From the NCBI GenBank assembly GCA_021784595.1, contig JAJYHT010000055.1:62001-126000 (forward strand): DNA of 64,000 nt, given 5' to 3'. Below the pieces are notes generated by a model. The model ran no database searches and was not told where the DNA came from. It was given only the letters and a program-made list of their open reading frames with translations. Positions within the stretch are counted from its first letter, which is position 1. Every line of letters starts with the position of its first letter. The translations under genes were made by a program, and so were the position numbers. Source of the stretch: Bacillota bacterium. GTDB taxonomy: Bacteria; Bacillota; Sulfobacillia; Sulfobacillales; Sulfobacillaceae. Positions 1-64,000 of this stretch are shown piece by piece.

Positions 1-1
1 G

Positions 2-658
2 GCGCTTTTGCGATGGAACCACCCTCAATTAGGTGCGATTGCCCCGGATCTCTTTATTCCGTGGGCCGAACAAATGGGGGTCATATCTCAACTCACCACA
101 TGGGTTTTGAATGAAGCCATGACGCAATGCCAGGAGTGGGTCCGTGCAGGGCTCGCTCTCTGTGTGGCCGTGAACTTATCGGCCTGGGATTTGAAAGATG
201 CGAATTTGCCGAACCGCCTAGCCAGCGGGTTGCGCCAATACCAACTAGCGCCCGCCAACCTCTCAGTAGAAATTACTGAAAGCGCTATCATGCAAGACCC
301 TGCACAGGCCATGAAAGTCTTGACTCGCTTGGGACAACTGGGTATCAAAGTGTCCATTGATGATTTTGGCACGGGATATTCTTCCTTTGCCTATCTCAGT
401 CAATTACCCGTCCATGAAATTAAGATTGATAAGTCCTTCGTACTCACCATGTTATCCAACCCAACCAATGCCATTATCGTGCGGTCCATTATCGCGTTAG
501 CACATAATTTGTCTCTAGTCGTCGTGGCCGAAGGTGTCGAGACTCAAGAAATATGGGATGCACTGAATTCCTTATCGTGTGACGTGGCTCAAGGGTATCT
601 CATCTCACGGCCGATACTGGCCGATGGCATTCCAGAGTTTATGAGAAGACAACCGTGA
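2..658 (+). CDS. EAL-domain cyclic-di-GMP phosphodiesterase, C-terminal part (cut by window edge)
   Basis: The reading frame is open from the first bases and starts inside an EAL domain: A-L-L-R-W-N-H-P, with the Glu of EAL just outside the window. Family motifs follow in order: VAVNLSA (near residue 55 of the visible part), VEITESA, SIDDFGTGYSSFAYL (metal-binding Asp pair), KIDKSFV, VVAEGVET, and the closing QGY-SRP. All key residues visible here are present, so hydrolysis of cyclic di-GMP to pGpG is likely. Upstream domains (often GGDEF or PAS) lie outside the window. The right window edge carries a PAS-GGDEF start of the same broad class, but the two cannot be parts of one gene. Confidence 0.93.
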   Translation, partial: ALLRWNHPQLGAIAPDLFIPWAEQMGVISQLTTWVLNEAMTQCQEWVRAGLALCVAVNLSAWDLKDANLPNRLASGLRQYQLAPANLSVEITESAIMQDPAQAMKVLTRLGQLGIKVSIDDFGTGYSSFAYLSQLPVHEIKIDKSFVLTMLSNPTNAIIVRSIIALAHNLSLVVVAEGVETQEIWDALNSLSCDVAQGYLISRPILADGIPEFMRRQP

Positions 659-1125
659 CTCTAGACTGCGCTCCATTTTAGGAGACAATGCAATGTGATG
701 CGGGGTTAGGGCTGTCCGACCACTTGTTATTGCGCGGCGTGAGCAGAGGGCATATATTCGCATGGAACCGCTGACGAAATTTTTATCAGCGCTTAAATGG
801 ACCTTATGCGCAGGACCCGTGACTTTCATGGGCCGTATCCGTCCCGAATGGAAGCCTTCAACCCAGTCTCCCGCCCGGATGGTTGAGGTTTTCCAGTGAG
901 CTCAAACACACCGTCATTACGGTCGATGGACAACAACCATCGCATGGTTGAGGAAATGGCAATCTGCAAGATTATGACATGGTCAGTCGCACTTTGCGGC
1001 CTTCTTCAATTGTCAAGGGGTCCTGCGAGCAGTAGTTGGTGGCATCTGTGGGAGAGCGGAAAATTCGAAAACCAATTAACTAGATCCACATGTTGCCACG
1101 GGGAGGAATTGATCGATCGAGTTCT
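659..1125. other. Intergenic stretch without a convincing gene
   Basis: About 470 bases between the EAL gene and the convergent metA-type gene. Short open frames exist on both strands, but none has a ribosome site or a recognisable motif. One small inverted repeat (CGCTGA at 769-774 against TCAGCG at 786-791) could be part of a terminator for the EAL gene, though no T-run follows it. No IS or RNA gene was recognised. Confidence 0.5.
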
Positions 1126-2079
1126 TCATTCCCCTTTAGCCAACCCGATTTTTGCTGGCTGTGGATTTATGCCGCGTTCTAGATCATACGGAGTTTGCTG
1201 ATATACATAGTAGTTCAACCAATTGGCAAAGAGTAGGTTGGCATGCGCACGCCAGTTTTGCACAGGGGGTTGGCGCGGATCGTCATGCAAGAAGTAGTTG
1301 GTGGGACAGGCAATTTCCAGCCCGCGTTCACGGTCCCGCTCATATTCCCGTTGCAGGGTATCTCGATCATATTCTGAATGCCCTGTCGCAAAAATTTGAC
1401 GGCCATCGCGGGTGCCTGCCAAATACACGCCCGCAGTCGGGGACTGTGCAATCAACTCCAATTCCGGAATCCGTTCGATATCGCGGGTGCGCACTTCGGT
1501 ATATCGCGAGTGGGGTACCATGAATTCATCGTCAAAACCACGCACTAAGCTGGTGTGCTTGACAATGGAGTGTGAAAACACGCCAAACATCTTTTGAGGG
1601 AGAGTATATTTGGGAATGCCAAAATGATGATACAAAGCCGCTTGAGCTCCCCAACAAATATGCAAGGTGGAGGTTACGTGGGTCAGTTTCCAATCCATAA
1701 TATGTTGAAATTCCTGCCAGTAGTGGACGTCTTCAAAGGCTAAATGTTCAATGGGAGCGCCGGTCACGATCATTCCATCAAAATATTCATGGGCAATTTC
1801 TTGGAATGTGTGGTAAAAGGCAGTAAGGTGCTCTAAGGACGTATTCTTCGATTGGTGGGTCTGTGGCCGTAAAAGGCGCACATCCACCTGAAGGGGAGAA
1901 TTGCCCAACAAGCGTAAGAGTTGGGTCTCTGTGGTTTCTTTCACCGGCATCAGGTTGAGAATCACAATTTTTAAAGGGCGGATGTCTTGGTGAAAAGCTC
2001 GATCTTCTCCCATGACAAAGACATTTTCTGCTTGCAGTATCTCCTTGGCAGGCAAGTGATCGGGGATTTTAATGGGCAC
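1126..2079 (-). CDS. metAA: Homoserine O-acyltransferase, MetA family (predicted acetyl-CoA specific)
   Basis: Acylates L-homoserine, the first committed step of methionine synthesis. The 317-residue protein matches the MetA/HTS family over its full length: [16 protein letters not shown] near residues 43-58, the catalytic Cys at 142 in HICWGAQAA, and the His/Glu of the triad in GHSEYD near residues 234-236. Residue 111, in TGAPIE, is Glu. In characterised homologues Glu111 goes with acetyl-CoA use and Gly111 with succinyl-CoA, so acetyltransferase activity is inferred despite the historical name. Start is GTG with AGGAGG eight bases upstream. No S-box or other riboswitch was found in the short leader. 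It faces the EAL gene tail to tail. Confidence 0.93.
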
Positions 2080-2220
2080 GGATAAAGCCTCCTGGCAGTG
2101 ATATGACTAATCCAATGTATTAAGCATGAAGGTTTTGGCTGGCCACTTCAATAGGGATCCAATAGGAGCGAGGCAAAATCTCGCGCCAGGTTGGATGATG
2201 ATGGCTTAAATAAATTAGAC

Positions 2221-2253
2221 AGGGGCTAATGGCTTGCTTTGCCTTTAGCCCCT
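2221..2253 (-). terminator. Rho-independent-type hairpin after the permease gene
   Basis: A 9-bp perfect inverted repeat (AGGGGCTAA against TTAGCCCCT), extended inward by GGC/GCC across one mismatch, lies just downstream of the minus-strand permease stop. It is followed on that strand by a T-rich stretch (GTCTAATTTATTT). Confidence 0.75.
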
Positions 2254-2271
2254 GAAAGCTAGGTAACCAAC

Positions 2272-3804
2272 CTATGATGCTTTGGATGTTTCCGATGGGT
2301 TTGATTTAATGCGCGAGGCAACACCCCAGGGCAAGAAGACCAGCACCGCCACAGCAACCACAATGATGCTGCCAATATCAATATTGAAAGCACTCTTGGC
2401 GCCGACTCCGCCAAAATAGGTCATGGCCGTCAAAAAGAGAATATAGCAGATATACCAGAGTGCTTGCGCGTACCCTTCTTTAACCCGATAGGCTACGCCA
2501 AATACCGCGGCGGCGGCAGTTAGCAAGACCACGGCGTAGGGCACTGATGGCCATCCACTCCAATAGACGATGAGAGACGCCGCGGCAAATGCCATAACCG
2601 CCACAAACGGCCCCGCCTTAAGACCGCCTTTATTCCCGTTTCGGCGCAACGCCAGCATAACGACCGGATTAACTGCAAAGCCAATATAGCCTGCGACTAC
2701 CGCGTCGCTAATCAAGTTGTAAATGGAGGGCAGTGGTGCGGCAATATAGGCCACGATGGCGCCAATCACGGTAAAGACCACCAGGGACCATACCGGGATG
2801 GCATATTCTTTATTGATCTCCTTAAGCCGGGCACTGACAAGTCCCGTGCGACTCATGGCAAACAAGATGCGGCTGCCCGCTCCCTGATAGATGTAGCCCG
2901 TAACAAACGGGCCGATAATGGCAATGACGGCTGTCAGGCCAATAAGCCACCCAATATTAGCCGAACTGGCAATGGTCAAAAATGGGTTGCCGGGAATACT
3001 GGACACGCTACTCCAAGATCCGATGTGTAGTTTAAGTACGGTCCAATTGATGGCGGCGATAAACGCTATGGCAAACAAGAGGTAGATGATGGTTTGCCCC
3101 AAAACCACCCAAATGATGGATCGGCCGATATACTCGGGTTTTTCCACTTCTTCGGCGTAGTCGGGGATGACCCGTATGCTGCCAAAGGCAAACATCCCCA
3201 GCGGAATTGCTGCCCAAATGCCGTTAAAACCAAATGGCGTCAATCCACCGTAGTGACTAAAGTTGGCGAACCGTGCGAAAGACAGAAATCCGATGGCCGC
3301 CAAAACGTACAGCACAAGTTTGACAACGCCAAGAATGTTGGTCGATCGGGCAAACGACTTAATCCCGTAATAGTTGAATGGTAGGAATAAGATCATCAGA
3401 ATAACTCCGGCAATGCCTCCTAGGGTAGTGGGATTGCCATGGGCGCTAACCAAGTGCGGCCAAAAATAGTTAATGCCCTCGACGGTTGCTAATGCTTCGA
3501 TAGGCGGAATAAACAGATACCAGATAAGGTCCGAAAATGCGTTTATCATGTTGGTGGCGCGCCCGTAGCTATATAAGCTATATCGAGAGGGACCGCCGGC
3601 TTCCGGATACAGTTGGCCTAGCTCAACGTAGGTAAATCCGACAAAAGCATACATAATGGCGCCAATCAGCCATGCGATAATCGCTCCCGGACCCGCCAAA
3701 GCAGTCATTCCCGCCGTGCTAAAGAGCACGCCGGTGCCGACTGCGCCCGCCACTCCAAGAATGATTAAGTCCCATAGGGATAATCCGCGTTTTAGTTGGT
3801 TCAT
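2272..3804 (-). CDS. APC-superfamily amino-acid permease
   Basis: A 510-residue polytopic membrane protein with about twelve hydrophobic segments. The N-terminus is typical of APC transporters: LSLWDLIILGVAGAVGTGVLF, the glycine-rich TM1 substrate loop, followed by GPGAIIAWLIGAIMYAFVGF. A cytoplasmic loop with DYAEEVEKPEYIGRSI matches the conserved loop after TM6. It should import or exchange an amino acid or amine at the cytoplasmic membrane; the substrate cannot be read from sequence. Start ATG has AAAGGAG upstream. It is monocistronic by its own hairpin and lies upstream of, but probably not cotranscribed with, the homoserine acyltransferase gene. Confidence 0.88.
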   Translation of the reverse strand: MNQLKRGLSLWDLIILGVAGAVGTGVLFSTAGMTALAGPGAIIAWLIGAIMYAFVGFTYVELGQLYPEAGGPSRYSLYSYGRATNMINAFSDLIWYLFIPPIEALATVEGINYFWPHLVSAHGNPTTLGGIAGVILMILFLPFNYYGIKSFARSTNILGVVKLVLYVLAAIGFLSFARFANFSHYGGLTPFGFNGIWAAIPLGMFAFGSIRVIPDYAEEVEKPEYIGRSIIWVVLGQTIIYLLFAIAFIAAINWTVLKLHIGSWSSVSSIPGNPFLTIASSANIGWLIGLTAVIAIIGPFVTGYIYQGAGSRILFAMSRTGLVSARLKEINKEYAIPVWSLVVFTVIGAIVAYIAAPLPSIYNLISDAVVAGYIGFAVNPVVMLALRRNGNKGGLKAGPFVAVMAFAAASLIVYWSGWPSVPYAVVLLTAAAAVFGVAYRVKEGYAQALWYICYILFLTAMTYFGGVGAKSAFNIDIGSIIVVAVAVLVFLPWGVASRIKSNPSETSKAS

Positions 3805-4149
3805 CGGACAACTCCTTTTGTAGGTATGATGGATGGTTCGTATTTAGGACATGCCGCGATGCGACATATTGGGTACTTCAGGTTTTTCGTTCAAAATACA
3901 CAAAAGTCGGGTATCCCGCTGCGTTTGCCCGCTTTAATGCATTTTGCAAAATTCGCTACCAAGGCTAGATATTCCTGCCTCAAGACGATTCGGTGGTAGG
4001 AATTCCATAAAACAAGAACATTCTGTTTGCCGTTGGTTGATGCCGGCTTTTAAAACCATCGCCCCGTGTCGATTTCAGTATTGATACGTGAATTTTGTTA
4101 CCGTCCAATGGTATGATGGAAAAAATGCCCTAAGGAGTGTTGAAAATAT
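3805..4149. other. Divergent promoter region between permease and DUF3048 genes
   Basis: About 345 bases separating divergently transcribed genes. The start regions of both neighbours carry ribosome sites (AAAGGAG for the permease; AAGGAG at 4132-4137 for the lipoprotein). A short open frame on the plus strand lacks support. No clear operator or RNA element was recognised. Confidence 0.4.
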
Positions 4150-5250
4150 TTGAAACCCTATCGTTCATTTGTACCTGCGATGGCTGCAAGTATTTTGCTG
4201 ACCGGGATTTTGGCGGGTTGCGGCCACCAGGCGAGCCAGCCCCCTGCGGCCTCTAAAAGCAAAAACGCCGCGGCTCCTGCAAGTTCCACATCTACGGGCC
4301 TTATCACCTCGCCACCTTCAGAGAAGGATCCTTTAACTGGATTGAATACGCCGCAGCATGGACCTTTAGTGGCCGTTATGGTGGAAAACAGCGAGTATGG
4401 TCGCCCCCAATATGGGCTCTCGTCGGCAGACATTGTTTATGAAGCATATACCGAGTTTTTCTACTACTCGCGCTATGTTCTGCTGTTTTGGGGGCACGCT
4501 CCCGCTCAAGTAGGGCCAGTGCGCTCGGCTCGCCCATATTTCGTCAGTTTGGTGCATGAATGGCCCGCGGCCTATGCGCATGCCGGCGCTTCCAACCCGG
4601 GTTACACCAGCATCGCTCAGGACAATATCCACAATTTGGATTTAGATGCCAGCGCCTCTAATCTGGGTTACCGATCATCAAGCAGACCAGCCCCACACAA
4701 CCTCTTTACCAATATCAGCAATGTGATGCAGGCCGCACAAAGCAATTGGGGCAATCCAGCGGTCACCGCGCATTGGCCCTTTGCCAACCATGTCAGCAGT
4801 GGCACTCCACCCTACCAAACCATTACTCTGGAGTGGAATCCCCGAAACACTTTGGAACAGTGGCGCTGGGATGCCAGTGCACAAGGGTGGACCAGATGGG
4901 TCAACGATCCGGGCCAAAACACGGGGTATGTGCAGGTCATGGGTTTGAACTCTGGGCAGCCGGTCGTGGCCTCCAACGTAGTGATCGAATACACCACTGA
5001 GAAGTATATGTACGATCCTGCAGGAACTGGGTGGATTAGCGTACAGACACGAGGCGAAGGCAAAGCGCTGTTGTTCCTGGGCCACCGATTTTATCAGGGG
5101 GAATGGAAGAACAATGGATCGGGCACCCCTACCCACTTTTATTTGGCTAATGGTAAAGAAGCGGCGTTTGATCCAGGACAAACCTGGATTGAAGTGGTCC
5201 CTAATAGCCAGTCGGCGGTCAATCCATTTCATTTGACGTTGGCACAATAA
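4150..5250 (+). CDS. DUF3048 (YerB-like) lipoprotein
   Basis: The 366-residue protein has a type II signal peptide with lipobox LAGC; the Cys is residue 24. A Ser/Ala/Pro-rich spacer of about 35 residues follows, then a DUF3048 domain: PLTG, LVAVMVENSEYGRPQYGLSSADIVYEAYTE, and VGPVRSARPYFVSL. The second half (DUF3048 C-terminal part) contains NVVIEYT and the closing TWIEVVP. It should be anchored to the outer face of the cytoplasmic membrane. The Bacillus YerB family has no settled biochemical function. Start is TTG, with AAGGAG 12 bases upstream and an in-frame stop just before, so no longer start exists. A long hairpin follows the stop. Confidence 0.9.
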   Translation: MKPYRSFVPAMAASILLTGILAGCGHQASQPPAASKSKNAAAPASSTSTGLITSPPSEKDPLTGLNTPQHGPLVAVMVENSEYGRPQYGLSSADIVYEAYTEFFYYSRYVLLFWGHAPAQVGPVRSARPYFVSLVHEWPAAYAHAGASNPGYTSIAQDNIHNLDLDASASNLGYRSSSRPAPHNLFTNISNVMQAAQSNWGNPAVTAHWPFANHVSSGTPPYQTITLEWNPRNTLEQWRWDASAQGWTRWVNDPGQNTGYVQVMGLNSGQPVVASNVVIEYTTEKYMYDPAGTGWISVQTRGEGKALLFLGHRFYQGEWKNNGSGTPTHFYLANGKEAAFDPGQTWIEVVPNSQSAVNPFHLTLAQ

Positions 5251-5261
5251 AGACTGGTGAA

Positions 5262-5311
5262 GGTGAATCTAGGGTGAATCGCCATATGCTGCGGTTCACC
5301 CTAGATTCACC
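5262..5311 (+). terminator. Long perfect hairpin (17-bp stem) after the DUF3048 gene
   Basis: GGTGAATCTAGGGTGAA at 5262-5278 is exactly complementary to 5295-5311, with a short GC-closable loop. It sits 11 bases after the stop codon. There is no T-run, so it may stop transcription inefficiently, protect the 3' end, or have another role. Confidence 0.6.
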
Positions 5312-5371
5312 ACTCTCCAATTACTGTCTAAGCTGATATAATAAGCGAGGTATTTTAAGAAAGATTGCCGT

Positions 5372-6808
5372 ATGAATGGGATAGGATTAAAGGGGGGGAT
5401 GGTCGTGTTTCGGCATCGCACCAATCGATGGGATGAGTTAGCGGTCTTGGTAGATACCGGCGCGGCTTACATCGCCTATATGGTTGCGGTCCATGTATAT
5501 ATGACATGGATTAATCCCCGTGTGGCCACAGTGCAATTGGCCACCTTTTACTATTCTTTTTCGGTTGTCGTTCTTGGCTTGTCGTGGCTCGTGCTGAAAT
5601 TGAATTTTCGCGGATACTCGCGTCGATGGAATCAGTTGCCGGCAGAAATGGGCATTCTACTGTTGTCAAACCTAGAAATCAATTTGGGTTTGGCGATGTT
5701 GATTTTCATCGTCAAGGCGACTTGGTTTTCGCGGCTTATCTTTTTAATTTTGCCGGTAGTGTCGTTGATTCTGCAGACCATGGTGCATGGAACCATAAAA
5801 ATCGGAGTGGGGAAATTTAGGTTATCTGGTCGTGACTTGCGACATGTGGCCGTTATTGGCTATCCCAGGCGCGTGGGAATCTTTTCCGACACGGTGGCTG
5901 CGGTGCCCGAAGCTGGACTTACGGTGGCGGCACGTTGGTCTGTGCCGTTGGGGGACCGGGAGGCCGGCAAAAATGCCATTGAAGGATTATATCAGCTCGT
6001 TCACGACACGGTGGTGGATACCGTGGTGTTAGCGTTGCCGATGGCCGACGATGTCATGATGGAAGCCATTCGTTTAGCCCGCAGCGAGGGAAAGGAAGTA
6101 CGCATGGTGCTCGACGAGGTTGGAGCGTTGGCGCATCGCTCTAGACTCTACGATTTTTATGGCAACTCGGTCTTGGTGGTGGATTCTTCGCGCGCCCATC
6201 AAACATCGCGCAAGCTAGTCAAGCGTGCGGTCGATATTCTCGGCGCCTTACTGGGCATCGTGATTACCTCGCCTGTGATGCTGGCTATCGTGTTAGCGAT
6301 GAAATGGGATGAGCCAAAGGCGCCAATTTTCTTCATTCAGCGACGGGTGGGTCTCAATGGCCGTCAATTTTCTTGCTATAAGTTCCGCACCATGGTGCCT
6401 AATGCGGAAGAGCTAAAGGACCAATATGCGCATTTAAACATTATGTCGGGGCCCGTGTTCAAGATTGAAAATGATCCCCGGGTGACCAAAGTCGGGAAAA
6501 TTTTGCGTAAGGCCAGTTTGGATGAATTGCCCCAGTTGTTTAACGTGCTGCTGGGCCAGATGAGTCTGGTGGGGCCTCGCCCAGCTTTACCTTCCGAGGT
6601 GCGTCAATATGGTGAAGATTACCGGCGTCGGCTTTCCGTGCGACCTGGGATTACTTGTTTATGGCAAATTTCCGGGCGCAACGATATCGATTTTCAAGAA
6701 TGGATGAAGCTTGATATGGAATATATCGAATCATGGTCTTTGCTGTTGGATCTGAAAATTATGGCTAAAACTATCCCGGCCGTGTTGCAGCAGCGCGGTG
6801 CCCATTAA
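5372..6808 (+). CDS. Polyprenyl-phosphate sugar-1-phosphate transferase (WcaJ/CpsE-like priming enzyme)
   Basis: Starts surface-polysaccharide repeat units by moving a hexose-1-phosphate from a UDP-sugar to undecaprenyl phosphate. The 478 residues have four N-terminal membrane segments, a CoA-binding-like middle region ([14 protein letters not shown]) and a C-terminal catalytic domain from about residue 282: [12 protein letters not shown], a membrane hairpin, [48 protein letters not shown] and [14 protein letters not shown]. These are the bacterial sugar-transferase signatures. The ATG at 5372 has only a weak ribosome site. ATG 5399 or GTG 5405 behind a G-run are alternatives. Its stop overlaps the stop of the convergent PilZ gene by a few bases. 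Likely substrate glucose or galactose; not decidable here. Confidence 0.92.
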
Positions 6809-7524
6809 TCATAGCGGTGCCGGTCGCAGAAAGTTTTCCATTGTTGCAGCAGGGGCCCATCCAAGACTGGGTTCCAAAAGCCGACCACATCGTGGCCTTC
6901 CACGCCTTGATAGACAGTAATGTCTGGCAAAGTACGCAAAATCTCGATTTGTCCCTTAAACGAACTGCCATCGGGAAGTTTCCACTCTACAGCAACGCGT
7001 GTTTCCGGTTTTAGGCGGTGACGGGAAAAAAACCGTATGGCTGAATAGGAGATGTTGCGGGTTATAGTGGAAAATTGGCGTGGTTTCTCTTCTTCTGCGT
7101 TGTCTTCGGCCACTATTGTGAACTTTCCGGGGAGTTTGGTATTGCTGCGCCATTCGTGCCGCCGGTTGTGGCGCCTCGGAGGAGCCACATAGGTGACCCG
7201 CAGTGCGGGCAGGGGATCCAGAACATCGTCGATGAGGATCTTATAACGGTAAAGATAGCTGTCTCGTCCCCACAACAACTGAACTTCGGTCCCAACCAGG
7301 GTCCAACCCAGCACCACATCTCCTGCCGACGAGCGCAGGGCATCAAGATAATCGTAGGAGTCGTCGCGCATTACAATGCGCGACGAGTATCGCTCGATTT
7401 CGCTTCCCTCGCCGTTAGTCCAATGCTCAATTTCAATTGCTGCCTTGACGGGCGGCAATTCCGCCATGGGCACTACTCGCTTGGGGTTCTCAGTGTTGCG
7501 CGCCACATTATCCACCCGATCCAT
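6805..7524 (-). CDS. PilZ-domain protein (YcgR-like, cyclic-di-GMP receptor candidate)
   Basis: About 239 residues with an N-terminal beta-rich region and a C-terminal PilZ-like domain. The arginine motif RRHEWR is followed by TRNISYSAIRFF, the position of the D/NxSxxG motif. Here the Gly is Ala and the Asp is Asn, so binding should be tested. The ATG at 7524 was chosen because the longer frame (to 7599) overlaps the upstream gene and lacks a ribosome site; AAGAAG precedes the chosen start weakly. The gene follows the M50-PilZ fusion gene by 41 bases on the same strand and is probably cotranscribed with it. Role inferred: cyclic-di-GMP-dependent control of polysaccharide or motility. Confidence 0.7.
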   Translation of the reverse strand: MDRVDNVARNTENPKRVVPMAELPPVKAAIEIEHWTNGEGSEIERYSSRIVMRDDSYDYLDALRSSAGDVVLGWTLVGTEVQLLWGRDSYLYRYKILIDDVLDPLPALRVTYVAPPRRHNRRHEWRSNTKLPGKFTIVAEDNAEEEKPRQFSTITRNISYSAIRFFSRHRLKPETRVAVEWKLPDGSSFKGQIEILRTLPDITVYQGVEGHDVVGFWNPVLDGPLLQQWKTFCDRHRYD

Positions 7525-7565
7525 GAGGATACTTCTTACTTCGCCACATTCGCGAGATTTCCTGC

Positions 7566-8540
7566 CTAGGTTCGATGCCAAACGGCAACCACTTCCCACC
7601 GGCCATCCTGCAACTGACGTTGCCTTATAAAGTGTGCGCGCCGATTAACGATAATTCCCCATATCCCGAGTCTTACAGTACAAACACACAGAGTGGAAAT
7701 CGGTTCAGCTATCAAGAGACGTGCCGAAAAGAGAGAGAGATCTTGGCTGGTGCAGGGGAGCAGCATCCCACCGTATTCGATAAGCCCTCTCCAAGTTATG
7801 CGATAGCGTGGGTGGCTGCGTTGCTCAAGCCGATAAGGCTGGCCACAATACCGCACCCACACGGCTGGTTCAAAAATGTCGACCCGGATAATTTCGGCTG
7901 CCACTTGCGTGCGCACCTGAGCGCCCACATGTTCCACCCAAGCAGTGCGAGTCAACACCAGTTCGTCAGCGGGCTTTAAAGTAAGACGAACAAATTTCTC
8001 TGAGGAAGTAGATCTGACAATGGGATATGAGTGGGTATCACTGCGCAAAACATCCAGTCGCCAGTTGCGGTTGCGGATGGGGTACACTAGTCGAGCGTCC
8101 GGCATGCCTGGCATCCAGGAGAAAAGCCCGGTAAGCAGGATGACATGCCACATCCAATTCCCCAATGGCCAGACTAGCAAGGGAATTAATGCTCCCGACA
8201 GACCGAGCGCCACTTGTAGAAAACGCGTTAACGGCGCCCAGCCAAAAGAGAGACGCAAACCGACGGGCACCCATGACATCTTCACGGTCATACCCAAAAA
8301 AATCCCTAACACCTTTGGGTGGCGGGCGCCGCCAAAGGTGATCGAATCAATGGGAATTCCCAGCATAGAAGCCACCATGGCATGGGACAATTCATGCAGT
8401 CCCATATAAATTCCGATGAGCCAGACAATCTGAAGCCATATCCACGGGATATTGCGGTAAAAAGGCACCATGGCAACACATAGTGCGACAAGGATGAGGA
8501 TAGCCAACCACTGTTTATGTTGTTTCAGATATCGAGCCAT
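7566..8540 (-). CDS. Membrane metalloprotease (M50/site-2-like HExxH) fused to a PilZ domain
   Basis: The 324-residue protein begins with two hydrophobic segments. The second contains the zinc motif HELSH (His49, Glu50, His53), as in site-2/M50 intramembrane proteases. A later segment carries LFSWMPGMPDARLVYP near residues 140-155, resembling the second M50 motif with its metal-binding Asp. From about residue 240 the protein has a PilZ-type region: QRSHPRYR, then SQDLSLFSARLL, where the usual Gly is Ser-Ala. It therefore joins a membrane protease-like module to a cyclic-di-GMP receptor-like module. Function is not known. The start is ATG with no ribosome site but a TATAAT box five bases upstream, which suggests a leaderless mRNA. 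Confidence 0.78.
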   Translation of the reverse strand: MARYLKQHKQWLAILILVALCVAMVPFYRNIPWIWLQIVWLIGIYMGLHELSHAMVASMLGIPIDSITFGGARHPKVLGIFLGMTVKMSWVPVGLRLSFGWAPLTRFLQVALGLSGALIPLLVWPLGNWMWHVILLTGLFSWMPGMPDARLVYPIRNRNWRLDVLRSDTHSYPIVRSTSSEKFVRLTLKPADELVLTRTAWVEHVGAQVRTQVAAEIIRVDIFEPAVWVRYCGQPYRLEQRSHPRYRITWRGLIEYGGMLLPCTSQDLSLFSARLLIAEPISTLCVCTVRLGIWGIIVNRRAHFIRQRQLQDGRWEVVAVWHRT

Positions 8541-8545
8541 ACTAA

Positions 8546-8573
8546 ATTATACTATAACTGCCATAATTGGGAA
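8546..8573 (-). promoter_or_regulatory. Promoter placing transcription start at the ATG of the M50-PilZ gene
   Basis: On the minus strand TATAAT (8546-8551) is followed by only five bases before the ATG. A weak -35 match (TTCCCA, 8568-8573) lies 16 bases upstream. The spacing predicts an mRNA beginning at or next to the start codon. Confidence 0.5.
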
Positions 8574-8668
8574 ATAACGGATATTTCTCGGCGGGGAGGG
8601 TGGCTCTTAAGAGAGAACATCGATTACAATAGAAGAGGCTGGGTTCGTGAACGAACTTGGGGGGAAGG

Positions 8669-9139
8669 ATGAGGGATTTGTCCCAAAGAATTGAGCTGCT
8701 GCATATGTTAGGGGAGGCACCGGAGGGACCCTGGGCGATATTTTCCCTTCCGGATGGAGACGGATCCGGGATGGTATCGGTGTTGGTTCCGCGTTCCTTA
8801 TGGCTGCGTCTGACCCGGCGAGATCCGTTTTCCAGTGACATTGCGATTATGGAAAGAGTGGGCATCCAGGCCATTGAAAGGCGGCGCAATATAGGACCGT
8901 TGGTGGGTCCAGTGCTGATCGAGCTAGCTGACGTCGACGAGTCTGAAGCTGTCTTGTGGTATACGGCATTAAGGGTATGCCAGCAGTGTGGGAAGATGGT
9001 GCCTCCGGGTGAAGTGTTGGAGGGTCTTGGCAATGCATTGCCACCGAATTCACGGGGAGAAATCGAAATTAAAGTTTTGTGCCCAACATGTCAAATTCAG
9101 ACACCGCATCGGATGACGCCATGGGAACTATTGGACTAA
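8669..9139 (+). CDS. Unrecognised protein with C-terminal double CxxC (zinc-ribbon-like) motif
   Basis: About 156 residues, not assigned to a family. The first two thirds are predicted mixed alpha/beta without membrane segments. The last third has VCQQCGKMVPPGE and, about 40 residues later, VLCPTCQ, a spacing suited to a zinc ribbon or rubredoxin-like knuckle. The codon pattern and acidic, soluble composition look real. ATG 8669 directly follows a purine-rich GGGGGGAAGG run; a TTG twelve bases earlier is possible. It is divergent from the M50-PilZ gene and lies just before the sedolisin gene. Confidence 0.62.
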   Translation: MRDLSQRIELLHMLGEAPEGPWAIFSLPDGDGSGMVSVLVPRSLWLRLTRRDPFSSDIAIMERVGIQAIERRRNIGPLVGPVLIELADVDESEAVLWYTALRVCQQCGKMVPPGEVLEGLGNALPPNSRGEIEIKVLCPTCQIQTPHRMTPWELLD

Positions 9140-9198
9140 CACCGAAAAGAACATTATACATACCATAAAATGGAATTCATTTAGGGGGTGGTAGGAAA

Positions 9199-10752
9199 TT
9201 GGTTAAATTGTCAGGGCATACCTTGCCAGAAAGTTTGCAAAGTGATTTTCTTCCTATGCTGGATCAAAGCCGTTCCGTGACCGTAGCAGTAGTCTTTCAT
9301 CCCTGGAACTTAGGTGCTGCCGAAGCGAGGTCCGAGCCTATGGAGAGAGAAGATTTTCTCCAAGAACATGGAGTGCCGCAGGATGTGTGGCGTCTCTTTC
9401 GTGACTGGGTAACCCGAGAAGGCTTGCTCCTAGAACGTGAAACCGCCTTTGTGTTTTGGCTGCGAGGGGATTTTGAAACCGCGGCCAAAACGTTTGACAT
9501 TGAGTTCTTGGAAAATGGCAATCGGCATGCTCCAGCTAAAGAACCGCTCGTGCCGGATTTCGCGGCTCCTTGGATTGCCGGAATTGTGGGATTGGATAAC
9601 GTGGCCAGCCTTTATCCCAGTGTGCGTTTGGCGCATCACACGGAATTGCTGGCCAATGAAGGACAAGGATTTTTCCCCCAAGACCTGAAAACCGCTTACC
9701 ATTTCCCTCCGGGTTTGACGGGTGCGGGTGTGACCGTAGGAATCCTGGAATTTTCCAATGGGTACAGTCTGCAAGACCTGCAAGGATTTTGGCAGACCTT
9801 TAATATGGCCGCACCTGAAGTGACCTTTGTCTCTGTCGACGGAACGCCTAACGACGGCGGGATTGAGCCTTACGACATGGAAGCGACGCTTGATATTGAA
9901 TGGGCGTCGGCAATGGCTCCCAGAGCCCAGTTTGTCGTCTATGAGGCCTCGGCACAGACCTCGGATCGCTCGTTTGCGGTATCGGTATTGAATGCTTTGG
10001 AATACGCCATGTATGACACCGCCAACCATCCCGACGTGCTGTCGATAAGTTATGGGGTGGCGGAATTTCACTTTGCGCCTGCGGTGCTTAGAGCATGGGA
10101 CAGCATTATCGCTCAAGGTGCTATGGTCGGAGTGACCACGTTGGTAGCGTCTGGAGACCAAGGAGCCTATGGTCGCCGAGGTCCGGGCGGCACCCGCCTG
10201 CATGTCGACGGGCCGGCATCTTGTCCGCACGCGCTTGCGGTGGGGGGCACGCATTTGATTCTTAATCCCGATGGCAGCATCGCTGAAGAAACTGGATGGA
10301 CTGATGTGGACAACAACGGGGCATCAGGCGGCGGCATCAGCCAGGTGTTTGCGCCGCCCAGCTATCAAAGTCATTTAGAACTGCCGGTTAAGCCAGAATA
10401 TCATCTGGGGCGGGGAGTGCCTGACGTGGCATTGAATGCCGACCCAGACACAGGCTACGCCATCTTGTTTCAAGGCTCATTTACCGTGGTTGGGGGTACA
10501 TCGGCAGCTGCTCCGGTATGGGCGGCGGTACTGGCCGTGGTGATTCAAGCACGGCGGGACAAAGGGAGAAGTGCTATTGGATATGCGCATCCCACCTTGT
10601 ACGACATGGGAGGAACCCCCGTGTTCCGCGACATTGTGTCGGGAAATAACAGTTACGGCGGTTTAACGGGCTACTTTTGCACCACGGGCTGGGATGCGGT
10701 AACGGGGTGGGGGACACCGGATGTTACGCGTCTGGCAGGAGAGTGGAGCTAG
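9199..10752 (+). CDS. Sedolisin (kumamolisin-like, S53) serine-carboxyl peptidase
   Basis: Acid-active endopeptidase precursor, 517 residues. An N-terminal prodomain of about 160 residues is followed by the S53 catalytic domain from ITGAGV-type sequence (LTGAGVTVGILEF). Catalytic residues are visible: Glu228 and Asp232 in MEATLDIEWA, oxyanion Asp320 in SGDQGAYG and Ser435 in GGTSAAAPVWA. The C-terminal calcium site is represented by FRDIVSGNNSY and TGWDAVTGWGTP. No hydrophobic signal peptide precedes the prodomain, as in other kumamolisin-type precursors, so the export route is unclear. Start is TTG behind AGGGGGTG. It fits an acidophilic host. The end overlaps the convergent glycosyltransferase gene by 29 bases. 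Confidence 0.93.
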   Translation: MVKLSGHTLPESLQSDFLPMLDQSRSVTVAVVFHPWNLGAAEARSEPMEREDFLQEHGVPQDVWRLFRDWVTREGLLLERETAFVFWLRGDFETAAKTFDIEFLENGNRHAPAKEPLVPDFAAPWIAGIVGLDNVASLYPSVRLAHHTELLANEGQGFFPQDLKTAYHFPPGLTGAGVTVGILEFSNGYSLQDLQGFWQTFNMAAPEVTFVSVDGTPNDGGIEPYDMEATLDIEWASAMAPRAQFVVYEASAQTSDRSFAVSVLNALEYAMYDTANHPDVLSISYGVAEFHFAPAVLRAWDSIIAQGAMVGVTTLVASGDQGAYGRRGPGGTRLHVDGPASCPHALAVGGTHLILNPDGSIAEETGWTDVDNNGASGGGISQVFAPPSYQSHLELPVKPEYHLGRGVPDVALNADPDTGYAILFQGSFTVVGGTSAAAPVWAAVLAVVIQARRDKGRSAIGYAHPTLYDMGGTPVFRDIVSGNNSYGGLTGYFCTTGWDAVTGWGTPDVTRLAGEWS

Positions 10753-11905
10753 CATCTAAAAGTTCTTGGTAGAGGGCATAGAGCCGGGTGGCGATAACTT
10801 CTTGGGAAAAATGGGCGGCCACCCGAGTCTGTCCATCAGATGATAGCCTTTGTCTTAATGCGGCATCGTGATAAAGGCGGGATATTTGCTCAGACAGCTT
10901 TGTCGCGTCGCCTTCTGGAAACACTAAGCCAGCATCGCCTATCACCTGTGGAATTTCTCCACTGCTAGAGCCGATAACCGGCAAGCCCACGGCCATCGCC
11001 TCCGTGATAACTCGTCCGAATTGTTCCTTCCATCGTGGTGTGGTGCGTGATGGAACTACTAAAACATCTAAAGAGTTCATGAGTTTGGGCATTTCGTGTG
11101 ATGCCAGCCAGGGAATCCATATGACTTTATCTGACCAGCCCTGGGTGGCCAACCAGGCTTGGGCGGCGTCGCGATAGGGACCTTGGCCCGCCACCACGAG
11201 CGCAAGATCCGGATATTGTGAGAATAAGGGTGCTGCCGCGTGCAACAAATCCTCTAAACCTTTAGATTCGACGAGTCGTCCCACGAAGCCGACTGCATAT
11301 CGGTTTTCCAAGCCCCATCGCGTGCGATATCCGGGGTTCGGATCGTGATAAAATAATTCGGTATCAGTGCCCAAGGGGATAATGGCAATGGGTTTGGCAA
11401 AGCCCTTTTGGCGCAGTACCTGGGCTATGCTCTCGGTGCCTGCAATGCCAGCCACTACACGATTGAAGACGAAGCGCTCAATTCCCGAAAATGGCCAAGG
11501 ATAACGCTTATAGATGTTTTGCCACGATTGAAATATGGCGGGAATCCCACGCCTGGATGCGATGTATACCGCTTGCGCGGTTACCACGCTATAGTGCTCT
11601 TCGTCGATGTGAAGGAGATCTGGCTTAAAGGTGTCAATAACCTGAGTTAATCCACGATACCAATGAAAATGATTACGTCCATTAAATACCTGCGATAAGA
11701 CAAATATTGAGAGATTGGCGTCGGCGGGATCTTCCTCAAAGGCCCAAGGACCCCAAGCGGGGCCTATTACGACGCCAATCTCGATGTCCGCCCTGTCTGC
11801 CAAGCATCGCAACTTAGCTCGATAGGAAGATGTCACCGAGGCTTTTGAAATCCATAATACACGCGTTAAAAACGCCTCCTGTGTACTTGTTGGAAGATCA
11901 GCCAA
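10724..11905 (-). CDS. Glycosyltransferase family 4
   Basis: The 393-residue protein has the two-Rossmann GT-B layout. An N-terminal acceptor half contains LLHIDEEHYS. A C-terminal GT4 half contains AVGFVGRLVESKGLEDLL, LALVVAGQGPYRD, LDVLVVPSRTTPRWKEQFGRVITEAMAVGLPVIGS, and GEIPQVIGDAGLVFPEGD, carrying the E-x7-E nucleotide-sugar motif. It probably adds a sugar to a surface polysaccharide or glycolipid. The start is uncertain. TTG 11905 is the most upstream in-frame start but has a poor ribosome site, while an AGGAGG further in is not followed by a standard in-frame start. UDP-sugar genes lie next to it on the other strand. Confidence 0.9.
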   Translation of the reverse strand: MADLPTSTQEAFLTRVLWISKASVTSSYRAKLRCLADRADIEIGVVIGPAWGPWAFEEDPADANLSIFVLSQVFNGRNHFHWYRGLTQVIDTFKPDLLHIDEEHYSVVTAQAVYIASRRGIPAIFQSWQNIYKRYPWPFSGIERFVFNRVVAGIAGTESIAQVLRQKGFAKPIAIIPLGTDTELFYHDPNPGYRTRWGLENRYAVGFVGRLVESKGLEDLLHAAAPLFSQYPDLALVVAGQGPYRDAAQAWLATQGWSDKVIWIPWLASHEMPKLMNSLDVLVVPSRTTPRWKEQFGRVITEAMAVGLPVIGSSSGEIPQVIGDAGLVFPEGDATKLSEQISRLYHDAALRQRLSSDGQTRVAAHFSQEVIATRLYALYQELLDASSTLLPDA

Positions 11906-12158
11906 TCTGTGTCGGGCGTCAGCCGCATTCCTTCCCTAGGCGCCCCAACGAACTCCCTGGGGGAGTTGCTAAGAGCCGTTCCCGTTAAATGAGTCTGAAA
12001 AATGCCATGATGAACAGAATTTTGGTACGATTGGCTTTAGTGGCACCCACCCTGCTAATCAGGAACATACGCATGGGCCTTCTCCTATAGCAGAGATAGT
12101 TCCATAATATCGAAACGACGGGATCAAGCCAAGCAAAGGCTTAGTTAAAAGAATAGGC

Positions 12159-13583
12159 ATGGTGACACAAATGAATGTGGCGATTTTTGGCGCAGGATAT
12201 GTTGGCCTGGTGACCGGTACTGTTTTGGCCGATATTGGGCATCACGTGCAATTGATTGAGGTGTCTAAGGACAAGGTCTCGCGTATCATGGCAGGGATCT
12301 CCCCTATTTTTGAGGAAGGATTGGAATCCGCACTGGCTCGCGTTAGAGCTAAAGACCAATTGAGAGCAACGGTTGACCCGGCCCAAGGGCTGCAATCAGC
12401 CAAGGTGGTGTTTATTGCGGTGGGGACTCCTCCGGGACCCCATGGCGAACCGGAATTGTCTCAAGTTGAAGCAGCCGCCCGTGCTATCGGACAGCATCTA
12501 ATAGTCGGCGGTCAAACCGTGGTGGTAAATAAAGCAACCGTCCCGATTGGTTCTGCGCATTTAGTCTCTGTTTGGATTGAAGAAGGGTTTAGGGAAAAAC
12601 ACCCTGGAGAGCGGTTACCTGACTTTAGGGTGGCGTCCAACCCGGAATTTTTACGTGAAGGGTCAGCCATTTTTGATACCTTGTATCCAGACCGCATTGT
12701 CTTGGGATCTGATGAGGGATGGGTTCTCGACACCCTCTCCGCGCTGTACCGCCCAATTATTGAGCAGAGTTTTACTCCACCGCCGGAGTTCGCGCGACCC
12801 AGCGGCCACCACGAAGTGCCGGTGGTGATGGTCGATGCGGTGTCCAGTGAGATGATTAAGTATGCGGCTAATGCCTTTTTGGCTACCAAAATTTCGTTTG
12901 CCAACGAAATTGCCAACATTTGTGAGCGGGTGGGCGCTGATGCCATGGCTGTGATGGCCGGAATTGGTCTTGATACGCGCATTGGATCCCGTTTCTTAAA
13001 TCCCGGCGCGGGCTGGGGTGGCAGTTGCTTTGGAAAGGATTTGGCCTCGCTTACCTTTACTGCACGAGAATATGGATACCAGCCCAAGTTGCTAGAAGCC
13101 ACTGTGAATGTAAACGTTGCGCAGCGACTGTTGATTGTCAAGCGCGTCCAAGAGATTCTGCGGCCGGTTAAGGGCCGTCGGGTCGCCATATGGGGGTTAG
13201 CTTTCAAACCGGGAACGGATGATATTCGTGATGCACCGTCCTTAACCGTGATGGAGGAATTGCTGCGTATGGGGATGCGCATTACCGCCTATGATCCGGT
13301 GGCGATGCCAACCGTGCAGCGGATGCGTCCCGACTTGCCGATACAATATGGCGTCACACCAGAGTCTGCATTGGAAGGGGCCGAGGCGCTGATTGTTGTG
13401 ACCGAGTGGCCAGAGTTCGAGCACGTTGACTACGCACAGATCCGAAAAGGGCTCCTTAGACCTGTGATAATTGACGGACGCAATGTGCTTAACGAAGAGA
13501 AGGCGCGAGAAAACGGGCTTTTATATTATGGCATTGGGCGACGAGGAACTGCCGATGATTGGGTAATGGGAAGGGGCTTGTAA
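12159..13583 (+). CDS. ugd: UDP-glucose 6-dehydrogenase
   Basis: Oxidises UDP-glucose to UDP-glucuronate in two NAD-dependent steps. The 474 residues show the N-terminal NAD fold (IFGAGYVGLVTG, residues 9-20), KATVPIGSA, NPEFLREGSAIFD, the central dimer helix (KYAANAFLATKISFANEIANICE), the catalytic Cys in GWGGSCFGKD and the C-terminal UDP-binding fold beginning IWGLAFKPGTDDIRDAPS. All expected active-site elements are present. Start ATG 12159 has a weak site (AGAATAGG); ATG 12171 is an alternative. The stop overlaps the start of the next gene (TAATG), so product supply is coupled to the following UDP-glucuronate decarboxylase. Confidence 0.95.
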   Translation: MVTQMNVAIFGAGYVGLVTGTVLADIGHHVQLIEVSKDKVSRIMAGISPIFEEGLESALARVRAKDQLRATVDPAQGLQSAKVVFIAVGTPPGPHGEPELSQVEAAARAIGQHLIVGGQTVVVNKATVPIGSAHLVSVWIEEGFREKHPGERLPDFRVASNPEFLREGSAIFDTLYPDRIVLGSDEGWVLDTLSALYRPIIEQSFTPPPEFARPSGHHEVPVVMVDAVSSEMIKYAANAFLATKISFANEIANICERVGADAMAVMAGIGLDTRIGSRFLNPGAGWGGSCFGKDLASLTFTAREYGYQPKLLEATVNVNVAQRLLIVKRVQEILRPVKGRRVAIWGLAFKPGTDDIRDAPSLTVMEELLRMGMRITAYDPVAMPTVQRMRPDLPIQYGVTPESALEGAEALIVVTEWPEFEHVDYAQIRKGLLRPVIIDGRNVLNEEKARENGLLYYGIGRRGTADDWVMGRGL

Positions 13584-14530
13584 TGGCGAACGCGTTGATT
13601 ACAGGAGGCGCTGGTTTTATCGGTAGCCATTTAGTGGAACGATTGATTAAAGAAGGCTGGACCGTGGGCGTGTTGGACAATCTTTCCACGGGATCGTGGG
13701 ACAACCTCGATCTTGCCCAGGGGCCGAGTCTGATCGCCAAGACCTGGGATGTCAGCGTGCCGTGGCCGACAGAGAAGTTCGACATCAAGTGGGATGTGGT
13801 CGTGCATTTAGCATCGCCTGCATCGCCCATCCATTATCAGCGTTTGTCTTTGGAGACCCTGCGCGTCAACTCGCGGGGCACGGAAAATGCGATTGAGGCT
13901 GCGCTGCGCGATGGGGCGCGCTTTGTTTATGGCTCGACCTCGGAAACCTATGGAGATCCTGAAGTCTCGCCTCAACCGGAAACCTATTGGGGACGGGTCA
14001 ACCCGGTCGGACCTCGCGCCTGTTATGACGAAAGTAAACGTTATGGCGAGGCCTTAACCATGGAGTATTGGAGAAGAACTGCAATAGATGCTCGCATCAT
14101 CCGCTTTTTCAATTGTTATGGTCCACGCATGCAACTCGATGACGGCCGGGTGGTGCCCAATTTCATCCGGCAAGCATTGCTTGGCGAACCTTTAACAGTG
14201 TACGGAGACGGGTCTCAAACACGCAGCTTTTGTTACGTCTCCGACACTGTAGAGGCCATTTATCGCATGATGACTGGTTCAAAACTAGCCGGTCACGTGA
14301 TAAATATAGGCAATCCTTGGGAAATGACGATTAGAGAATTTGCTCAAGCGGTCTCAGCCGCTATTGAGGTTCCTCTCCAGATCGAATATCGTCCTCTGCC
14401 CCAAGATGATCCGACCCAACGGAGGCCGGACATCCAAAAGGCAGAACAGTTGTTGGGATGGCGGCCCGTGGTCGATTTGCCCGAGGGGCTTATAAAGACT
14501 ATCCGCTATTTTAGATCCCGGGTTAGATGA
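13583..14530 (+). CDS. UDP-glucuronate decarboxylase (UDP-xylose synthase), extended SDR
   Basis: Converts UDP-glucuronate to UDP-xylose. The 315-residue SDR protein has GGAGFIGSH at the N-terminus, HLASPASPIHYQ, STSETYGDP with the catalytic Ser, the YxxxK pair in CYDESKRYGE, FNCYGPRM, DGRVVPNFI and GDGSQTRSFCYVSD. The HLASPASP, RACYDESKR and GPRM blocks are diagnostic of UXS rather than generic epimerases. ATG 13583 overlaps the dehydrogenase stop by one base and has GGGAAGGGG upstream, so the longer frame from 13559 is rejected. It forms a two-gene UDP-xylose unit with the upstream gene. UDP-xylose, or 4-keto-pentose intermediates, would feed the glycosyltransferases found in this window. 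Confidence 0.92.
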   Translation: MANALITGGAGFIGSHLVERLIKEGWTVGVLDNLSTGSWDNLDLAQGPSLIAKTWDVSVPWPTEKFDIKWDVVVHLASPASPIHYQRLSLETLRVNSRGTENAIEAALRDGARFVYGSTSETYGDPEVSPQPETYWGRVNPVGPRACYDESKRYGEALTMEYWRRTAIDARIIRFFNCYGPRMQLDDGRVVPNFIRQALLGEPLTVYGDGSQTRSFCYVSDTVEAIYRMMTGSKLAGHVINIGNPWEMTIREFAQAVSAAIEVPLQIEYRPLPQDDPTQRRPDIQKAEQLLGWRPVVDLPEGLIKTIRYFRSRVR

Positions 14531-14540
14531 ACCGGCGCAT

Positions 14541-16352
14541 CTAGTGAGATTTGGCCGAAGAAAGCGGCGCTGACAGCCAGGATTCAAATGCGATCTTTTG
14601 CTCCTCCGTGGGATCGGCCATCGGTTTGATCTCCACTTTATCATAGGGTGCTTGCCCGAGCACAATCGGAACCGTGAGCAGCTGCCCCCGACGGAATAGG
14701 GCAATGGTGACGGTGTCGCCGATCTGGCAATCACGTTCAACGCGATGGGACAAATCTTCGGGCTTTTTTACCTGGAATCCGTTCAATGCCACGATCTGAT
14801 CGCCCGCGTAAAGGGCGGCCGCGGCCGGACCGCTGGTATAAGACCCCGAGATTTGAATTCCAGCCTCCGAAGCTTTCGTTTCGATGCCGAGCCAAGGTTT
14901 GGCGACCGTAGAGTCCGTACTTTCCAAACTGTCAAAAGAGTCGTTTTCCTCATCACGGTCCGGATTTTTATACCGCCGGGAAATTTCCAGTCCTACATAT
15001 CGCAGGCAAGTTGCCAGCGGGATCTCATCGGTGCCACGGATGTAGCGGTCAAAAAAATCTTGGAAAGATGATTGAGCCACTTCCTCGACTGTCTCCTGGT
15101 AGACCGACTCCGGGAAGCCAATGCCGTGGGCGGCATATCGCTGATACAATCGGCGCAAAACCTCGTCAAGAGAATAGTGATTTTGGGTGCGGTGGCGGAT
15201 TTCTAAATCGAGACAGGTGCCGACGAGGTCGCCTTTGAGATAATAAGAGATGGTTCGGTTGCGGGAATCCTCGTCTGGTTTGTACAATTTGATCCATGTG
15301 TCAAAACTAGACTCGGCCAGGCTTTGCACATAGCGTCCGGGTTGCTGTTCGTATGCCATGACGTTTTCAGCTACGCTGTTGAGATATTCTGCGACAGAAA
15401 ATAAGTTGGCGCGCCGCAAACTAATCCCCGCGTAATAATCGGTAAACCCTTCCATAGCCCACAGCAAGTGGGTGTAGACCTCGTGGCTATAGTCAAATGG
15501 CCCTAACATATCCGGGTGGATTCGTTTCACATTCCACAAATGAAAAAACTCATGGGCTATCAAGCCCAGCACTCGTCTGTATTTTTTGCGCGGTTTAAAA
15601 GAGAATCGCTCAACTCCGCAAGTGGTGGAATTGAGATGCTCCAAGCCGCCGGTGCCGCGGTCAGCAAGGTGCAAGATGAATGTATAGTGATGGTATGGCA
15701 ATTCTCCAAAAATGTCTCGCTGTGCCTTGACGATTTGCTCAATATCCTTATTGAGTTCTGGAGCATTTTCGTTTCCGTGTCCCCATAGGGCTAAGGTATG
15801 TGGTTTGTCATCGACAGTAAATTCCAGCGTGCGATGGGTGCCGCATTCTACGGGCGAATCGATGAGGACGTCATAATCGCGCGCGACAAATTGGTTGGCA
15901 TGAACCGGATCGGGATCAAGTCCAGTGGCCACTTTCCAGCCAGCAGGAGCTTCGATCCGGACCGTGAAAGGCTGATGCTTGTATTCATCGAGCCAAAAGA
16001 ACAATTGGGCTCCATTCCAATAGGCGTGGCTCGCGTCTAAGTGACTGGTGTCGACTCCGAGTTCAAAGGCATAGACTTTATATTGCACGGTAACGGCTTG
16101 TTCAGCGGCAAATGTTTCAAATTCCCACGAATTTTTGCCTGTATGGCTTAGTTCGAGAGAAGTCTCATTGGCCATGGCATGCAGATCAAATATGTGGCGG
16201 GCAAAATCCTGAATTTCATAAGCTCCCGGAGTCCATACCGGAAGATTTAGGGAATGTCGGCCTAAAGGCAAATCGTCGATATGTAGGGTGATCTGGTAGA
16301 CATGGTAGCCGGGTTCCAAAAAACTTACGGTAAAGTGAAAGCTTGGTGCCAC
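14541..16352 (-). CDS. M61-family peptidase (glycyl-aminopeptidase type) with PDZ domain
   Basis: A 603-residue cytoplasmic or surface-associated metallopeptidase. The N-terminal beta domain precedes the catalytic domain with GGLEHLNST, the zinc motif in LIAHEFFHLWNVKRI and the downstream Glu in WAMEGFTDYYAG. This is the M61 order. A PDZ domain occupies roughly residues 485-570 (PWLGIETKASEAGIQISGSY; GDQIVALNGFQV). Family members remove N-terminal Gly or Ala from peptides. No signal peptide was seen. Start GTG has a perfect GAGGAGGT six bases upstream. It ends 10 bases from the convergent UXS gene. Confidence 0.93.
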   Translation of the reverse strand: MAPSFHFTVSFLEPGYHVYQITLHIDDLPLGRHSLNLPVWTPGAYEIQDFARHIFDLHAMANETSLELSHTGKNSWEFETFAAEQAVTVQYKVYAFELGVDTSHLDASHAYWNGAQLFFWLDEYKHQPFTVRIEAPAGWKVATGLDPDPVHANQFVARDYDVLIDSPVECGTHRTLEFTVDDKPHTLALWGHGNENAPELNKDIEQIVKAQRDIFGELPYHHYTFILHLADRGTGGLEHLNSTTCGVERFSFKPRKKYRRVLGLIAHEFFHLWNVKRIHPDMLGPFDYSHEVYTHLLWAMEGFTDYYAGISLRRANLFSVAEYLNSVAENVMAYEQQPGRYVQSLAESSFDTWIKLYKPDEDSRNRTISYYLKGDLVGTCLDLEIRHRTQNHYSLDEVLRRLYQRYAAHGIGFPESVYQETVEEVAQSSFQDFFDRYIRGTDEIPLATCLRYVGLEISRRYKNPDRDEENDSFDSLESTDSTVAKPWLGIETKASEAGIQISGSYTSGPAAAALYAGDQIVALNGFQVKKPEDLSHRVERDCQIGDTVTIALFRRGQLLTVPIVLGQAPYDKVEIKPMADPTEEQKIAFESWLSAPLSSAKSH

Positions 16353-16450
16353 TATACTACCTCCTCAGTGCAAACGGGATATGACAAGACTCATCTAGCA
16401 TATCCCAAAAAGATCTGGAACGCACGCAGTGTCTATACACACTAGACAAT

Positions 16451-16486
16451 GGCGAGGACCCGAGCCAGGGGGCAGGGGTCCTCGCC
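16451..16486 (-). terminator. Strong hairpin after the carbon-nitrogen hydrolase gene
   Basis: GGCGAGGACCC (16451-16461) is perfectly complementary to 16476-16486, an 11-bp GC-rich stem. It lies 17 bases past the hydrolase stop on the minus strand. The following bases are only moderately T-rich. Confidence 0.65.
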
Positions 16487-16502
16487 ACATAATCCCGTTC
16501 GT

Positions 16503-17393
16503 TTAAGGCAAGTCTTTGAGCAGATCCTGGTAAGTATCAACCCGACGATCGCGGTAGAACTGCCAGTGTTCACGCACCGTTCGGACCAGGTCGAGGTCCA
16601 AATCAGCGATGACCAGAGCTTCTTGATTACGCGGACCGGTGGCCAAGAGATTTCCCTCGGGGCTGCAAAAGTAGCTTTGGCCATAGAATTCTCCGATGTC
16701 CCAAGGATGCTCAACGCCCACGCGGTTTAAGGCTCCGACAAAATATCCATTGGCCACGGCCATTGCTGGTTGCTCTACAAACCATAAGTTATCCGAATGC
16801 CCAGCCGTGGTGGCCGATGGGTTGAAGACGATTTCGGCTCCATGTAGACCCAAAATGCGTGCCCCCTCCGGGAAATGACGGTCATAGCAAATATAGACGC
16901 CTATTTTGCCTACTGCGGTTTCGAACACTGGATATCCTAAATTGCCTGGCCGAAAATAGAACTTTTCCCAAAACCCATACGGGCCATCGGCTGGGTAGCC
17001 ATGGACCTGGGGGATATGCATCTTGCGCGTTTTACCTAGATAGGTGCCATCTTGGTCTATTACAGCCGCCGTGTTGTAATACACGCCAGGCATTTCCATT
17101 TCATACACGGGAACGATCAACACCATGCGGTGTTTTTTGGCTACCTCTTGCATTGCTTGAACAGTCGGGCCATTGGGGACAGGTTCTGCCGCAGCATACC
17201 ATCGACGGTGCTGCTCTGCGGCGAAATAGGGTCCGAAAAACAATTCTTGCAGACACAAGACTTGCACCCCTTGGTCAGCGGCTTTGCTTATCCATTCTGT
17301 ATGCTTGGCAATGGCCACGCCCTTATGCTCGTTTATCGGAGAGTCTCCTGGTAAATCATGGCGCAATTGCAGTAATCCCGCGCGGATGGTCAT
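16503..17393 (-). CDS. Carbon-nitrogen hydrolase, beta-ureidopropionase/N-carbamoyl amidohydrolase type
   Basis: Nitrilase-superfamily amidase, 296 residues. The Glu-Lys-Cys triad is visible: Glu in VLCLQELFFGPYF, Lys in GKTRKMHIPQ and Cys in GVYICYDRHFPEGARIL. VHGYPADGPYGFWEKFYFRPG and NPSATTAG resemble N-carbamoyl-beta-alanine and N-carbamoylputrescine amidohydrolases more than true nitrilases. It would release CO2 and ammonia from a ureido compound. It lies four bases after the GntR gene and is read with it, opposite a diaminopropionate ammonia-lyase gene. The natural substrate is therefore inferred to be a ureido amino acid. Start ATG with AAAGGACG upstream. Confidence 0.87.
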   Translation of the reverse strand: MTIRAGLLQLRHDLPGDSPINEHKGVAIAKHTEWISKAADQGVQVLCLQELFFGPYFAAEQHRRWYAAAEPVPNGPTVQAMQEVAKKHRMVLIVPVYEMEMPGVYYNTAAVIDQDGTYLGKTRKMHIPQVHGYPADGPYGFWEKFYFRPGNLGYPVFETAVGKIGVYICYDRHFPEGARILGLHGAEIVFNPSATTAGHSDNLWFVEQPAMAVANGYFVGALNRVGVEHPWDIGEFYGQSYFCSPEGNLLATGPRNQEALVIADLDLDLVRTVREHWQFYRDRRVDTYQDLLKDLP

Positions 17394-17397
17394 GCTG

Positions 17398-18066
17398 TCA
17401 CGTCCTTTTCTCAGAGTCTATGAGCTGGAACAAGCGATTCAAGCTGTTTTTCCAATTGGCCTCAATCGCTTCGATGGCACGGTCGGATTGACCGTTCCTA
17501 AAGGCTGCCATTATGGCTCGATGTTCGGTCAGTGAGGGGTCAGACAATAAAAGGTGATCAAAGTAGGCAATTTCAATTCTCTGCAGCGGTGTCTTCAATT
17601 GGGTTACGATCTTATCCAACTCAGGATTCTGCGACGCTTTGACGATAACCTGGTGAAAATTCTGATCCATTTCAGCAGCCTCGATAGGATGGCGATCGGC
17701 CAGTGCACGAGCTAGGCCCTGGTTAGCCGATTGCATGGTATGCAATTGCTCATCGGTAAGACGGGCAGGTAAGAGCTTTACTGACAAAACTTCCAAAGAC
17801 CAGATAATGGGATACCTTTGCGCCGCGGCGACTAGGTCCAGTGTGGTTACTTGGGTCCACCGGTTGGGTTTCGTCTCGACGAGATTTTCCGCTTCTAGTT
17901 TTAATAAGGCTTCACGCACAGGTGTTCTACTAACCCGATAGCGTGAAGCTAAATGCTGATCTTTAAGCGCAGTGCCAGCCGCAAGCTCACCGGTAAGAAT
18001 TTGCTGTCGTAGCAATTGGTAAATTTCTTGTGACACGAAACGGCGTTCAATGCCTTCCGTCGACAC
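17398..18066 (-). CDS. GntR-family regulator with FCD ligand-binding domain
   Basis: A 222-residue transcription factor. The N-terminal winged helix is typical (VSQEIYQLLRQQILTGELAAG, then RYRVSRTPVREALLKLEAENLVE). The all-helical FCD (FadR C-terminal) domain contains the metal-binding pattern with MDQNFHQVIVKAS and SLTEHRAIMAAF. FCD regulators normally answer to small carboxylic acids. It probably controls itself plus the downstream hydrolase and the divergent ammonia-lyase gene through the palindrome in the shared promoter region. Start GTG follows AGAGGGG. Confidence 0.92.
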   Translation of the reverse strand: MSTEGIERRFVSQEIYQLLRQQILTGELAAGTALKDQHLASRYRVSRTPVREALLKLEAENLVETKPNRWTQVTTLDLVAAAQRYPIIWSLEVLSVKLLPARLTDEQLHTMQSANQGLARALADRHPIEAAEMDQNFHQVIVKASQNPELDKIVTQLKTPLQRIEIAYFDHLLLSDPSLTEHRAIMAAFRNGQSDRAIEAIEANWKNSLNRLFQLIDSEKRT

Positions 18067-18087
18067 GGCAACCCCTCTCTTTTATGT

Positions 18088-18111
18088 TGATATGTGATAT
18101 ACTACACATCA
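18088..18111. promoter_or_regulatory. Imperfect 24-bp palindrome, candidate GntR operator
   Basis: TGATATGTG and its imperfect mirror CACATCA flank a TATACT core. About 18 of 24 positions are symmetric. It is centred in the 99-bp interval between the divergent GntR and ammonia-lyase genes, where a GntR/FCD operator would be expected. Confidence 0.6.
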
Positions 18112-18165
18112 GACGCGGTCAGGTCAAGCAATTGACCGTAAAATATTTGGTCAGGAGATGCCCAG

Positions 18166-19371
18166 GTGCAGCCGAACATTCAGTATTGCCGCAACCCCTT
18201 TCTTCATAACTTACCGAACGACGATGTGTTGGGAGTGGCAGAGGCTCCCCAAATTATTCGCTTCCACCGAACCTGGCCACAATATCGGGCTACCCCGCTC
18301 CGTCATTTACCAGAGCTGGCTCAGTATGTGGATGTGGCCGCAATCTGCGTTAAGGATGAATCGCAACGCTTTGGCATTCGCTCGTTTAAAGTTTTAGGGT
18401 CGTCCTGGGCGATGGGCCACTATCTGGCCTTAAAATGGGGACTGCCTTCTGAACAGATCACATTTGCACAACTTCAAGGCAGGGCACGTGAGCATCAACC
18501 GCTGACATTTGCCGCCGCCAGCGATGGCAATCACGGGCTAGGCGTGGCCTGGACGGCAAGGGAGTTGGGTCAGCGCGCGATGATTTACCTGCCCGCGGGC
18601 ACGGTAGACTCTCGGGTTGACAGGATCAGGAGCACGGGAGCTATGGCGGAAGTCACTCCCTGGAATTACGACGATACCGTGGAATATGTTAGCAAACTGT
18701 GCCAACATAATGACTGGGTAATGATTCAGGACACCGCCTGGCAAGGATATCACGATATTCCGCTATGGGTCATGCAAGGATATATGACAATGGTGATGGA
18801 GGCCCAAAGGCAATGGAATCAAATCCAAAACGCGCCTCCTACCCACATCATTCTGCAGGCTGGGGTGGGCTCTCTGGCTGGGGCCGTGACGGGATGGTTC
18901 GCGCACTCAAAGTCGACGCCTGCTATTATTATTGCCGAGCCCACCGCGGCTCCAGCCTTGTGGCGATCGGCAGCCTCCCCACAAGGTCAGCCAGTCAAAG
19001 TAGCAATCGACCACACTATCATGGCGGGACTGGCGTGCGGACAGCCCAATCCCACAGCCTGGGAAATTATCCGCCAGTCGGCGACTGGTTTTTTGATTTG
19101 TGATGATGCAGTCGCGGCACGCGGCACACGTATTTTAGCCAACCCGCTACCCCCCGACCCAGTTATTTTGGCTGGCGAATCGGGCAGTATGCCCTTAGGG
19201 CTCCTGGTTACTCTACTGGACCATCCGGAGTACAAAGACTTGCGCGACGAATTGCAGCTAGATAACACGTCGCGGATCCTGCTATTTAACACCGAAGGGA
19301 TAACGGATCCTGCTCTATTTCGTGAACTGGTGTGGGATGCAAAGTATCCTTTGACAACTAAAGGCCATTAG
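18166..19371 (+). CDS. dpaL: Diaminopropionate ammonia-lyase (PLP enzyme)
   Basis: Splits 2,3-diaminopropionate to pyruvate and two ammonia. The 401 residues match the DpaL/YgeX family of fold type II PLP enzymes: KDESQRFGIRSFKVLGSSWA contains the PLP Lys, AAASDGNHGLGVAW is the phosphate and substrate loop, and QDTAWQGYHDIPLWVMQGYMTM is family specific. The C-terminal LAGESGSMPLG loop is present. Start GTG at 18166 has AGGAG eight bases upstream; an ATG at 18158 is in another frame. It is divergent from the GntR regulator and the ureido-hydrolase, suggesting one catabolic unit. Confidence 0.93.
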   Translation: MQPNIQYCRNPFLHNLPNDDVLGVAEAPQIIRFHRTWPQYRATPLRHLPELAQYVDVAAICVKDESQRFGIRSFKVLGSSWAMGHYLALKWGLPSEQITFAQLQGRAREHQPLTFAAASDGNHGLGVAWTARELGQRAMIYLPAGTVDSRVDRIRSTGAMAEVTPWNYDDTVEYVSKLCQHNDWVMIQDTAWQGYHDIPLWVMQGYMTMVMEAQRQWNQIQNAPPTHIILQAGVGSLAGAVTGWFAHSKSTPAIIIAEPTAAPALWRSAASPQGQPVKVAIDHTIMAGLACGQPNPTAWEIIRQSATGFLICDDAVAARGTRILANPLPPDPVILAGESGSMPLGLLVTLLDHPEYKDLRDELQLDNTSRILLFNTEGITDPALFRELVWDAKYPLTTKGH

Positions 19372-19387
19372 TCATCAACAAAGACTG

Positions 19388-19407
19388 GGGCGTCTCGTAC
19401 GACGCCC
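19388..19407 (+). terminator. Hairpin between dpaL and the convergent small membrane gene
   Basis: GGGCGTC (19388-19394) pairs with GACGCCC (19401-19407) around a self-complementary TCGTAC loop. Partly T-rich sequence (TAACTCTTT) follows on the plus strand. It may serve both convergent genes. Confidence 0.6.
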
Positions 19408-19425
19408 TAACTCTTTGCATTTCTG

Positions 19426-19686
19426 TCAACGGCTCTGTTGCAATTCCCTCTTCGGAGTCTTGATTAGGGCTAAAATTCCACTGCCCAGGGCCCATAGCAA
19501 AACCAATGTGTGGAGCGGGAAAATGATAAACCCTGCCAATCCGAAGGTGAGAAAACCAACCAACCAGATAAGGGCGATAAGGGATAGCTGGATAAATCCT
19601 GATGCCCACTTGCCCATCATCAAGGTGCCCAGTCCGGGCACAAACAGATTAACAATTATCCCGATAACAATAATGAGACGGTTCAT
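19426..19686 (-). CDS. Small membrane protein with a TM2-like motif
   Basis: 86 residues with three hydrophobic stretches. The first part, LFVPGLGTLMMGKWASGFIQL, resembles the short glycine-rich motif of TM2-type proteins. A basic tail (KTPKRELQQS) should be cytoplasmic. Start ATG has GAGGAGGG seven bases upstream, strong evidence that it is translated. No function can be assigned. Confidence 0.75.
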   Translation of the reverse strand: MNRLIIVIGIIVNLFVPGLGTLMMGKWASGFIQLSLIALIWLVGFLTFGLAGFIIFPLHTLVLLWALGSGILALIKTPKRELQQSR

Positions 19687-20096
19687 GGCGCTCCCTCCTC
19701 GTTGCCCTTATCTTACGCCTTTATCTTGAATTTGTCGCATCAGCTGCCCCATTAGTCACAAAATGCGTGGCACGCGTCCGTGGACTTTGCGGAATTTTCA
19801 CATCGACGAACTCACGGTCATGGTAACAGGTTTCCTGGAACGGTCCACTAGGTCTGCGCCCAGGGGACACTACGCAAGATGACGCCGACACTTTTCCCCT
19901 TTTGATACGAAGGTTGATACAAGCCCAGAGACTGGCAAACCGACTAACTCGCTGTAGCCTAAAGTGGCATGTATGCGGTCTGCTACAACATAGCCTATCC
20001 GAATCAGCGGGGTTGGACCGCGACGGACCGATTCGTGTGGTTCGTACACAGGGACTATAAAACTCAAAACAATATCAAACAGAAAGAGGCAAACGC
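19687..20096. other. Non-coding interval upstream of the surface protein gene
   Basis: About 410 bases. A TATAAA sequence lies about 40 bases before the surface-protein start and may be its -10 box. A 65-codon open frame on the minus strand (19870-20067) has no ribosome site or motif and is not called. No RNA element or repeat was recognised. Confidence 0.4.
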
Positions 20097-20837
20097 ATGT
20101 TTAAGCGATTCCAGAAATATTCAGCCGCTATCCCCGTATTGCTAGGATCAATCCTGTTGGTTTCAGTGCCCGTTTTTGCGGCACCACCCAATCCTGCACC
20201 CACAGGCCCATCAAATCCTACAAATTTTCAGTTGACATCCCTAACCCTGGCATCGCAAGTTCAGGGCCAAGTGGATTTCTCTGTGACCGTGGATCAAACT
20301 AGTCCCGATGGCAGTGATTTTGGCACGTCTAATACCGAGTTTCATGCCTTTCCCAACACTATTTATGTTAGCTTCGACGGGTCCGGAAATACTGGATCCT
20401 CCACATACTACCCGGCAACCATTTTTTCCTCCGATAAGGGTGTCGGGATTAGCTATAACAAATCAGGAAAGGGTCCTGTAGCTGCCACTGTCGAATATAG
20501 CGTTCGCTTTCCGTCGACACTTAGCCAATCTGGATCGTATACCCTTAAAATATATCAACCGGGAAGTTACACTGGTCCATCGCCTTCCTCCAATGATCAG
20601 CAGTACGCTTTTCGAATGGGCCCGCCATATACTCAAGGAGGTCAACCCCCTACTGCAGACGGTTCCTGGTCCGACGATCTTGTTTGGATGGGCCAATATA
20701 CTTCGTGGCCCAATCTGCCCGCTTCCTCGATTCCCACAGGTCAACTCCCCGAGGTCCCTTATGCGGGTCTTTTGCCCGTGGTTGGTGTAGTAGGTGCGGG
20801 AATAGGGATATGGGTCCGGCGTAAACGCAGCGTTTAA
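20097..20837 (+). CDS. Secreted surface protein with C-terminal PEVPYAG-TM-RRKR anchor
   Basis: 246 residues. An N-terminal signal peptide (basic FKRFQKY, hydrophobic core, cleavage near VFAAPP) leads into a Ser/Gly/Pro/Thr-rich beta-type body. The C-terminus has GQLPEVPYAG, a membrane span of about 18 residues and the tail WVRRKRSV. That tripartite layout matches cell-surface sorting signals, but it is not canonical LPxTG. The body has no recognised domain. Start ATG follows AAAGAGG. Probably exposed on the outside of the membrane or wall. Confidence 0.8.
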   Translation: MFKRFQKYSAAIPVLLGSILLVSVPVFAAPPNPAPTGPSNPTNFQLTSLTLASQVQGQVDFSVTVDQTSPDGSDFGTSNTEFHAFPNTIYVSFDGSGNTGSSTYYPATIFSSDKGVGISYNKSGKGPVAATVEYSVRFPSTLSQSGSYTLKIYQPGSYTGPSPSSNDQQYAFRMGPPYTQGGQPPTADGSWSDDLVWMGQYTSWPNLPASSIPTGQLPEVPYAGLLPVVGVVGAGIGIWVRRKRSV

Positions 20838-20968
20838 ATGGTCTCATGGTACCGGCTGATGTTTTTTAGAGCGAGAAGAAGTCATTCGGATAATTGGAGG
20901 CCCTGAGCTAAGTGACAGGACGCATTGGCAAAGAAAACCATAAAAAGTAATGAGAGGGTAGTATATAT

Positions 20969-20997
20969 GCTAATATGGTAACATTTACCATATTAGC
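20969..20997. repeat. Perfect 13-bp inverted repeat with 3-base loop
   Basis: GCTAATATGGTAA (20969-20981) and its exact complement (20985-20997) flank CAT. It is located between the surface-protein gene and the convergent small membrane gene. AT-rich and without a following T-run, it could be a bidirectional terminator or a protein-binding palindrome. Confidence 0.75.
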
Positions 20998-21130
20998 TCC
21001 GGTATATTTAGCAGCTTTATTGGTCGGGTCGTGAACGGATGGGCAATTGTTGGGGGGAGTGGTTGCGGAAGGCTAAACCGTCGGCATCCATGTGGGTGTC
21101 AGGCAACCAGTTGGTGCCGCGGCGAGTAGC
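20998..21130. other. Short interval with nested inverted repeats
   Basis: GGTTGC (21061-21066) pairs with GCAACC (21103-21108). Inside, CATCC (21085-21089) can pair with GGGTG (21094-21098). This gives a possible folded transcript just after the stop of the minus-strand gene. No known RNA family was recognised. Confidence 0.35.
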
Positions 21131-21352
21131 TTACGGCTTCTTTAGGAATCTCAAATAGAAGGCTGCAAACACCAAGACAATGCCGATGTTCACGATCAGC
21201 CGTTCCCAGAAGTGATTTTTAAAGAGAAGTAAGTCTACAGTAACGACAACGGCTATCAACACCACAATGTAAAGCGCGACAGACTGATTCCTTGTCACTT
21301 TAACCACCAGATTAAGTATATCAAAAGACGTGATATCGGTGTGGGTGTGCAC
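21131..21352 (-). CDS. Small two-span membrane protein
   Basis: Up to 73 residues with two clear hydrophobic segments (SVALYIVVLIAVVVTVDLLLF and LIVNIGIVLVFAAFYLRFL), a polar loop KNHFWER and a basic end. The amphipathic N-terminal helix SFDILNLVVKVTRN looks cytoplasmic. The GTG at 21352 has a weak purine-rich site three bases upstream, and an internal GTG could be used. Family not recognised. The composition and membrane pattern support a real gene. Confidence 0.6.
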   Translation of the reverse strand: MHTHTDITSFDILNLVVKVTRNQSVALYIVVLIAVVVTVDLLLFKNHFWERLIVNIGIVLVFAAFYLRFLKKP

Positions 21353-21729
21353 GGCTCTTTCTCAAAGGCGATGACCAAAAAACTAAGGGTTGGCCGCCAT
21401 TGCGGACAAAGTAGAATACCGATAGGGGGGACGCGCACGAATAGCCTTGATCCAGATTTCCCAACAGTTCCCGACGAAAGGCCAGGGGGGACAATTATCA
21501 TCGTCTTTAAGAAAGAACCATGTCACCCGCGAAATATGGTGTTCATCATCCAGTCGAACTAACTATTGCTGTTTTTGCGTGGTGGTCAGCACCCAGCACT
21601 GTTGCAATTGACCAGCGGCTTCGCCACCGGGGGAATTCTTTGTGGCTGTCGGGGGAAAAAATCTTAACGGAGGGGTGCCACATGGACGAGATCGTCATTT
21701 CCCCCGGATCGGATCTCGATATTCTCTAC
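21353..21729. other. Decayed interval with an inverted repeated peptide-coding segment
   Basis: No intact gene seen. Segments at about 21344-21374 (minus) and 21497-21529 (plus) are inverted copies. In matching frames they spell similar peptides, VIAFEKEPCTP and IIVFKKEPCHP. A short frame beginning ATG 21682 has a strong GGAGGGG site and reads MDEIVISPGSDLDILYK, then runs into the structured repeat; it may be a truncated gene. Confidence 0.4.
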
Positions 21730-22009
21730 AAGGTCATTGTGGCCACCGTGCTGGCGCTAACGCTATGTCATCACTTCGGCTCACTCGGCTGTCATCAGAT
21801 TCGAGGGACCCTAGGACGAAAAAATCGGGCGCCAAGCAGCCTGATGGGCTGAGATTCGCGTTGGACGTACGGCCCAAACGGACGGCCTACACCCAACGCG
21901 AATGACAAGGGTAGGGCTGCATCGTGTTCCGACCATCTTCCTCAAACCGAAAGCAGCGATGACCACAGCATGAGTCAAGCCGATGACAAAAAGAATGAAC
22001 CAAAACACC
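21730..22009 (+). ncRNA. Solo copy of a TnpB-element right-end / omega-RNA-like segment
   Basis: This segment is a diverged copy, inverted in the window, of the stretch that follows the TnpB remnant at 46.5-46.8 kb. Shared landmarks in order are GCGCTAA (equivalent to the TnpB stop), CACTCGGCTGTCATCAGAT, a CAGCC/GGCTG hairpin (21837-21851), the large ATTCGCGTTGG/CCAACGCGAAT stem-loop (21854-21903), TGTTCCGAC, and the common end CCAAAACACC at 22000-22009. Hairpin stems are kept by paired changes relative to the other copy. No tnpB frame precedes it, so it is a solitary right end or relic. Sequence beyond 22009 would occupy the guide position if it were transcribed. Family assignment is inference. 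Confidence 0.6.
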
Positions 22010-22196
22010 TTGAGATGACCCGGAGGTTCTCCATGGTCGTGGAAGACCTCCGGAATTACCTGTGCGGCTCATTGCAGTGCAGCCATGGAAGACCTGCCAT
22101 GGGCAAAGAAAATGAAGCGTTCTCCACCTAATTCGTGAAAGGTGACATTGACAAGAATGCGCCGAAATGGGAACAGTCTCGCCTACCTCAGTGCCG
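22010..22196 (-). pseudogene. Coding-like remnant of unknown family next to the solo repeat
   Basis: On the minus strand one frame reads FRRILVNVTFHELGGERF, FFAHGRSSMAALQ, a TGA stop, then AAQVIPEVFHDHGEPPGHLK, which runs directly into the repeat boundary. The composition is protein-like, but there is no start site and the stop interrupts it. It was probably a gene cut by insertion of the element and since decayed. It lies immediately downstream of the aminotransferase stop. Confidence 0.35.
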
Positions 22197-23345
22197 CTAC
22201 CGGATCATCCGCCCGATACGTTGCGCGGCTTCGATTAATTGCGATTCAGATGCCGTGAGCGAGATGCGCACAAAGCCTTCTCCTCCAGACCCAAATCCTG
22301 TGCCCGGAGCCAACACCACATCGTGGTCGGCTAATGCTCTCTCGGCGAATTGAACGGACGTCTCCTCGGTCGGCACCGGACACCACACGAAAATGCTGCC
22401 TTCCGAGGGAGGAATTTGCCATCCAAATTTATACGCCTCGTCAATGAAGGAGTCCCGTCGAGTTTGGTAATGCTGCACCAAGGCGGTCACGGATTCTTGG
22501 GAACCGGTGAGTGCCTCAATGCCGGCGGCTTGGATGGCGCCAAATTGACTGCAATGCAAATGGTCCTGCAATTGCTCCAGATACTGAATCAGGTCCGCGT
22601 TGCCAGCGGCAAATCCGAGCCGCCAGCCCGCCATGTTGTAGGATTTGGAGAGGGTGGTAAATTCGATTCCCACCTCGATGCCACCAGGACGAGAAAGCAA
22701 ACTTACGGATTTTTTGCCATCAAACGTAATATCTCCATAGGCTAGGTCATGGGCCAGAACCACGCCGTCACGATGGGCTAAACCTATAATTTCATCAAAG
22801 AGAGCAGGTGAAGCCAATCGTCCGGTTGGATTGTTCGGATAATTTAAAAACGCTAGTTTGGCGGTGGGATCCCACGCCTCCAAGTCAGGCATAAAATTCA
22901 AATCGGCAGACAGTGGCCAGGGGACCATTTGGGCTCCAGCCAGGCTGATACCCGACCAGTAATCGGGATATCCGGGATCCGGCACCATGGCCCGGTCGCC
23001 GGGATTTAACAGGGCTAAGGAAATTTCTTGCAATCCAATTTTACTGCCAATCAAGACCGCGACTTGACGCACCGGATCGAGCTTAACACCATAGCGCGAT
23101 TGGTACCAGTTAGCTACCGCGGACTTTAATTCAAAGAGTCCAGTAAAAGAGATGTAGCGATGAAAGGCCGCATCCTCGGCAGCATTCTGCAAGGCGCGCA
23201 CAATATGGGGGGGTGTGCTTTGATCAGGATTGCCTTGCCCCAAGTTGATTACATCATGGCCTGCCCGACGCAATGCTTCAGCCCGTGACACCAATTGGGC
23301 AAAAAACTGGCGGGGCAAGTTTGAAAGACGGTCTGCTGGTTTCAT
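22197..23345 (-). CDS. PLP aminotransferase of the methionine-salvage operon
   Basis: Fold type I aminotransferase, about 382 residues. It has INLGQGNPDQSTPPHIV, HRYISFTGLFELKSAVANWY, the FLNYPNNPTGRLAS block, HDLAYGDITFDG (PLP ring Asp), the Schiff-base Lys in FTTLSKSYNMAGWRLGF and the C-terminal Arg in EGFVRISL. It is the last gene of mtnW-X-B-D, so it most likely transaminates 4-methylthio-2-oxobutyrate to methionine (MtnE/MtnV role). ATG 23345 fits the AAAGG site better than ATG 23351. The substrate is inferred from context. Confidence 0.88.
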   Translation of the reverse strand: MKPADRLSNLPRQFFAQLVSRAEALRRAGHDVINLGQGNPDQSTPPHIVRALQNAAEDAAFHRYISFTGLFELKSAVANWYQSRYGVKLDPVRQVAVLIGSKIGLQEISLALLNPGDRAMVPDPGYPDYWSGISLAGAQMVPWPLSADLNFMPDLEAWDPTAKLAFLNYPNNPTGRLASPALFDEIIGLAHRDGVVLAHDLAYGDITFDGKKSVSLLSRPGGIEVGIEFTTLSKSYNMAGWRLGFAAGNADLIQYLEQLQDHLHCSQFGAIQAAGIEALTGSQESVTALVQHYQTRRDSFIDEAYKFGWQIPPSEGSIFVWCPVPTEETSVQFAERALADHDVVLAPGTGFGSGGEGFVRISLTASESQLIEAAQRIGRMIR

Positions 23346-23357
23346 CGTCATATCCTT

Positions 23358-23888
23358 TCAAGAGACTTGTTGGGAAGCGTCATAAATGGCGACCCATCCT
23401 TCTTTGGTCTGGAACAGCCTTACGGCTTTGACATAACGGCTATTGGTCAACGTGAAGCAATGCCTTGTACCACGCGGTACACTGATTAAATCACCTGGCA
23501 TGACGGTAACAGCAAACCGCTCACCATTGCGGGTAAGAGTAAAAATCCCCTCACCATCGACGATAAAGCGCACTTCGTCTTCACTGTGGTGATGTTCTTT
23601 TTGAAAATTGGTCAAAAGGTCGTCTAGATTAGGCGTGGTATCCGCATGAAGAATGATGATGTCATGGGATATGTATCCAAACTCGTGCGCCAATCGATCC
23701 AATTCGTTTTGAAATTGGCGCAATAGCTCCTCTTTTTCCGAATCGTTCAGGTCTAGTCCGGTACGTAAGCGATCTGGCAAGATCTCAGGGGCCCAATATT
23801 CCCATAGCACTCCATGGTCAGCCAAAAAGTTTTTGATTGCGCCGGGGTCGCGCAGCACCGAGCCTGACTCCCGTGTAATGTATGCCAT
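23358..23888 (-). CDS. mtnD: Acireductone dioxygenase
   Basis: Cupin enzyme of methionine salvage that oxidises acireductone to 4-methylthio-2-oxobutyrate and formate (Fe form). About 176 residues, with the metal ligands in HHHSEDEVRFIVDGEG (two His and Glu) and the last His in VPRGTRHCF. ILHADTTPNLDDLL is family typical. The start was moved to ATG 23888, preceded by AAGGAG, because the longer frame overlaps the upstream mtnB end. It sits between mtnB and the aminotransferase in the SAM-riboswitch operon. Confidence 0.93.
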   Translation of the reverse strand: MAYITRESGSVLRDPGAIKNFLADHGVLWEYWAPEILPDRLRTGLDLNDSEKEELLRQFQNELDRLAHEFGYISHDIIILHADTTPNLDDLLTNFQKEHHHSEDEVRFIVDGEGIFTLTRNGERFAVTVMPGDLISVPRGTRHCFTLTNSRYVKAVRLFQTKEGWVAIYDASQQVS

Positions 23889-23908
23889 CTTTGCATGCTC
23901 CTTCGCGT

Positions 23909-24547
23909 TTAATGGTGGATCTCCCACGCCGCCCGGCGCGGAACAGTCAAATGCGCTAACTGTTGATAGTAAAACCATTCGAATAGATACTCAAATGCTT
24001 CCAAGTGGGTTGTTGCTTGCTCAAGCGTGACGCCAAAAGCGTAGATTCCATGACCCCGGATCAGGATCCCGGGAATGGCCGGGTCCAAGACCCGATAGAC
24101 TTCGTCGGCCAAACGGCCCAAGTCTGCGTAATTAGGCAATACCGGCAGGGCAAGGACGGCATCTTCCTGCCAAAGTCCCAACGCCTTTAACATTTCATTG
24201 CCGTGCAGTATTAACCATTGGGAATCCGCCCATTGCGATACGAGATTATTGTAGACGGTGTGCACATGAAGCACCGCATTGGCTGAAGTTCTTTTGTAGA
24301 TGGCTTGGTGAATTCCCGTTTCGGCCGATGGGCGCCCCTCGCCCCATATGACCCGAGCGGAGGAGACCCCAATAATTTGTGACGCGTCCAATTGTTGTTT
24401 ATCTGATCCGCTGCAGGTAATGGCCAGTGTCAACGGATCGTTGTCAATCTTTACGGACAGGTTGCCAGAAGTGGCGCGCAGCCATCCTCTAGCTCCCAAA
24501 CGGTGGCCACTATCGATTAGAGCCTGTTGGGCTGTTATAAACGTCAC
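23909..24547 (-). CDS. mtnB: Methylthioribulose-1-phosphate dehydratase
   Basis: Class II aldolase/adducin-fold zinc dehydratase of methionine salvage, about 212 residues. It contains RLGARGWLRATSGNLSVK, HQAIYKRTSANAVLHVHTVYNN (zinc His pair), GNEMLKALGL and IRGHGIYAFGVTLEQATTHLEAFEYLFEWF. The GTG at 24547 overlaps the mtnX stop as GTGA and has GGGAGGTG upstream, so the longer frame to 24643 is discarded. The overlap implies translational coupling with mtnX. Confidence 0.93.
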   Translation of the reverse strand: MTFITAQQALIDSGHRLGARGWLRATSGNLSVKIDNDPLTLAITCSGSDKQQLDASQIIGVSSARVIWGEGRPSAETGIHQAIYKRTSANAVLHVHTVYNNLVSQWADSQWLILHGNEMLKALGLWQEDAVLALPVLPNYADLGRLADEVYRVLDPAIPGILIRGHGIYAFGVTLEQATTHLEAFEYLFEWFYYQQLAHLTVPRRAAWEIHH

Positions 24548-25218
24548 CGGGATGACACCTCCCGCAGAATATCTTTGACATGTTGGTCCACTTGATAAAA
24601 ATCTTCGAAAAACCGAAAAGGCTGGCTTTGTTGCTGCAACCATTCGGCCAGTCGGGAGCGCGCAATGACGTAGTCTGCGGCTTCAGCGCCAAGAAAGTCG
24701 GTGACCCCGTCGCCTACAAACACCACCGGGGCCCCAAATTGCCCTCGCAAAGCTTCGATCAGTGACGGTTTACAAAGTCCGCACCCATGTGGATCGTCAG
24801 GGGGGCAGGGGTAAGTCCACTGTACTTCGATAGTGGTCCCGCTCAAGTCTGCGTGATTGGCATAGATGTGATCGGCTGGTACGCGGCCCTCCAACACCAT
24901 ATGGAGAATCATATCCAGCCCATTGCTGGCAATAAACAGAGGTATATTAGCGTTTGCCAAGTTGGCGGCAAACGCGTCAAATCCTGGGCGAGTGCCGCTG
25001 TGGTTGTGAATAAAACGGCGATAGAGCGCTTCTTGCCCAGTGGGCAAGGCGCGAAACAACGCGGCCAAGCCTTCCCCTAGGGAAATCTCTTGGCGATTGA
25101 TGGCATCGACCAGATCTTGATTACCGGGTGCAAACGCGGTGGTTAAAAGCACGACCAGATCTTCTGTGGAGATCGTGCCGTCAAAGTCTGAGACTACCAG
25201 CAGGGGATATTTAAGCAT
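24544..25218 (-). CDS. mtnX: 2-hydroxy-3-keto-5-methylthiopentenyl-1-phosphate phosphatase (HAD)
   Basis: HAD-superfamily phosphatase, 224 residues: motif I in VVSDFDGTIST (nucleophile Asp), the Ser/Asn motif in FIASNGLDMIL, KPSLI, and motif IV in VFVGDGVTDFLGAEAADYV. A four-Cys cap insertion with CGLCK is seen near residues 140-150. In mtnWXBD-type organisms MtnX replaces the bifunctional MtnC. It overlaps mtnW by eight bases and mtnB by four. Confidence 0.92.
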   Translation of the reverse strand: MLKYPLLVVSDFDGTISTEDLVVLLTTAFAPGNQDLVDAINRQEISLGEGLAALFRALPTGQEALYRRFIHNHSGTRPGFDAFAANLANANIPLFIASNGLDMILHMVLEGRVPADHIYANHADLSGTTIEVQWTYPCPPDDPHGCGLCKPSLIEALRGQFGAPVVFVGDGVTDFLGAEAADYVIARSRLAEWLQQQSQPFRFFEDFYQVDQHVKDILREVSSR

Positions 25219-26341
25219 TGCCGTGACAGACCTCCAAAACGGCGTCCATCAGTACGCGAGCCCCAGCCGTAGTCCCGTTAGGGTGACTGTGCACGGCGCT
25301 TCCAGCGTTGATCACGATGTCATAACCAAAATCTTCGATTAGCTGAGAGACCAGTCCCGCATGGATGCCGGCCGAAGGACCGGAGATCACTTCAGGGAAG
25401 CGACCAGGCTCTTGAAGGCGGCGATGGATGGCAAGAGCATCCGGCCGCGCTATAGCCACGCTACCATAGGGGGAGGGGAATAGCACAATGTCGGCTCCCG
25501 CCAGACGCGGCAAAAGACCTAACAAAATGTCAGGAGAGACTCCCCAAGCATGGGGGCCTATGATGCCACCGGAAAAGGCGGGATGGGCGATAAAGGGAAC
25601 GTCAATTTTTTCTCGCCGCAATTCGACTAGGATATCTAGTCCGGTGACAAAGGGTGCTATGAGAAAGCTATCAGCCCCGGCCTCTAATGCGCGTTTGGCG
25701 TTGTCCCGCATCTGTGCGGGAGTGCCGGTAAGATTTGGCGCATATAGCCCTAACTGACCCGTTCGTTGGGCACGTTCAGCCAATATTTGGCGGGTTAGAC
25801 GAATACGCTCCAACAATGGCGCCTGTTCGTCATTGAAGTAAATTTCATCATCCTTCACCCAATCTACGCCGCCGTCAATTTGCTGCTGAAAAGCCTCTTG
25901 AAACTCCTCCAGTGTGGCCCCATTTTCTCTTTTGAAAATTGACATCACAAAAGGACGATGGTGCACGCCAAATTTTGCCCGCAGTCCTGGCACTCCATGG
26001 CTCGGGCCAGGAAACTGCCGAGCATACTCGTCTGGCAATTCCAAGTTGACCAGCCGAATTTGTCCATCTAAAGACAATTTGCCAAAAACTACCGTCAGCA
26101 AGGAAGCCATCGAGGGTTTTAGATTTCTTACAGGATATTTGATGCTAAAACGGCCAACGTCCTGCCTCTCGCAGGAAATATCGCCGACTTCTCCCCGAAA
26201 TTCCAGCAATGACTTTTGCCGCGCGGGATTGATGTCATTCCAAGATCCAATCGTCATCCCGATTGCGATAGAGTGGGCGCGTTCTGCTAAATTTTCAGCC
26301 CAAGGCACTTCGTAAGTAGCGACAACAACTGGATTGTTCAT
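25211..26341 (-). CDS. mtnW: 2,3-diketo-5-methylthiopentyl-1-phosphate enolase (RuBisCO-like protein)
   Basis: Type IV RuBisCO-like enolase of methionine salvage, 376 residues. The active-site region GGVDWVKDDEIYFND contains the activating Lys position and the metal-binding Asp/Glu. FIAHPAFSGG, and the phosphate-binding loops INAGSAVHSHPNGTTAG and IVLFPSPYGSV, are also present. The N-terminal domain is compact, so the protein is somewhat shorter than the Bacillus enzyme. Start ATG has GGAGGG six bases upstream. It is the first gene of the riboswitch-controlled operon. Carbon fixation is not expected, because RLP family members of this type act as enolases. Confidence 0.93.
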   Translation of the reverse strand: MNNPVVVATYEVPWAENLAERAHSIAIGMTIGSWNDINPARQKSLLEFRGEVGDISCERQDVGRFSIKYPVRNLKPSMASLLTVVFGKLSLDGQIRLVNLELPDEYARQFPGPSHGVPGLRAKFGVHHRPFVMSIFKRENGATLEEFQEAFQQQIDGGVDWVKDDEIYFNDEQAPLLERIRLTRQILAERAQRTGQLGLYAPNLTGTPAQMRDNAKRALEAGADSFLIAPFVTGLDILVELRREKIDVPFIAHPAFSGGIIGPHAWGVSPDILLGLLPRLAGADIVLFPSPYGSVAIARPDALAIHRRLQEPGRFPEVISGPSAGIHAGLVSQLIEDFGYDIVINAGSAVHSHPNGTTAGARVLMDAVLEVCHGNA

Positions 26342-26356
26342 AGTGGCCCTCCAATT

Positions 26357-26500
26357 AAAAAAACTGCAACCAGAGAGACTGCAGAATCAAGGTCTCTCCC
26401 ATCTCCCGGCACTTGGCCGGCGGAATTGGCACCGCACTGCTAATGCAAGTCGGTTGCCCAGGTGTCATCGGGCCGTTCCCTCCACCTGTCTCGATAAGAG
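26357..26500 (-). promoter_or_regulatory. SAM-I (S-box) riboswitch with terminator, controlling mtnWXBD
   Basis: Read on the minus strand, the aptamer (26394-26500) begins CTCTTATCGAGACAGGTGGA and follows the S-box consensus: GGAACGGCCCGATGA, CCTGGGCAACC, GCGGTGCCAATTCC, a CCGGC/GCCGG arm, and closure by GATGGGAG pairing with CTCTTATC. Downstream, GAGAGAC/GTCTCTC and CTGCA/TGCAG pairings precede seven T residues (26357-26363), the expected terminator arm. High SAM should end transcription before mtnW. Confidence 0.92.
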
Positions 26501-26519
26501 TTTGTATGTAATTGTAATT

Positions 26520-26549
26520 AGGATATCGGTAATCATCCGCAATTGTCAA
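26520..26549 (-). promoter_or_regulatory. Sigma-A-type promoter of the mtn operon
   Basis: On the minus strand TTGACA (26544-26549) and TATCCT (26520-26525) are separated by 18 bases, about 20 bases before the S-box aptamer begins. Confidence 0.65.
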
Positions 26550-26578
26550 TGGATTGACACACCAGGGGCGGCTTGGGA

Positions 26579-27805
26579 TCAACTGGCTTGTTCTTTGTTT
26601 GACTCTACGGATCGTTCTTCACGAGTCTCCCAATAGACCACTCCCATGGCGACTACCTGCAAGACGGCAATAATCCAAAAGCCTAAGCCTAAAGATCCGT
26701 AGCCTGCCACTACGCCCAATAGCATAGGACCAAAGGTGCCTGAAAGATCAAACGACGATTGCGCCAACGTATTGGCCGGCACCAGTTGCGATTTATCCAC
26801 ATTGGCCGCTATGCGCATTGTGACCAGTGGAAACAAAACCGCATGAGGCCAGCCTAAGAGCCAAAATCCTAGCGTGAATACCAGTAGATTAGGCGCCCAA
26901 CCCATCAAAACGAGTCCCACTGCCCCGATGCCCAAGGCCCAAAAAATCCAGGTGGCTTTTTTGCTCAGTTGTTGTTTGCGAGCAAAGCGGGAAATCACCA
27001 AGCGTCCCAACAATGACACCACAAAAAAGCTGGTTAATACCAATTCGACGCCAACATAGGGCAAATGAAAATGTTCTTTGATGTCAATACCGCCATAGGT
27101 CATGGCCGCCGCAAATGACAAGTTGAACAAGAACAGCGACCAAAAGCTGTTCATGTAAATTCGATTGCGCCACAAAGCTTTCATCGTAGGCAACAGATCG
27201 ATTCGGCGAGATGTTTCCTTGCCCTCCGTCAGACGACGGGCAATAACTGCTTGATACCGGATCATCGCGAGCAGCCCGAGTATGGAAAAGACCAGCAACA
27301 AGACGTATAAGCCCCGTAGTGGGAAGTGGGTAAGAATCAAGGTGCCAATCACTGGAGCCACCACCAGGCTGGAAGACAGGGATAGGGAGTAATAGCTCAA
27401 GTTGCGTTCCCGCTGATCTGGCGTGGACAGACCTCCCATTAGCGACAACAGATGGGGCATCACTAATGCGGTCGACACGCCAGAAAATGCGACCGCAAAG
27501 AGAAATTCTGCAAAATTATGGCTGAACAGCATAATCACCACGGATATTGTCAGCAAAACAAAACCTATCGTCATAATCCGCGGCACCTTTGATAAAGGCA
27601 CACTGGCACTATAACCGAACCGCACCAATAAGGTGACAATGGCATACACCGAAGTGACCAAGCCGATTTCCGTTAAACGCGCTCCCAATGTGTGCGCGAA
27701 CAGCGGGTTGTTGGATTGCATCATGGAGGAATCGGCACGAGCTAAAAACGTCAAAATTAAAATCAACCACACTAAGGTGGTTGCGCCAACGGCCTTGCGC
27801 GTCAT
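26579..27805 (-). CDS. MFS transporter
   Basis: 408-residue major facilitator protein with about twelve membrane segments, an N-terminal half ending at a cytoplasmic loop (RYQAVIARRLTEGKETSRRI) and a C-terminal half with conserved GW and RF(A)RKQQ loop. No substrate can be read. Its stop is about 30 bases before the mtn promoter on the same strand, so read-through into the mtn operon is possible. A link to sulfur or amino-acid export is only suggested by position. Start ATG follows GAGGCG. Confidence 0.87.
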   Translation of the reverse strand: MTRKAVGATTLVWLILILTFLARADSSMMQSNNPLFAHTLGARLTEIGLVTSVYAIVTLLVRFGYSASVPLSKVPRIMTIGFVLLTISVVIMLFSHNFAEFLFAVAFSGVSTALVMPHLLSLMGGLSTPDQRERNLSYYSLSLSSSLVVAPVIGTLILTHFPLRGLYVLLLVFSILGLLAMIRYQAVIARRLTEGKETSRRIDLLPTMKALWRNRIYMNSFWSLFLFNLSFAAAMTYGGIDIKEHFHLPYVGVELVLTSFFVVSLLGRLVISRFARKQQLSKKATWIFWALGIGAVGLVLMGWAPNLLVFTLGFWLLGWPHAVLFPLVTMRIAANVDKSQLVPANTLAQSSFDLSGTFGPMLLGVVAGYGSLGLGFWIIAVLQVVAMGVVYWETREERSVESNKEQAS

Positions 27806-27889
27806 CAGATTCGCCTCATTCTAGTTCAACACTTTACATAATAATTATACAACGCTTGTCCATAGGCCGGCAGAACCATAAGGGATATT

Positions 27890-29500
27890 CTATGCAGACT
27901 GAAAAGGCATTCCTGCTGCCTCAAGGAATATTTGGTGGTACAAGTTCATTGTTCGGGTCATGTCGAATTGCCACGCAACCCGTAAGTAGGCAGCATGTCC
28001 CAGAGTGGTAAGCAACAGAGGGTTTTCATCCAATTGTCCCAAGGCTTTTAAGTATGAGTTTATGTCGGAGGGATCCGCGATAAGAAATCCAGTGGATGAG
28101 GTGACCACCTCTTTTGTTGCGCCAAGATCTGGGGCTATCACGGTGCGGCCTTGGGCCATTGCTTCCAAAACGACCAGCGGAAGGCCCTCGTAATTGCTAG
28201 TCAACAAGATAGCATGGCTTTTTTGATACCAAAGGCTCATCGCTTCTGGATCCGCTGCGCCATGCAGCACAATTGCAGATTCCAAGCGGGCACGCTTTAT
28301 GCCTTGCTGCAGCTCGCCCAGCAGCGGACCTGTCCCCACCACGTGGATGGTGGCTCGGATTTTCATTTTTTTAAGAGATGTGCCAATCTCAAGTAAGCGC
28401 AGAGGCGCTTTTTGCGCATCGAGACGCGCCGGGTACAACAATTGCAGCCCCGCGTCTAGAGGCGGCATGGGAGTCGGTGCAGGAGGCACGGGAACGCCCA
28501 AATACACCACGGAGATTTTATGGGGTTCTACGTAATATTTTTGTATCAATTGCTGCTTCAAATCTTCACTAATCACCACGTAGTGGTCAATAAGGTTTTG
28601 GTAGCGGGAGGTGGCATAGCGAATCCAGCCGCCTCCCGGCTCCTCCAAATGGAATTGTACGATGGTGCGGATCCTAGAGTGTGACTTGATCCACGGCAAG
28701 GCATCGAATCCGACTTGAGAGTGCATAATGTACATGAGGTCAATCCGCTTGACCGACACTAAATGCTGCAACATGCGCTGACGTATCAAGTCGTCCGTTC
28801 CTAAGGAACCTAAATCCCAATACTCTTCTACATCGCCCAAGATCTTGGGCACCCATTCGTTGGTCAGGGGCTCGGTGGTCGCTAAATATATCGAAAACTG
28901 ACGCTCGTCAAGCCCTTGGATGAGTTCTAAAAGAGCTCGGTCAGCCCCGCCTCGCACTAGACCCGGAGCCACCAGCAAAACGCGAACCCGAGTTTTCCGC
29001 CATGCCTTAATCTTGACGGGTATGGTGTCCGAGAATATTGGCGCCATATCGACAGCGGAGAGATCCACCTCGGACGGTGTGACTAAAATGCCATGAGGGG
29101 CCAAACCAGGCATGGCAAGATCAGGGAGGTCAGGGAGAGCGTGATAGAGATGATGTCCTAAGACCAACACGTCAAACGCTCCGTGAGGAATCGGTTGAAA
29201 AGCCAAGTCGAGAAGTTCAGCGGTTTGTGCGGTTGGCTCGAGCTCGCGGTTCCAAAGATAAAGGATGACATGGTTGCCCGCGAGCTCTCCCGACTCTAGC
29301 GCACAGAGGTCGTCAACGTCTAAAAAGCCAATTCTTTTGCCTTGGAAGCACTTTAGCCAGGAAATTACCTGCCGGAGATAGTCCGCGGAATCATCTGGCT
29401 GGCTTGGGCGGACCCGTCCGTGGCGAAGTTGATGGGCCTCGGCCCAAGGACTATTGGTGGGTAAATTGGGATCTTCAGGAAACCATAGCCGTTTGTTCAC
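27890..29500 (-). CDS. Glycosyltransferase family 4 with extra N-terminal domain
   Basis: 536 residues. The C-terminal about 360 residues are GT4: VLLVAPGLVRGGADRALLELI, LLYPARLDAQKAPLRLLEI, IHVVGTGPLLGELQ, HAILLTSNYEGLPLVVLEAMAQGRTVIAP, and GATKEVVTSSTGFLI. The N-terminal about 160 residues (KRIGFLDVDDLCALESGELAG, HGAFDVLVLGHHLYHALPDLP, PHGILVTPSE) resemble a degenerate Rossmann or methyltransferase-like fold, but this is not certain. The start is GTG 29500 with AAGGAG twelve bases upstream. It follows the GT2 gene on the same strand by 18 bases and probably forms an operon with it. Confidence 0.88.
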   Translation of the reverse strand: MNKRLWFPEDPNLPTNSPWAEAHQLRHGRVRPSQPDDSADYLRQVISWLKCFQGKRIGFLDVDDLCALESGELAGNHVILYLWNRELEPTAQTAELLDLAFQPIPHGAFDVLVLGHHLYHALPDLPDLAMPGLAPHGILVTPSEVDLSAVDMAPIFSDTIPVKIKAWRKTRVRVLLVAPGLVRGGADRALLELIQGLDERQFSIYLATTEPLTNEWVPKILGDVEEYWDLGSLGTDDLIRQRMLQHLVSVKRIDLMYIMHSQVGFDALPWIKSHSRIRTIVQFHLEEPGGGWIRYATSRYQNLIDHYVVISEDLKQQLIQKYYVEPHKISVVYLGVPVPPAPTPMPPLDAGLQLLYPARLDAQKAPLRLLEIGTSLKKMKIRATIHVVGTGPLLGELQQGIKRARLESAIVLHGAADPEAMSLWYQKSHAILLTSNYEGLPLVVLEAMAQGRTVIAPDLGATKEVVTSSTGFLIADPSDINSYLKALGQLDENPLLLTTLGHAAYLRVAWQFDMTRTMNLYHQIFLEAAGMPFQSA

Positions 29501-29518
29501 GAGATAAGGATGCTCCTT

Positions 29519-30904
29519 CTAAAACAATATGTCGGTTGCATGGCGAAAGGCTTGATCGATAGCCTGGCCGGGTTCTAGGCCGGCACTTGACTCCGGCTGG
29601 ACCATCATGCGCCGTCCTCTTAAGGCGCGCTTGGATAAAGCGAAAACACGGTAACTGTGATAGAACAACTCATAAGCGGTATCAAATCCGATGCGTGGCG
29701 CAATGTGCCGTTTGCCGAAGTTTTTTATGGATCGCGAGAGCCGCCGTTCGGGAGTCTGACTCATGGTCTGGCGATGAGTCAGCGATTGTGTATGGAGATC
29801 CCACACCTGCACATCGGTTTTAGCCAAAATAATTGGATCGAGCTGCTCCCACCCTATGTCGGCCTGGCTTGTCGGCAGTTCACTAAAGGTAAATTGACCA
29901 CGCAATAGGCGACCCACGAGTTGTCCCTCGGATTGTAGAAATATGGCATGCAATGACGGGCGCAATTCCATGGTCAGTACAAGCTTTTCAGCAAACGCTC
30001 TATCTTCTATCCTAAGGTCTGGGGGAGCATCCCAAAACAGCAGATATTTGCCCCGCAAGAGGGATGGATGAGTAAATGGGCGTTTAGGGTCAACATCATG
30101 CACCACGGCCGCATCCGTTAAAGTTTGGTCGGCGAGGTAGCCCGAGCATACTATCGACAGGCCGGGTGCCCATTGCCGCTTGATGGCTTTCTGGCAAGGC
30201 AGGAGGTACAAGGTGGCCAGTTCGTCGCGGATTTTTTCCAGCAACTGGGTTTTGTTCTGATCGGCGCTGTTGACCATGGAGTATCCCCATCGGCGATAAA
30301 AGAACGTTTTGCCTGCGAGCCGTTGTCCCTTAAAACCATACAGCCCTATGCGCAGGTGAAATTCCCAGTCCTCGTAACCCCGGCGCATCGTTTCATTGTA
30401 TGCCAGACCCCACTGAAAGACCCGCCGATCAATAAGGCTGCAGGCATCAGCAAAGTTATCCGTTAAAAGTCGGTACAGGTTGTAAGGTTGATGAGGCACA
30501 TAAGTTTCATCGGCTCCAAACAGCACTTTGTCCTGATAGACGAACATCACCAGCGGGTCATGATGTTGGGCTTCCTGCAACGCACTGACCAATCGTGCGA
30601 TGGCGTCGTCCGATAAATAATTGTCAGCATCCAACGGAAGGATGTACTGCCCGCGGGATTGTTGAACCCCGGTGTTGCGGGCGTGGCTTAATCCCCCGTT
30701 GTCCTGGGTGACGAGCTGAAATGAATATTGGTCTTGCAACCGCCGCAACGTGGCCTTGGTGTCGGGACCCGAGCCGTCGTCCACGACAATAATCTCCATG
30801 CGCTCAGCATCGATGGTTTGAGATTTTAGCGAGTCTAGACATTCATGAAGAAAGGATCCTTGGTTGTAGCACGGGATGACTATGCTGACCATGGGATTGT
30901 TCAC
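29519..30904 (-). CDS. Glycosyltransferase family 2
   Basis: About 461 residues. A GT-A domain at the N-terminus has VSIVIPCYNQGSFLHECLDSL, IIVVDDGSGPDTKATL, NGGLSHARNTGVQQSRGQYILPLDADNYL (DxD-type metal site), and RRGYEDWEFHLRIGL. A long C-terminal extension of about 200 residues has no recognised motif. GTG 30904 was chosen over the longer frame because AGGAGG lies nine bases upstream. It transfers a sugar to an unknown acceptor and pairs with the downstream GT4. It is divergent from the polysaccharide export operon starting at 31068. Confidence 0.9.
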   Translation of the reverse strand: MNNPMVSIVIPCYNQGSFLHECLDSLKSQTIDAERMEIIVVDDGSGPDTKATLRRLQDQYSFQLVTQDNGGLSHARNTGVQQSRGQYILPLDADNYLSDDAIARLVSALQEAQHHDPLVMFVYQDKVLFGADETYVPHQPYNLYRLLTDNFADACSLIDRRVFQWGLAYNETMRRGYEDWEFHLRIGLYGFKGQRLAGKTFFYRRWGYSMVNSADQNKTQLLEKIRDELATLYLLPCQKAIKRQWAPGLSIVCSGYLADQTLTDAAVVHDVDPKRPFTHPSLLRGKYLLFWDAPPDLRIEDRAFAEKLVLTMELRPSLHAIFLQSEGQLVGRLLRGQFTFSELPTSQADIGWEQLDPIILAKTDVQVWDLHTQSLTHRQTMSQTPERRLSRSIKNFGKRHIAPRIGFDTAYELFYHSYRVFALSKRALRGRRMMVQPESSAGLEPGQAIDQAFRHATDILF

Positions 30905-31067
30905 CAAGAAGGCCTCCTGCTCTGATGTAAACTTCTCACACGATACCAAGCTTCGGGTTTCGGGTCAATTCTAGCCCACTTTTCTCATGATGACAGCAGG
31001 TTGCGACAGTCTTCGACTTGTGGCAGGATCAATGGGTCAAGATTTTTGTGCAATGATATGAGGCGCT

Positions 31068-32450
31068 ATGATTTCAAAAGAGAATTCAGGCATTACACAG
31101 CCAGTCGGACAGGGTGCTTTACTGCAACCGGAACGCTTTGCGCGTTGGGCTTGGATATGGGCGTACGCTGCCATCGTGACCACAATGGCAGTGGTTCGTT
31201 ACAGCTTGTTTGTTACTCATGGGTTTAGTCTGAGCGGGTACCTGACAGCGTTTAGTTTAATCATGCAGGGACGCGCCACCGACTTGGCGGCCCATAGCCT
31301 AACCGCATTTCTTTTTCACCAACAAGCTTGGGGACTCTGGGTTTTAGCACCGCTCGTCCAGAACTTAGGCATTGCTTTCTTGTTCTTTTTGAGTGCGATG
31401 GTGATAGGAAGTGGAGGTCTAGCGCTTTATGGGATTGGCCGGGTTTGGGGTCGAAGTTCCCGAACGGCTGCCGCTTTAAGCAGCCTCTATTTATTGTACC
31501 CTCCTTTGATAGCCGCTAATGTTTACGATTTTCACTTGACGACTTGGGCCGTACCGTTGATTTTATGGCTCGTGTGGTTTGCTGTGCGAGGACGTTGGCT
31601 GGGATTTGGGATATTGCTGCTGATCGGCACCGGCCTTGGCATATCCGTTACGGGAGCGCTCGTATTGACTGGAATAGGCCTTTTATTGCGGCGTGAGGTA
31701 TGGCGTTTTGGTCTAGTGGCCGTGCTGTTTGCCTTGGCATACTGGAGTCTCATCCATAGAGGTCTGGTGATCCCGGCATGGGCATGGCAAGGACATTTGT
31801 CTCTGCGCGTGGGCCTATATCTGTTGTGGGTGATTTTGCCCTTGCTAGCGGCGATTGCGGGGGTTATTATTCGCAAACGCAACAACATTGTCAATGGCTG
31901 GTGGGTTCCGACTGCAGCCATTGTCGTCTTTAATATTGCGCGGGGCACCGTGTCCGATACCTCACCGTTTACCGATCACAGCGCGCTCATCGGCCCATTT
32001 TTTGCATTGGCCATTTTAGCCACGGGCGAGCTGGGCGCCAAATTGGGCAAGGTGGCATTGATTTGGTCTCTGGGATGGGTGGTGCTGATGGGGGGATATC
32101 TTTATCATTCTACCTGGCGTCCTCGACCGGCCAATGTGGTGGAACTGTCATTGGCCTTGGCCAAAGTGCCTCCTACGGCCTTCTTGGTCAGCCAAAGTTA
32201 TATACTGCCTCATCGTGGAGTAACGGACCGGGACTTTCCTACTACAGCACTCTTTGGGGTCCCGATTCCTGCGGGCACGTACGTGCTGCTCAATCCCAAA
32301 GTGAGTGATGGATATAGTTCGTCTGCTGTGTTGACACAATGGCTAAATATTGCGAAGTCGCCGGGTAAAAGCCGCCTTTTATATCACAAGGCGGGGGTTT
32401 GGCTGTTTGTACTCAACCGGTCGGTGCTTCCCTCGGAGAGAAAGCGATGA
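31068..32450 (+). CDS. DUF2079-type multi-pass membrane protein (possible GT-C)
   Basis: 460 residues with about ten to twelve hydrophobic segments. The early segment with SLIMQGRATDLAAHSL and the NVYDFHLTTWAVPLILWLVWFAV block match DUF2079 proteins, often listed as predicted glycosyl- or mannosyltransferase-like membrane proteins. The last 100 residues are soluble. ATG 31068 has GAGG upstream. It is the first gene of a same-strand run leading to Wzm/Wzt, with 83 bases to the next gene. Role inferred: lipid-linked sugar transfer during polysaccharide assembly. Confidence 0.8.
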   Translation: MISKENSGITQPVGQGALLQPERFARWAWIWAYAAIVTTMAVVRYSLFVTHGFSLSGYLTAFSLIMQGRATDLAAHSLTAFLFHQQAWGLWVLAPLVQNLGIAFLFFLSAMVIGSGGLALYGIGRVWGRSSRTAAALSSLYLLYPPLIAANVYDFHLTTWAVPLILWLVWFAVRGRWLGFGILLLIGTGLGISVTGALVLTGIGLLLRREVWRFGLVAVLFALAYWSLIHRGLVIPAWAWQGHLSLRVGLYLLWVILPLLAAIAGVIIRKRNNIVNGWWVPTAAIVVFNIARGTVSDTSPFTDHSALIGPFFALAILATGELGAKLGKVALIWSLGWVVLMGGYLYHSTWRPRPANVVELSLALAKVPPTAFLVSQSYILPHRGVTDRDFPTTALFGVPIPAGTYVLLNPKVSDGYSSSAVLTQWLNIAKSPGKSRLLYHKAGVWLFVLNRSVLPSERKR

Positions 32451-32533
32451 CGGGTGGTTGAGCGGTGTCAATCCATTGAGTACAATGAGTTGAATTTGCC
32501 GGATGCAAAGGTTCAAAGAAAAGAGGGAGCGCG

Positions 32534-33355
32534 GTGCATAATGCTTCGGCACCTTGGGGGGTGCGGCAACGGGTGGTCCGACGCTTAGCGGGGGTGGGTC
32601 TATGGGTCGAATTGACCCGTAATCTCGCATCGCGCGACGTAGAGACGCGCTATAAGCACTCTTTGCTCGGATTGTATTGGGCGATTATTAACCCATTGGT
32701 GACCGCCGCCATTTTTGGCTTCGTCTTTGGCGTGATTTTTCATGTGTCGACCAAGCCCATCCCTTATGTGGTGTTTTACTTAGCAGGCCTAACCTTTTGG
32801 AATTTTTTCGCCAACGGGGTGATGTCGGCGGTGGGCAGCGTGTCCGGCAACGCCGCGTTGCTGGCAAAAATCTATTTCCCGCGGGTCGTCTTGCCCACGG
32901 CCGCGGTTTTAGCACGGTTTATCGATTTTTTGTTTTCGCTGATGGTCCTCATTGTGTTCATCATCATTTATCAAGTGCCGGTGCATTGGACAAGCCTTTG
33001 GTTGCCCGTGATTTTGGTGATGCAGATTTTCTTTACGATGGGCATCGGCTACATGGTAGCAGCGCTAAACGTGCTATACCGGGACGTGACCCAGTTGATG
33101 GGACTTTTGTTAATGGTGTGGCTTTATTTTTCCCCCGTAATGTATCGACTCTCTGGCGTGCACCAAAATTTGCAAACCATTTTACTCATTAATCCGGTGG
33201 GGACCATGATCGAATTGGAGCGCAACGTGATTTTCACCGGGCACGTGCTGCACCCCGAATACTTGTGGGTGGCTGTGGCATGGACCGGGTTTGTGTTCTT
33301 AGCTGGCATCGCTCTGTTTAAGCGGGTTGAACCGCTGTTCGCCGAGGTGATGTAA
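32534..33355 (+). CDS. wzm: ABC-2 polysaccharide export permease (Wzm/TagG type)
   Basis: 273-residue permease with six membrane spans. The N-terminal amphipathic entry LTRNLASRDVETRYKHSLLGLYWAIINPL is the hallmark of the O-antigen/teichoic-acid ABC-2 exporters. YFPRVVLPTAAVLARFIDF and INPVGTMIELERNVIF follow the family pattern. It should move lipid-linked polysaccharide across the cytoplasmic membrane with the ATPase encoded next. Start GTG has GAGGGAG upstream. Only two bases separate it from the ATPase gene. Confidence 0.92.
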   Translation: MHNASAPWGVRQRVVRRLAGVGLWVELTRNLASRDVETRYKHSLLGLYWAIINPLVTAAIFGFVFGVIFHVSTKPIPYVVFYLAGLTFWNFFANGVMSAVGSVSGNAALLAKIYFPRVVLPTAAVLARFIDFLFSLMVLIVFIIIYQVPVHWTSLWLPVILVMQIFFTMGIGYMVAALNVLYRDVTQLMGLLLMVWLYFSPVMYRLSGVHQNLQTILLINPVGTMIELERNVIFTGHVLHPEYLWVAVAWTGFVFLAGIALFKRVEPLFAEVM

Positions 33356-33357
33356 CA

Positions 33358-34563
33358 ATGGCTGAAATTCATGTGGACCATGTATGGAAACAGTTTCTGT
33401 TAAAGAAAGACCGCGCTGACAGTGTGGGGCATCTGCTGCTAAGAATGATTCCCCAAACACAGCGAAAACGTCCTAAGAGCGAGCCTTTTTGGGCATTGCG
33501 CGACATCGCCATTGATATGCCGCACGGGATTAGTTTTGGCATTGTCGGCAACAATGGATCGGGCAAGAGCACCCTATTAAAAATATTGACGCAGACCATG
33601 ACACCTACTCGCGGCTCGATCCGGGTGACGGGCAGGGTATCCGCTTTGATTGAGCTCGGGGCGGGATTTCACCCTGACTTTACCGGGCGGGAGAACGTGT
33701 ATTTGAATGGGTCCATCTTAGGTATGGGGCGTCGGGCGATTGACGCCAAAATGGAGGAGATTATCGAGTTTTCGGATATTCGTCCCTTCATCGACACCTC
33801 GGTCAAATATTACTCGTCGGGGATGCAGGCCAGGCTTGGGTTTGCCGTGGCCACCAGCGTGGATCCCGAAATTTTGATTGTGGACGAGGTGCTCGCTGTG
33901 GGCGATGAAGCATTTCAACAGCGGTGCATGGACCGCATCTTTACCATGAAGCGGCTAGGCACCAACATATTGCTGGTATCCCACGACTTGGGCTCGATCG
34001 AGCGATTGATGGATCAGGCGGTATGGATTAATCGGGGCGAGATGCAGGTGATAGGGGCGCCTCGAGATGTGGTTTTTGCCTATCGGCAGAGCATGATTGA
34101 TCAAAATGCCGGGAAAAGCGCAGAAGAGGGGGCCCAGGCTCCTGACACCCCCAATATTGCACTGCACATGGGGGAAGCGTACATCGAAACGGCTGGCCAC
34201 CGTTCGGACAGTATTCAGTCGGGAGATAGCATAAACCTGGTGGCCGAATATGAAAATCTGGGCAGTGAAGCGATTGCTGGACACTTCTCCTTTACTGTAC
34301 GCCGTCCAGATGGGCTTGAAATTCTCAGTTTGTCGACCATGCTGGATGGCGTGCCTGTATTGTTTAGCCAAGGATTAGGGCACATTCGCGCGGCACTGCC
34401 GGAGCTTTATCTGACCAGTGGACAATATGAAGTCGATGCCGCCGTATATGACGGCAACGGTCGGCGTTTAGCCGAATGGAAGGCCTTAATTCGATTTACA
34501 GTGCAAGCAATGCAACGCACGCCTGGGCTTTTGGTGCTGCCGCATCAGTGGCAGGTGAAATGA
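33358..34563 (+). CDS. wzt: ABC polysaccharide export ATPase with C-terminal Wzt-type domain
   Basis: 401 residues. The ATPase domain has Walker A GNNGSGKST, signature YYSSGMQARLGFA, Walker B EILIVDEVLAVGDE and switch SHD. It also has the LIELGAGFHPDFTGRENVYLNG block of polysaccharide exporters. From about residue 265 an immunoglobulin-like C-terminal domain (GDSINLVAEYENLG, FTVRRPDGLEILSLSTML, GQYEVDAAVYDGNGR) matches Wzt C-terminal domains, which bind the capped chain end. A chain-end-recognition export route is therefore inferred. The stop overlaps the next start as ATGA. Confidence 0.94.
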   Translation: MAEIHVDHVWKQFLLKKDRADSVGHLLLRMIPQTQRKRPKSEPFWALRDIAIDMPHGISFGIVGNNGSGKSTLLKILTQTMTPTRGSIRVTGRVSALIELGAGFHPDFTGRENVYLNGSILGMGRRAIDAKMEEIIEFSDIRPFIDTSVKYYSSGMQARLGFAVATSVDPEILIVDEVLAVGDEAFQQRCMDRIFTMKRLGTNILLVSHDLGSIERLMDQAVWINRGEMQVIGAPRDVVFAYRQSMIDQNAGKSAEEGAQAPDTPNIALHMGEAYIETAGHRSDSIQSGDSINLVAEYENLGSEAIAGHFSFTVRRPDGLEILSLSTMLDGVPVLFSQGLGHIRAALPELYLTSGQYEVDAAVYDGNGRRLAEWKALIRFTVQAMQRTPGLLVLPHQWQVK

Positions 34564-35681
34564 AACCGAAAATAGCGGTCGACGCCCGCTATGGTCTTCG
34601 CAGCCCACGGCGTGGAGTGGGCGAATATGTGCATCAAGTGCTCGTTCAGCTGGCACGGCAAGAGAACCCTTATGACTTGATTTTGTATGGCGATCAATCC
34701 TCTAACCCCAAGACCGTAGAATTTTTTCGAACGATTTATCCCGTGCATATTTTAAACGCACCCAACTTTTTTCTCTGGGAGCAATGGATTTGGCCCCAAG
34801 CCGCCAAAAAGGCTAAGATTCTGCATGGCACCGCCAATATCGGGCCGCTTAGGGCCTCGATACCGCAAATCTTGACTGTGCACGATGTTATTGAATGGCA
34901 CCGCGGGCGAGACTTTCCCGGCGAGATTCCTTTTAGGCATCATGTGAGCCGATTTTACCGCATGAATGCCTTGAAATATTTAGCGCCGCGCGCATTGCGC
35001 ATTATGACGGTATCCGAGCATGCCAAAGCCGATTTGATACAGACCTTAGGGGTGTCATCCGATCGAGTGCACGTGACTCCCCTGGCAGGAAAGTATGCAG
35101 TGTTAGATGAGGTTCCTCCCTATCCCACCAAGGAAGGTTCCTACATATTGGTTTTGGGCGCCCTGGATCCACGAAAAAACCTGGTAAGTGCTTTAAAGGC
35201 GTTTGCGAGGGTCCGTGATCGTGCAGTCACGCTGAAGGTGGTTGGGGTCGAGCCACAGGGTGTGGGTAAAATCAAAGCCATGGCGCAATCGCTGGGAATG
35301 GTTCAAAGAGTTGAAATTCGGACCATGGTATCGGATGATGAACTCAAACGGTTATATCAGAATGCGGCGGCATTTTTATATTTAAGCCGTTATGAAGGAT
35401 TTGGACTTCCCCTGCTTGAAGCAATGAGTCAAGGTTGCCCGGTGATTTTTGCCCGCGACTCCTCGCTGCCCGAGGTGGCTTGCCAAAGCGGAATACCAGT
35501 GGATGCGGATGATGCGCAAAGCATTGCCCAACATCTCGAGCAGCTGTTGGCCGATAGGGACTTGCGCCATGCTCAGAGTCTAAAAAGTTTAGAACGGGCT
35601 CGTCAATTTTCTTGGCAGCATACTGCGGCGTTGACCCACAAGGTGTATCTAAAGGCGCTAAAGGAGGCGGGAGGCAGATGA
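34560..35681 (+). CDS. Glycosyltransferase family 4
   Basis: 373 residues. PKIAVDARYGLRSPRRGVGEYVHQVL begins the GT-B fold; ILTVHDVIEW, YILVLGALDPRKNLVSALKAF, AAAFLYLSRYEGFGLPLLEAMSQGCPVIFA and LPEVACQSGIPVDADD are the GT4 signatures. ATG 34560 overlaps the wzt stop (ATGA), so the longer frame from 34476 is rejected. The sequence is close to the mannosyl/rhamnosyl transferase type used for capsule and O-chain synthesis. Translationally coupled to its neighbours on both sides. Confidence 0.92.
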   Translation: MKPKIAVDARYGLRSPRRGVGEYVHQVLVQLARQENPYDLILYGDQSSNPKTVEFFRTIYPVHILNAPNFFLWEQWIWPQAAKKAKILHGTANIGPLRASIPQILTVHDVIEWHRGRDFPGEIPFRHHVSRFYRMNALKYLAPRALRIMTVSEHAKADLIQTLGVSSDRVHVTPLAGKYAVLDEVPPYPTKEGSYILVLGALDPRKNLVSALKAFARVRDRAVTLKVVGVEPQGVGKIKAMAQSLGMVQRVEIRTMVSDDELKRLYQNAAAFLYLSRYEGFGLPLLEAMSQGCPVIFARDSSLPEVACQSGIPVDADDAQSIAQHLEQLLADRDLRHAQSLKSLERARQFSWQHTAALTHKVYLKALKEAGGR

Positions 35682-36742
35682 CCCAGACCTTGCGGGTGGC
35701 GATTGACGTGCGGGTTCTTACCGTGCAACAAGAGATTGCCGGGGTAGGGCAGTACATTGACCAGCTTTTGAAAGCCGCAGACGAATCGGCAAGCGTGCCC
35801 GTTCAGTTGGTTCCGCTATCATTTCGTGCCCACCGAGCCGGCGTGGTGCAGGTGGCCCAAATGGGACGATTGCCATGGCAATCATTTGCTTTGCCTTGGC
35901 ATTTGCGAGGCGCTGGCTATTCTCTGTTCCACGGACCCGCGTTTAGTGTGCCGCCATTTACACGAATTCCTACCATAGCGACTATCCACGATCTCGCATT
36001 TATCCGCTATCCCGAAACTGTTAATGCCGACACTCGGCAATATCTGAGACGGGTCGTGCCCCAAGCGTTGCATCGGGCAGCACGCATCATTGTGCCATCG
36101 TCTGAAGTGCGGGACGACCTGATGACGTACTTTCCCAACACTAACGAAAGCCATATTCGGGTCGTTCCGCTGGGAGCCGATCGTCTGCGCGCCGCTAACA
36201 GCCAATCCCATATTGAGATGGATCACCCCTATCTGCTGCACGTGGGCACTGTGGAACCACGAAAAAATCTTCATTTTTTGCTTCGGGCGTTTGAGATGCT
36301 CATAACGCGCTACGAGGTACCGCACCACCTCGTGCTATTGGGGGGGGTGGGCTGGAAGAACCAGCAGTTCTACGACATCCTAAACACAATGCCGCAAGCT
36401 GCGCGGGTCCACGTCATGGGCTATGTGGACGACGGGACGATGGCTGCCTACTATCGCAATGCTGCGCTCTATGTGATGCCTTCATTGTATGAGGGGTTTG
36501 GACTCGGCGCCCTGGAAGCCGCCTGGTTTGGTGTGCCAGTACTAGCCAGCCCCACCGGCGGGATTCGGGATCTTAGGGCGGATCCGGCGGTTCGATGTGT
36601 TGCTCCGAATGATCCCAACGAGTGGGCGGACAACATGCATAGTCTGCTGACGCAGCCCCTTTCACCCCAATCTCAAGTCAGAACTTGGCAGCAGGTGTGG
36701 CTGGACCATGTCGCCCTATATCGGGAAGTGGTGCGCCCATGA
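35678..36742 (+). CDS. Glycosyltransferase family 4
   Basis: 354 residues. LRVAIDVRVLTVQQEIAGVGQYIDQLL opens the fold; ATIHDLAFIRYPETVNADT, YLLHVGTVEPRKNLHFLLRAF, AALYVMPSLYEGFGLGALEAAWFGVPVLAS and GGIRDLRADPAVRCV are GT4 motifs. It resembles the preceding gene product and probably arose by duplication. ATG 35678 overlaps the previous stop as ATGA and has GGGAGGC upstream. Confidence 0.92.
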   Translation: MTQTLRVAIDVRVLTVQQEIAGVGQYIDQLLKAADESASVPVQLVPLSFRAHRAGVVQVAQMGRLPWQSFALPWHLRGAGYSLFHGPAFSVPPFTRIPTIATIHDLAFIRYPETVNADTRQYLRRVVPQALHRAARIIVPSSEVRDDLMTYFPNTNESHIRVVPLGADRLRAANSQSHIEMDHPYLLHVGTVEPRKNLHFLLRAFEMLITRYEVPHHLVLLGGVGWKNQQFYDILNTMPQAARVHVMGYVDDGTMAAYYRNAALYVMPSLYEGFGLGALEAAWFGVPVLASPTGGIRDLRADPAVRCVAPNDPNEWADNMHSLLTQPLSPQSQVRTWQQVWLDHVALYREVVRP

Positions 36743-37668
36743 CCGCGCTGACGGTGGAACAGGTGTCTGTCATCATCGTGAACTACAACGGGGAGAACGT
36801 GCTGCCCAAGGCACTGTCCAGTCTAAAAGATTTGGCGGAGTCTCCCCTGGAAGTGGTGGTGGTAGACAACGGATCGAGCGATCACAGCGTGGATTTGATC
36901 AAAGAGTTTGCCTCCAATGACCCTAAAATCCGGCTGATCGCGTTAGGCTCCAATCTAGGCGTGGCGGGAGGGCGCAACGTGGGAGTGGAAGTGGCTACGG
37001 GAGAAATATGGGCCTTTCTCGACGCCGATGGTCGAGCGCTCCCCGACTGGCTTGCCGAAGCGCTCAAAGTTTTGAATGGCGATCAGTCGATAGGTGCGGT
37101 GGCACCGTTGGTGTTAATGGATGATGGGCACCTCATCAATGGAGCGGGATCGTTTCTAGACCGCAGCGGGCATGGTCGGGATCGATTTTGGGGAGAGACC
37201 GTGGCATCTTTGGAACCCGAGCTGGTAGGATTATCGGGAGAAGATTGCGACTATGCGATGGGATGCGGGATGGTGATTCGCCGCGATGGTCTGGAATCGT
37301 TGTGGCCGCTCGATGAGGATCTGCTTAAATGGCATGATGACACAGAAATCGGAATTCGCATTCGCCGACTGGGCTACCGAACTGTTTTTTGGGCCCCAAG
37401 CCGAGTATTGCATGATCCAGGACATTCTGATCCTCGCAGCCGCGAGGCGCGTCATTTGCAAGCGGAGAAGGCGCGCTTCCGGCTGCTGGTGAAATATTAC
37501 CCGCTGACCACCTGTGTGAGGGAACTGTCATATTATCTCTTGCATGCGGCGTCGGGCTCGCGTCGCCGCCCCCAGGCACTTCTCGAGGCCCGAGAAGTGC
37601 TGTCGGATCTTCGTCAGTCTTGGCGGCATCTGATTTCCATTCGACGCCAGTGGCGAAAGCGATCATAG
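36739..37668 (+). CDS. Glycosyltransferase family 2
   Basis: 309 residues. GT-A fold: VSVIIVNYNGENVLPKALSSL, VVVVDNGSSDHSVDLI, GSNLGVAGGRNVGVEVATGEIWAFLDADGRALPDW, and the acceptor-side DLLKWHDDTEIGIRIRRLG. This is the rhamnosyltransferase-like GT2 type. ATG 36739 overlaps the preceding stop (ATGA). It is the last gene of the export operon, and the following gene is on the opposite strand 24 bases away. The C-terminus is basic (RRQWRKRS). Confidence 0.92.
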   Translation: MTALTVEQVSVIIVNYNGENVLPKALSSLKDLAESPLEVVVVDNGSSDHSVDLIKEFASNDPKIRLIALGSNLGVAGGRNVGVEVATGEIWAFLDADGRALPDWLAEALKVLNGDQSIGAVAPLVLMDDGHLINGAGSFLDRSGHGRDRFWGETVASLEPELVGLSGEDCDYAMGCGMVIRRDGLESLWPLDEDLLKWHDDTEIGIRIRRLGYRTVFWAPSRVLHDPGHSDPRSREARHLQAEKARFRLLVKYYPLTTCVRELSYYLLHAASGSRRRPQALLEAREVLSDLRQSWRHLISIRRQWRKRS

Positions 37669-37692
37669 GATCCATGGTGGTTGATGTCTTGG

Positions 37693-38082
37693 TTAGGGGA
37701 GTCGCACCACTAATGCCGTAGGCTGGCTGCTCCCGGTGTGATGCCCTATGACCACCACGGTCTCCCCTGATTTGATGCTGGAGAGGGATATCTGAGCCTT
37801 CTTTTGCCGGTACTTTGTTTTGGCCGTTAATCCAAATGTCAGGTGATGTCCCTTTTTATTGCTAATGGTTAGGCTGGTGGTAGAAAGCGAGATCACGGTG
37901 CCTCGCATATGCATCAGTTTATGCCGGTGTTTTCTCTTGTGATGCTGGCCCTGGGTCGTGGGCGCCGACGAGGCCGATGCTGTTGGCGAGGCGGCATTTC
38001 CGCAACCTGCCAACCCTATGGTTAAACCACAAGCTAGCAGTGCCATTGCTATGGTTTTTCTGTGCGGTGAGGCATAGGGCAT
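37693..38082 (-). CDS. Small lipoprotein, DUF5666-like
   Basis: 129 residues. A signal peptide with lipobox LAGC (Cys27) is followed by a Ser/Ala/Thr linker and a strongly basic HHKRKHRHK patch. The C-terminal domain of about 75 residues (HMRGTVISLSTTSLTISNKKGHHLTFGL, KSGETVVVIGHH) is an OB-like repeat seen in DUF5666 proteins. It should sit outside the membrane. Start ATG has GGGAG upstream. Four tandem 11-bp repeats lie 54-98 bases upstream and probably bind an OmpR/PhoB-type regulator. Function unknown. Confidence 0.78.
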   Translation of the reverse strand: MPYASPHRKTIAMALLACGLTIGLAGCGNAASPTASASSAPTTQGQHHKRKHRHKLMHMRGTVISLSTTSLTISNKKGHHLTFGLTAKTKYRQKKAQISLSSIKSGETVVVIGHHTGSSQPTALVVRLP

Positions 38083-38135
38083 GGCAGTGCTCCCTTCTCG
38101 GTGCAGTTCTTTACCCTATCAGTCTATCGAAAAAA

Positions 38136-38179
38136 GCTGAATTAAGCCTGAGTCGTGGCTGAAATAATGCTGAATAAGC
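38136..38179 (-). promoter_or_regulatory. Four tandem 11-bp repeats, candidate response-regulator binding array
   Basis: Units starting at 38136, 38147, 38158 and 38169 read GCTGAATTAAG, CCTGAGTCGTG, GCTGAAATAAT and GCTGAATAAGC. The exact 11-bp phase puts every CTGA on one face of the helix, as in Pho-box-like sites. The array lies upstream of the minus-strand lipoprotein gene. Confidence 0.6.
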
Positions 38180-38311
38180 ACGGTTGGCGGCCCCCCAAGC
38201 GAGCTAATTAAGCGATTGTCCAGGACCGTCTGGCATCACTCCCCATGATGGTTTAGGATCGATATCGGCGAGTCCTGCGCCCAAAGCTACGTGGACGCCG
38301 TATTCAGTCGC

Positions 38312-39064
38312 TTATAGGAATCCTATCCAAATTTTTACTGAGGCGATGCACATGCCCCCCAACACGAGGTATCGTAACCAGACGGTAGGGATCCGTTGGG
38401 CGCTATAGCTGCCCAAAAAGGTTCCTAAGGCAGATGATAGTCCCACCACCAGAATAATCGGCCAGGGGACTAGGTGGTGGGGAAGTTTGGCTATCAGGCC
38501 GACGAAGGTGATCAGCCCGCCTGCTATCAGCGCATTGCTGATGGAGTGGTGAAGGGACACCCCGTAGCTCCTCAGTACGGGGACCAGAATAAAGCCGCCG
38601 CCCAGGCCTAATGTGCCTCCGAAGAATCCAACCAGGACCCCCATGAATGCCAACAGTAGGAGACGGGACGTGCTATGGCCCCCAAAATCGTAAAAGTGCG
38701 GCGGCCATATGGTTAAAAATACCGCGCCCAATGTAACGGCGCCCAAAAGACCAACAATAACATCCGTGGGAATGATCCGAAGCCACAGCCCCCCGCCCAG
38801 GCTGGCCAAGACGGCTGGAACCAGAATGATTCGCAAAAGGCTCCAGTGCATGTCGAACCATCGAAACGGCAACACAATGAGAGCGGCGATCACCGCCTGA
38901 AATCCCACAATGATCGTGATGTCTACCATAGGCACATGTGTTCCCATGAGCCATGGGGGAATGTAAAACAGCAAGAGGCTTAGTATAATGCTGCCACTGA
39001 CGTATACACTTCCCAGCAAGAATCCCGATAGGAGACCTACTATCCCTAAAACTGCCATATCCAT
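38312..39064 (-). CDS. TauE/SafE (TSUP) family sulfite/organosulfur exporter
   Basis: 250-residue membrane protein with about eight spans in two homologous halves. The conserved GFLLGSVYVSGSIIL near the start and VGFFGGTLGLGGGFILVPVL in the second half are the TSUP glycine-rich motifs. Expected to pass sulfite, sulfonates or other small anions through the cytoplasmic membrane. In a sulfur-oxidising acidophile sulfite export would be sensible, but the substrate is not determined. The ATG at 39064 has only a weak purine-rich ribosome site. Confidence 0.88.
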   Translation of the reverse strand: MDMAVLGIVGLLSGFLLGSVYVSGSIILSLLLFYIPPWLMGTHVPMVDITIIVGFQAVIAALIVLPFRWFDMHWSLLRIILVPAVLASLGGGLWLRIIPTDVIVGLLGAVTLGAVFLTIWPPHFYDFGGHSTSRLLLLAFMGVLVGFFGGTLGLGGGFILVPVLRSYGVSLHHSISNALIAGGLITFVGLIAKLPHHLVPWPIILVVGLSSALGTFLGSYSAQRIPTVWLRYLVLGGMCIASVKIWIGFL

Positions 39065-39282
39065 TCGTGGCTTCTTTTCTTTCTAAGACGTTCTAGCAAT
39101 GAAAAAATCGTGTCGCACCACGCAAGATGCAAGGGATCGGCGAAGTTGCCGATATTTCGGTGTGATCGCAACGTTTGACCGCTGGGCGGGCAAGTTTACT
39201 CCTGATGCGCACACCCCAGTTTAAATTAAAAGTGTTGTTGCTGGTTTTAGTCTCATAAACATCGTTGCGGCGTGGCCGAACT

Positions 39283-40446
39283 TTACCCATCATACCGCAA
39301 GGCATGGATGGGTTCGAGACCCGAGGCTTTAATGGCCGGATAAAGGCCAAATATCAAACCCACGGCAGAACTAAAAACAAATGCCAAAGCCACCGCAAAC
39401 CAGGAGAACGACACCGGGGTCTTGAGGAAGAGGGGGGCCAAACTAACCAGGCCCGTGCCCATCGCGATACCTAGGACGCCGCCCGTTAAACTAATCGCCA
39501 TGGCTTCCAAAAGAAACTGCAACACAATGTCTTCCCGAGTTGCGCCGAGGGCTTGGCGGATTCCAATTTCCCGGGTGCGTTCGGTAACGGAGACTAACAT
39601 AATGTTCATGATTCCTATGCCACCAACAATGAGGGCGATGGCGGCGGTGCCTGCTAAGAGTTCTGTCAGAGTCGCACGGGTGGCCTGCAGGGTTTGCAGC
39701 ACCTGGTCCTCGGATGCGATGGTCACTGCATTGGCGCCAAACCGATTGGTATACCAGTTGGTGAGCAGATTATCCGTTAAGTCGGCTTGGTTAGGGGTGG
39801 CGGTTTTGATCATAATTTCGCTCAATTGATTGGTACCTAAAAGATATTGGGCAGTCGTCATGGGAATAAATAAGGCGTTGTCTTGACTTGCTCCGGGACC
39901 CTGCCCAACCGGATTCAAAACGCCCACTACGGTGAATTGCTGGCCCATCACCATGATGGGTTGGCCAATCGGACTGTTGCCATTGAACAGGGAAGCGACC
40001 AGGTTAGCACCCACCACAGCGACATGCTGCCCCTGGTCCGCCTCAGTTGGGGTTAAAAAATGACCTGCTGCCATCGTGAGCGCTCCCAGGTCGATATAGG
40101 AGGCATCGGTGCCGATAACTTGGGCAGCGCTAGTGGTTTGAAGGGTGGCTACTTTGGCCGGGGTGTTCATGATACCCACCGCGGTGACCGGAAAAGGCAC
40201 AGCTCTTTGAATTTCAGCAATTTGATTTTGGCTGAATGGGGTACCGCCGGCCGGCGTGACAAACAGCACATTGGTTCCTAAGGTTTCTATGCGAGAGGTG
40301 ACCGACGCGGAGGCGCCTTGTCCGATGGCCACTAGTACAATCACTGCTGATACCCCGATAATGACCCCCAACATGGTCAATAGGGCGCGCAATTTGTTGG
40401 CCCACATTCCTGCCATGGCGATGCGGACACTGTCTTTCCAGGTCAT
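39283..40446 (-). CDS. MacB-like ABC transporter permease (FtsX fold)
   Basis: 387 residues. The N-terminal TM is preceded by MAGMWANKLRALLTMLGVIIGVSAVIVLVAIGQGA. A large extracytoplasmic MacB periplasmic-core domain (about residues 45-235) follows, and three C-terminal spans with the FtsX signature NIMLVSVTERTREIGIRQALGATREDI. Bacillus YknZ is the nearest functional analogue. The gene overlaps the ATPase gene by four bases and works with the ATPase and adaptor encoded upstream. Probable export of a toxic peptide, lipid or antibiotic; substrate unknown. Confidence 0.92.
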   Translation of the reverse strand: MTWKDSVRIAMAGMWANKLRALLTMLGVIIGVSAVIVLVAIGQGASASVTSRIETLGTNVLFVTPAGGTPFSQNQIAEIQRAVPFPVTAVGIMNTPAKVATLQTTSAAQVIGTDASYIDLGALTMAAGHFLTPTEADQGQHVAVVGANLVASLFNGNSPIGQPIMVMGQQFTVVGVLNPVGQGPGASQDNALFIPMTTAQYLLGTNQLSEIMIKTATPNQADLTDNLLTNWYTNRFGANAVTIASEDQVLQTLQATRATLTELLAGTAAIALIVGGIGIMNIMLVSVTERTREIGIRQALGATREDIVLQFLLEAMAISLTGGVLGIAMGTGLVSLAPLFLKTPVSFSWFAVALAFVFSSAVGLIFGLYPAIKASGLEPIHALRYDG

Positions 40447-41144
40447 GATGGCACCTCGCTTGCGCTCTTCTCAGAGATCTGATTGGAGACAACGCGGCCG
40501 TCCCGAAGTTGAATAATTTGACGGCATCGAGCCGCGACGTCTGGACTATGAGTCACGATGACTACGGTATGTCCCCGTTGGTTGAGATTTTGCAGGAGCG
40601 CGATGATTTCCTCACCGGTTTGGGTGTCGAGGTTGCCGGTCGGTTCATCGGCCAGGAGTAAAGGAGGGTCTCCAATCAGAGCGCGGGCAATGGCCACGCG
40701 TTGCTGTTGTCCGCCTGACAATTGTGCAGGCTTGTGCCCGAGGCGGTGTTCTAAGCCGACATCATTCAGCGCCTGGCGAGCGCGCAGCCGCCGCTCTTTG
40801 AGCGGAATTCTGCGATATACCAGGGGCAGAGCCACGTTGTCCCAGGCGGTGAGTGTGGGAATGAGCTGAAACGACTGAAACACGAAGCCCAGAGTGTGAT
40901 TTCGCTCGTGCGCCCAGGCATCGCGATTCAATTGACTGACATCGGTGCCATTTAACCAATACTGGCCAACCGTTGGGCGATCCAGTCCCCCTAAAATGTT
41001 CAACAAGGTCGATTTGCCCGACCCAGATTGCCCGACGATAGCCGCCAACATCCCGTTGGGGATTTCAAAAGAGACTGTGTGGAGCGCTCGGAAGGTTTCC
41101 GACCCTAATAAATAGTCTTTGGTCAGGGACTCGACGCGGATCAT
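40443..41144 (-). CDS. MacB/LolD-type ABC transporter ATPase
   Basis: 233 residues. Walker [11 protein letters not shown]-loop [22 protein letters not shown], signature [15 protein letters not shown], Walker [13 protein letters not shown] and the switch His in [10 protein letters not shown]. The [14 protein letters not shown] stretch is typical of the MacB/LolD/FtsE group. It overlaps both neighbouring genes by four bases, giving a tight three-gene adaptor-ATPase-permease operon. Confidence 0.94.
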
Positions 41145-42607
41145 GGCTTTGCTTTGCCTCCCTTATGTCCTCCGCGGCTATGATGCAAAGCTCGGCCACG
41201 AGTTTTGAGGTGCAGGGGTCCCGTCGCGGGAGCCAGCACAGCGGTAATCACGCGGGCACCGACAGAAAGCCGTGGAGATTTCACGGCGGCGGCAGTAGCA
41301 TTTTCTAGCAGAACGTGCACAGGTATTCGTTGCCGCTGCTGGTTGTTTAACACCTCGACAAAGGTGTGAGACCCTTTGGTATGCAGTGCGGCCAATGGGA
41401 TGAGGAGGGCTTGATGTACTGTTTGGAGAACAATATTGACGTTTGCACTCATGCCATAGCGGATGTTTTCCGGGTGATCAATTGAAATGGTGATCGGGAA
41501 AGAAGAGACACCATTGGTATAATTGCCTACGGGAGCAATATTCTGGACTGTGCCCTGAAACGTCGTGGTAGGCAGCGCGGGCACTGTGATGGTCACGGGC
41601 TGTCCTACATGAATCTCGGGAATTTGGGTTTCCGGCACTGGCACCGTCACCACGAGACTATCACTGGATACAGTCATTACCTTTCCGCCCGGGCCAGCGG
41701 AAGCATTGAGCGCGGTAATTTGGCCTGCATAGGGGGCCGTGACGGTCAATCCCGCAACTGCTTGTTGATCGGCTTGATAGGTTTGCTGATCGCGTAAAAG
41801 TTGTGCTTTGGCCTGTGCTAAGTTGGGTGAGGCCTGCCCCATTGCCGCTTGCAGTTTATCAAATTGGGCTTGCAGGCTGTCTACCTGACTTTGGTCGCTG
41901 TAGATTTTGGCAGATTGACTGGGAGAGGTGAGGGTCATGAGCAGTGTTCCGTTAGAAACGGTTTGTCCATCACTAACGGCAACTTGAGCCACTTGGCCGG
42001 AGATGGGGGAGGTGAAGGATTGGGAGCCCACTTGGGCCACCGTCTGCCCTGCGGTGACGAATGCACCATTTTTCACAGCCAAGGTGACCGAACCCGATAG
42101 TGTTGCGAACACGCGACCTTGGTTCTGATCCGTTTGTAGCGTGTTTTCGGCAGCCAAAAGACTATCTTGGGCAGCTGCAAGTGTTGCATTTTGGGTGTTT
42201 TGATAGGCGGTAGAACTATATAGGGAAACTTGTTGTTGGTCACTCAATACTGCTGCATCAGCTGTGGCTAGTTGACTCAACAAGGCGGGATCGTTAAAAA
42301 CAGCCAGCGTTTGTCCCGCAGTGACCGACTGCCCAAGCTCGACGGGCATCTGAGCAATGGTGGCGCCCGAGGGAACAACGGCAGTAGTCGTTTGGGCCGC
42401 CACCACTTCGCCGGTCTCGGAATCAGTCAACGAGGCGTTGCCGCGGGTAACAGCCGCCGATAAATATTGGACTGGTGCAGGGGGACTGGCTAAGCGCATT
42501 GCGCCATAGACCACCGCCGCTAATAAAATGGTGGTGCCGCTGGCTAGAAGCAGGACTCTAGGAAATGGCATGAGCCGTTTGTTGATTTTTACGGGAGGGA
42601 TAGCCAC
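41141..42607 (-). CDS. HlyD/MacA-like adaptor (membrane fusion) protein
   Basis: 488 residues with one N-terminal membrane anchor (RVLLLASGTTILLAAVVYGAM). The biotinyl-lipoyl hairpin halves are in VELGQSVTAGQTLAVFND and LTVTAPYAGQITALNASAG. A Gln-rich coiled-coil insert lies about residues 110-280, followed by beta-barrel and C-terminal domains (IHVGQPVTITVPALPTTTFQGTV). A second lipoyl-like segment (NGAFVTAGQTVAQVGSQSFTSPISGQVAQV) lies inside the hairpin region. In Gram-positives such YknX-like adaptors act with MacB-type ABC exporters. GTG 42607 has a GAGG site. The C-terminus is basic and His-rich. Confidence 0.9.
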   Translation of the reverse strand: MAIPPVKINKRLMPFPRVLLLASGTTILLAAVVYGAMRLASPPAPVQYLSAAVTRGNASLTDSETGEVVAAQTTTAVVPSGATIAQMPVELGQSVTAGQTLAVFNDPALLSQLATADAAVLSDQQQVSLYSSTAYQNTQNATLAAAQDSLLAAENTLQTDQNQGRVFATLSGSVTLAVKNGAFVTAGQTVAQVGSQSFTSPISGQVAQVAVSDGQTVSNGTLLMTLTSPSQSAKIYSDQSQVDSLQAQFDKLQAAMGQASPNLAQAKAQLLRDQQTYQADQQAVAGLTVTAPYAGQITALNASAGPGGKVMTVSSDSLVVTVPVPETQIPEIHVGQPVTITVPALPTTTFQGTVQNIAPVGNYTNGVSSFPITISIDHPENIRYGMSANVNIVLQTVHQALLIPLAALHTKGSHTFVEVLNNQQRQRIPVHVLLENATAAAVKSPRLSVGARVITAVLAPATGPLHLKTRGRALHHSRGGHKGGKAKP

Positions 42608-42842
42608 CCTATAACCTCACTTTCTGATGATGGTGTGATTTTAAAAAGCACATCATGAACTATGAGGACTACTTTATCGAACGCGGTTCAAGATTCCCTA
42701 AATATCCCCTGAACGTTGGCTTAATTCCTTGCGATCTCACGGACAAAGCACTTGGCAGCCAGACCTGCGTTCCGCGGGTACTGTGTGTTCAAGTCCAGTT
42801 TGGCAGCCGCATGGTCGTGGTGCATGGAGTAATTTTGGGCAT

Positions 42843-42970
42843 CCATATTTCGTGATTGATCAGACGGTTTTCAGCGTTGTCGCCATGCCGATGAAAAATC
42901 TCGTATTCTGTGATTGATCCAACGTGATCGTCAAGCGTATGTCAAACCGTATTGTGTGATTGACCGCCAC
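42843..42970. repeat. Three direct repeats of a GTGATTGATC-containing unit
   Basis: Units centred on GTGATTGAYC start at 42853, 42911 and 42957. Each is preceded by a variant of CRTATT(T/C/G) and spaced 58 and 46 bases apart. The region 42608-43053 holds no convincing gene. The arrangement of several short direct repeats next to decayed genes resembles a transposase-binding transposon end, but no matching opposite end was seen. Confidence 0.5.
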
Positions 42971-43053
42971 GCCCTTAGGGGGGTTCTGCGGTGATTGGAG
43001 CGTAGCTGACAGCTGCCGTGTACACTATAATGGGATAGTTATGGATGGACTAA

Positions 43054-43275
43054 CGGCCAGTTTGTTTTCACGATCGAGGTGAAGTTTTTCATGGTACTCT
43101 GGAATGGCGTAAAGAAGAATGCACGGTGGAGCGGTTTGACTTCATTCGCAATCCATGGGCTAAAGAGGAGTGCGGCATCGACATTAATCTGCCGGCTGTG
43201 GAAGTTGTGGGCGTCATGCATCGACGATCCCGCAACGAACGCATTGATGTCTTTTGGTCCGCGCTCCCTTCTTGA
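43054..43275 (+). pseudogene. NUDIX-hydrolase-like gene fragment
   Basis: An open frame without a start codon reads EVFHGTLEWRKEECTVERFDF, RNPWAKEECGIDI, LPAVEVVGVMHRRSRNERIDVFW. The KEECGIDI plus V-HRRS-ERIDVF pattern matches the middle of NUDIX proteins (REAxEExGI followed by VMHR and RIDFFF). The upstream Nudix box is not recognisable, and no ribosome site is seen. Interpreted as a remnant truncated at both ends. TATAAT at 43026-43031 nearby may be chance. Confidence 0.45.
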
Positions 43276-43475
43276 CGGAATCCCACCCATGTGATGACTT
43301 GCGGTAGGTTCCCTTGGCTGCGTGGCCTGATAACGTCATTTCTATAGGAACCACACGTGGGACAATGATCGCAAGCCTGCTTGGTGTTCGGAGTTCGATG
43401 GATTTAGTGCCGCATGCGTGACTGGGGGCTCCCCGTCCGGCACCGGCCGTATCCTAAACGGAACGAGGTGATGAG

Positions 43476-44192
43476 GTGCCGAAGCTACCCAAAGGCCTAC
43501 TGTTGGATTTGGATGACACCATTTTAGTCTTTGACGCGGTGTCTGACCGGAGTTGGGCACAAATACTAAATACTTTCCGCGCGGAATACAATCCCATAGA
43601 CCCGCAACATCTGCACCGATCCATTAAAGCGGCCGCCAAGATTTTTTGGAGCGATCCTGCGCGCCACCGAGAAGGCCGGGTAAATTTGGAAGCGGCGCGA
43701 GAACAGATTGTCTCTGCGGCTATGAGTGCTCTACAGATGCCGGTGAACGCCGATCTGACGACGAAAATTGTGCGCGCCTATGACCTCGTCCGCACGCAAC
43801 TCATGCAACCCGTCCCTGGTGCAGTGGAAACTCTGCGGGCTTTGCGCGAATACGGCATTTCCCTCATACTTGTGACGAATGGGGCAACCCGGGGACAACG
43901 GGAAAAAATCGAGCGGTTTCAACTCCAGCAATTCTTTCAAGACATTATCATCGAAGAGGAGTGCGGTTTTGGCAAACCCGATGAGCGCGTGTATCGCCAT
44001 GCTTTAAGGGCATTGGGCCTGCCTCCACAAGACGTGTGGATGATTGGCGATAATCTGGAATGGGAGGTAGCCGCCCCTCAAAGGCTGGGCATTCGCGGAA
44101 TATGGGTAGATGTTCGCGGTGGGGGGCTGCCAAGCGATTCTGATATCACGCCCTACCGCATCATCAATTCGCTTTGCGATATTGTTCAATGA
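43476..44192 (+). CDS. HAD-superfamily hydrolase (YjjG/haloacid dehalogenase-like)
   Basis: 238 residues. Motif I LLLDLDDTILVFD (nucleophile and acid Asp), a helical cap, motif II ILVTNGATRGQ, motif III Lys in CGFGKPDERVYRHAL and motif IV WMIGDNLEWEVAAPQRLGIRGIWVD. Likely phosphatase for a small phosphorylated metabolite; substrate unknown. GTG 43476 follows a GAGG site. It is intact inside a region otherwise full of remnants, and no operon partner is evident. Confidence 0.9.
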   Translation: MPKLPKGLLLDLDDTILVFDAVSDRSWAQILNTFRAEYNPIDPQHLHRSIKAAAKIFWSDPARHREGRVNLEAAREQIVSAAMSALQMPVNADLTTKIVRAYDLVRTQLMQPVPGAVETLRALREYGISLILVTNGATRGQREKIERFQLQQFFQDIIIEEECGFGKPDERVYRHALRALGLPPQDVWMIGDNLEWEVAAPQRLGIRGIWVDVRGGGLPSDSDITPYRIINSLCDIVQ

Positions 44193-44219
44193 TGACGGCT
44201 CTCCACAGCGCCCGTCCAA

Positions 44220-45155
44220 GTGTCGCCGGGTGGCCGGATTACTGATTTCCATGCGTTGATGCATCTTCCGGAGTCCGTTGCGGAACGGTCTACCGCCATG
44301 GCTAGCGGTAGCCCTGTGGAAGCCGCCGCGGTTTCTCATCCCCAAACCACCATCAATGTCTCTCCTGCCGCCAACCAGGCGTCATTTAAGGAATTCAACA
44401 CCCAAGGGATCCCGGTGACGCCTGCATTGGCTTCTGTCATGCCGCAGAATGTGGCGGCACACCTCGCGCATGGCCAGCGCCTCATCGGGGTATCGATTCG
44501 CCACTTCTTCTTTGCTCTACAAGGGACAAAGATGGTTCCGACGTCTCTAGCTCAGTGGGAACAATTAAACCCCTTAATCCCGGGTCAATACAACGTCATT
44601 ATGTCGCCGCTGATTCGAAGTGCAAAAATATCCGGAACTCAATCCAAGGCCATGGATGCCATCGGTATTCACCTATATTGCACTACACGGCACCCGCTCG
44701 GCGTGACCGGGCCCGGCGGTGGTGATGGGATATCAGGAATGTACGATAACAATCAGTTGTCACTGGAGGTGTGGATTACCCAAAGTTCTAGCCCCAGCAT
44801 CAATTATACGTGTGATGGACAGGCCTCTATGGAGTAGCTATGATACGGTGCAAGGATATACCGATTGCGCCAACTTAACCTGGTGGTCTAACGACGCATC
44901 TCAAACCGGCACGACTACACATCGTGCCGTCGGAGTTAATATGAACGACTTGAGCCAAGTTGATTGGGGGGTTACTGTTGCGAATCCGAACTTAAGTCCC
45001 AACGGTCTCGATGCGGGTGATTTAGGTTGCTATTACACCCAAACGCGGACCGGGTTGACTCCATCTTCACCGTGGGGTACGACACCGCAGCGATGACGGT
45101 TAGTCCTACTAGCAAGGAGAGTTTCTTGGTTACGGTGTCCGTGGCCGCAGTTTAG
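44220..45155 (+). pseudogene. Disrupted gene for an unrecognised probable extracellular protein (two compensating frameshifts)
   Basis: The first frame (44220-44837) gives about 205 residues rich in Ser/Thr/Pro, including RLIGVSIRHFFFALQGTKMV and DAIGIHLYCTTRHPLG. Near 44825 the protein-like sequence moves to another frame (LWSSYDTVQGYTDCANLTWW, SQTGTTTHRAVGVNMND). Near 45058 it returns to the original frame (SIFTVGYDTAAMTV), ending at a TAG at 45153. Two indels of opposite sense therefore cancel. No signal peptide or good ribosome site is seen, so the 5' end may also be lost. Family not recognised. Confidence 0.55.
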
Positions 45156-45446
45156 GACCCACTCGTCTCGGCTTCAACACGGTGCAATCCGTAAAGAGGC
45201 AACGCGTCGGGGCAATAATTGCTCCCGGTTATGATGATCGTTTGTGCTACTGTCAGTTGTATAATACGCGAGGAATCCGTTACTGCTGTAATTGGCTTTC
45301 ACAGATTTTACCCTTGCTAACTTGGAAACTCCTTCTGGAGAAACCCACCGTTGCGAGGCGTTCCTCAATAGTCTATATTTTGGAAAAAATCGACCGCGTA
45401 ATATGTAACCGACAGATACCAAACAATGGAAAGAAGTGGATAACCT

Positions 45447-46055
45447 GTGACAAATAAGCGCCTTCAATTTACCGTTGGTATCCTAGCGCTTGTTGGTGTG
45501 GCGGCGGTTCAGTTAGGATGGGCGCACCGCGCTCAAGCTGTGAAAGAAGCGCGGGCGATTAAGGCCTGGCAACAAATCCCGCCTGCGAGCGCTTATCCAA
45601 ATGCGGTCACTTATCAGGGAACACAGAGTGGTTTCCACAGCGTCACAATAGCGTCAATTGTCCGTGGACAGAATTCCGCGACTGCGGGGGTAGCTGGCAG
45701 CTGAGTTCTTACATACAGGGGGAACAATCCTCCGCTGGTTCAACAGATTAGTCTTACAGGCATCGTACGGCATACCCCTTTTAATATCATGGTACGCGGC
45801 TTTCAGCCATCGTTAACCGCGATTCGAATTGGGGCTCATCAATATCTCTACTATGAAACTCAATGGAACAATCCTACATGGGCATTTAGCGTTACGCAAT
45901 CGCGATTGGAATTTCAAACCAGCGTGGCGTTGATCCAGCTCACCTCAGGTCAGGTGATCACCGTGCCACAGCAATCCCCGAAAATCTAACCTGGCGATAT
46001 CTATACGGTATCTCAATTTGTTTCCATGTCAAATCAAATGGTCAAGGTCAATTAG
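45447..46055 (+). pseudogene. Gene for a small secreted/anchored protein broken by in-frame stops
   Basis: A GTG start opens an N-terminal membrane or signal segment (FTVGILALVGVAAVQLGWA). The frame stops at TGA 45702-45704 but continues without a shift as VLTYRGNNPPLVQQISLTGIV, FNIMVRGFQPSLTAIRIGAHQYLYYETQW, SALIQLTSGQVITVPQQ-like sequence, then a TAA at 45987 and a further protein-like tail to TAG 46053. The TGA could be a former Trp codon. Family unknown. The interval 45156-45446 before it has a TATAAT at 45260-45265 and no gene. Confidence 0.55.
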
Positions 46056-46409
46056 TCGCGTCGCTTGGATTACCCCTTTCCTAGAGATGCTATTGCTCAC
46101 GGGGTGCGGCGTCAAGCTGCCCACCTCCACGCCCTCGTCGCCGCCGGTTTCTCTGGTTCCTGTCTTGCCTTACGGGGCCTCCGCCATGTTCCTCATCGAG
46201 CCGCAGGCGGGTACCGCTCCGTGGCTGCAGGCCATCAATCATACCTCCGACCTTTCTCGGCGCATTCGCCTGCTTTCATGGCAAATTCCCGCCGGGTTCT
46301 TGTGCGCGCCAATGGGCGTGAGGGTTTCCTGTGTTGTCAAGTGTGTTTGTTCCCATTAGAAGCATCAGGAAATCCTCGTTTTTGTGGGGAATTTTTGTGG
46401 GCATTTTGA
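46018..46409 (+). pseudogene. Lipoprotein remnant, possibly phospholipase-D-like
   Basis: A lipobox-like MLLLTGCGVK near 46086-46115 is followed by a Pro/Ser linker and MFLIEPQAGTAPWLQAINH, reminiscent of the opening strand and helix of PLD-family proteins (FVEPxxGxAPxLxLI). After about 46250 the protein-like sequence seems to move to another frame (RRVLVRANGREG), and no HKD motif follows. It overlaps the tail of the preceding broken gene. Read as a truncated, frameshifted relic; the family call is weak. Confidence 0.35.
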
Positions 46410-46490
46410 CTGCTCCCGCGGGGTCAACCTGGGGTATTTTGGCGGATAATTCTCTATGAACATGCAGGTATAGGCGAGGGAAAATATCCG

Positions 46491-46760
46491 GGTGTTTTGG
46501 CTAATTCTTTTTGTCATCGGTTTGACTAACAGTGTTGTCATCGTTCTCGTCAGATTGAAGAGAATAGTCGGAACACGATCCGGCCTTACCCTTTCATTCG
46601 CGTTTGGTGTAGGCCGTGAGGTTTGGCCGCACGCCAAACGCGAATCCCAGTCCACAGGACTGAATCCCGTAGGGTATTTCGTCAGTAGAGTTCCTCGGAT
46701 CTGATGACAGCCGAGTGAGTCGGAGCGATGCCAATTAGCATTAGCGCCAACACCGGGACG
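46491..46760 (-). ncRNA. TnpB-element right end / omega-RNA-like structured segment (copy next to tnpB remnant)
   Basis: Lies immediately downstream of the TnpB remnant's stop on the minus strand, where IS605/IS1341-type elements encode their omega RNA. Hairpins are CAGTCC/GGACTG (46648-46662) and ATTCGCGTTTGG/CCAAACGCGAAT (46596-46645), the latter with an inner GGCC/GGCC stem. Compared with the copy at 21730-22009, one T-A pair of the long stem becomes G-C and one T-A pair of the short stem becomes C-G, which supports RNA structure. The common outer end is CCAAAACACC (46491-46500 read on minus). Transcription and guide function are inferred. Confidence 0.62.
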
Positions 46761-47150
46761 GCGTCGCCTTCTCCGGCTCGCTGCGATTACTCCCTCGACG
46801 ACATCTGGTGTCATCCTCCTGACAGGGGCAGGATGCTCGGACCGTGCCCAGTCTCTCCCGGGGGGACAGCGTAGGTGTTACTACCACCGTCTCAGTGGGA
46901 CAAGTCGGACCGTTCGGGGTCATTGCCTCCGAGTGACAGAGCGGGTTTTGAGCGTAAGCACGTTGATGATGAGCATCACTTTCGGCCACAGTACGTAAAT
47001 GGATCGCCGCATTCACATTTCGGTCATGGTGTGTGGGACACTGTGGGCACGTCCACTCCCGCACCGAGACGGCATTTTCGGCATTGTGCATCCACAGGCG
47101 GCACACGTTTTGCTGCTCGGATACCATCGAGGTGCGTCTGGGCTTGCGTT
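46741..47150 (-). pseudogene. TnpB (IS605/IS1341-type) C-terminal remnant, frameshifted
   Basis: The minus strand near 47126 reads RWYPSSKTCAACG, the first half of the TnpB zinc finger. After a frame change the sequence continues NAENAVSVREWTCPQCPTHHDRNVNAAIHL, the second Cys pair and the catalytic Asp-containing DRxxNAA motif. The tail runs to a TAA at 46741. The RuvC core upstream is missing; a stop lies just before the visible part. Hence only the last quarter survives, with one frameshift. It cannot encode an active nuclease. Confidence 0.8.
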
Positions 47151-47818
47151 AACCAAATAACGAATGTTGAGCTATACAAGTGATTGCTAAAATTGGGCAC
47201 GACAAGAAGCCGACAGGGGAAATCGAAACCCTCATCACCGACCTCGCGTCGACGGAGTTTCCATAATAAGGAGGCGACGCCCTATATTTTCGGCTATTTG
47301 CAGGTCTGGACTCTCTGGTTCGCCAACGCGGGAAGTCCCTTCTGGCCGGAGTGGGCCTGCCTGGCCATCGGCCTCATCTTGGCCATATGACTCCTTAGGG
47401 ACATGGCCGTCCCAATGATTAATTGAAGACCCCAGAAGGCAGACGTCGTCAGCACCGACCAGAGGATCCCCACTTTTCGGATTAGCAGGGTCGCGGCGAT
47501 CGAGGTGAGACCGAACAGTGATCTTGGTTTGGCCGTTTTGACGAAATCACGTTGGCCATTTTGACGAAGTGTTGTTGTCGTTATTGGAGATTTTATACTT
47601 GGCCGTAACATCCATGCCCTGGGGTCGGCTTCATCAGGTGCCTTCGGAATAATCCTCTGTATTGTGCAAGACATGGTTGGACTAGCGGTCTCTGAGTTGG
47701 GGGTCCTTAATGCACATTCGGGCCGGATAGCGATTTAGCATAATTATTCGACATTTCTTGTTGCTTGGGTCGTGATGACAAGTCCATCCACTATAATGTG
47801 GGAAAGGAGGGATGGGCG
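47151..47818. other. Decayed interval with gene scraps
   Basis: No intact gene. A 28-codon frame (47180-47266) reads IAKIGHDKKPTGEIETLIT and ends in TAATAAGGAGG, as if it were a gene end followed by the ribosome site of a lost neighbour. After it, LWFANAGSPFWPEWACLAIG looks like a membrane-protein scrap. A minus-strand open frame at 47294-47674 has hydrophobic parts but no supporting signals. Confidence 0.4.
47529..47568. repeat. Tandem 17-bp repeat, IS21-type terminus candidate
   Basis: TTGGCCGTTTTGACGAA (47529-47545) recurs as TTGGCCATTTTGACGAA (47552-47568) with a 23-base period. IS21-family ends carry several such direct repeats with TGGCC and TTTTGAC-like cores. No istA or istB remains were found, so this would be an isolated end. 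Confidence 0.5.
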
Positions 47819-48019
47819 GTGGCGACCCGCGAAGAGTTGAAGCAGCTCATCGATCGCATGCCCGATGAAGCGTTGCCTTTCATTCAGGAGACCTTAAAGC
47901 GTTGGACCGCCGAGTGTTCGGCGGCGGCTCGTTTAATCGCACGCCTGTCCGAGGGCTACGACTTCGGACTGCATGACGAACGGCCATATGGGACACGCGA
48001 TGACCTCTATGACCGTTGA
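47819..48019 (+). CDS. Antitoxin-like small protein 1
   Basis: 66 residues starting at GTG with AAGGAGGG eight bases upstream. The N-terminus ATREELKQLIDRMPDEALPF resembles that of the next gene (ASTKEQLRELIERLPDDCTV), so the two look like paralogues. The acidic C-terminus ends YGTRDDLYDR. The pattern resembles small antitoxin or DUF2281-type proteins that precede a toxin gene, but no toxin follows directly. DNA-binding or toxin-binding role is inferred only. Confidence 0.6.
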   Translation: MATREELKQLIDRMPDEALPFIQETLKRWTAECSAAARLIARLSEGYDFGLHDERPYGTRDDLYDR

Positions 48020-48076
48020 GTTTGTCGATATACACTGAGAGTAAAAATTGCGGGCATGTTAGGAGGGATTTGGGCG

Positions 48077-48265
48077 ATGGCGAGCACCAAAGAACAGCTG
48101 CGTGAATTGATTGAGCGTCTGCCGGATGACTGCACCGTGGAGGATGTCCAGTATCACCTGTACGTGCAGCAGAAGGTGGAGCGGGGTCTTGCGGATATGC
48201 GCGCCGGCCGGGTGCTGAGCCACGAAGAGGTTGAGCGGCGGATGGCCAAATGGACCGACAAGTAA
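48077..48265 (+). CDS. RelB/Phd-like antitoxin
   Basis: 62 residues from ATG 48077 with AGGAGGG upstream. STKEQLRELIERLPDD, then QKVERGLADMRAGRVLSHEEVERRMAKW. The last block is the usual toxin-binding helix of antitoxins paired with ParE/RelE toxins. Its 3' end overlaps the remnant of such a toxin in another frame, where ATG 48250 lies inside the antitoxin's final codons. The antitoxin appears intact while its partner is truncated. Confidence 0.75.
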   Translation: MASTKEQLRELIERLPDDCTVEDVQYHLYVQQKVERGLADMRAGRVLSHEEVERRMAKWTDK

Positions 48266-48417
48266 ACTCGCCTTACCGTCTTATTTACCGTGTCGACATG
48301 GATGCCATTTGGGTGCTCGCCCTAGTTCATGGGCGGCGTGACTTCGGTACCGTGTGGGTAGACCGGGACCCGCCGACAGGTCATCCGCCCTCGGCCGATA
48401 CTTCACAGAATAACTAG
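48250..48417 (+). pseudogene. RelE/ParE toxin, N-terminally truncated
   Basis: A 55-codon frame starts at ATG 48250 within the antitoxin end and reads MDRQVNSPYRLIYRVDMDAI, then WVLALVHGRRDF. SPYRLIYRV followed by VWVLAVVHGRRD is the C-terminal strand pair and catalytic end of ParE/RelE toxins. The first about 50-60 residues normally present (helical hairpin) are absent, so a deletion fused the toxin tail to the antitoxin end. The extra tail VWVDRDPPTG is not family-like. Confidence 0.68.
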
Positions 48418-48472
48418 CCGGGTAACGGGGGCGTATCTCCCGGAGGGGAAACAGACAAATCGAATCGCATTT

Positions 48473-48808
48473 GTGCGGGAGGGCATTATCTGGCTCGATG
48501 GACCCGAGTTGGGCGTTCATCGGCTAATGCGTATGCTAGCCTCCATTGAACGATCAGAGACGGGTACCGTACTCTGGAACGGCCGCCCAGTGGCGGGCGG
48601 ATCCTTTCGGCGCATGCTCGGCTTTCTTCCCAACCTTCGCCATCAATGGTTCCCCAATGGACCCCGCGTTCAACAGTCGCTCGATTACTTTGCCGCCTTG
48701 TGGGCCAAATCTACGGTTGGATGGTCTTCTGCTTCATCTCGACGGCTTTGGACTGTTTTGTGCAAAACCTGGTGGATTGGGCAAGTCGTAGCCATGATAA
48801 ACGAGTAA
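48473..48808 (+). pseudogene. ABC-transporter ATPase relic with destroyed P-loop
   Basis: The frame reads GIIWLDGPELGVHRLMRMLAS, GTVLWNGRPVAGGSFRRMLGFLP, then SLDYFAALWAK. This aligns with ABC ATPases of the ABC-2 exporter type (LLGPNGAGKTTLMRMLA, GTVLWNGRDV, RRVLGYLPQ, FLDYLAAL). The Walker A Gly-Lys-Thr is replaced by GVHR, so nucleotide binding is lost. After about 48730 the frame degenerates, and the signature and Walker B regions are missing. Non-functional remnant. Confidence 0.6.
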
Positions 48809-49243
48809 CGTTTGTGGCCCCGTCTCTTGGATTCCGCCAAATATGCAAGCCGCTGAACCCCCCATGGTCCACCGCAGACAGGAACGCCTGTTGCTCGACC
48901 GGTGAATTACTTAATGCAGCGAATGGCGGACACTCGGGGCGATAACGCAGTAGCGTCTGCGCTCGACCATGGTTCGTAGGGCCCGTCGTCGGCGGCTTTC
49001 AACCAGCGGCAGGGTAGCATGCCGTCAATACGAACCGCATATTCCAACCTTGGTCGCTCGTGCTGAGAACGGAAGATTGAGCCAAGAAACGAGGAAATCC
49101 CACCACATTTTGCACATAGCCATATTTTCAGCGGTGGATCCTGACTCTCCATGCATTTCTCGGTGTCTGTAACCAATTGGTCATAACCCCAAAGGCCATT
49201 CCTTGGCAAAGTTGATATTCATCGGCACACCCTTGGGCGAGAG
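48809..49243. other. Interval without a recognisable gene
   Basis: About 435 bases downstream of the ATPase relic and before the convergent nitronate monooxygenase gene. Several short frames occur on both strands, one on the minus strand with CAKCGG, but none has a ribosome site or family motif. Probably further decayed sequence. Confidence 0.4.
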
Positions 49244-50665
49244 CTAGCTGGTGAGATAGTTGATGACGTCCTGGGCACAATAGAGAGAATCTGCGGGTGG
49301 TAGCAGAGGGCGGATTTCGTCGAGTGCATCGCCGCTGGTCACAATGGGCAATTCTTCTTCTGCACGTTGGATTTGAGGGAAGCCAGCTGCGGCCATTAGT
49401 CCGTTGCATAAACATTTGCGGCCTAACGTGTCGTCGAGTTGGCCACCCTTTTTCACATAATGGCTGACCGGTTCCGAGGCACACCGAAATTTTACTTGGC
49501 CGTTTGGATCGCGAAACGCTTCTCTCAGGTAGCCGAGATCACAAATGCGGGTGCGGGCAGCATATGCACTAGCATCTGATAAGGTATTGGGCACATCCAC
49601 CACTTTGAAGGGAAATCCGGTGGGCGATGCTAAAGGGTCAGTTCTTACGCCAACAGGTCCGGTGCGCAGGCGGTTTAAGACCGCTGTTTTAAGATGGGGG
49701 CTCAATCCGGATTCTTGACAATAAGCGAACAAGGTCCCTACTTGGATCCCTGTGGCGCCATGTTCTTGAGCCTCTTTCAGTCCGTTGCGTGAGCCCAATC
49801 CGCCTGCCATCCAAAAAGGATAGCCCATTTTACCGAGGGCGTTCCAGTCCACCTCATCGCGCGCGGTGTAAAGAGGCTGACCCAACGCATCGTAATGTTT
49901 GGGACCGCGTGGCGGTGCATTGTGGCCACCGGCGGTGGGCCCTTCAACCACAAATCCTTCAATGGAGCCGTTGGCCTTTTTGTCCATCATGGTCGCTAAA
50001 CTGTTGCCGGAAATGATAGGGAAGAAGGCCGGCCGTTTTAGCGAGGATGTAGAGGAGGAGTCAAAGTCATCAGGGTTGAACTGAATCCAGGGAGACTCGC
50101 TGGAGGGGATGCCGATGACGTCGCACCGTATCCGGGCAGGTTCATGCCGCGCTAAATTATCTAAAGCACCAGGGATTTCCCGTGGTATGCCAGCCCCCAT
50201 AAGAACTATATCAACACCCGCCTGCATGGCACCATAAAGGACTGCCAGATTAGGCAATGCAACCTTGGTAAGCAGGTTAATGCCAACTAAGCCTCGATGC
50301 TCGGCTTTGGCGAGCCAGACTTCGACAAACCCGCCTAACAGCGCGAAACTGGTTCTCCACCGACTAGAGTCAATAGTCCATAGGGGTAGTCGAGTATACG
50401 GTTGACCCGAATGCCGACCTTGATCGCGATAGAATCGCTTGAGCAGCGCATTTACTAGGTCGGGCCATGGAGAGGCGGCTAGAGCCCGCCGAACATGGCC
50501 TCCCGGATCGCCATCCTGCAATCGGCGCACCAATACCGTGTCGATACCGGTTCCAGACACCACCCCGATCTGCCCGGCTTGGGATACCGCGCGCGCCAAT
50601 GTCCAGGTGGAAACGGCTACTCCCATACCTCCTTGTATAATTGGAGGCCACACAGTTTTTGTCAT
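49244..50665 (-). CDS. Nitronate monooxygenase / 2-nitropropane dioxygenase-like flavoenzyme
   Basis: About 473 residues, TIM-barrel FMN protein. PPIIQGGMGVAVSTWTLARAV opens the barrel; VVEGPTAGGHNAPP is the phosphate and catalytic loop with the family His; MGYPFWMAGGLGSRNGLKEAQEHGATGIQVGTLFAYC is the second FMN phosphate site. A C-terminal Cys-rich part (CDLGYLREAF, CASEPVSHYVKKGGQ, RKCLCNGLMAAAG) resembles NMO-like proteins of the PfaD/FabK-related branch. ATG 50665 was chosen for its GGAGG site, 18 bases inside the longer frame. Substrate not determined. Confidence 0.85.
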   Translation of the reverse strand: MTKTVWPPIIQGGMGVAVSTWTLARAVSQAGQIGVVSGTGIDTVLVRRLQDGDPGGHVRRALAASPWPDLVNALLKRFYRDQGRHSGQPYTRLPLWTIDSSRWRTSFALLGGFVEVWLAKAEHRGLVGINLLTKVALPNLAVLYGAMQAGVDIVLMGAGIPREIPGALDNLARHEPARIRCDVIGIPSSESPWIQFNPDDFDSSSTSSLKRPAFFPIISGNSLATMMDKKANGSIEGFVVEGPTAGGHNAPPRGPKHYDALGQPLYTARDEVDWNALGKMGYPFWMAGGLGSRNGLKEAQEHGATGIQVGTLFAYCQESGLSPHLKTAVLNRLRTGPVGVRTDPLASPTGFPFKVVDVPNTLSDASAYAARTRICDLGYLREAFRDPNGQVKFRCASEPVSHYVKKGGQLDDTLGRKCLCNGLMAAAGFPQIQRAEEELPIVTSGDALDEIRPLLPPADSLYCAQDVINYLTS

Positions 50666-51145
50666 CACGATCCTCCGTTCCATCTCATGGAGTTTTTAAA
50701 GTATGAAGAGGATCACTCCTCATAGGCACAACAGATCAACACTATGAAAAAATCATGACCCTCTCTGGACCCTAATATCAGTATGGCGGACAAATCGCTG
50801 GTTTGATAGGGCCATACGATCCTGCTCCTCATTAAGGATGGGGGAGGATGGGGACATTTCATATCATAGCCTAAAAATATCGCTAAGAGGTGAAAAAAAA
50901 GAATCCCGAGGCACAAGGGTGTTGAAGCCTAAGGCAGAGAAGTATTGATTTATATTAGTTGTAATAATATAGTAATAAGAAGCTGATTGATGGTATGGTG
51001 TGGTGGACTACAGGATGCACCAGAATCTGTGGATTACCAAACATAGGCGCATCGGGTGCGGATCATGCTCTTTGGTCGAAAGAGGCATAGCCCATGAAGC
51101 ATAATAAGCAGCAAGCTGATTCGGACATTGGCACCTCCGGACGAT
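50666..51145. other. Divergent intergenic region upstream of the GGDEF gene
   Basis: About 480 AT-richer bases. No cyclic-di-GMP riboswitch consensus could be matched. A TATAAT-like run (TTGTAATAATATAG, around 50960-50975) may be a promoter. No gene or repeat was recognised. Confidence 0.4.
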
Positions 51146-51880
51146 ATGTCGAGCGCACTGTCCCGTGCTGAATGGGTCACACTGCTGGGCACAGGCATCG
51201 CTTTGGTAGTGTATTTGGGTTTGTCTCAATGGCTGGGACAACTCGCTCTGGCAGCTCATTTTGTACATAACACACATGCCGTTGTCGTGTTCAACAGCGC
51301 GCAAGGAGCCGCTACCCTGGGACTGGTGGTTTCGATTTACCTATTGCAGCATAGGTTCTTGGTGCGCCCCTTGCGTTGGGCCGCACAGCACGATGCGTTG
51401 ACCGGACTGCTGAATCAGGGAACCTTCTGGGAGACCGTTCGTCAGTTGAAGTTGCCGCGAGCAGACTCCGTCACCGTGATGGTGGCAGATGTTGATCACT
51501 TTAAGACAATCAACGATACCTGGGGTCACCTGGTAGGCGATCAAGTTTTGGCTCACATAGGGGGAACACTACGTCAAAACATTCGGGCAGGAGATATTGC
51601 GGGGCGGATTGGAGGCGAAGAGTTTGGGGCTATTTGGATTGGGGTTCCAGAACCCACCATCAGGGCAATTGCTGAACGATGGCGTATGAGCGTCGAAAAC
51701 TTGCCATTTGCTGATCCGGGCCTTGCGGCTACCATTTCGATAGGCATAGCAAGCAACACGTCAAGCAGTCTGCCTCAGTTGCTCGATGTTGTTCGCCAGG
51801 CAGATCGCGCGTTGTATGAGGCTAAGGCTAGCGGACGAAACAGAATTGTAACAAAGGCTTTAGGCAGAGAATCCGGATGA
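51146..51880 (+). CDS. Membrane-bound GGDEF diguanylate cyclase
   Basis: About 244 residues. Two N-terminal membrane spans (LLGTGIALVVYLGLSQWL and AATLGLVVSIYLLQHRFLV) lead to a GGDEF domain: DALTGLLNQGTFWETV, MVADVDHFKTINDTWGHLVGDQVL, active site GGEEF, and ISIGIA. An I-site RxxD (RAGD) lies five residues before GGEEF, so product inhibition is expected. It should make cyclic di-GMP at the membrane. Neither TTG 51128 nor ATG 51146 has a good ribosome site; the ATG is preferred. It converges with the CBS-PAS-HD gene. Confidence 0.92.
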   Translation: MSSALSRAEWVTLLGTGIALVVYLGLSQWLGQLALAAHFVHNTHAVVVFNSAQGAATLGLVVSIYLLQHRFLVRPLRWAAQHDALTGLLNQGTFWETVRQLKLPRADSVTVMVADVDHFKTINDTWGHLVGDQVLAHIGGTLRQNIRAGDIAGRIGGEEFGAIWIGVPEPTIRAIAERWRMSVENLPFADPGLAATISIGIASNTSSSLPQLLDVVRQADRALYEAKASGRNRIVTKALGRESG

Positions 51881-51922
51881 ACCAGTACCAGGTTGGAGCG
51901 ACCGGACGTACTTAACAGTTTT

Positions 51923-53365
51923 CTACTTTTGATCGTATCCTATGCGATTTTGGTTAGACAGATCCCGTTCTTCCCCGGTATAGATCGATAGGGTATAGTG
52001 TCGATGGTATCGGGCGTCTATATTCGTTTCTTGGATCTCAAGCGTGCTGCCGTACAACCGTAAGGGCGCAATGGTCGCCTGTCGCCGTGTCATTCCAGCC
52101 GAAAGTCCGTCGACCAGTTGAAACAACCGCAACATGGGCAGCAATGCCTTGGGGAACGATGGCGGCAGCTGCCCCTCCGCCGTGTGGTGGTAACGCACGA
52201 GCCACTCAACATCCGGGGCAACGTGATAATCCTTGCTGGCCCAGTCGGCACTGCGAGCAGCATGAAGATATCCGGGCTCAAACGTGTCTTTAGGGACAAA
52301 TGTCTCCCCTAACGCCAAATGGGGCTGAGCTTTTCCTATATCATGAAAAATGAAGGCCTGGACCATCGTATCTTTATCGATTCCCACCAGTTGAAAGACA
52401 CCGAGAACCTTCAATTCGCCCATAATGCGCAACCCGTTTATGACATGCCAATAGGTGCCGTCGGACAACACTCCAGTCACCGTTGCTGTTCCGGTTTTCG
52501 GATCATAGATGTCCTGGTATTCGGGCGATGTTTTAAGCTTCGTCTCGACCTTACTGTTGGGCAAAGTGAGGCCAAAAGCCACTTCCAGTTCGCGATTCTG
52601 GTGGTTGACCAGGTCTTGCGCTGTATGGAGGGGCGATACGTCCATAAAAGTGATCAATATGGCCATGAGCCGTTCCTCTTCGCGTACCGAGCCAAATTTA
52701 AACAATATGGTACGGCCATTGCCGATGCGCAGTTCGCGCTCCCCCTGCGTCGCGTGTCCAGACAACACTAGGGGTACCGCACTCCCCTCTAAATAGTCTC
52801 GCATGTGTGGGAATAGATATTGCGCCAGTTCTTCATACGGGCGGTTCACCACAGCGGCGGGGTTGATTCCCAAAATATCTGCTCCGGCTGGATTCAATAA
52901 TCTGGTGATGCCTTGGCCATCCACCACGATTAGTCCTGAATACATAGCTCCAAGAATATGATGCTGGAGACGCTCGATTGCGAGATCTGCACTGTCGTAC
53001 TGCTCTTTTGGCATGCCCGATACGATTAACTCGCATGGAATAATACCGAGAAGTTTTCCGTTTTCTACCACTGGCACCGATGACCAGTCGGAGTGGTCGC
53101 GAAATACCGGGATTAACGTATCTACCTCGTCCTCTGGTGCGATTGTGGCAATATGACTCACGGGCAACATAATATCGGATAATTTGGGACCCCCACCGCC
53201 GTGGGGAACCTGCTCCAATCTTACGACTCCTACCAACTGGTTTTCTCCTTGCACCACATAGAGCGTTCGATGAGGGCTGGTGGCTACCAGCCAGCGCATC
53301 ATGGCCGCGGAATCGGTGGGCTGCCCAGTCAAATAATCAGTATCCATCACAAATCGGGATTTCAT
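51923..53365 (-). CDS. CBS-PAS-HD domain signalling protein
   Basis: 480 residues. A CBS pair lies within about residues 1-120 (RTLYVVQGENQLVGVVRLEQ; WSSVPVVENGKLLGIIPCEL). A PAS domain occupies about residues 130-245 (AMYSGLIVVDGQGITRLLNPAGADILG). An HD domain follows, with HDIGKAQPH and downstream YHHTAEGQLP. HD-GYP hallmarks are not complete, so cyclic-di-GMP hydrolysis is not assured. The HD part looks like a metal-dependent phosphohydrolase that could act on a nucleotide. ATG 53365 is preceded by GGAGGC. Combination of adenosine-nucleotide sensor, PAS sensor and phosphohydrolase inferred. Confidence 0.82.
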   Translation of the reverse strand: MKSRFVMDTDYLTGQPTDSAAMMRWLVATSPHRTLYVVQGENQLVGVVRLEQVPHGGGGPKLSDIMLPVSHIATIAPEDEVDTLIPVFRDHSDWSSVPVVENGKLLGIIPCELIVSGMPKEQYDSADLAIERLQHHILGAMYSGLIVVDGQGITRLLNPAGADILGINPAAVVNRPYEELAQYLFPHMRDYLEGSAVPLVLSGHATQGERELRIGNGRTILFKFGSVREEERLMAILITFMDVSPLHTAQDLVNHQNRELEVAFGLTLPNSKVETKLKTSPEYQDIYDPKTGTATVTGVLSDGTYWHVINGLRIMGELKVLGVFQLVGIDKDTMVQAFIFHDIGKAQPHLALGETFVPKDTFEPGYLHAARSADWASKDYHVAPDVEWLVRYHHTAEGQLPPSFPKALLPMLRLFQLVDGLSAGMTRRQATIAPLRLYGSTLEIQETNIDARYHRHYTLSIYTGEERDLSNQNRIGYDQK

Positions 53366-53495
53366 TAAGCTGCCTCCAGATGTCTTGGTTTATTTCGAGT
53401 GTATCAAAAGCCGCTTGAGCAGTCGAATTCGTGTGGTTTATTATTAGAATAATCGGTGATATAGGTTCTTATTTGATGCCTTTAGGTCCAGGAAG

Positions 53496-53524
53496 TTGGC
53501 CAATGTGTTGCTCGCATTGGCCAA
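53496..53524. repeat. Perfect 10-bp inverted repeat upstream of the TPP riboswitch
   Basis: TTGGCCAATG (53496-53505) and CATTGGCCAA (53515-53524) flank a 9-base loop, about 50 bases before the TATAAT box. It is not placed as a terminator for either neighbour's coding direction and may be an operator. Confidence 0.6.
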
Positions 53525-53572
53525 CCTTTCGGATCGGGATTGCGGGGGATGTTCAGAAATCTTTCAATGCGC

Positions 53573-53578
53573 TATAAT
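53573..53578 (+). promoter_or_regulatory. -10 box of the thiamine-precursor transporter operon
   Basis: A consensus TATAAT about 25 bases before the TPP aptamer. The -35 region is poor (TTCAGA with short spacing). Confidence 0.5.
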
Positions 53579-53603
53579 TTGGGTATAGACCTTTGTCTAT
53601 GAC

Positions 53604-53750
53604 GGTGCTAGGGGTGCCAAGAGGCTGAGAAGTAGTCCATAGCGGCTACTAACCCTTTCAACTCGATCTGGGTAATGCCAGCGGGAGGAAAGTGCCATGA
53701 CGGGAAATCAGCCTCGTTTGCGTCAGGTGGCGCGACGGGGATTTTTCTGT
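53604..53750 (+). promoter_or_regulatory. TPP (THI-box) riboswitch with terminator
   Basis: The aptamer (53604-53696) contains GGGGTGCC, GGCTGAGA, ACCCTT, GATCTGGGTAATGCCAGC and GGGAGGAAAG, with P1 formed by GGTGCT and AGTGCC. Downstream a hairpin (CCTCGT 53712-53717 with ACGGGG 53735-53740, inner GCG/CGC) is followed by ATTTTTC, a terminator. It should switch off the YkoE/YkoDC operon when TPP is plentiful. Confidence 0.93.
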
Positions 53751-53786
53751 CTTCACACCCCTCACACTCCTTTCAAAACGAAATAA
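53697..53786 (+). CDS. Possible 29-codon leader ORF inside the riboswitch expression platform
   Basis: ATG 53697 directly abuts the aptamer's closing strand and has the GGGAGG of the aptamer end as its ribosome site. The frame reads MTGNQPRLRQVARRGFFCLH and so on to TAA 53784, whose TAAGGAG forms the ribosome site of ykoE. It spans the terminator hairpin. Translation would disturb that hairpin. It may also be accidental. Confidence 0.3.
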   Translation: MTGNQPRLRQVARRGFFCLHTPHTPFKTK

Positions 53787-53799
53787 GGAGAGTGGGACG

Positions 53800-54369
53800 A
53801 TGAAGTGGAAGTTGCGCGATATAGTGGTCACAGCGGTTTTAGCTACCGCCTGTGGTGCCATTTATCTGGGCTGGGATTTGCTTTACAAATTCCTTCCATC
53901 TAGTATCAATCCGGTCGTGGCGGCTGGGTTTAACGGCTTGTGGTGGATTGCCGCAGGCATTGTGCCCTACATCATCCGGCGTCCCGGAGCGGCCGTTTTA
54001 GCGGAAGCGATCGGTGGATTTGTAGAATTTGCTTTGGGAAGTCCCTACGGCATTCAAGCATTCACCATTGGCATCGCTCAGGGATTAGGTGTTGAACTGG
54101 GATTTGCGCTTGGGGGCTACAAAAAGTACAACACGGCATGGATGTTGTTGGCCACCGGTTTAGGCGGCGTTGGCAATTACATTTACTCCTACTTCTATTA
54201 CGGAGTCAATGACTACACTGTGTTGACCCAAATTGGATATCTGGTGGTGACCATGTTAAGTGGTGCGATTTTGTCCGGTCTTCTATCCAAATGGGTGGGC
54301 GATGCGGTCAAGCGTACCGGGGCACTGCGGAATTTTGAAATTTCTCGGCAAGTGGGGAAGGCTTCATGA
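53800..54369 (+). CDS. ykoE: ECF transporter S component, YkoE type (thiamine precursor uptake)
   Basis: 189-residue membrane protein with about five to six hydrophobic segments, beginning KWKLRDIVVTAVLATACGAIYLGWDLLYKF as in YkoE proteins. VLAEAIGGFVEFALGSPYGIQ and GLGVELGFALGGYKKYN are family typical. It binds hydroxymethylpyrimidine or a related thiamine precursor and works with the EcfA/EcfT subunits encoded next. The upstream TPP riboswitch supports the assignment. ATG has AAGGAGAG upstream. The stop overlaps the following start. Confidence 0.92.
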   Translation: MKWKLRDIVVTAVLATACGAIYLGWDLLYKFLPSSINPVVAAGFNGLWWIAAGIVPYIIRRPGAAVLAEAIGGFVEFALGSPYGIQAFTIGIAQGLGVELGFALGGYKKYNTAWMLLATGLGGVGNYIYSYFYYGVNDYTVLTQIGYLVVTMLSGAILSGLLSKWVGDAVKRTGALRNFEISRQVGKAS

Positions 54370-56750
54370 GTGTTGTTACCACGAGAACCCAATTGGCATT
54401 AGAAGAGCCGTGGGTTGACCTTTCCAATCTGTGCGTAACCTATCCAGGCCAAACCCGGCCTGCCCTGAACAGCATCGACTTCTCCCTCTATGAGGGAGAA
54501 GCGGTGCTGCTGATTGGGCCAAGCGGATGTGGCAAGTCGACATTAGCCATGGTTGTGGCGGGTCTTATTCCTGAATCTGTGGAAGCCACTGTCACCGGTC
54601 AGGTGATACGCACCGAGATTTTGGAACAACCCGGTGCTATCGGGTATGTGTTTCAAGATCCTGAAGCGCAGTTTTGCCAACTTACCGTCGGGCAAGAAGT
54701 GGCATTTGGTTTGGAGAACATTGGCATGGTCCGTGAGGACATGGACCCGGTGATTCTGCGCGCGCTGGGGACGGCAGGACTCCAGGTGGATGCCAACGCT
54801 CCCAATTATGCACTTTCCGGGGGTATGAAGCAGAAATTGGCCCTGGCATCAGCATTGGCGATGCAAGCTAAGCTTTTGATTTTCGATGAACCTACAGCGA
54901 ACTTGGATCCAGAGTCCACTACCCAGGTGTTTGGACAAATTCGTGAGTTGATTCATGCGAAAAAGACTTTATTGATTATTGAACACAAATTTGAAGGATT
55001 GCTAGATGTGGTTCCGCGGGTGGTGCTCTTTAATCGGGATGGCACCATTCATCAGTCGGGACCAACTGAAGACGTGCTCGACAAGGAATGGGAGTGGCTG
55101 TTAGCCGAAGGCCTGATCCCTGACGGGGTAACCAGAGGATTTAATCGGAAATCGCTGGTAGCCAATAACTCGGAAAAAAACTTAACCCCAGGCACGGAAG
55201 TGATCGCGGCCGAACACCTAAGCTTTACATATGTCAACCGGCGCATGCAAAAACGTCTGCAAAAACGACATCAGCCAGTGGGGTTTGCTCTAGAGGATGT
55301 CTCGTTGACAATTCGCCAAGGAGAATTGGTCGCTATCGTAGGGCCGAACGGTTCAGGCAAATCGACGCTTTTAAGTCTTTTGGCCGGATTGCGAAAACCT
55401 AGTCGAGGCCGCCTCGAAATTCCCCTGCCGACCGCCGAGATGCCGGTGCCGGTGGCGTTTGGGTTTCAAAACCCAGAACACCAATTTATTTTTGAGCGTG
55501 TAGGCGATGAATTGGCAAACCGCTACGTCGACCAAGCGATACCCAAAGACGTGAGCCAACTCCTGTTGGACTTTGACTTGGCAGGGCACGAGGATCAGAG
55601 CCCGTTCGCATTGAGCCAAGGGCAAAAACGGCGGTTGTCCGTCGCAGTGATGGTGCGGGATCCGCACCAGGCCTACCTGCTGGACGAACCCACATTCGGC
55701 CAGGATGCCCGGACCGAGCGATATATTATGCAACGGCTAGCGGGCTTGCAGAGAGCCGAAAGAGCGGTCGTGATGACCACGCACGACATGGATTTGGTTT
55801 GGCGCTATGCCACTCGAGTGATTGTGCTAGTAGAGGGCAGGATCGTGTTTGACGGTACTCCGCAATCACTGTTTGAAAAGCCCGATCTGATGGCCCAGGC
55901 TCGCCTTTTAGTGCAGAGCAAAGAGCAGCCCGCGAACATCCCGCCTGTTGTGCAACAAGCCGGAACGCACCGCTTTATTCAGGTGGATAAACGCCAGGCC
56001 CAATCTCCGATTGGCCGGCTGAACCCGGGATGGAAACTGATCACCACGATTCTGGTGATGGGTATCGCCATGTTTGCTCGACACATTGATCAAGGGATAG
56101 CGCTGGGCATCGTTCCCATTTTATTGCTATGGCTCGGAGCCCGGCTCACACCTTGGCAAATAGCCAAGCGGATGGCCCCCTTTATTCTCTTTTTTGCTCT
56201 CTATACATGGACCCTTACTGCCTATTCCCGAGTGGGACCTCACACGCCAACGCTTTGGATTTTGTGGTTTCGGCTCAGTTGGGTGGGACTGCACAACGGT
56301 TTGGTGTTGGCTTTTCGGATGCTGGCCTCGGTCGCTTTTGGCGTCTTGTACGTGTCCACTACCGATGTCACCCAGTTGGTGGTGAGTCTGACGCAAAACT
56401 TTCGGGTTCCACCTCGTTTCAGTTATGGCACGCTGGCGGGAATCCGGGTGTTTCCCTTGTTTGAGGAAGAATGGGGCAAGATTCGCCAAGCACGGGCGCT
56501 GCGGGGAAAAGATGTGCATCGTTCACGTCTGACCCGGATAGTGACCTATGCTCTGCCGCTGATGATAAAGGCCATCCGCATCGGGGAAAGAGTTTCGATT
56601 GCGATGGAAAGCCGCGGATTCCGCGGCGCGGTGGCGGATAATCCCCAATCCCGCACCTATTATCTCGATACGCCAGTAACGGGATGGGATTTTGTCTATT
56701 TGATCGGTTTAGTGGTGGTCACAGTGGGGATTTTGGTGGGGATTCACTAA
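54366..56750 (+). CDS. Fused ECF transporter ATPase-ATPase-EcfT protein (YkoD-YkoC fusion)
   Basis: 794 residues. ATPase 1 (about 15-250): GPSGCGKST, LSGGMKQKLALASAL, LLIFDEPTANLD. ATPase 2 (about 280-510): [17 protein letters not shown]-loop FGFQNPEHQFIFE, LSQGQKRRLSVAVMV, AYLLDEPTFGQD. The C-terminal about 250 residues form an EcfT-type membrane domain with coupling motifs RQARALRGKDV and AMESRGFRG. In Bacillus these are two proteins (YkoD and YkoC); here a linker near residues 520-560 joins them. It energises uptake of the thiamine precursor bound by YkoE. ATG 54366 overlaps the ykoE stop. Confidence 0.94.
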   Translation: MSVVTTRTQLALEEPWVDLSNLCVTYPGQTRPALNSIDFSLYEGEAVLLIGPSGCGKSTLAMVVAGLIPESVEATVTGQVIRTEILEQPGAIGYVFQDPEAQFCQLTVGQEVAFGLENIGMVREDMDPVILRALGTAGLQVDANAPNYALSGGMKQKLALASALAMQAKLLIFDEPTANLDPESTTQVFGQIRELIHAKKTLLIIEHKFEGLLDVVPRVVLFNRDGTIHQSGPTEDVLDKEWEWLLAEGLIPDGVTRGFNRKSLVANNSEKNLTPGTEVIAAEHLSFTYVNRRMQKRLQKRHQPVGFALEDVSLTIRQGELVAIVGPNGSGKSTLLSLLAGLRKPSRGRLEIPLPTAEMPVPVAFGFQNPEHQFIFERVGDELANRYVDQAIPKDVSQLLLDFDLAGHEDQSPFALSQGQKRRLSVAVMVRDPHQAYLLDEPTFGQDARTERYIMQRLAGLQRAERAVVMTTHDMDLVWRYATRVIVLVEGRIVFDGTPQSLFEKPDLMAQARLLVQSKEQPANIPPVVQQAGTHRFIQVDKRQAQSPIGRLNPGWKLITTILVMGIAMFARHIDQGIALGIVPILLLWLGARLTPWQIAKRMAPFILFFALYTWTLTAYSRVGPHTPTLWILWFRLSWVGLHNGLVLAFRMLASVAFGVLYVSTTDVTQLVVSLTQNFRVPPRFSYGTLAGIRVFPLFEEEWGKIRQARALRGKDVHRSRLTRIVTYALPLMIKAIRIGERVSIAMESRGFRGAVADNPQSRTYYLDTPVTGWDFVYLIGLVVVTVGILVGIH

Positions 56751-56817
56751 TAACGGCCACGCGGCCAGCTAGCGCCCTGTTTGCATGGTGGCGGGATATC
56801 TCCAATCTCTCGAATGG

Positions 56818-57618
56818 TCAAGGTTTCTTTTTAGACCGCGGTCTGATGGGCTTGCGCGTGGCGTCCTCTGCGGTGGCTGTTTCATTGTCTTCTTCCAAGT
56901 CAATCCCAAACATTGCCGAGATATCATCGCTATCCATCACACGGTCGCTTTTGTGGCTTGATTTTTTAAGCAGTGTCTCTGATTTCTGTGTGATAGTCTT
57001 TGATATCAGGTCATCAATGTTGACATTTCGCAAGACAAAAAACAGCGCGGGATTTTCGTCCAAACGCGTTCCCACTCCATACAATGCGGCAGCTACATGC
57101 TTACACATCGAAGCCCAGTCGGGGCAACTGCATTGAAGGGCAATTTCCTTGGGCATGGGGAAAAGTCCCGTACCTTGTGCGGTAAACAAGTCTGATAAGG
57201 ATTTGGGGAACTGTCCATTAAGTAGTTCTTGCAAGGATTCGATGGCACCCTCGCAGGATCTCTTGGTTTTCTCCCAGGTGTTGTTGCTTAACGGCTGAAT
57301 GGTGATTTGAATGCGATAGGGTTTGTCCTCGCTGCCTTGCACAAGCGCTGATACTGTGCCCGGGGCAATCTGCAAATCCAGTACGGCCCCGTGGCGGACA
57401 TAACTCTTTCCACGCCCGATGCGGTAGGCATAATCGGAATATCTTTCCAAATTGTCATTCCATGCCTTGCCCCACCAGGTGTTGGTCAGTTTTCGGCCTA
57501 TTACGACGACAGGAGCTATATCCGGGTTCCTCTTTCGGAGATTTGCCAGGCTTCGTTCGGCGCGTGCCCGTTTTTCCGCGACGGATACATATTTGGGGAA
57601 ACCATACTCGTATGGCAT
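56818..57618 (-). CDS. SWIM zinc-finger protein partnered with SNF2 helicase
   Basis: About 266 residues. The SWIM motif LQCSCPDWASMCKHVAAALYG (CxCx-n-CxH) lies near residue 165. Before it are NTWWGKAWNDNLERYSDYAYRIGRGKSYVRHGAVLDL and PYRIQITIQPLS, typical of the bacterial SWIM proteins encoded beside Snf2 enzymes. The last 60 residues are acidic then Lys/Arg-rich. ATG 57618 was chosen for its GAGGT site. It lies 20 bases after the SNF2 gene on the same strand; the two probably form a DNA- or nucleoprotein-remodelling pair. Confidence 0.87.
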   Translation of the reverse strand: MPYEYGFPKYVSVAEKRARAERSLANLRKRNPDIAPVVVIGRKLTNTWWGKAWNDNLERYSDYAYRIGRGKSYVRHGAVLDLQIAPGTVSALVQGSEDKPYRIQITIQPLSNNTWEKTKRSCEGAIESLQELLNGQFPKSLSDLFTAQGTGLFPMPKEIALQCSCPDWASMCKHVAAALYGVGTRLDENPALFFVLRNVNIDDLISKTITQKSETLLKKSSHKSDRVMDSDDISAMFGIDLEEDNETATAEDATRKPIRPRSKKKP

Positions 57619-57638
57619 CGGGTTCAACCTCGCATTTG

Positions 57639-60332
57639 TTATAAGGACAATCGAAACAAGTCCATCAATTGATGATTGTCCATTTCAGTCAGCCAGTTTT
57701 CCTGAACGCTCGGAATGATTTCTTGCGCCAATTTAGTTTTTTCTTCTATCAGGCGATCAATTTTCTCTTCAATTGTACCGCGCGTGAGAAACTTATGGAC
57801 AATAACATTTTTGTTTTGTCCAATGCGAAAAGCGCGATCGGTGGCTTGATTTTCTACCGCTGGATTCCACCAGCGATCAAAGTGCACTACATGATTGGCC
57901 GACGTTAAGTTCAACCCCACGCCGCCTGCCTTAATGGATAGCACAATGAATGGGATGTATTGGGTACCTTGGAACTTTGCCACAATCTCTTGCCTTTTGG
58001 ATACCGGGGTTTGTCCGTGCAACACGAGCCCGGGATGATGAAATACACTCTCCAGAAATTCTTGCAGCGGTGCGGTGATTTCTTTGAATTGGGTAAAAAC
58101 CAACATGCGTTCCCTTTTGGCATAAATGGTCTCGCAAATCTCGCCCAGTCTGTCAAATTTTCCGCTTTCACTGGGGTCGTAGATCTCTTGCCCCAAATAT
58201 TGGTCGGGATGATTGCAGATTTGTTTGAACTTCATCAAGGATGATAAAATCAGTCCCTTTCTTTGAATTCCGTCTTCGCTTGATTCCAGTTTGGCTTTCA
58301 GTTCATGGACTAAGGCGGTGTAAAGCGCCACCTGCTTTTTTGACAGGGTGGCAAAAGTCTTCATTTCGATTTTGTCAGGCAAATCCCTAATTACCGCTTT
58401 ATCCGTCTTTAGTCTACGTAATATAAAGGGACTCACTACGCGCTTTAAAGGAGCATAGCCAGCGGGGTCATCGCGCAATTGTTTGGTGAAGTCGGTAAAC
58501 TCACGGGCATTCCCCAACAATCCTTGGTTGAGGAAGTCAAACAAAGACCACAGGTCCGAAAGACGATTTTCAACCGGGGTGCCGGTCATGGCAATTTTGT
58601 ACGATGCCCTGATTTGTTTCACTGCTTTTGCCTGTTTGGTCACCGGGTTCTTAATGGCCTGGGCTTCATCTAGTACCAACGTGTCCCAAACCACCTCTGT
58701 CAGCCATGGGTATTTCGACATCATTGCGTAGGTGGTCAGGAATATATCATAGTGCGGAACGGTTTTGATGCCATCTTTTAAACCAGAGTTTGTTTGCGAA
58801 GGGTGTAAAACCAGGCATCTCAAAGAGGGGGCAAATTTCTTTATTTCACTCAACCAATTGCCGATCAGCGACGCGGGGATTACCAACAGGGTTTTTTCAT
58901 CCCGTTGTCCACGGATATAATTCAGAAGAGCAATGACCTGCAGTGTTTTTCCAAGACCCATGTCATCGGCCAGGCAGGCTCCGAGACCCAGGGTTTTCAT
59001 GAAATAGAGCCACGCCAAGCCTTTTTCCTGGTATTCCCTCAGCTCGGCATGAAAATCCGAGCCGCCGGAAATGGCTGTAATTTCATCAGGGTGCGTCAAC
59101 CGTGCGACTACCGTGTTGAGCCATTCTCCGTGGGTTATGCTCAGGTCGCAGGCCTCTTGGGGTAGATTGATCATTTTGGACGCATTCCATTGAAAACGCA
59201 TGGCGTCTATAATGTTCATATCCGTATTACCCATCATTTTTTGTGCCTGCTCATAAGCCTTTAAGGTATCCTCCAGCTTTTTGTGGTCTACCTCAACCCA
59301 TTTTCCCTTGAGGAAGGCCAGTCCCTCTGCTTCGCGGAGCAGTTGCCTCAATTCCTCAACGTCGAGGGGTTCTCCGCCTAGAGATATTTGGGCATTGAAA
59401 TCGACCAGGGCATCAAAACCCAGATGGGATGGAGGTTTGTTGCCAATGCTGATAGACATTCGCAAAGCATTGCTCGAACTCTTCCACCATTTGGGGATGC
59501 GGCACAAAATGCCCGCTCTTTCATATAGCGGCACTTCTTTAAGAAATGTGTAGGCTTCCCCAGCCGATAACCGCAAAGGGTGAAAAATTTCTCCAGACTC
59601 CACGAGGCCCGCGATAAAAGGGCTCTCTTCGGAAGCCTTATTCACTGTCGCCAAAAGATCCAACAACTTTTTGTGGTCTTGGTGGTATTCGACCAGTGCA
59701 TTTTTCAGGGGAAGGTGCTTTGCTTTGCCATCTTTGGTTAAGCCTGCTGAGTAGGTGGCTAAAAACGCAAAAGGGTATTCATTTTGTTTGCTCTCAACCA
59801 GATGGAAGAAAATTCGGCCTATGGGATGGACAACTGCATTGCGCGAAGCAAAGAAATCTGCTGCAGATCCACTGAAAGCCGCGATTTCTCCAGCAAAAAC
59901 ATCGTTCAGTCTGTCCCAGATGCGCAGCAGCCAATCAAAATTCAGATGCTCCGCGCCCTGCATGTAGGGTGCGCTGTGCAAAACACGGGTTATTTCCTCG
60001 ACTTCTGGCTCAACCACGGTCCGCTCCCGAAGCAACTCGATATCCGGAGTGCGGGCCAGCGCCTTTAAAAACGCGGCAGCAATCAAATAGAGAAAGCGGA
60101 CCGATTCGGAGAGCGTCTCGGATGGCTCGGAGAATCCCAGATGAAAGAGCGTTGGGTAGGGGTCGTGCTGAAACTGCGCGTACATTTCGTTTTGAAGCGA
60201 CAGCAACCTAGGGTTGGGGGAGCCGCCGGTTTGTTGCCAGTCCAGCACAAATCCTTCTGGCTCTATCCACACAATGAGTTCGCTATTCATCTTAACAGCC
60301 TGGGCGTCATGGATATCGGTCGACACGTCCAA
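57639..60332 (-). CDS. SNF2-family DNA-dependent ATPase (Rad54/HepA-like, SWIM-associated)
   Basis: 897 residues. A large N-terminal region (about 1-440) with a DUF3670/SNF2-associated segment precedes the helicase core: ELREYQEKGLAWLYFMKTLGLGACLADDMGLGKTLQVIALL (motif I), VIPASLIGNW (Ia), VLDEAQAIKN (II), MTGTPVENRLSDLWSLFDF (III), VFTQFKEI (IV), VLSIKAGGVGLNLTSANHVVHFDRWWNPAVENQATDRAFRIGQ (V-VI). All ATPase motifs are complete. It should translocate on DNA and displace proteins. Start TTG 60332 has AAAGGA upstream; a GTG two codons on is possible. First gene of the two-gene unit with the SWIM protein. Confidence 0.94.
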   Translation of the reverse strand: MDVSTDIHDAQAVKMNSELIVWIEPEGFVLDWQQTGGSPNPRLLSLQNEMYAQFQHDPYPTLFHLGFSEPSETLSESVRFLYLIAAAFLKALARTPDIELLRERTVVEPEVEEITRVLHSAPYMQGAEHLNFDWLLRIWDRLNDVFAGEIAAFSGSAADFFASRNAVVHPIGRIFFHLVESKQNEYPFAFLATYSAGLTKDGKAKHLPLKNALVEYHQDHKKLLDLLATVNKASEESPFIAGLVESGEIFHPLRLSAGEAYTFLKEVPLYERAGILCRIPKWWKSSSNALRMSISIGNKPPSHLGFDALVDFNAQISLGGEPLDVEELRQLLREAEGLAFLKGKWVEVDHKKLEDTLKAYEQAQKMMGNTDMNIIDAMRFQWNASKMINLPQEACDLSITHGEWLNTVVARLTHPDEITAISGGSDFHAELREYQEKGLAWLYFMKTLGLGACLADDMGLGKTLQVIALLNYIRGQRDEKTLLVIPASLIGNWLSEIKKFAPSLRCLVLHPSQTNSGLKDGIKTVPHYDIFLTTYAMMSKYPWLTEVVWDTLVLDEAQAIKNPVTKQAKAVKQIRASYKIAMTGTPVENRLSDLWSLFDFLNQGLLGNAREFTDFTKQLRDDPAGYAPLKRVVSPFILRRLKTDKAVIRDLPDKIEMKTFATLSKKQVALYTALVHELKAKLESSEDGIQRKGLILSSLMKFKQICNHPDQYLGQEIYDPSESGKFDRLGEICETIYAKRERMLVFTQFKEITAPLQEFLESVFHHPGLVLHGQTPVSKRQEIVAKFQGTQYIPFIVLSIKAGGVGLNLTSANHVVHFDRWWNPAVENQATDRAFRIGQNKNVIVHKFLTRGTIEEKIDRLIEEKTKLAQEIIPSVQENWLTEMDNHQLMDLFRLSL

Positions 60333-60828
60333 AAGTCATCCTTTCCGGAGCTCGTCCCTTCATTTTACTAGAAAAGATCCCACGATAAATCCCTAGAGTC
60401 AAAGGAGGCATGTGGTCCGGTATCTACACGGCATCGCAGGGAGACTCATGCTGACCGATTGTGCCAAGAAGCGGGATAACGCGTGCGAGCAGATTGCAAA
60501 AAGAAGTTCTTTACAAAGAGTCAAGGTAAAATATATCCTGCTGAAATCGACTCCGACATAGAGGATATTATAGTGTTTAAGTACTAAAATAAAACATCGT
60601 TGCCGCGGGGCGTGAGGACAAAGCGTAGTCATCGCAGTCTATAGGGCCCTTTTAGGACCACTCCAGTTGGAGACATTGTGGCGCCGTTACTTGTAAATCG
60701 ATTGATTGCTCATCCTATGTAATAACTAAATGAAACCTAGCGACATTTGGTGGCGTTTTTAAAATAAGCATGGTGTAAACTTTAGACATTGTTTTGGATG
60801 CTGTGAGATTTGAGAAAGAAGGACTAGA
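60333..60828. other. Divergent intergenic region, SNF2 to L,D-transpeptidase
   Basis: About 495 bases, AT-rich in the middle (60530-60600), with no supported gene. A 77-codon minus-strand frame (60399-60632) has no ribosome site or motif. No RNA element recognised. Confidence 0.4.
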
Positions 60829-62586
60829 ATGGTTGCCCAGCGACAACAAACGAATCGTGGCGCTCTCATTAAAGGACCCAGGTCATGGGCGGGAATTCTT
60901 ATTGTCGCTGTGATCATGATGATAGGCATTGCATTTTGGCTCTCAATGCCGCGGGCCACGATTGCCAAGAGTCAACGCGGACTTGTCAAGGTGTCGCTCG
61001 GGGGATGGAATGCTTCCGTGCAGTCGGCCACATTCGTGTACGCTGGCAAAACAGCTCCGCTAGCGCTCCAAGGAGATCTGTTGAAACCGACACGACCACT
61101 GCCTTCGGGAGTTTTGGGCACGGTTCACTTGGTGATTGATGGCGATCCCTTTTTGCGTGGGATTTTTGGCGAAACGAAAACACTGTCGTTTGCAGTGGAT
61201 ACACCGACTAGTCCTGTCTTAAAGAGCCACTACATTGACCGTCTTTTGGAGCCATACCTTTCGGTAGCCTTTGGCCAGCCGGTGGACATGGTGAAGTATG
61301 ACTGGGAGGGAACAACAAAAACAATGCGGTGGCTGACGCCAAAGCTCGTGGTAAATTTGCCAATGGCGGTGGGACATCCTGGTTCAGAAGGATCCATGCG
61401 TCTTCAGGCAGGAGCCAGAAGTTGGGAAACCCCGAGCGCTTGGCAGGAAGTGCGGTGGACTACTATTCCCTATATCCACGCATTTGCGTCCCCAACCGTG
61501 GAGATGTCCCCCAATGGGGTGCTGACGGTAACGTTTAGCCAACCAATTGCTCGGCCCAATCTCCGTCAATGGATCTTTACACCCCAAACGCCAGGGGCTT
61601 GGCATCAAACAAACTCTGAGACCTTTACCTATACTCCCTCCCATGTCATGGGTTTTGGGCCGGGGGCATTGGTGTCGCTCAGCATTCCGGGAGGTCGCAC
61701 CGGACCTCTGGCGCGGTCTGGCTCATACCTTGCCCAGACCTTAAATCTCACCTGGACTACTGTGCCAGGCTCTGTGTTGCGTTTGCAGCAATTGTTAGCA
61801 GAAGAGGGGTATCTTCCGGTTACTTGGCAGAGGAGCAGCCCGGCCTCGGGGCAAGAGACCATGCAAGAGCAGGCACAAACTATCTATAATCCGCCGCTGG
61901 GCACATTTCAATGGGAATATCCCAATTTGCCCGCGAGTTTGAAGTTGCTTTGGGCCCCAGGGCAGATGACTGTGATGACCAAGGGGGCGATCATGCAGTT
62001 TGAGCGCGCTAATGGTTTGACCGTGGACGGCATCGCCGGTCCCGCGGTATGGCGTGCCCTGTTAAGCGATCGGCTGGCTGGCAAGACCAGTCCTGACGGC
62101 TACACATACATTTCAGTGACCGAAAATGCGCCAGAAACCATGCAATTATGGGTCAATGGTCAACTTCGGCTGTCATCGGATGCCAATACGGGAATTTCTG
62201 TGACTCCAACTTATCTTGGCACCTATCCCATATATGAGAGGTTGCCGTTTCAAATCATGCGGGGGAATAATCCTAATGGGACCCCGTATGCCGATCCTGT
62301 CTATTGGATCAACTACTTCGCCGGCAGTGACGCAGTTCATGGATTCTTTCGATCCTCCTATGGATTCCCACAAAGTCTAGGGTGTGTTGAACTGCCCTTA
62401 AATATTGCCCCTATTGTCTATCACGATGTGCATTATGGCACTTTGGTGACAGTTTCTCCCGTCGGGGTAGCGCCGGCTCCCGCCAAGCCTGGTGCCTTTG
62501 CTAGCAATCCGACCAGTACTGGCGGTTCAACGCCGTCAAGCCAACCCACATCAACCTCGACCTCCACGTCGTCGTCGGGGAATTGA
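60829..62586 (+). CDS. L,D-transpeptidase (YkuD) with peptidoglycan-binding domain
   Basis: 585 residues. An N-terminal membrane anchor (AGILIVAVIMMIGIAFWLSM) is followed by a long extracellular region with Ig-like parts (FSQPIARPNLRQWIFTP). A peptidoglycan-binding module follows near residues 375-425 (AIMQFERANGLTVDGIAGPAVWRALL). The YkuD catalytic domain (about 430-550) has the His in AVHGFFRSSYG and the active Cys in SLGCVELP. A Ser/Thr-rich tail ends the protein. It should cross-link or remodel peptidoglycan outside the membrane. ATG 60829 follows AAGGA. Monocistronic in appearance. Confidence 0.92.
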   Translation: MVAQRQQTNRGALIKGPRSWAGILIVAVIMMIGIAFWLSMPRATIAKSQRGLVKVSLGGWNASVQSATFVYAGKTAPLALQGDLLKPTRPLPSGVLGTVHLVIDGDPFLRGIFGETKTLSFAVDTPTSPVLKSHYIDRLLEPYLSVAFGQPVDMVKYDWEGTTKTMRWLTPKLVVNLPMAVGHPGSEGSMRLQAGARSWETPSAWQEVRWTTIPYIHAFASPTVEMSPNGVLTVTFSQPIARPNLRQWIFTPQTPGAWHQTNSETFTYTPSHVMGFGPGALVSLSIPGGRTGPLARSGSYLAQTLNLTWTTVPGSVLRLQQLLAEEGYLPVTWQRSSPASGQETMQEQAQTIYNPPLGTFQWEYPNLPASLKLLWAPGQMTVMTKGAIMQFERANGLTVDGIAGPAVWRALLSDRLAGKTSPDGYTYISVTENAPETMQLWVNGQLRLSSDANTGISVTPTYLGTYPIYERLPFQIMRGNNPNGTPYADPVYWINYFAGSDAVHGFFRSSYGFPQSLGCVELPLNIAPIVYHDVHYGTLVTVSPVGVAPAPAKPGAFASNPTSTGGSTPSSQPTSTSTSTSSSGN

Positions 62587-62806
62587 CTCCGCAAGTAGCT
62601 TGATTGCCATACTGACGGGGTCATTATATGATAAGAGATGCGTATCGGCAAAACTTCAGTACATCTGCGGTCCCTCATCTTGCTTGCTTTCCATTGGACT
62701 CTGAGGCTTATTGAAAAACCTCGTGTAAAATTGGCGTCACGAGAAAAACATTGCTACAGTAACACTAGATTTCTTTCACGCGAACAGGAACCGTGAAGGA
62801 GCGATT

Positions 62807-64000
62807 TTGAAAGTGCTTGCCAAAAATGGTTGGGAGAAACCAAGGAGGTTGAGACAACCCTCTTTGGGGTCAGGTTGCAGTTTGTCGGCCCGGGATTGGC
62901 CGTTAGGTGTAATGCGAAAAGATGCCGGGGGCAAATGGCGCCAGGTTAATCGTCATGCCCGAAGACTGTTGGGAATGGATGAACAACTCAGCCTGGAGGC
63001 TTTATCGGACCCCGACTGGCTGCAACAGCATCCGGATTTCTGTCAGGCACTGGCTCAAATCGCGGCCAGTGACACCTACGTCTGGCAAAATAAGCAAAAA
63101 GCGCGAGAATACATTCGATTACAAAACCCTCCGTCAACACTGGCAGTTACCAAACTCGCTGTCTCTGCTGCTCGAGGTGCTCCGCAGTGTTTGTTGATAG
63201 TTCTCAAAGCTGTTTTGCCCAATTCCATGGACTCCTCGCGGCAATCTAGAATGTTGCAGTTTGCCCTTGACCAGGCGCGGACCGCTATATGGTGCAAAGA
63301 TGGGGAACAACGCATTTTATGGGCCAATCGAGCTGCATCAAACCTTCTGGGCAGGGACAGCAGGGATATTGTCGGACACCAGGAAGAGGTGATGGTTCAG
63401 AGAGAGCTACTGTCATGCAATGAGACAGACGACCCGAAACTTCAATCACATCTCCGCCCGCCGCCGTCGTTGGAGCAGTGGATTTTGCCCAATGGCCAGG
63501 TTCTGACGGTGGAGGTGGATAGAGTGCCCTACCATGGATCCTCGACCATTGTGTATGTGCGTGATATGACCGAAAGAGAAAAGCGTGAGGATAAGTTGCG
63601 GGCTGATGAAGAGCGGTACCGAACTATCGTCAACGAAATAAAAGATGGATACTTTGAAACCGACCTTGCAGGCAATTTGACATTTTTCAATCCGGCCTTG
63701 ACAGAAATTTTGGGATATCCAGAAGATGAGATGTATGGACTAAACGATCGCCAATATACGGATGAAGACAATGCTAAAGCGCTATATCATGCTTTCAATC
63801 AGGTGTTTCGCACGGGACAGCCAGTCGCGGCGGAATGGCAGATTATTCGCAAAGACCAGGCTCGCCGCTATTTGGACGCTTCGGTATCTCTTGTGAAAAA
63901 TGAGGCAGGAGATCCTGTGGGGTTTCGTGGGATTGCTCGGGATATAACGGACCGTAAAACGATGGAGCTGCAGCTGCACTATTTGGCTCACCATGATATT
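62807..64000 (+). CDS. Multi-PAS sensor with GGDEF start (cut by right window edge)
   Basis: An open frame without a stop runs from TTG 62807 (AAGGAG five bases upstream) to the window end, 398 codons. It contains three PAS-like regions: WPLGVMRKDAGGKWRQVNRHARRLLG; IWCKDGEQRILWANRAASNLLGRDS through STIVYVRDMTEREKRED; and YRTIVNEIKDGYFETDLAGNLTFFNPALTEILGYPEDE through GFRGIARDITDRKTME. It ends LHYLAHHDI, the usual entry of a GGDEF domain (LAxHDxLT). Probably a soluble PAS-regulated diguanylate cyclase, possibly with EAL. GTG 62813 is an alternative start. Confidence 0.88.
   Translation, partial: MKVLAKNGWEKPRRLRQPSLGSGCSLSARDWPLGVMRKDAGGKWRQVNRHARRLLGMDEQLSLEALSDPDWLQQHPDFCQALAQIAASDTYVWQNKQKAREYIRLQNPPSTLAVTKLAVSAARGAPQCLLIVLKAVLPNSMDSSRQSRMLQFALDQARTAIWCKDGEQRILWANRAASNLLGRDSRDIVGHQEEVMVQRELLSCNETDDPKLQSHLRPPPSLEQWILPNGQVLTVEVDRVPYHGSSTIVYVRDMTEREKREDKLRADEERYRTIVNEIKDGYFETDLAGNLTFFNPALTEILGYPEDEMYGLNDRQYTDEDNAKALYHAFNQVFRTGQPVAAEWQIIRKDQARRYLDASVSLVKNEAGDPVGFRGIARDITDRKTMELQLHYLAHHDI

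Follow-up and report, generated by a model that had tools for sequence, protein, structure and literature searches.

A predicted site-2-type membrane protease carrying a YcgR-like PilZ module in acid-mine relatives of Sulfobacillus

In silico analysis of a 64,000-nucleotide stretch of DNA (contig JAJYHT010000055.1; hereafter the window) from an acid-mine Sulfobacillus relative revealed a gene in which an M50-type membrane module is continued, within a single chain, by a YcgR-N-like barrel and a PilZ barrel. On the basis of the fusion itself, the folds of its parts, the conservation of ligand and motif residues, and a conserved locus, we cautiously favor the view that the encoded protein is a site-2-type intramembrane zinc metalloprotease with a cytosolic YcgR-type receptor, and that c-di-GMP would set its activity or the access of its substrate. 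The bolder version of this proposal, a single-chain c-di-GMP-gated intramembrane protease through which these acidophilic relatives of Sulfobacillus would place regulated intramembrane proteolysis, with envelope or polysaccharide components as probable targets, under direct control of the messenger, has in our estimation slightly less than an even chance of being correct. While the component families are known, the combination of M50 and PilZ is new; in the open-access literature, we found no protein in which PilZ is fused to an M50, intramembrane, or site-2 protease. Known outputs of c-di-GMP comprise transcription, motility, synthases, secretion and, indirectly, proteases. If the proposal is true, membrane proteolysis would be coupled directly to the switch between sessile and motile life by a receptor that is part of a site-2 protease, and this ligand-controlled enzyme would allow gating by a C-terminal domain to be probed with a small, soluble molecule.

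The original prediction, which gave no strand, had placed a HELSH module and a C-terminal PilZ domain within one 324-residue chain, and the open frame indeed runs exactly from 7566 to 8540, on the minus strand, with an ATG start. The same fusion occurs in other genomes as well: four more intact, full-length copies are present in two genera of the same family (local identities of 47% in G001, 43% in G004, 32% in G006, and 31% in G015), and the five intact orthologues align end to end. The sequence TATAAT (8546 to 8551, minus strand) ends five bases before the ATG and may, as read from the sequence, be a leaderless promoter; a Shine-Dalgarno sequence is not visible, and the transcript is a candidate leaderless mRNA.

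Profile searches barely detect the fusion protein of the window. Its Pfam M50 score (16.1 bits) lies below the curated cut-off of 27.2, which is a detection threshold rather than a biological feature; no PilZ domain was recognised in it by Pfam, and a search of NCBIfam with the window protein found no family. Motif and fold are therefore the grounds for assigning it to M50, at most as a divergent member, and the case as a whole rests on relatives and structure. In the orthologues, Pfam M50 is found in all five (best E-value of 1.6e-5) and Pfam PilZ in two of the five (best E-value of 2e-6), while hhalign matches residues 10-73 of the fusion to CBS-type M50 proteins at 96%. The weak scores of the window protein might be taken to suggest that an annotation or assembly error has fused two genes, an explanation whose probability we consider negligible; since five genomes agree on an identical, continuous fusion, we rejected it. 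The join of M50 and PilZ is thus confirmed as real, and it is conserved in two related genera.

The membrane module (residues 1-155; 8076 to 8540, minus strand) is supported by the Pfam and hhalign matches, by its hydropathy, and by a fold match to RseP. Hydropathy and the structure model place TM1 at about residues 10-28, TM2 at 34-59, TM3 at 106-122, and TM4 at 130-142, with a beta-rich, hairpin-containing region (64-99) between the second and third of these approximately four helices. The HExxH motif, HELSH (residues 49-53; 8382 to 8396, minus strand), lies within TM2 and is invariant in all five intact copies, as are its putative metal-binding and catalytic residues His49, Glu50, and His53. 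A further metal ligand had been left by the original prediction as the point on which the membrane domain hinged, and Asp148 (8097 to 8099, minus strand), which is likewise invariant across the five copies, is the candidate third ligand. It stands in the context WxPxMPDARL (PDARL in the window protein) or, in the sister genus, WxPSxADGxL (ADGRL or ADGQL), and is equivalent to the Asp of LDGG; compared with PxxxxDG of typical M50 proteins, the motif lacks one residue, and the usual Asn of the NxxPxxxxDG-like pattern is replaced by Ser. The distance from His49 to Asp148 amounts to 99 residues, and that from H43 to D137 in SpoIVFB to 94 (PMC11486902). The N-terminus of the fusion is basic (Lys/Arg) and is followed by four helices, so that the C-terminus, too, is expected to lie in the cytosol, where c-di-GMP is.

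RseP (7w6y) matches residues 29-149 of the model over 120 residues (VIA-align; Z 8.2, 4.1 Å). The size of such a match can reflect a common arrangement of helical parts, and the model has a pLDDT of only about 50-65 in this region; we nevertheless count the match because the sequence motifs agree with it. Modelling the M50 module alone from a deeper alignment of poor quality yielded a poorer model than the full-length one. We regard the PilZ fold as firmly supported and the M50 fold as no more than moderately so. Three other M50 proteins are encoded in the host genome, one RseP/RasP-like (L052), one SpoIVFB-like (L053), and one more, and the fused protein is therefore not the housekeeping site-2 protease of this bacterium.

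The AlphaFold model, built from the five-member alignment, has a mean pLDDT of 68.7; confidence is good in the C-terminal half alone, with values mostly of 75-88. There, residues 241-324 (7569 to 7820, minus strand) form the six-stranded PilZ barrel that the original prediction had called for; it superimposes on the PilZ domain of BcsA at 1.7 Å over 76 residues (VIA-align; Z 11.6) and, more generally, at 1.7-2.1 Å on c-di-GMP-binding PilZ structures. The best Foldseek matches are c-di-GMP-bound VCA0042 (E-values down to 1.9e-6), MotI, MrkH, and YcgR. The PilZ barrel is preceded by a YcgR-N-like barrel (residues 158-240; 7821 to 8069, minus strand) whose modelled strands reach a pLDDT of 74-88 and which matches YcgR-N (5y6h) with a moderate score (Z 7.3, 3.3 Å over 83 residues). 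The earlier picture of an M50 module joined to PilZ therefore stands, although it had missed this middle domain as well as the orthologues and their narrow distribution. Within the PilZ half, Arg241, Arg245, Asp267, Ser269, and Arg274 are invariant in the five intact copies; they include the RxxxR c-di-GMP motif (R241 and R245; 7806 to 7820, minus strand) and the first two residues of the DxSxxG motif (D267, S269, and S272; 7725 to 7742, minus strand). The final Gly of the latter is Ser in three of the five copies, those of the window's genus with the window protein among them, and Gly in the two from the sister genus (column 272 reads SSSGG).

In YcgR-type proteins, binding of c-di-GMP alters the relative orientation of the two barrels, and the order of a YcgR-N-like barrel and a PilZ barrel with RxxxR and DxSxx motifs is what the fusion shares with YcgR, MotI (DgrA), and VCA0042. 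These, however, are soluble, stand-alone proteins, whereas here the module is attached to a putative membrane protease and, in the window's genus, has Ser for the motif Gly. The membrane half has its nearest sequence relatives outside the family in CBS-type M50 proteins such as SpoIVFB and mjS2P, with which it has in common a predicted M50 core, an HExxH motif followed at almost the same spacing by a distant Asp, and a putative ligand-binding regulatory domain that succeeds the last helix in the cytosol. It differs from them in carrying YcgR-N and PilZ in place of the C-terminal, nucleotide-binding CBS module and in having two helices fewer than their six, and its host possesses a separate SpoIVFB-like protein. 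Most likely, the fusion is a counterpart of SpoIVFB in which the CBS domain has been swapped for a YcgR module. In structure, the membrane part is matched best by RseP/RasP, with which it shares a predicted M50 core, the four-helix size, and a beta reentrant region; the fusion lacks a PDZ domain, RseP lacks a PilZ-like part, and again a separate RseP/RasP-like protein is present in the host.

From these likenesses, a working mechanism can be proposed. TM1 to TM4 would constitute a minimal M50 core in which His49, His53, and Asp148 hold the metal, presumably zinc, and Glu50 serves as the catalytic base. The chain would leave TM4 on the cytosolic side, near the active site, and pass through a linker into the YcgR-N barrel and then the PilZ barrel. 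Where the two barrels meet, R241/R245 and D267/S269 would bind c-di-GMP, and the barrels might thereby be reoriented as in YcgR and VCA0042; this movement could shift the linker beside the active-site cleft, so that the cleft would open or close to a membrane-bound substrate. The substrate is probably a part or a regulator of the envelope or polysaccharide machinery, as the locus suggests. In SpoIVFB, the substrate is contacted by the linker that joins the C-terminal CBS domain to the membrane core, and how the CBS domain gates the protease is unsettled (PMC11486902); a C-terminal regulatory module with a substrate-contacting linker thus has a precedent, which supports the gated-protease reading. 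Among systems in which c-di-GMP decides whether a protease cuts, LapD-LapG and PopA/ClpXP differ from the arrangement proposed here, since control is exerted by a separate protein and the protease is neither intramembrane nor equipped with a c-di-GMP domain.

The conservation pattern bears on how the two halves may work together. Eight of the nine motif residues chosen a priori are invariant across the five orthologues (hypergeometric P = 4e-6), the exception being the Gly of DxSxxG; because this holds at an identity of 30-43% to the window protein, the conservation of the motifs is not due to chance. The PilZ motif residues are enriched among the invariant columns (P = 2e-4). Both halves are constrained, the protease half more so: the window protein and its orthologues are 41-59% identical in the M50 half versus 20-28% in the PilZ half, which diverges much faster, and dN/dS between the close species G001 and G004 is about 0.16 and 0.27, respectively, the former value indicating purifying selection on the M50 half. 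For the same species pair, the neighbouring genes for a sedolisin-like protein and a 160-amino-acid protein give about 0.05-0.08, and constraint on the fusion is thus, in this one pair, some three- to fivefold weaker. In the congener G003, the fusion has decayed (L006/L013:100-760), with several frame breaks and loss of HELSH, beside intact neighbours. Weaker constraint than in the neighbours and the loss in G003 together indicate that the fusion gene is accessory and dispensable. The gated-protease reading is favored by the five intact fusions in two genera, the invariance of HExxH and Asp148, the purifying selection on the M50 half, the enrichment of PilZ motif residues, the close superposition on c-di-GMP-binding PilZ structures, the expected cytosolic C-terminus, and the 17 GGDEF matches of the genome. 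Against it stand the Ser in place of the motif Gly in the window's genus, the fast divergence of the PilZ half, the decay in G003, the weaker constraint, the low pLDDT of the M50 part, the shortened Asp motif, and the lack of a sigma/anti-sigma pair or other obvious substrate among the scanned neighbours.

The rapid divergence of the PilZ half and the loss of its motif Gly in the window's genus would fit an active M50 protease whose YcgR-PilZ part acts mainly as an adaptor for localisation or substrate binding, with little or no gating by c-di-GMP in this species; it might, for example, direct the protease towards its YcgR-like neighbour or the machinery for polysaccharides. The CBS domain of SpoIVFB aids substrate localisation and is not essential for processing (PMC11486902), which is in line with such a role. 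The RxxxR, Asp, and Ser residues are nevertheless invariant in all five copies, and an adaptor surface would not need them; we consider this explanation unlikely, though it is the rival to be taken most seriously. The opposite division of labor, a membrane-anchored c-di-GMP receptor in which the M50 part now only anchors the protein or offers a platform for protein binding while PilZ delivers the output, e.g., on polysaccharide synthesis, draws on the polysaccharide locus and on BcsA and Alg44, known membrane-bound PilZ proteins that control polysaccharides. The fusion resembles the latter two in having a membrane-embedded partner under a cytosolic PilZ domain in the context of polysaccharide production, but in them this partner is a synthase or co-polymerase, not a protease. 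An anchor would need neither four invariant catalytic residues nor a better-conserved M50 half, and we judge this possibility to be rather improbable. Finally, the YcgR module comes immediately behind TM4 and the Asp proposed to bind the metal, an arrangement that could suit a protease that cuts its own or its partner's membrane tether and thereby frees the YcgR-like part as a soluble cytosolic effector. However, little sequence separates the module from the last catalytic residue, no cleavage signal was recognised, and we know of no M50 protease established as self-processing to release an effector; self-processing thus appears very improbable. The original interpretation is thus partly supported: the fusion, the PilZ barrel, and the full set of metal ligands hold up, and the further step to direct gating of proteolysis by c-di-GMP is an inference.

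The fusion is narrowly distributed and sometimes lost. It is present in two of the 11 sampled genera of the family, the window's genus (g1) and a sister genus (g3). Outside these, neither the 154 class genomes nor the 398 from across the phylum yielded it; the other matches there are to the M50 part alone or the PilZ part alone. A search of the genome contigs with a single sequence gave no matches; its alignment-based repeat did. M50-like matches from other phyla were set aside as ordinary M50-CBS-type proteins without PilZ (their CBS C-termini were read by eye). No plasmid match was found. Stand-alone YcgR-like proteins in other genera of the family are similar to the PilZ half, and on the simplest reading of these sequences the fusion arose once in this lineage, was retained in most members of the two genera, and was lost in at least one. 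Two of the carriers are placed as Sulfobacillus benefaciens AMDSBA4 (G004), reported to be abundant in acid-mine biofilms at a late growth stage (PMC4378227), and a Sulfobacillus sp. (G015).

Consistent with the original prediction, the fusion lies beside a second PilZ/YcgR-like gene (6805 to 7599, minus strand), just downstream, and a convergent bacterial sugar transferase gene (PF02397; 5372 to 6808, plus strand). The order DUF3048, sugar transferase, YcgR-like gene, fusion, 160-amino-acid gene, and sedolisin-like protease is the same in G004 and is matched in G015, which belongs to the other genus, with beta-helix and formamidase-like genes inserted; orthologues of the second YcgR-like gene, 66-71% identical, adjoin the fusion in both. 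The loci of the window and G015 continue with genes for a glycosyltransferase, a UDP-glucose dehydrogenase, an epimerase, and an M61 protease. Neither a sigma/anti-sigma pair nor another obvious substrate was found among the neighbours scanned. In other genera, the second YcgR-like gene lies at other loci, where no M50 gene adjoins it. Its apparent 34-base overlap with the fusion gene is likely not real, because it probably starts at an ATG at 7524 or nearby; its orthologues start further in. The encoded protein carries RxxxR and NxSxxA, no Pfam or NCBIfam family was recognised in it, and its profile matches 28 of 34 family genomes, some of these matches being weak and to other YcgR-like proteins. 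The 160-amino-acid, Cys-containing protein (8657 to 9139, plus strand), to which no Pfam family was assigned, and the sedolisin-like serine protease (9199 to 10752, plus strand) are encoded as a fixed pair adjoining the fusion in all copies examined. The beta-helix gene of G015 (L012:8838-10247), between its fusion and YcgR-like genes, appears by eye to encode a secreted right-handed beta-helix-like protein.

The genome has 17 GGDEF matches, and the c-di-GMP genes expected in the window were recovered: an EAL domain at its start (1 to 658, plus strand), a GGDEF domain (51128 to 51880), and a PAS-type protein whose GGDEF domain lies just at and past its end. The EAL domain probably terminates a larger GGDEF-EAL protein, with GGDEF at 61399-61860 of the contig (C81) in a 720-codon frame, and the GGDEF protein at 51128 to 53365 is convergent with a CBS-PAS-HD protein, a possible pair for making and breaking c-di-GMP. 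A further YcgR-like protein is encoded ahead of FliK-like and FlgD/FlgE-like genes in the genome. The window also contains a methionine-salvage-like cluster (22197 to 26341, minus strand) with a RuBisCO-like protein, an ARD dioxygenase, a class II aldolase, and a HAD phosphatase, and a gene for a SWIM zinc-finger protein adjoining one for an SNF2-type helicase (56818 to 60332, minus strand).
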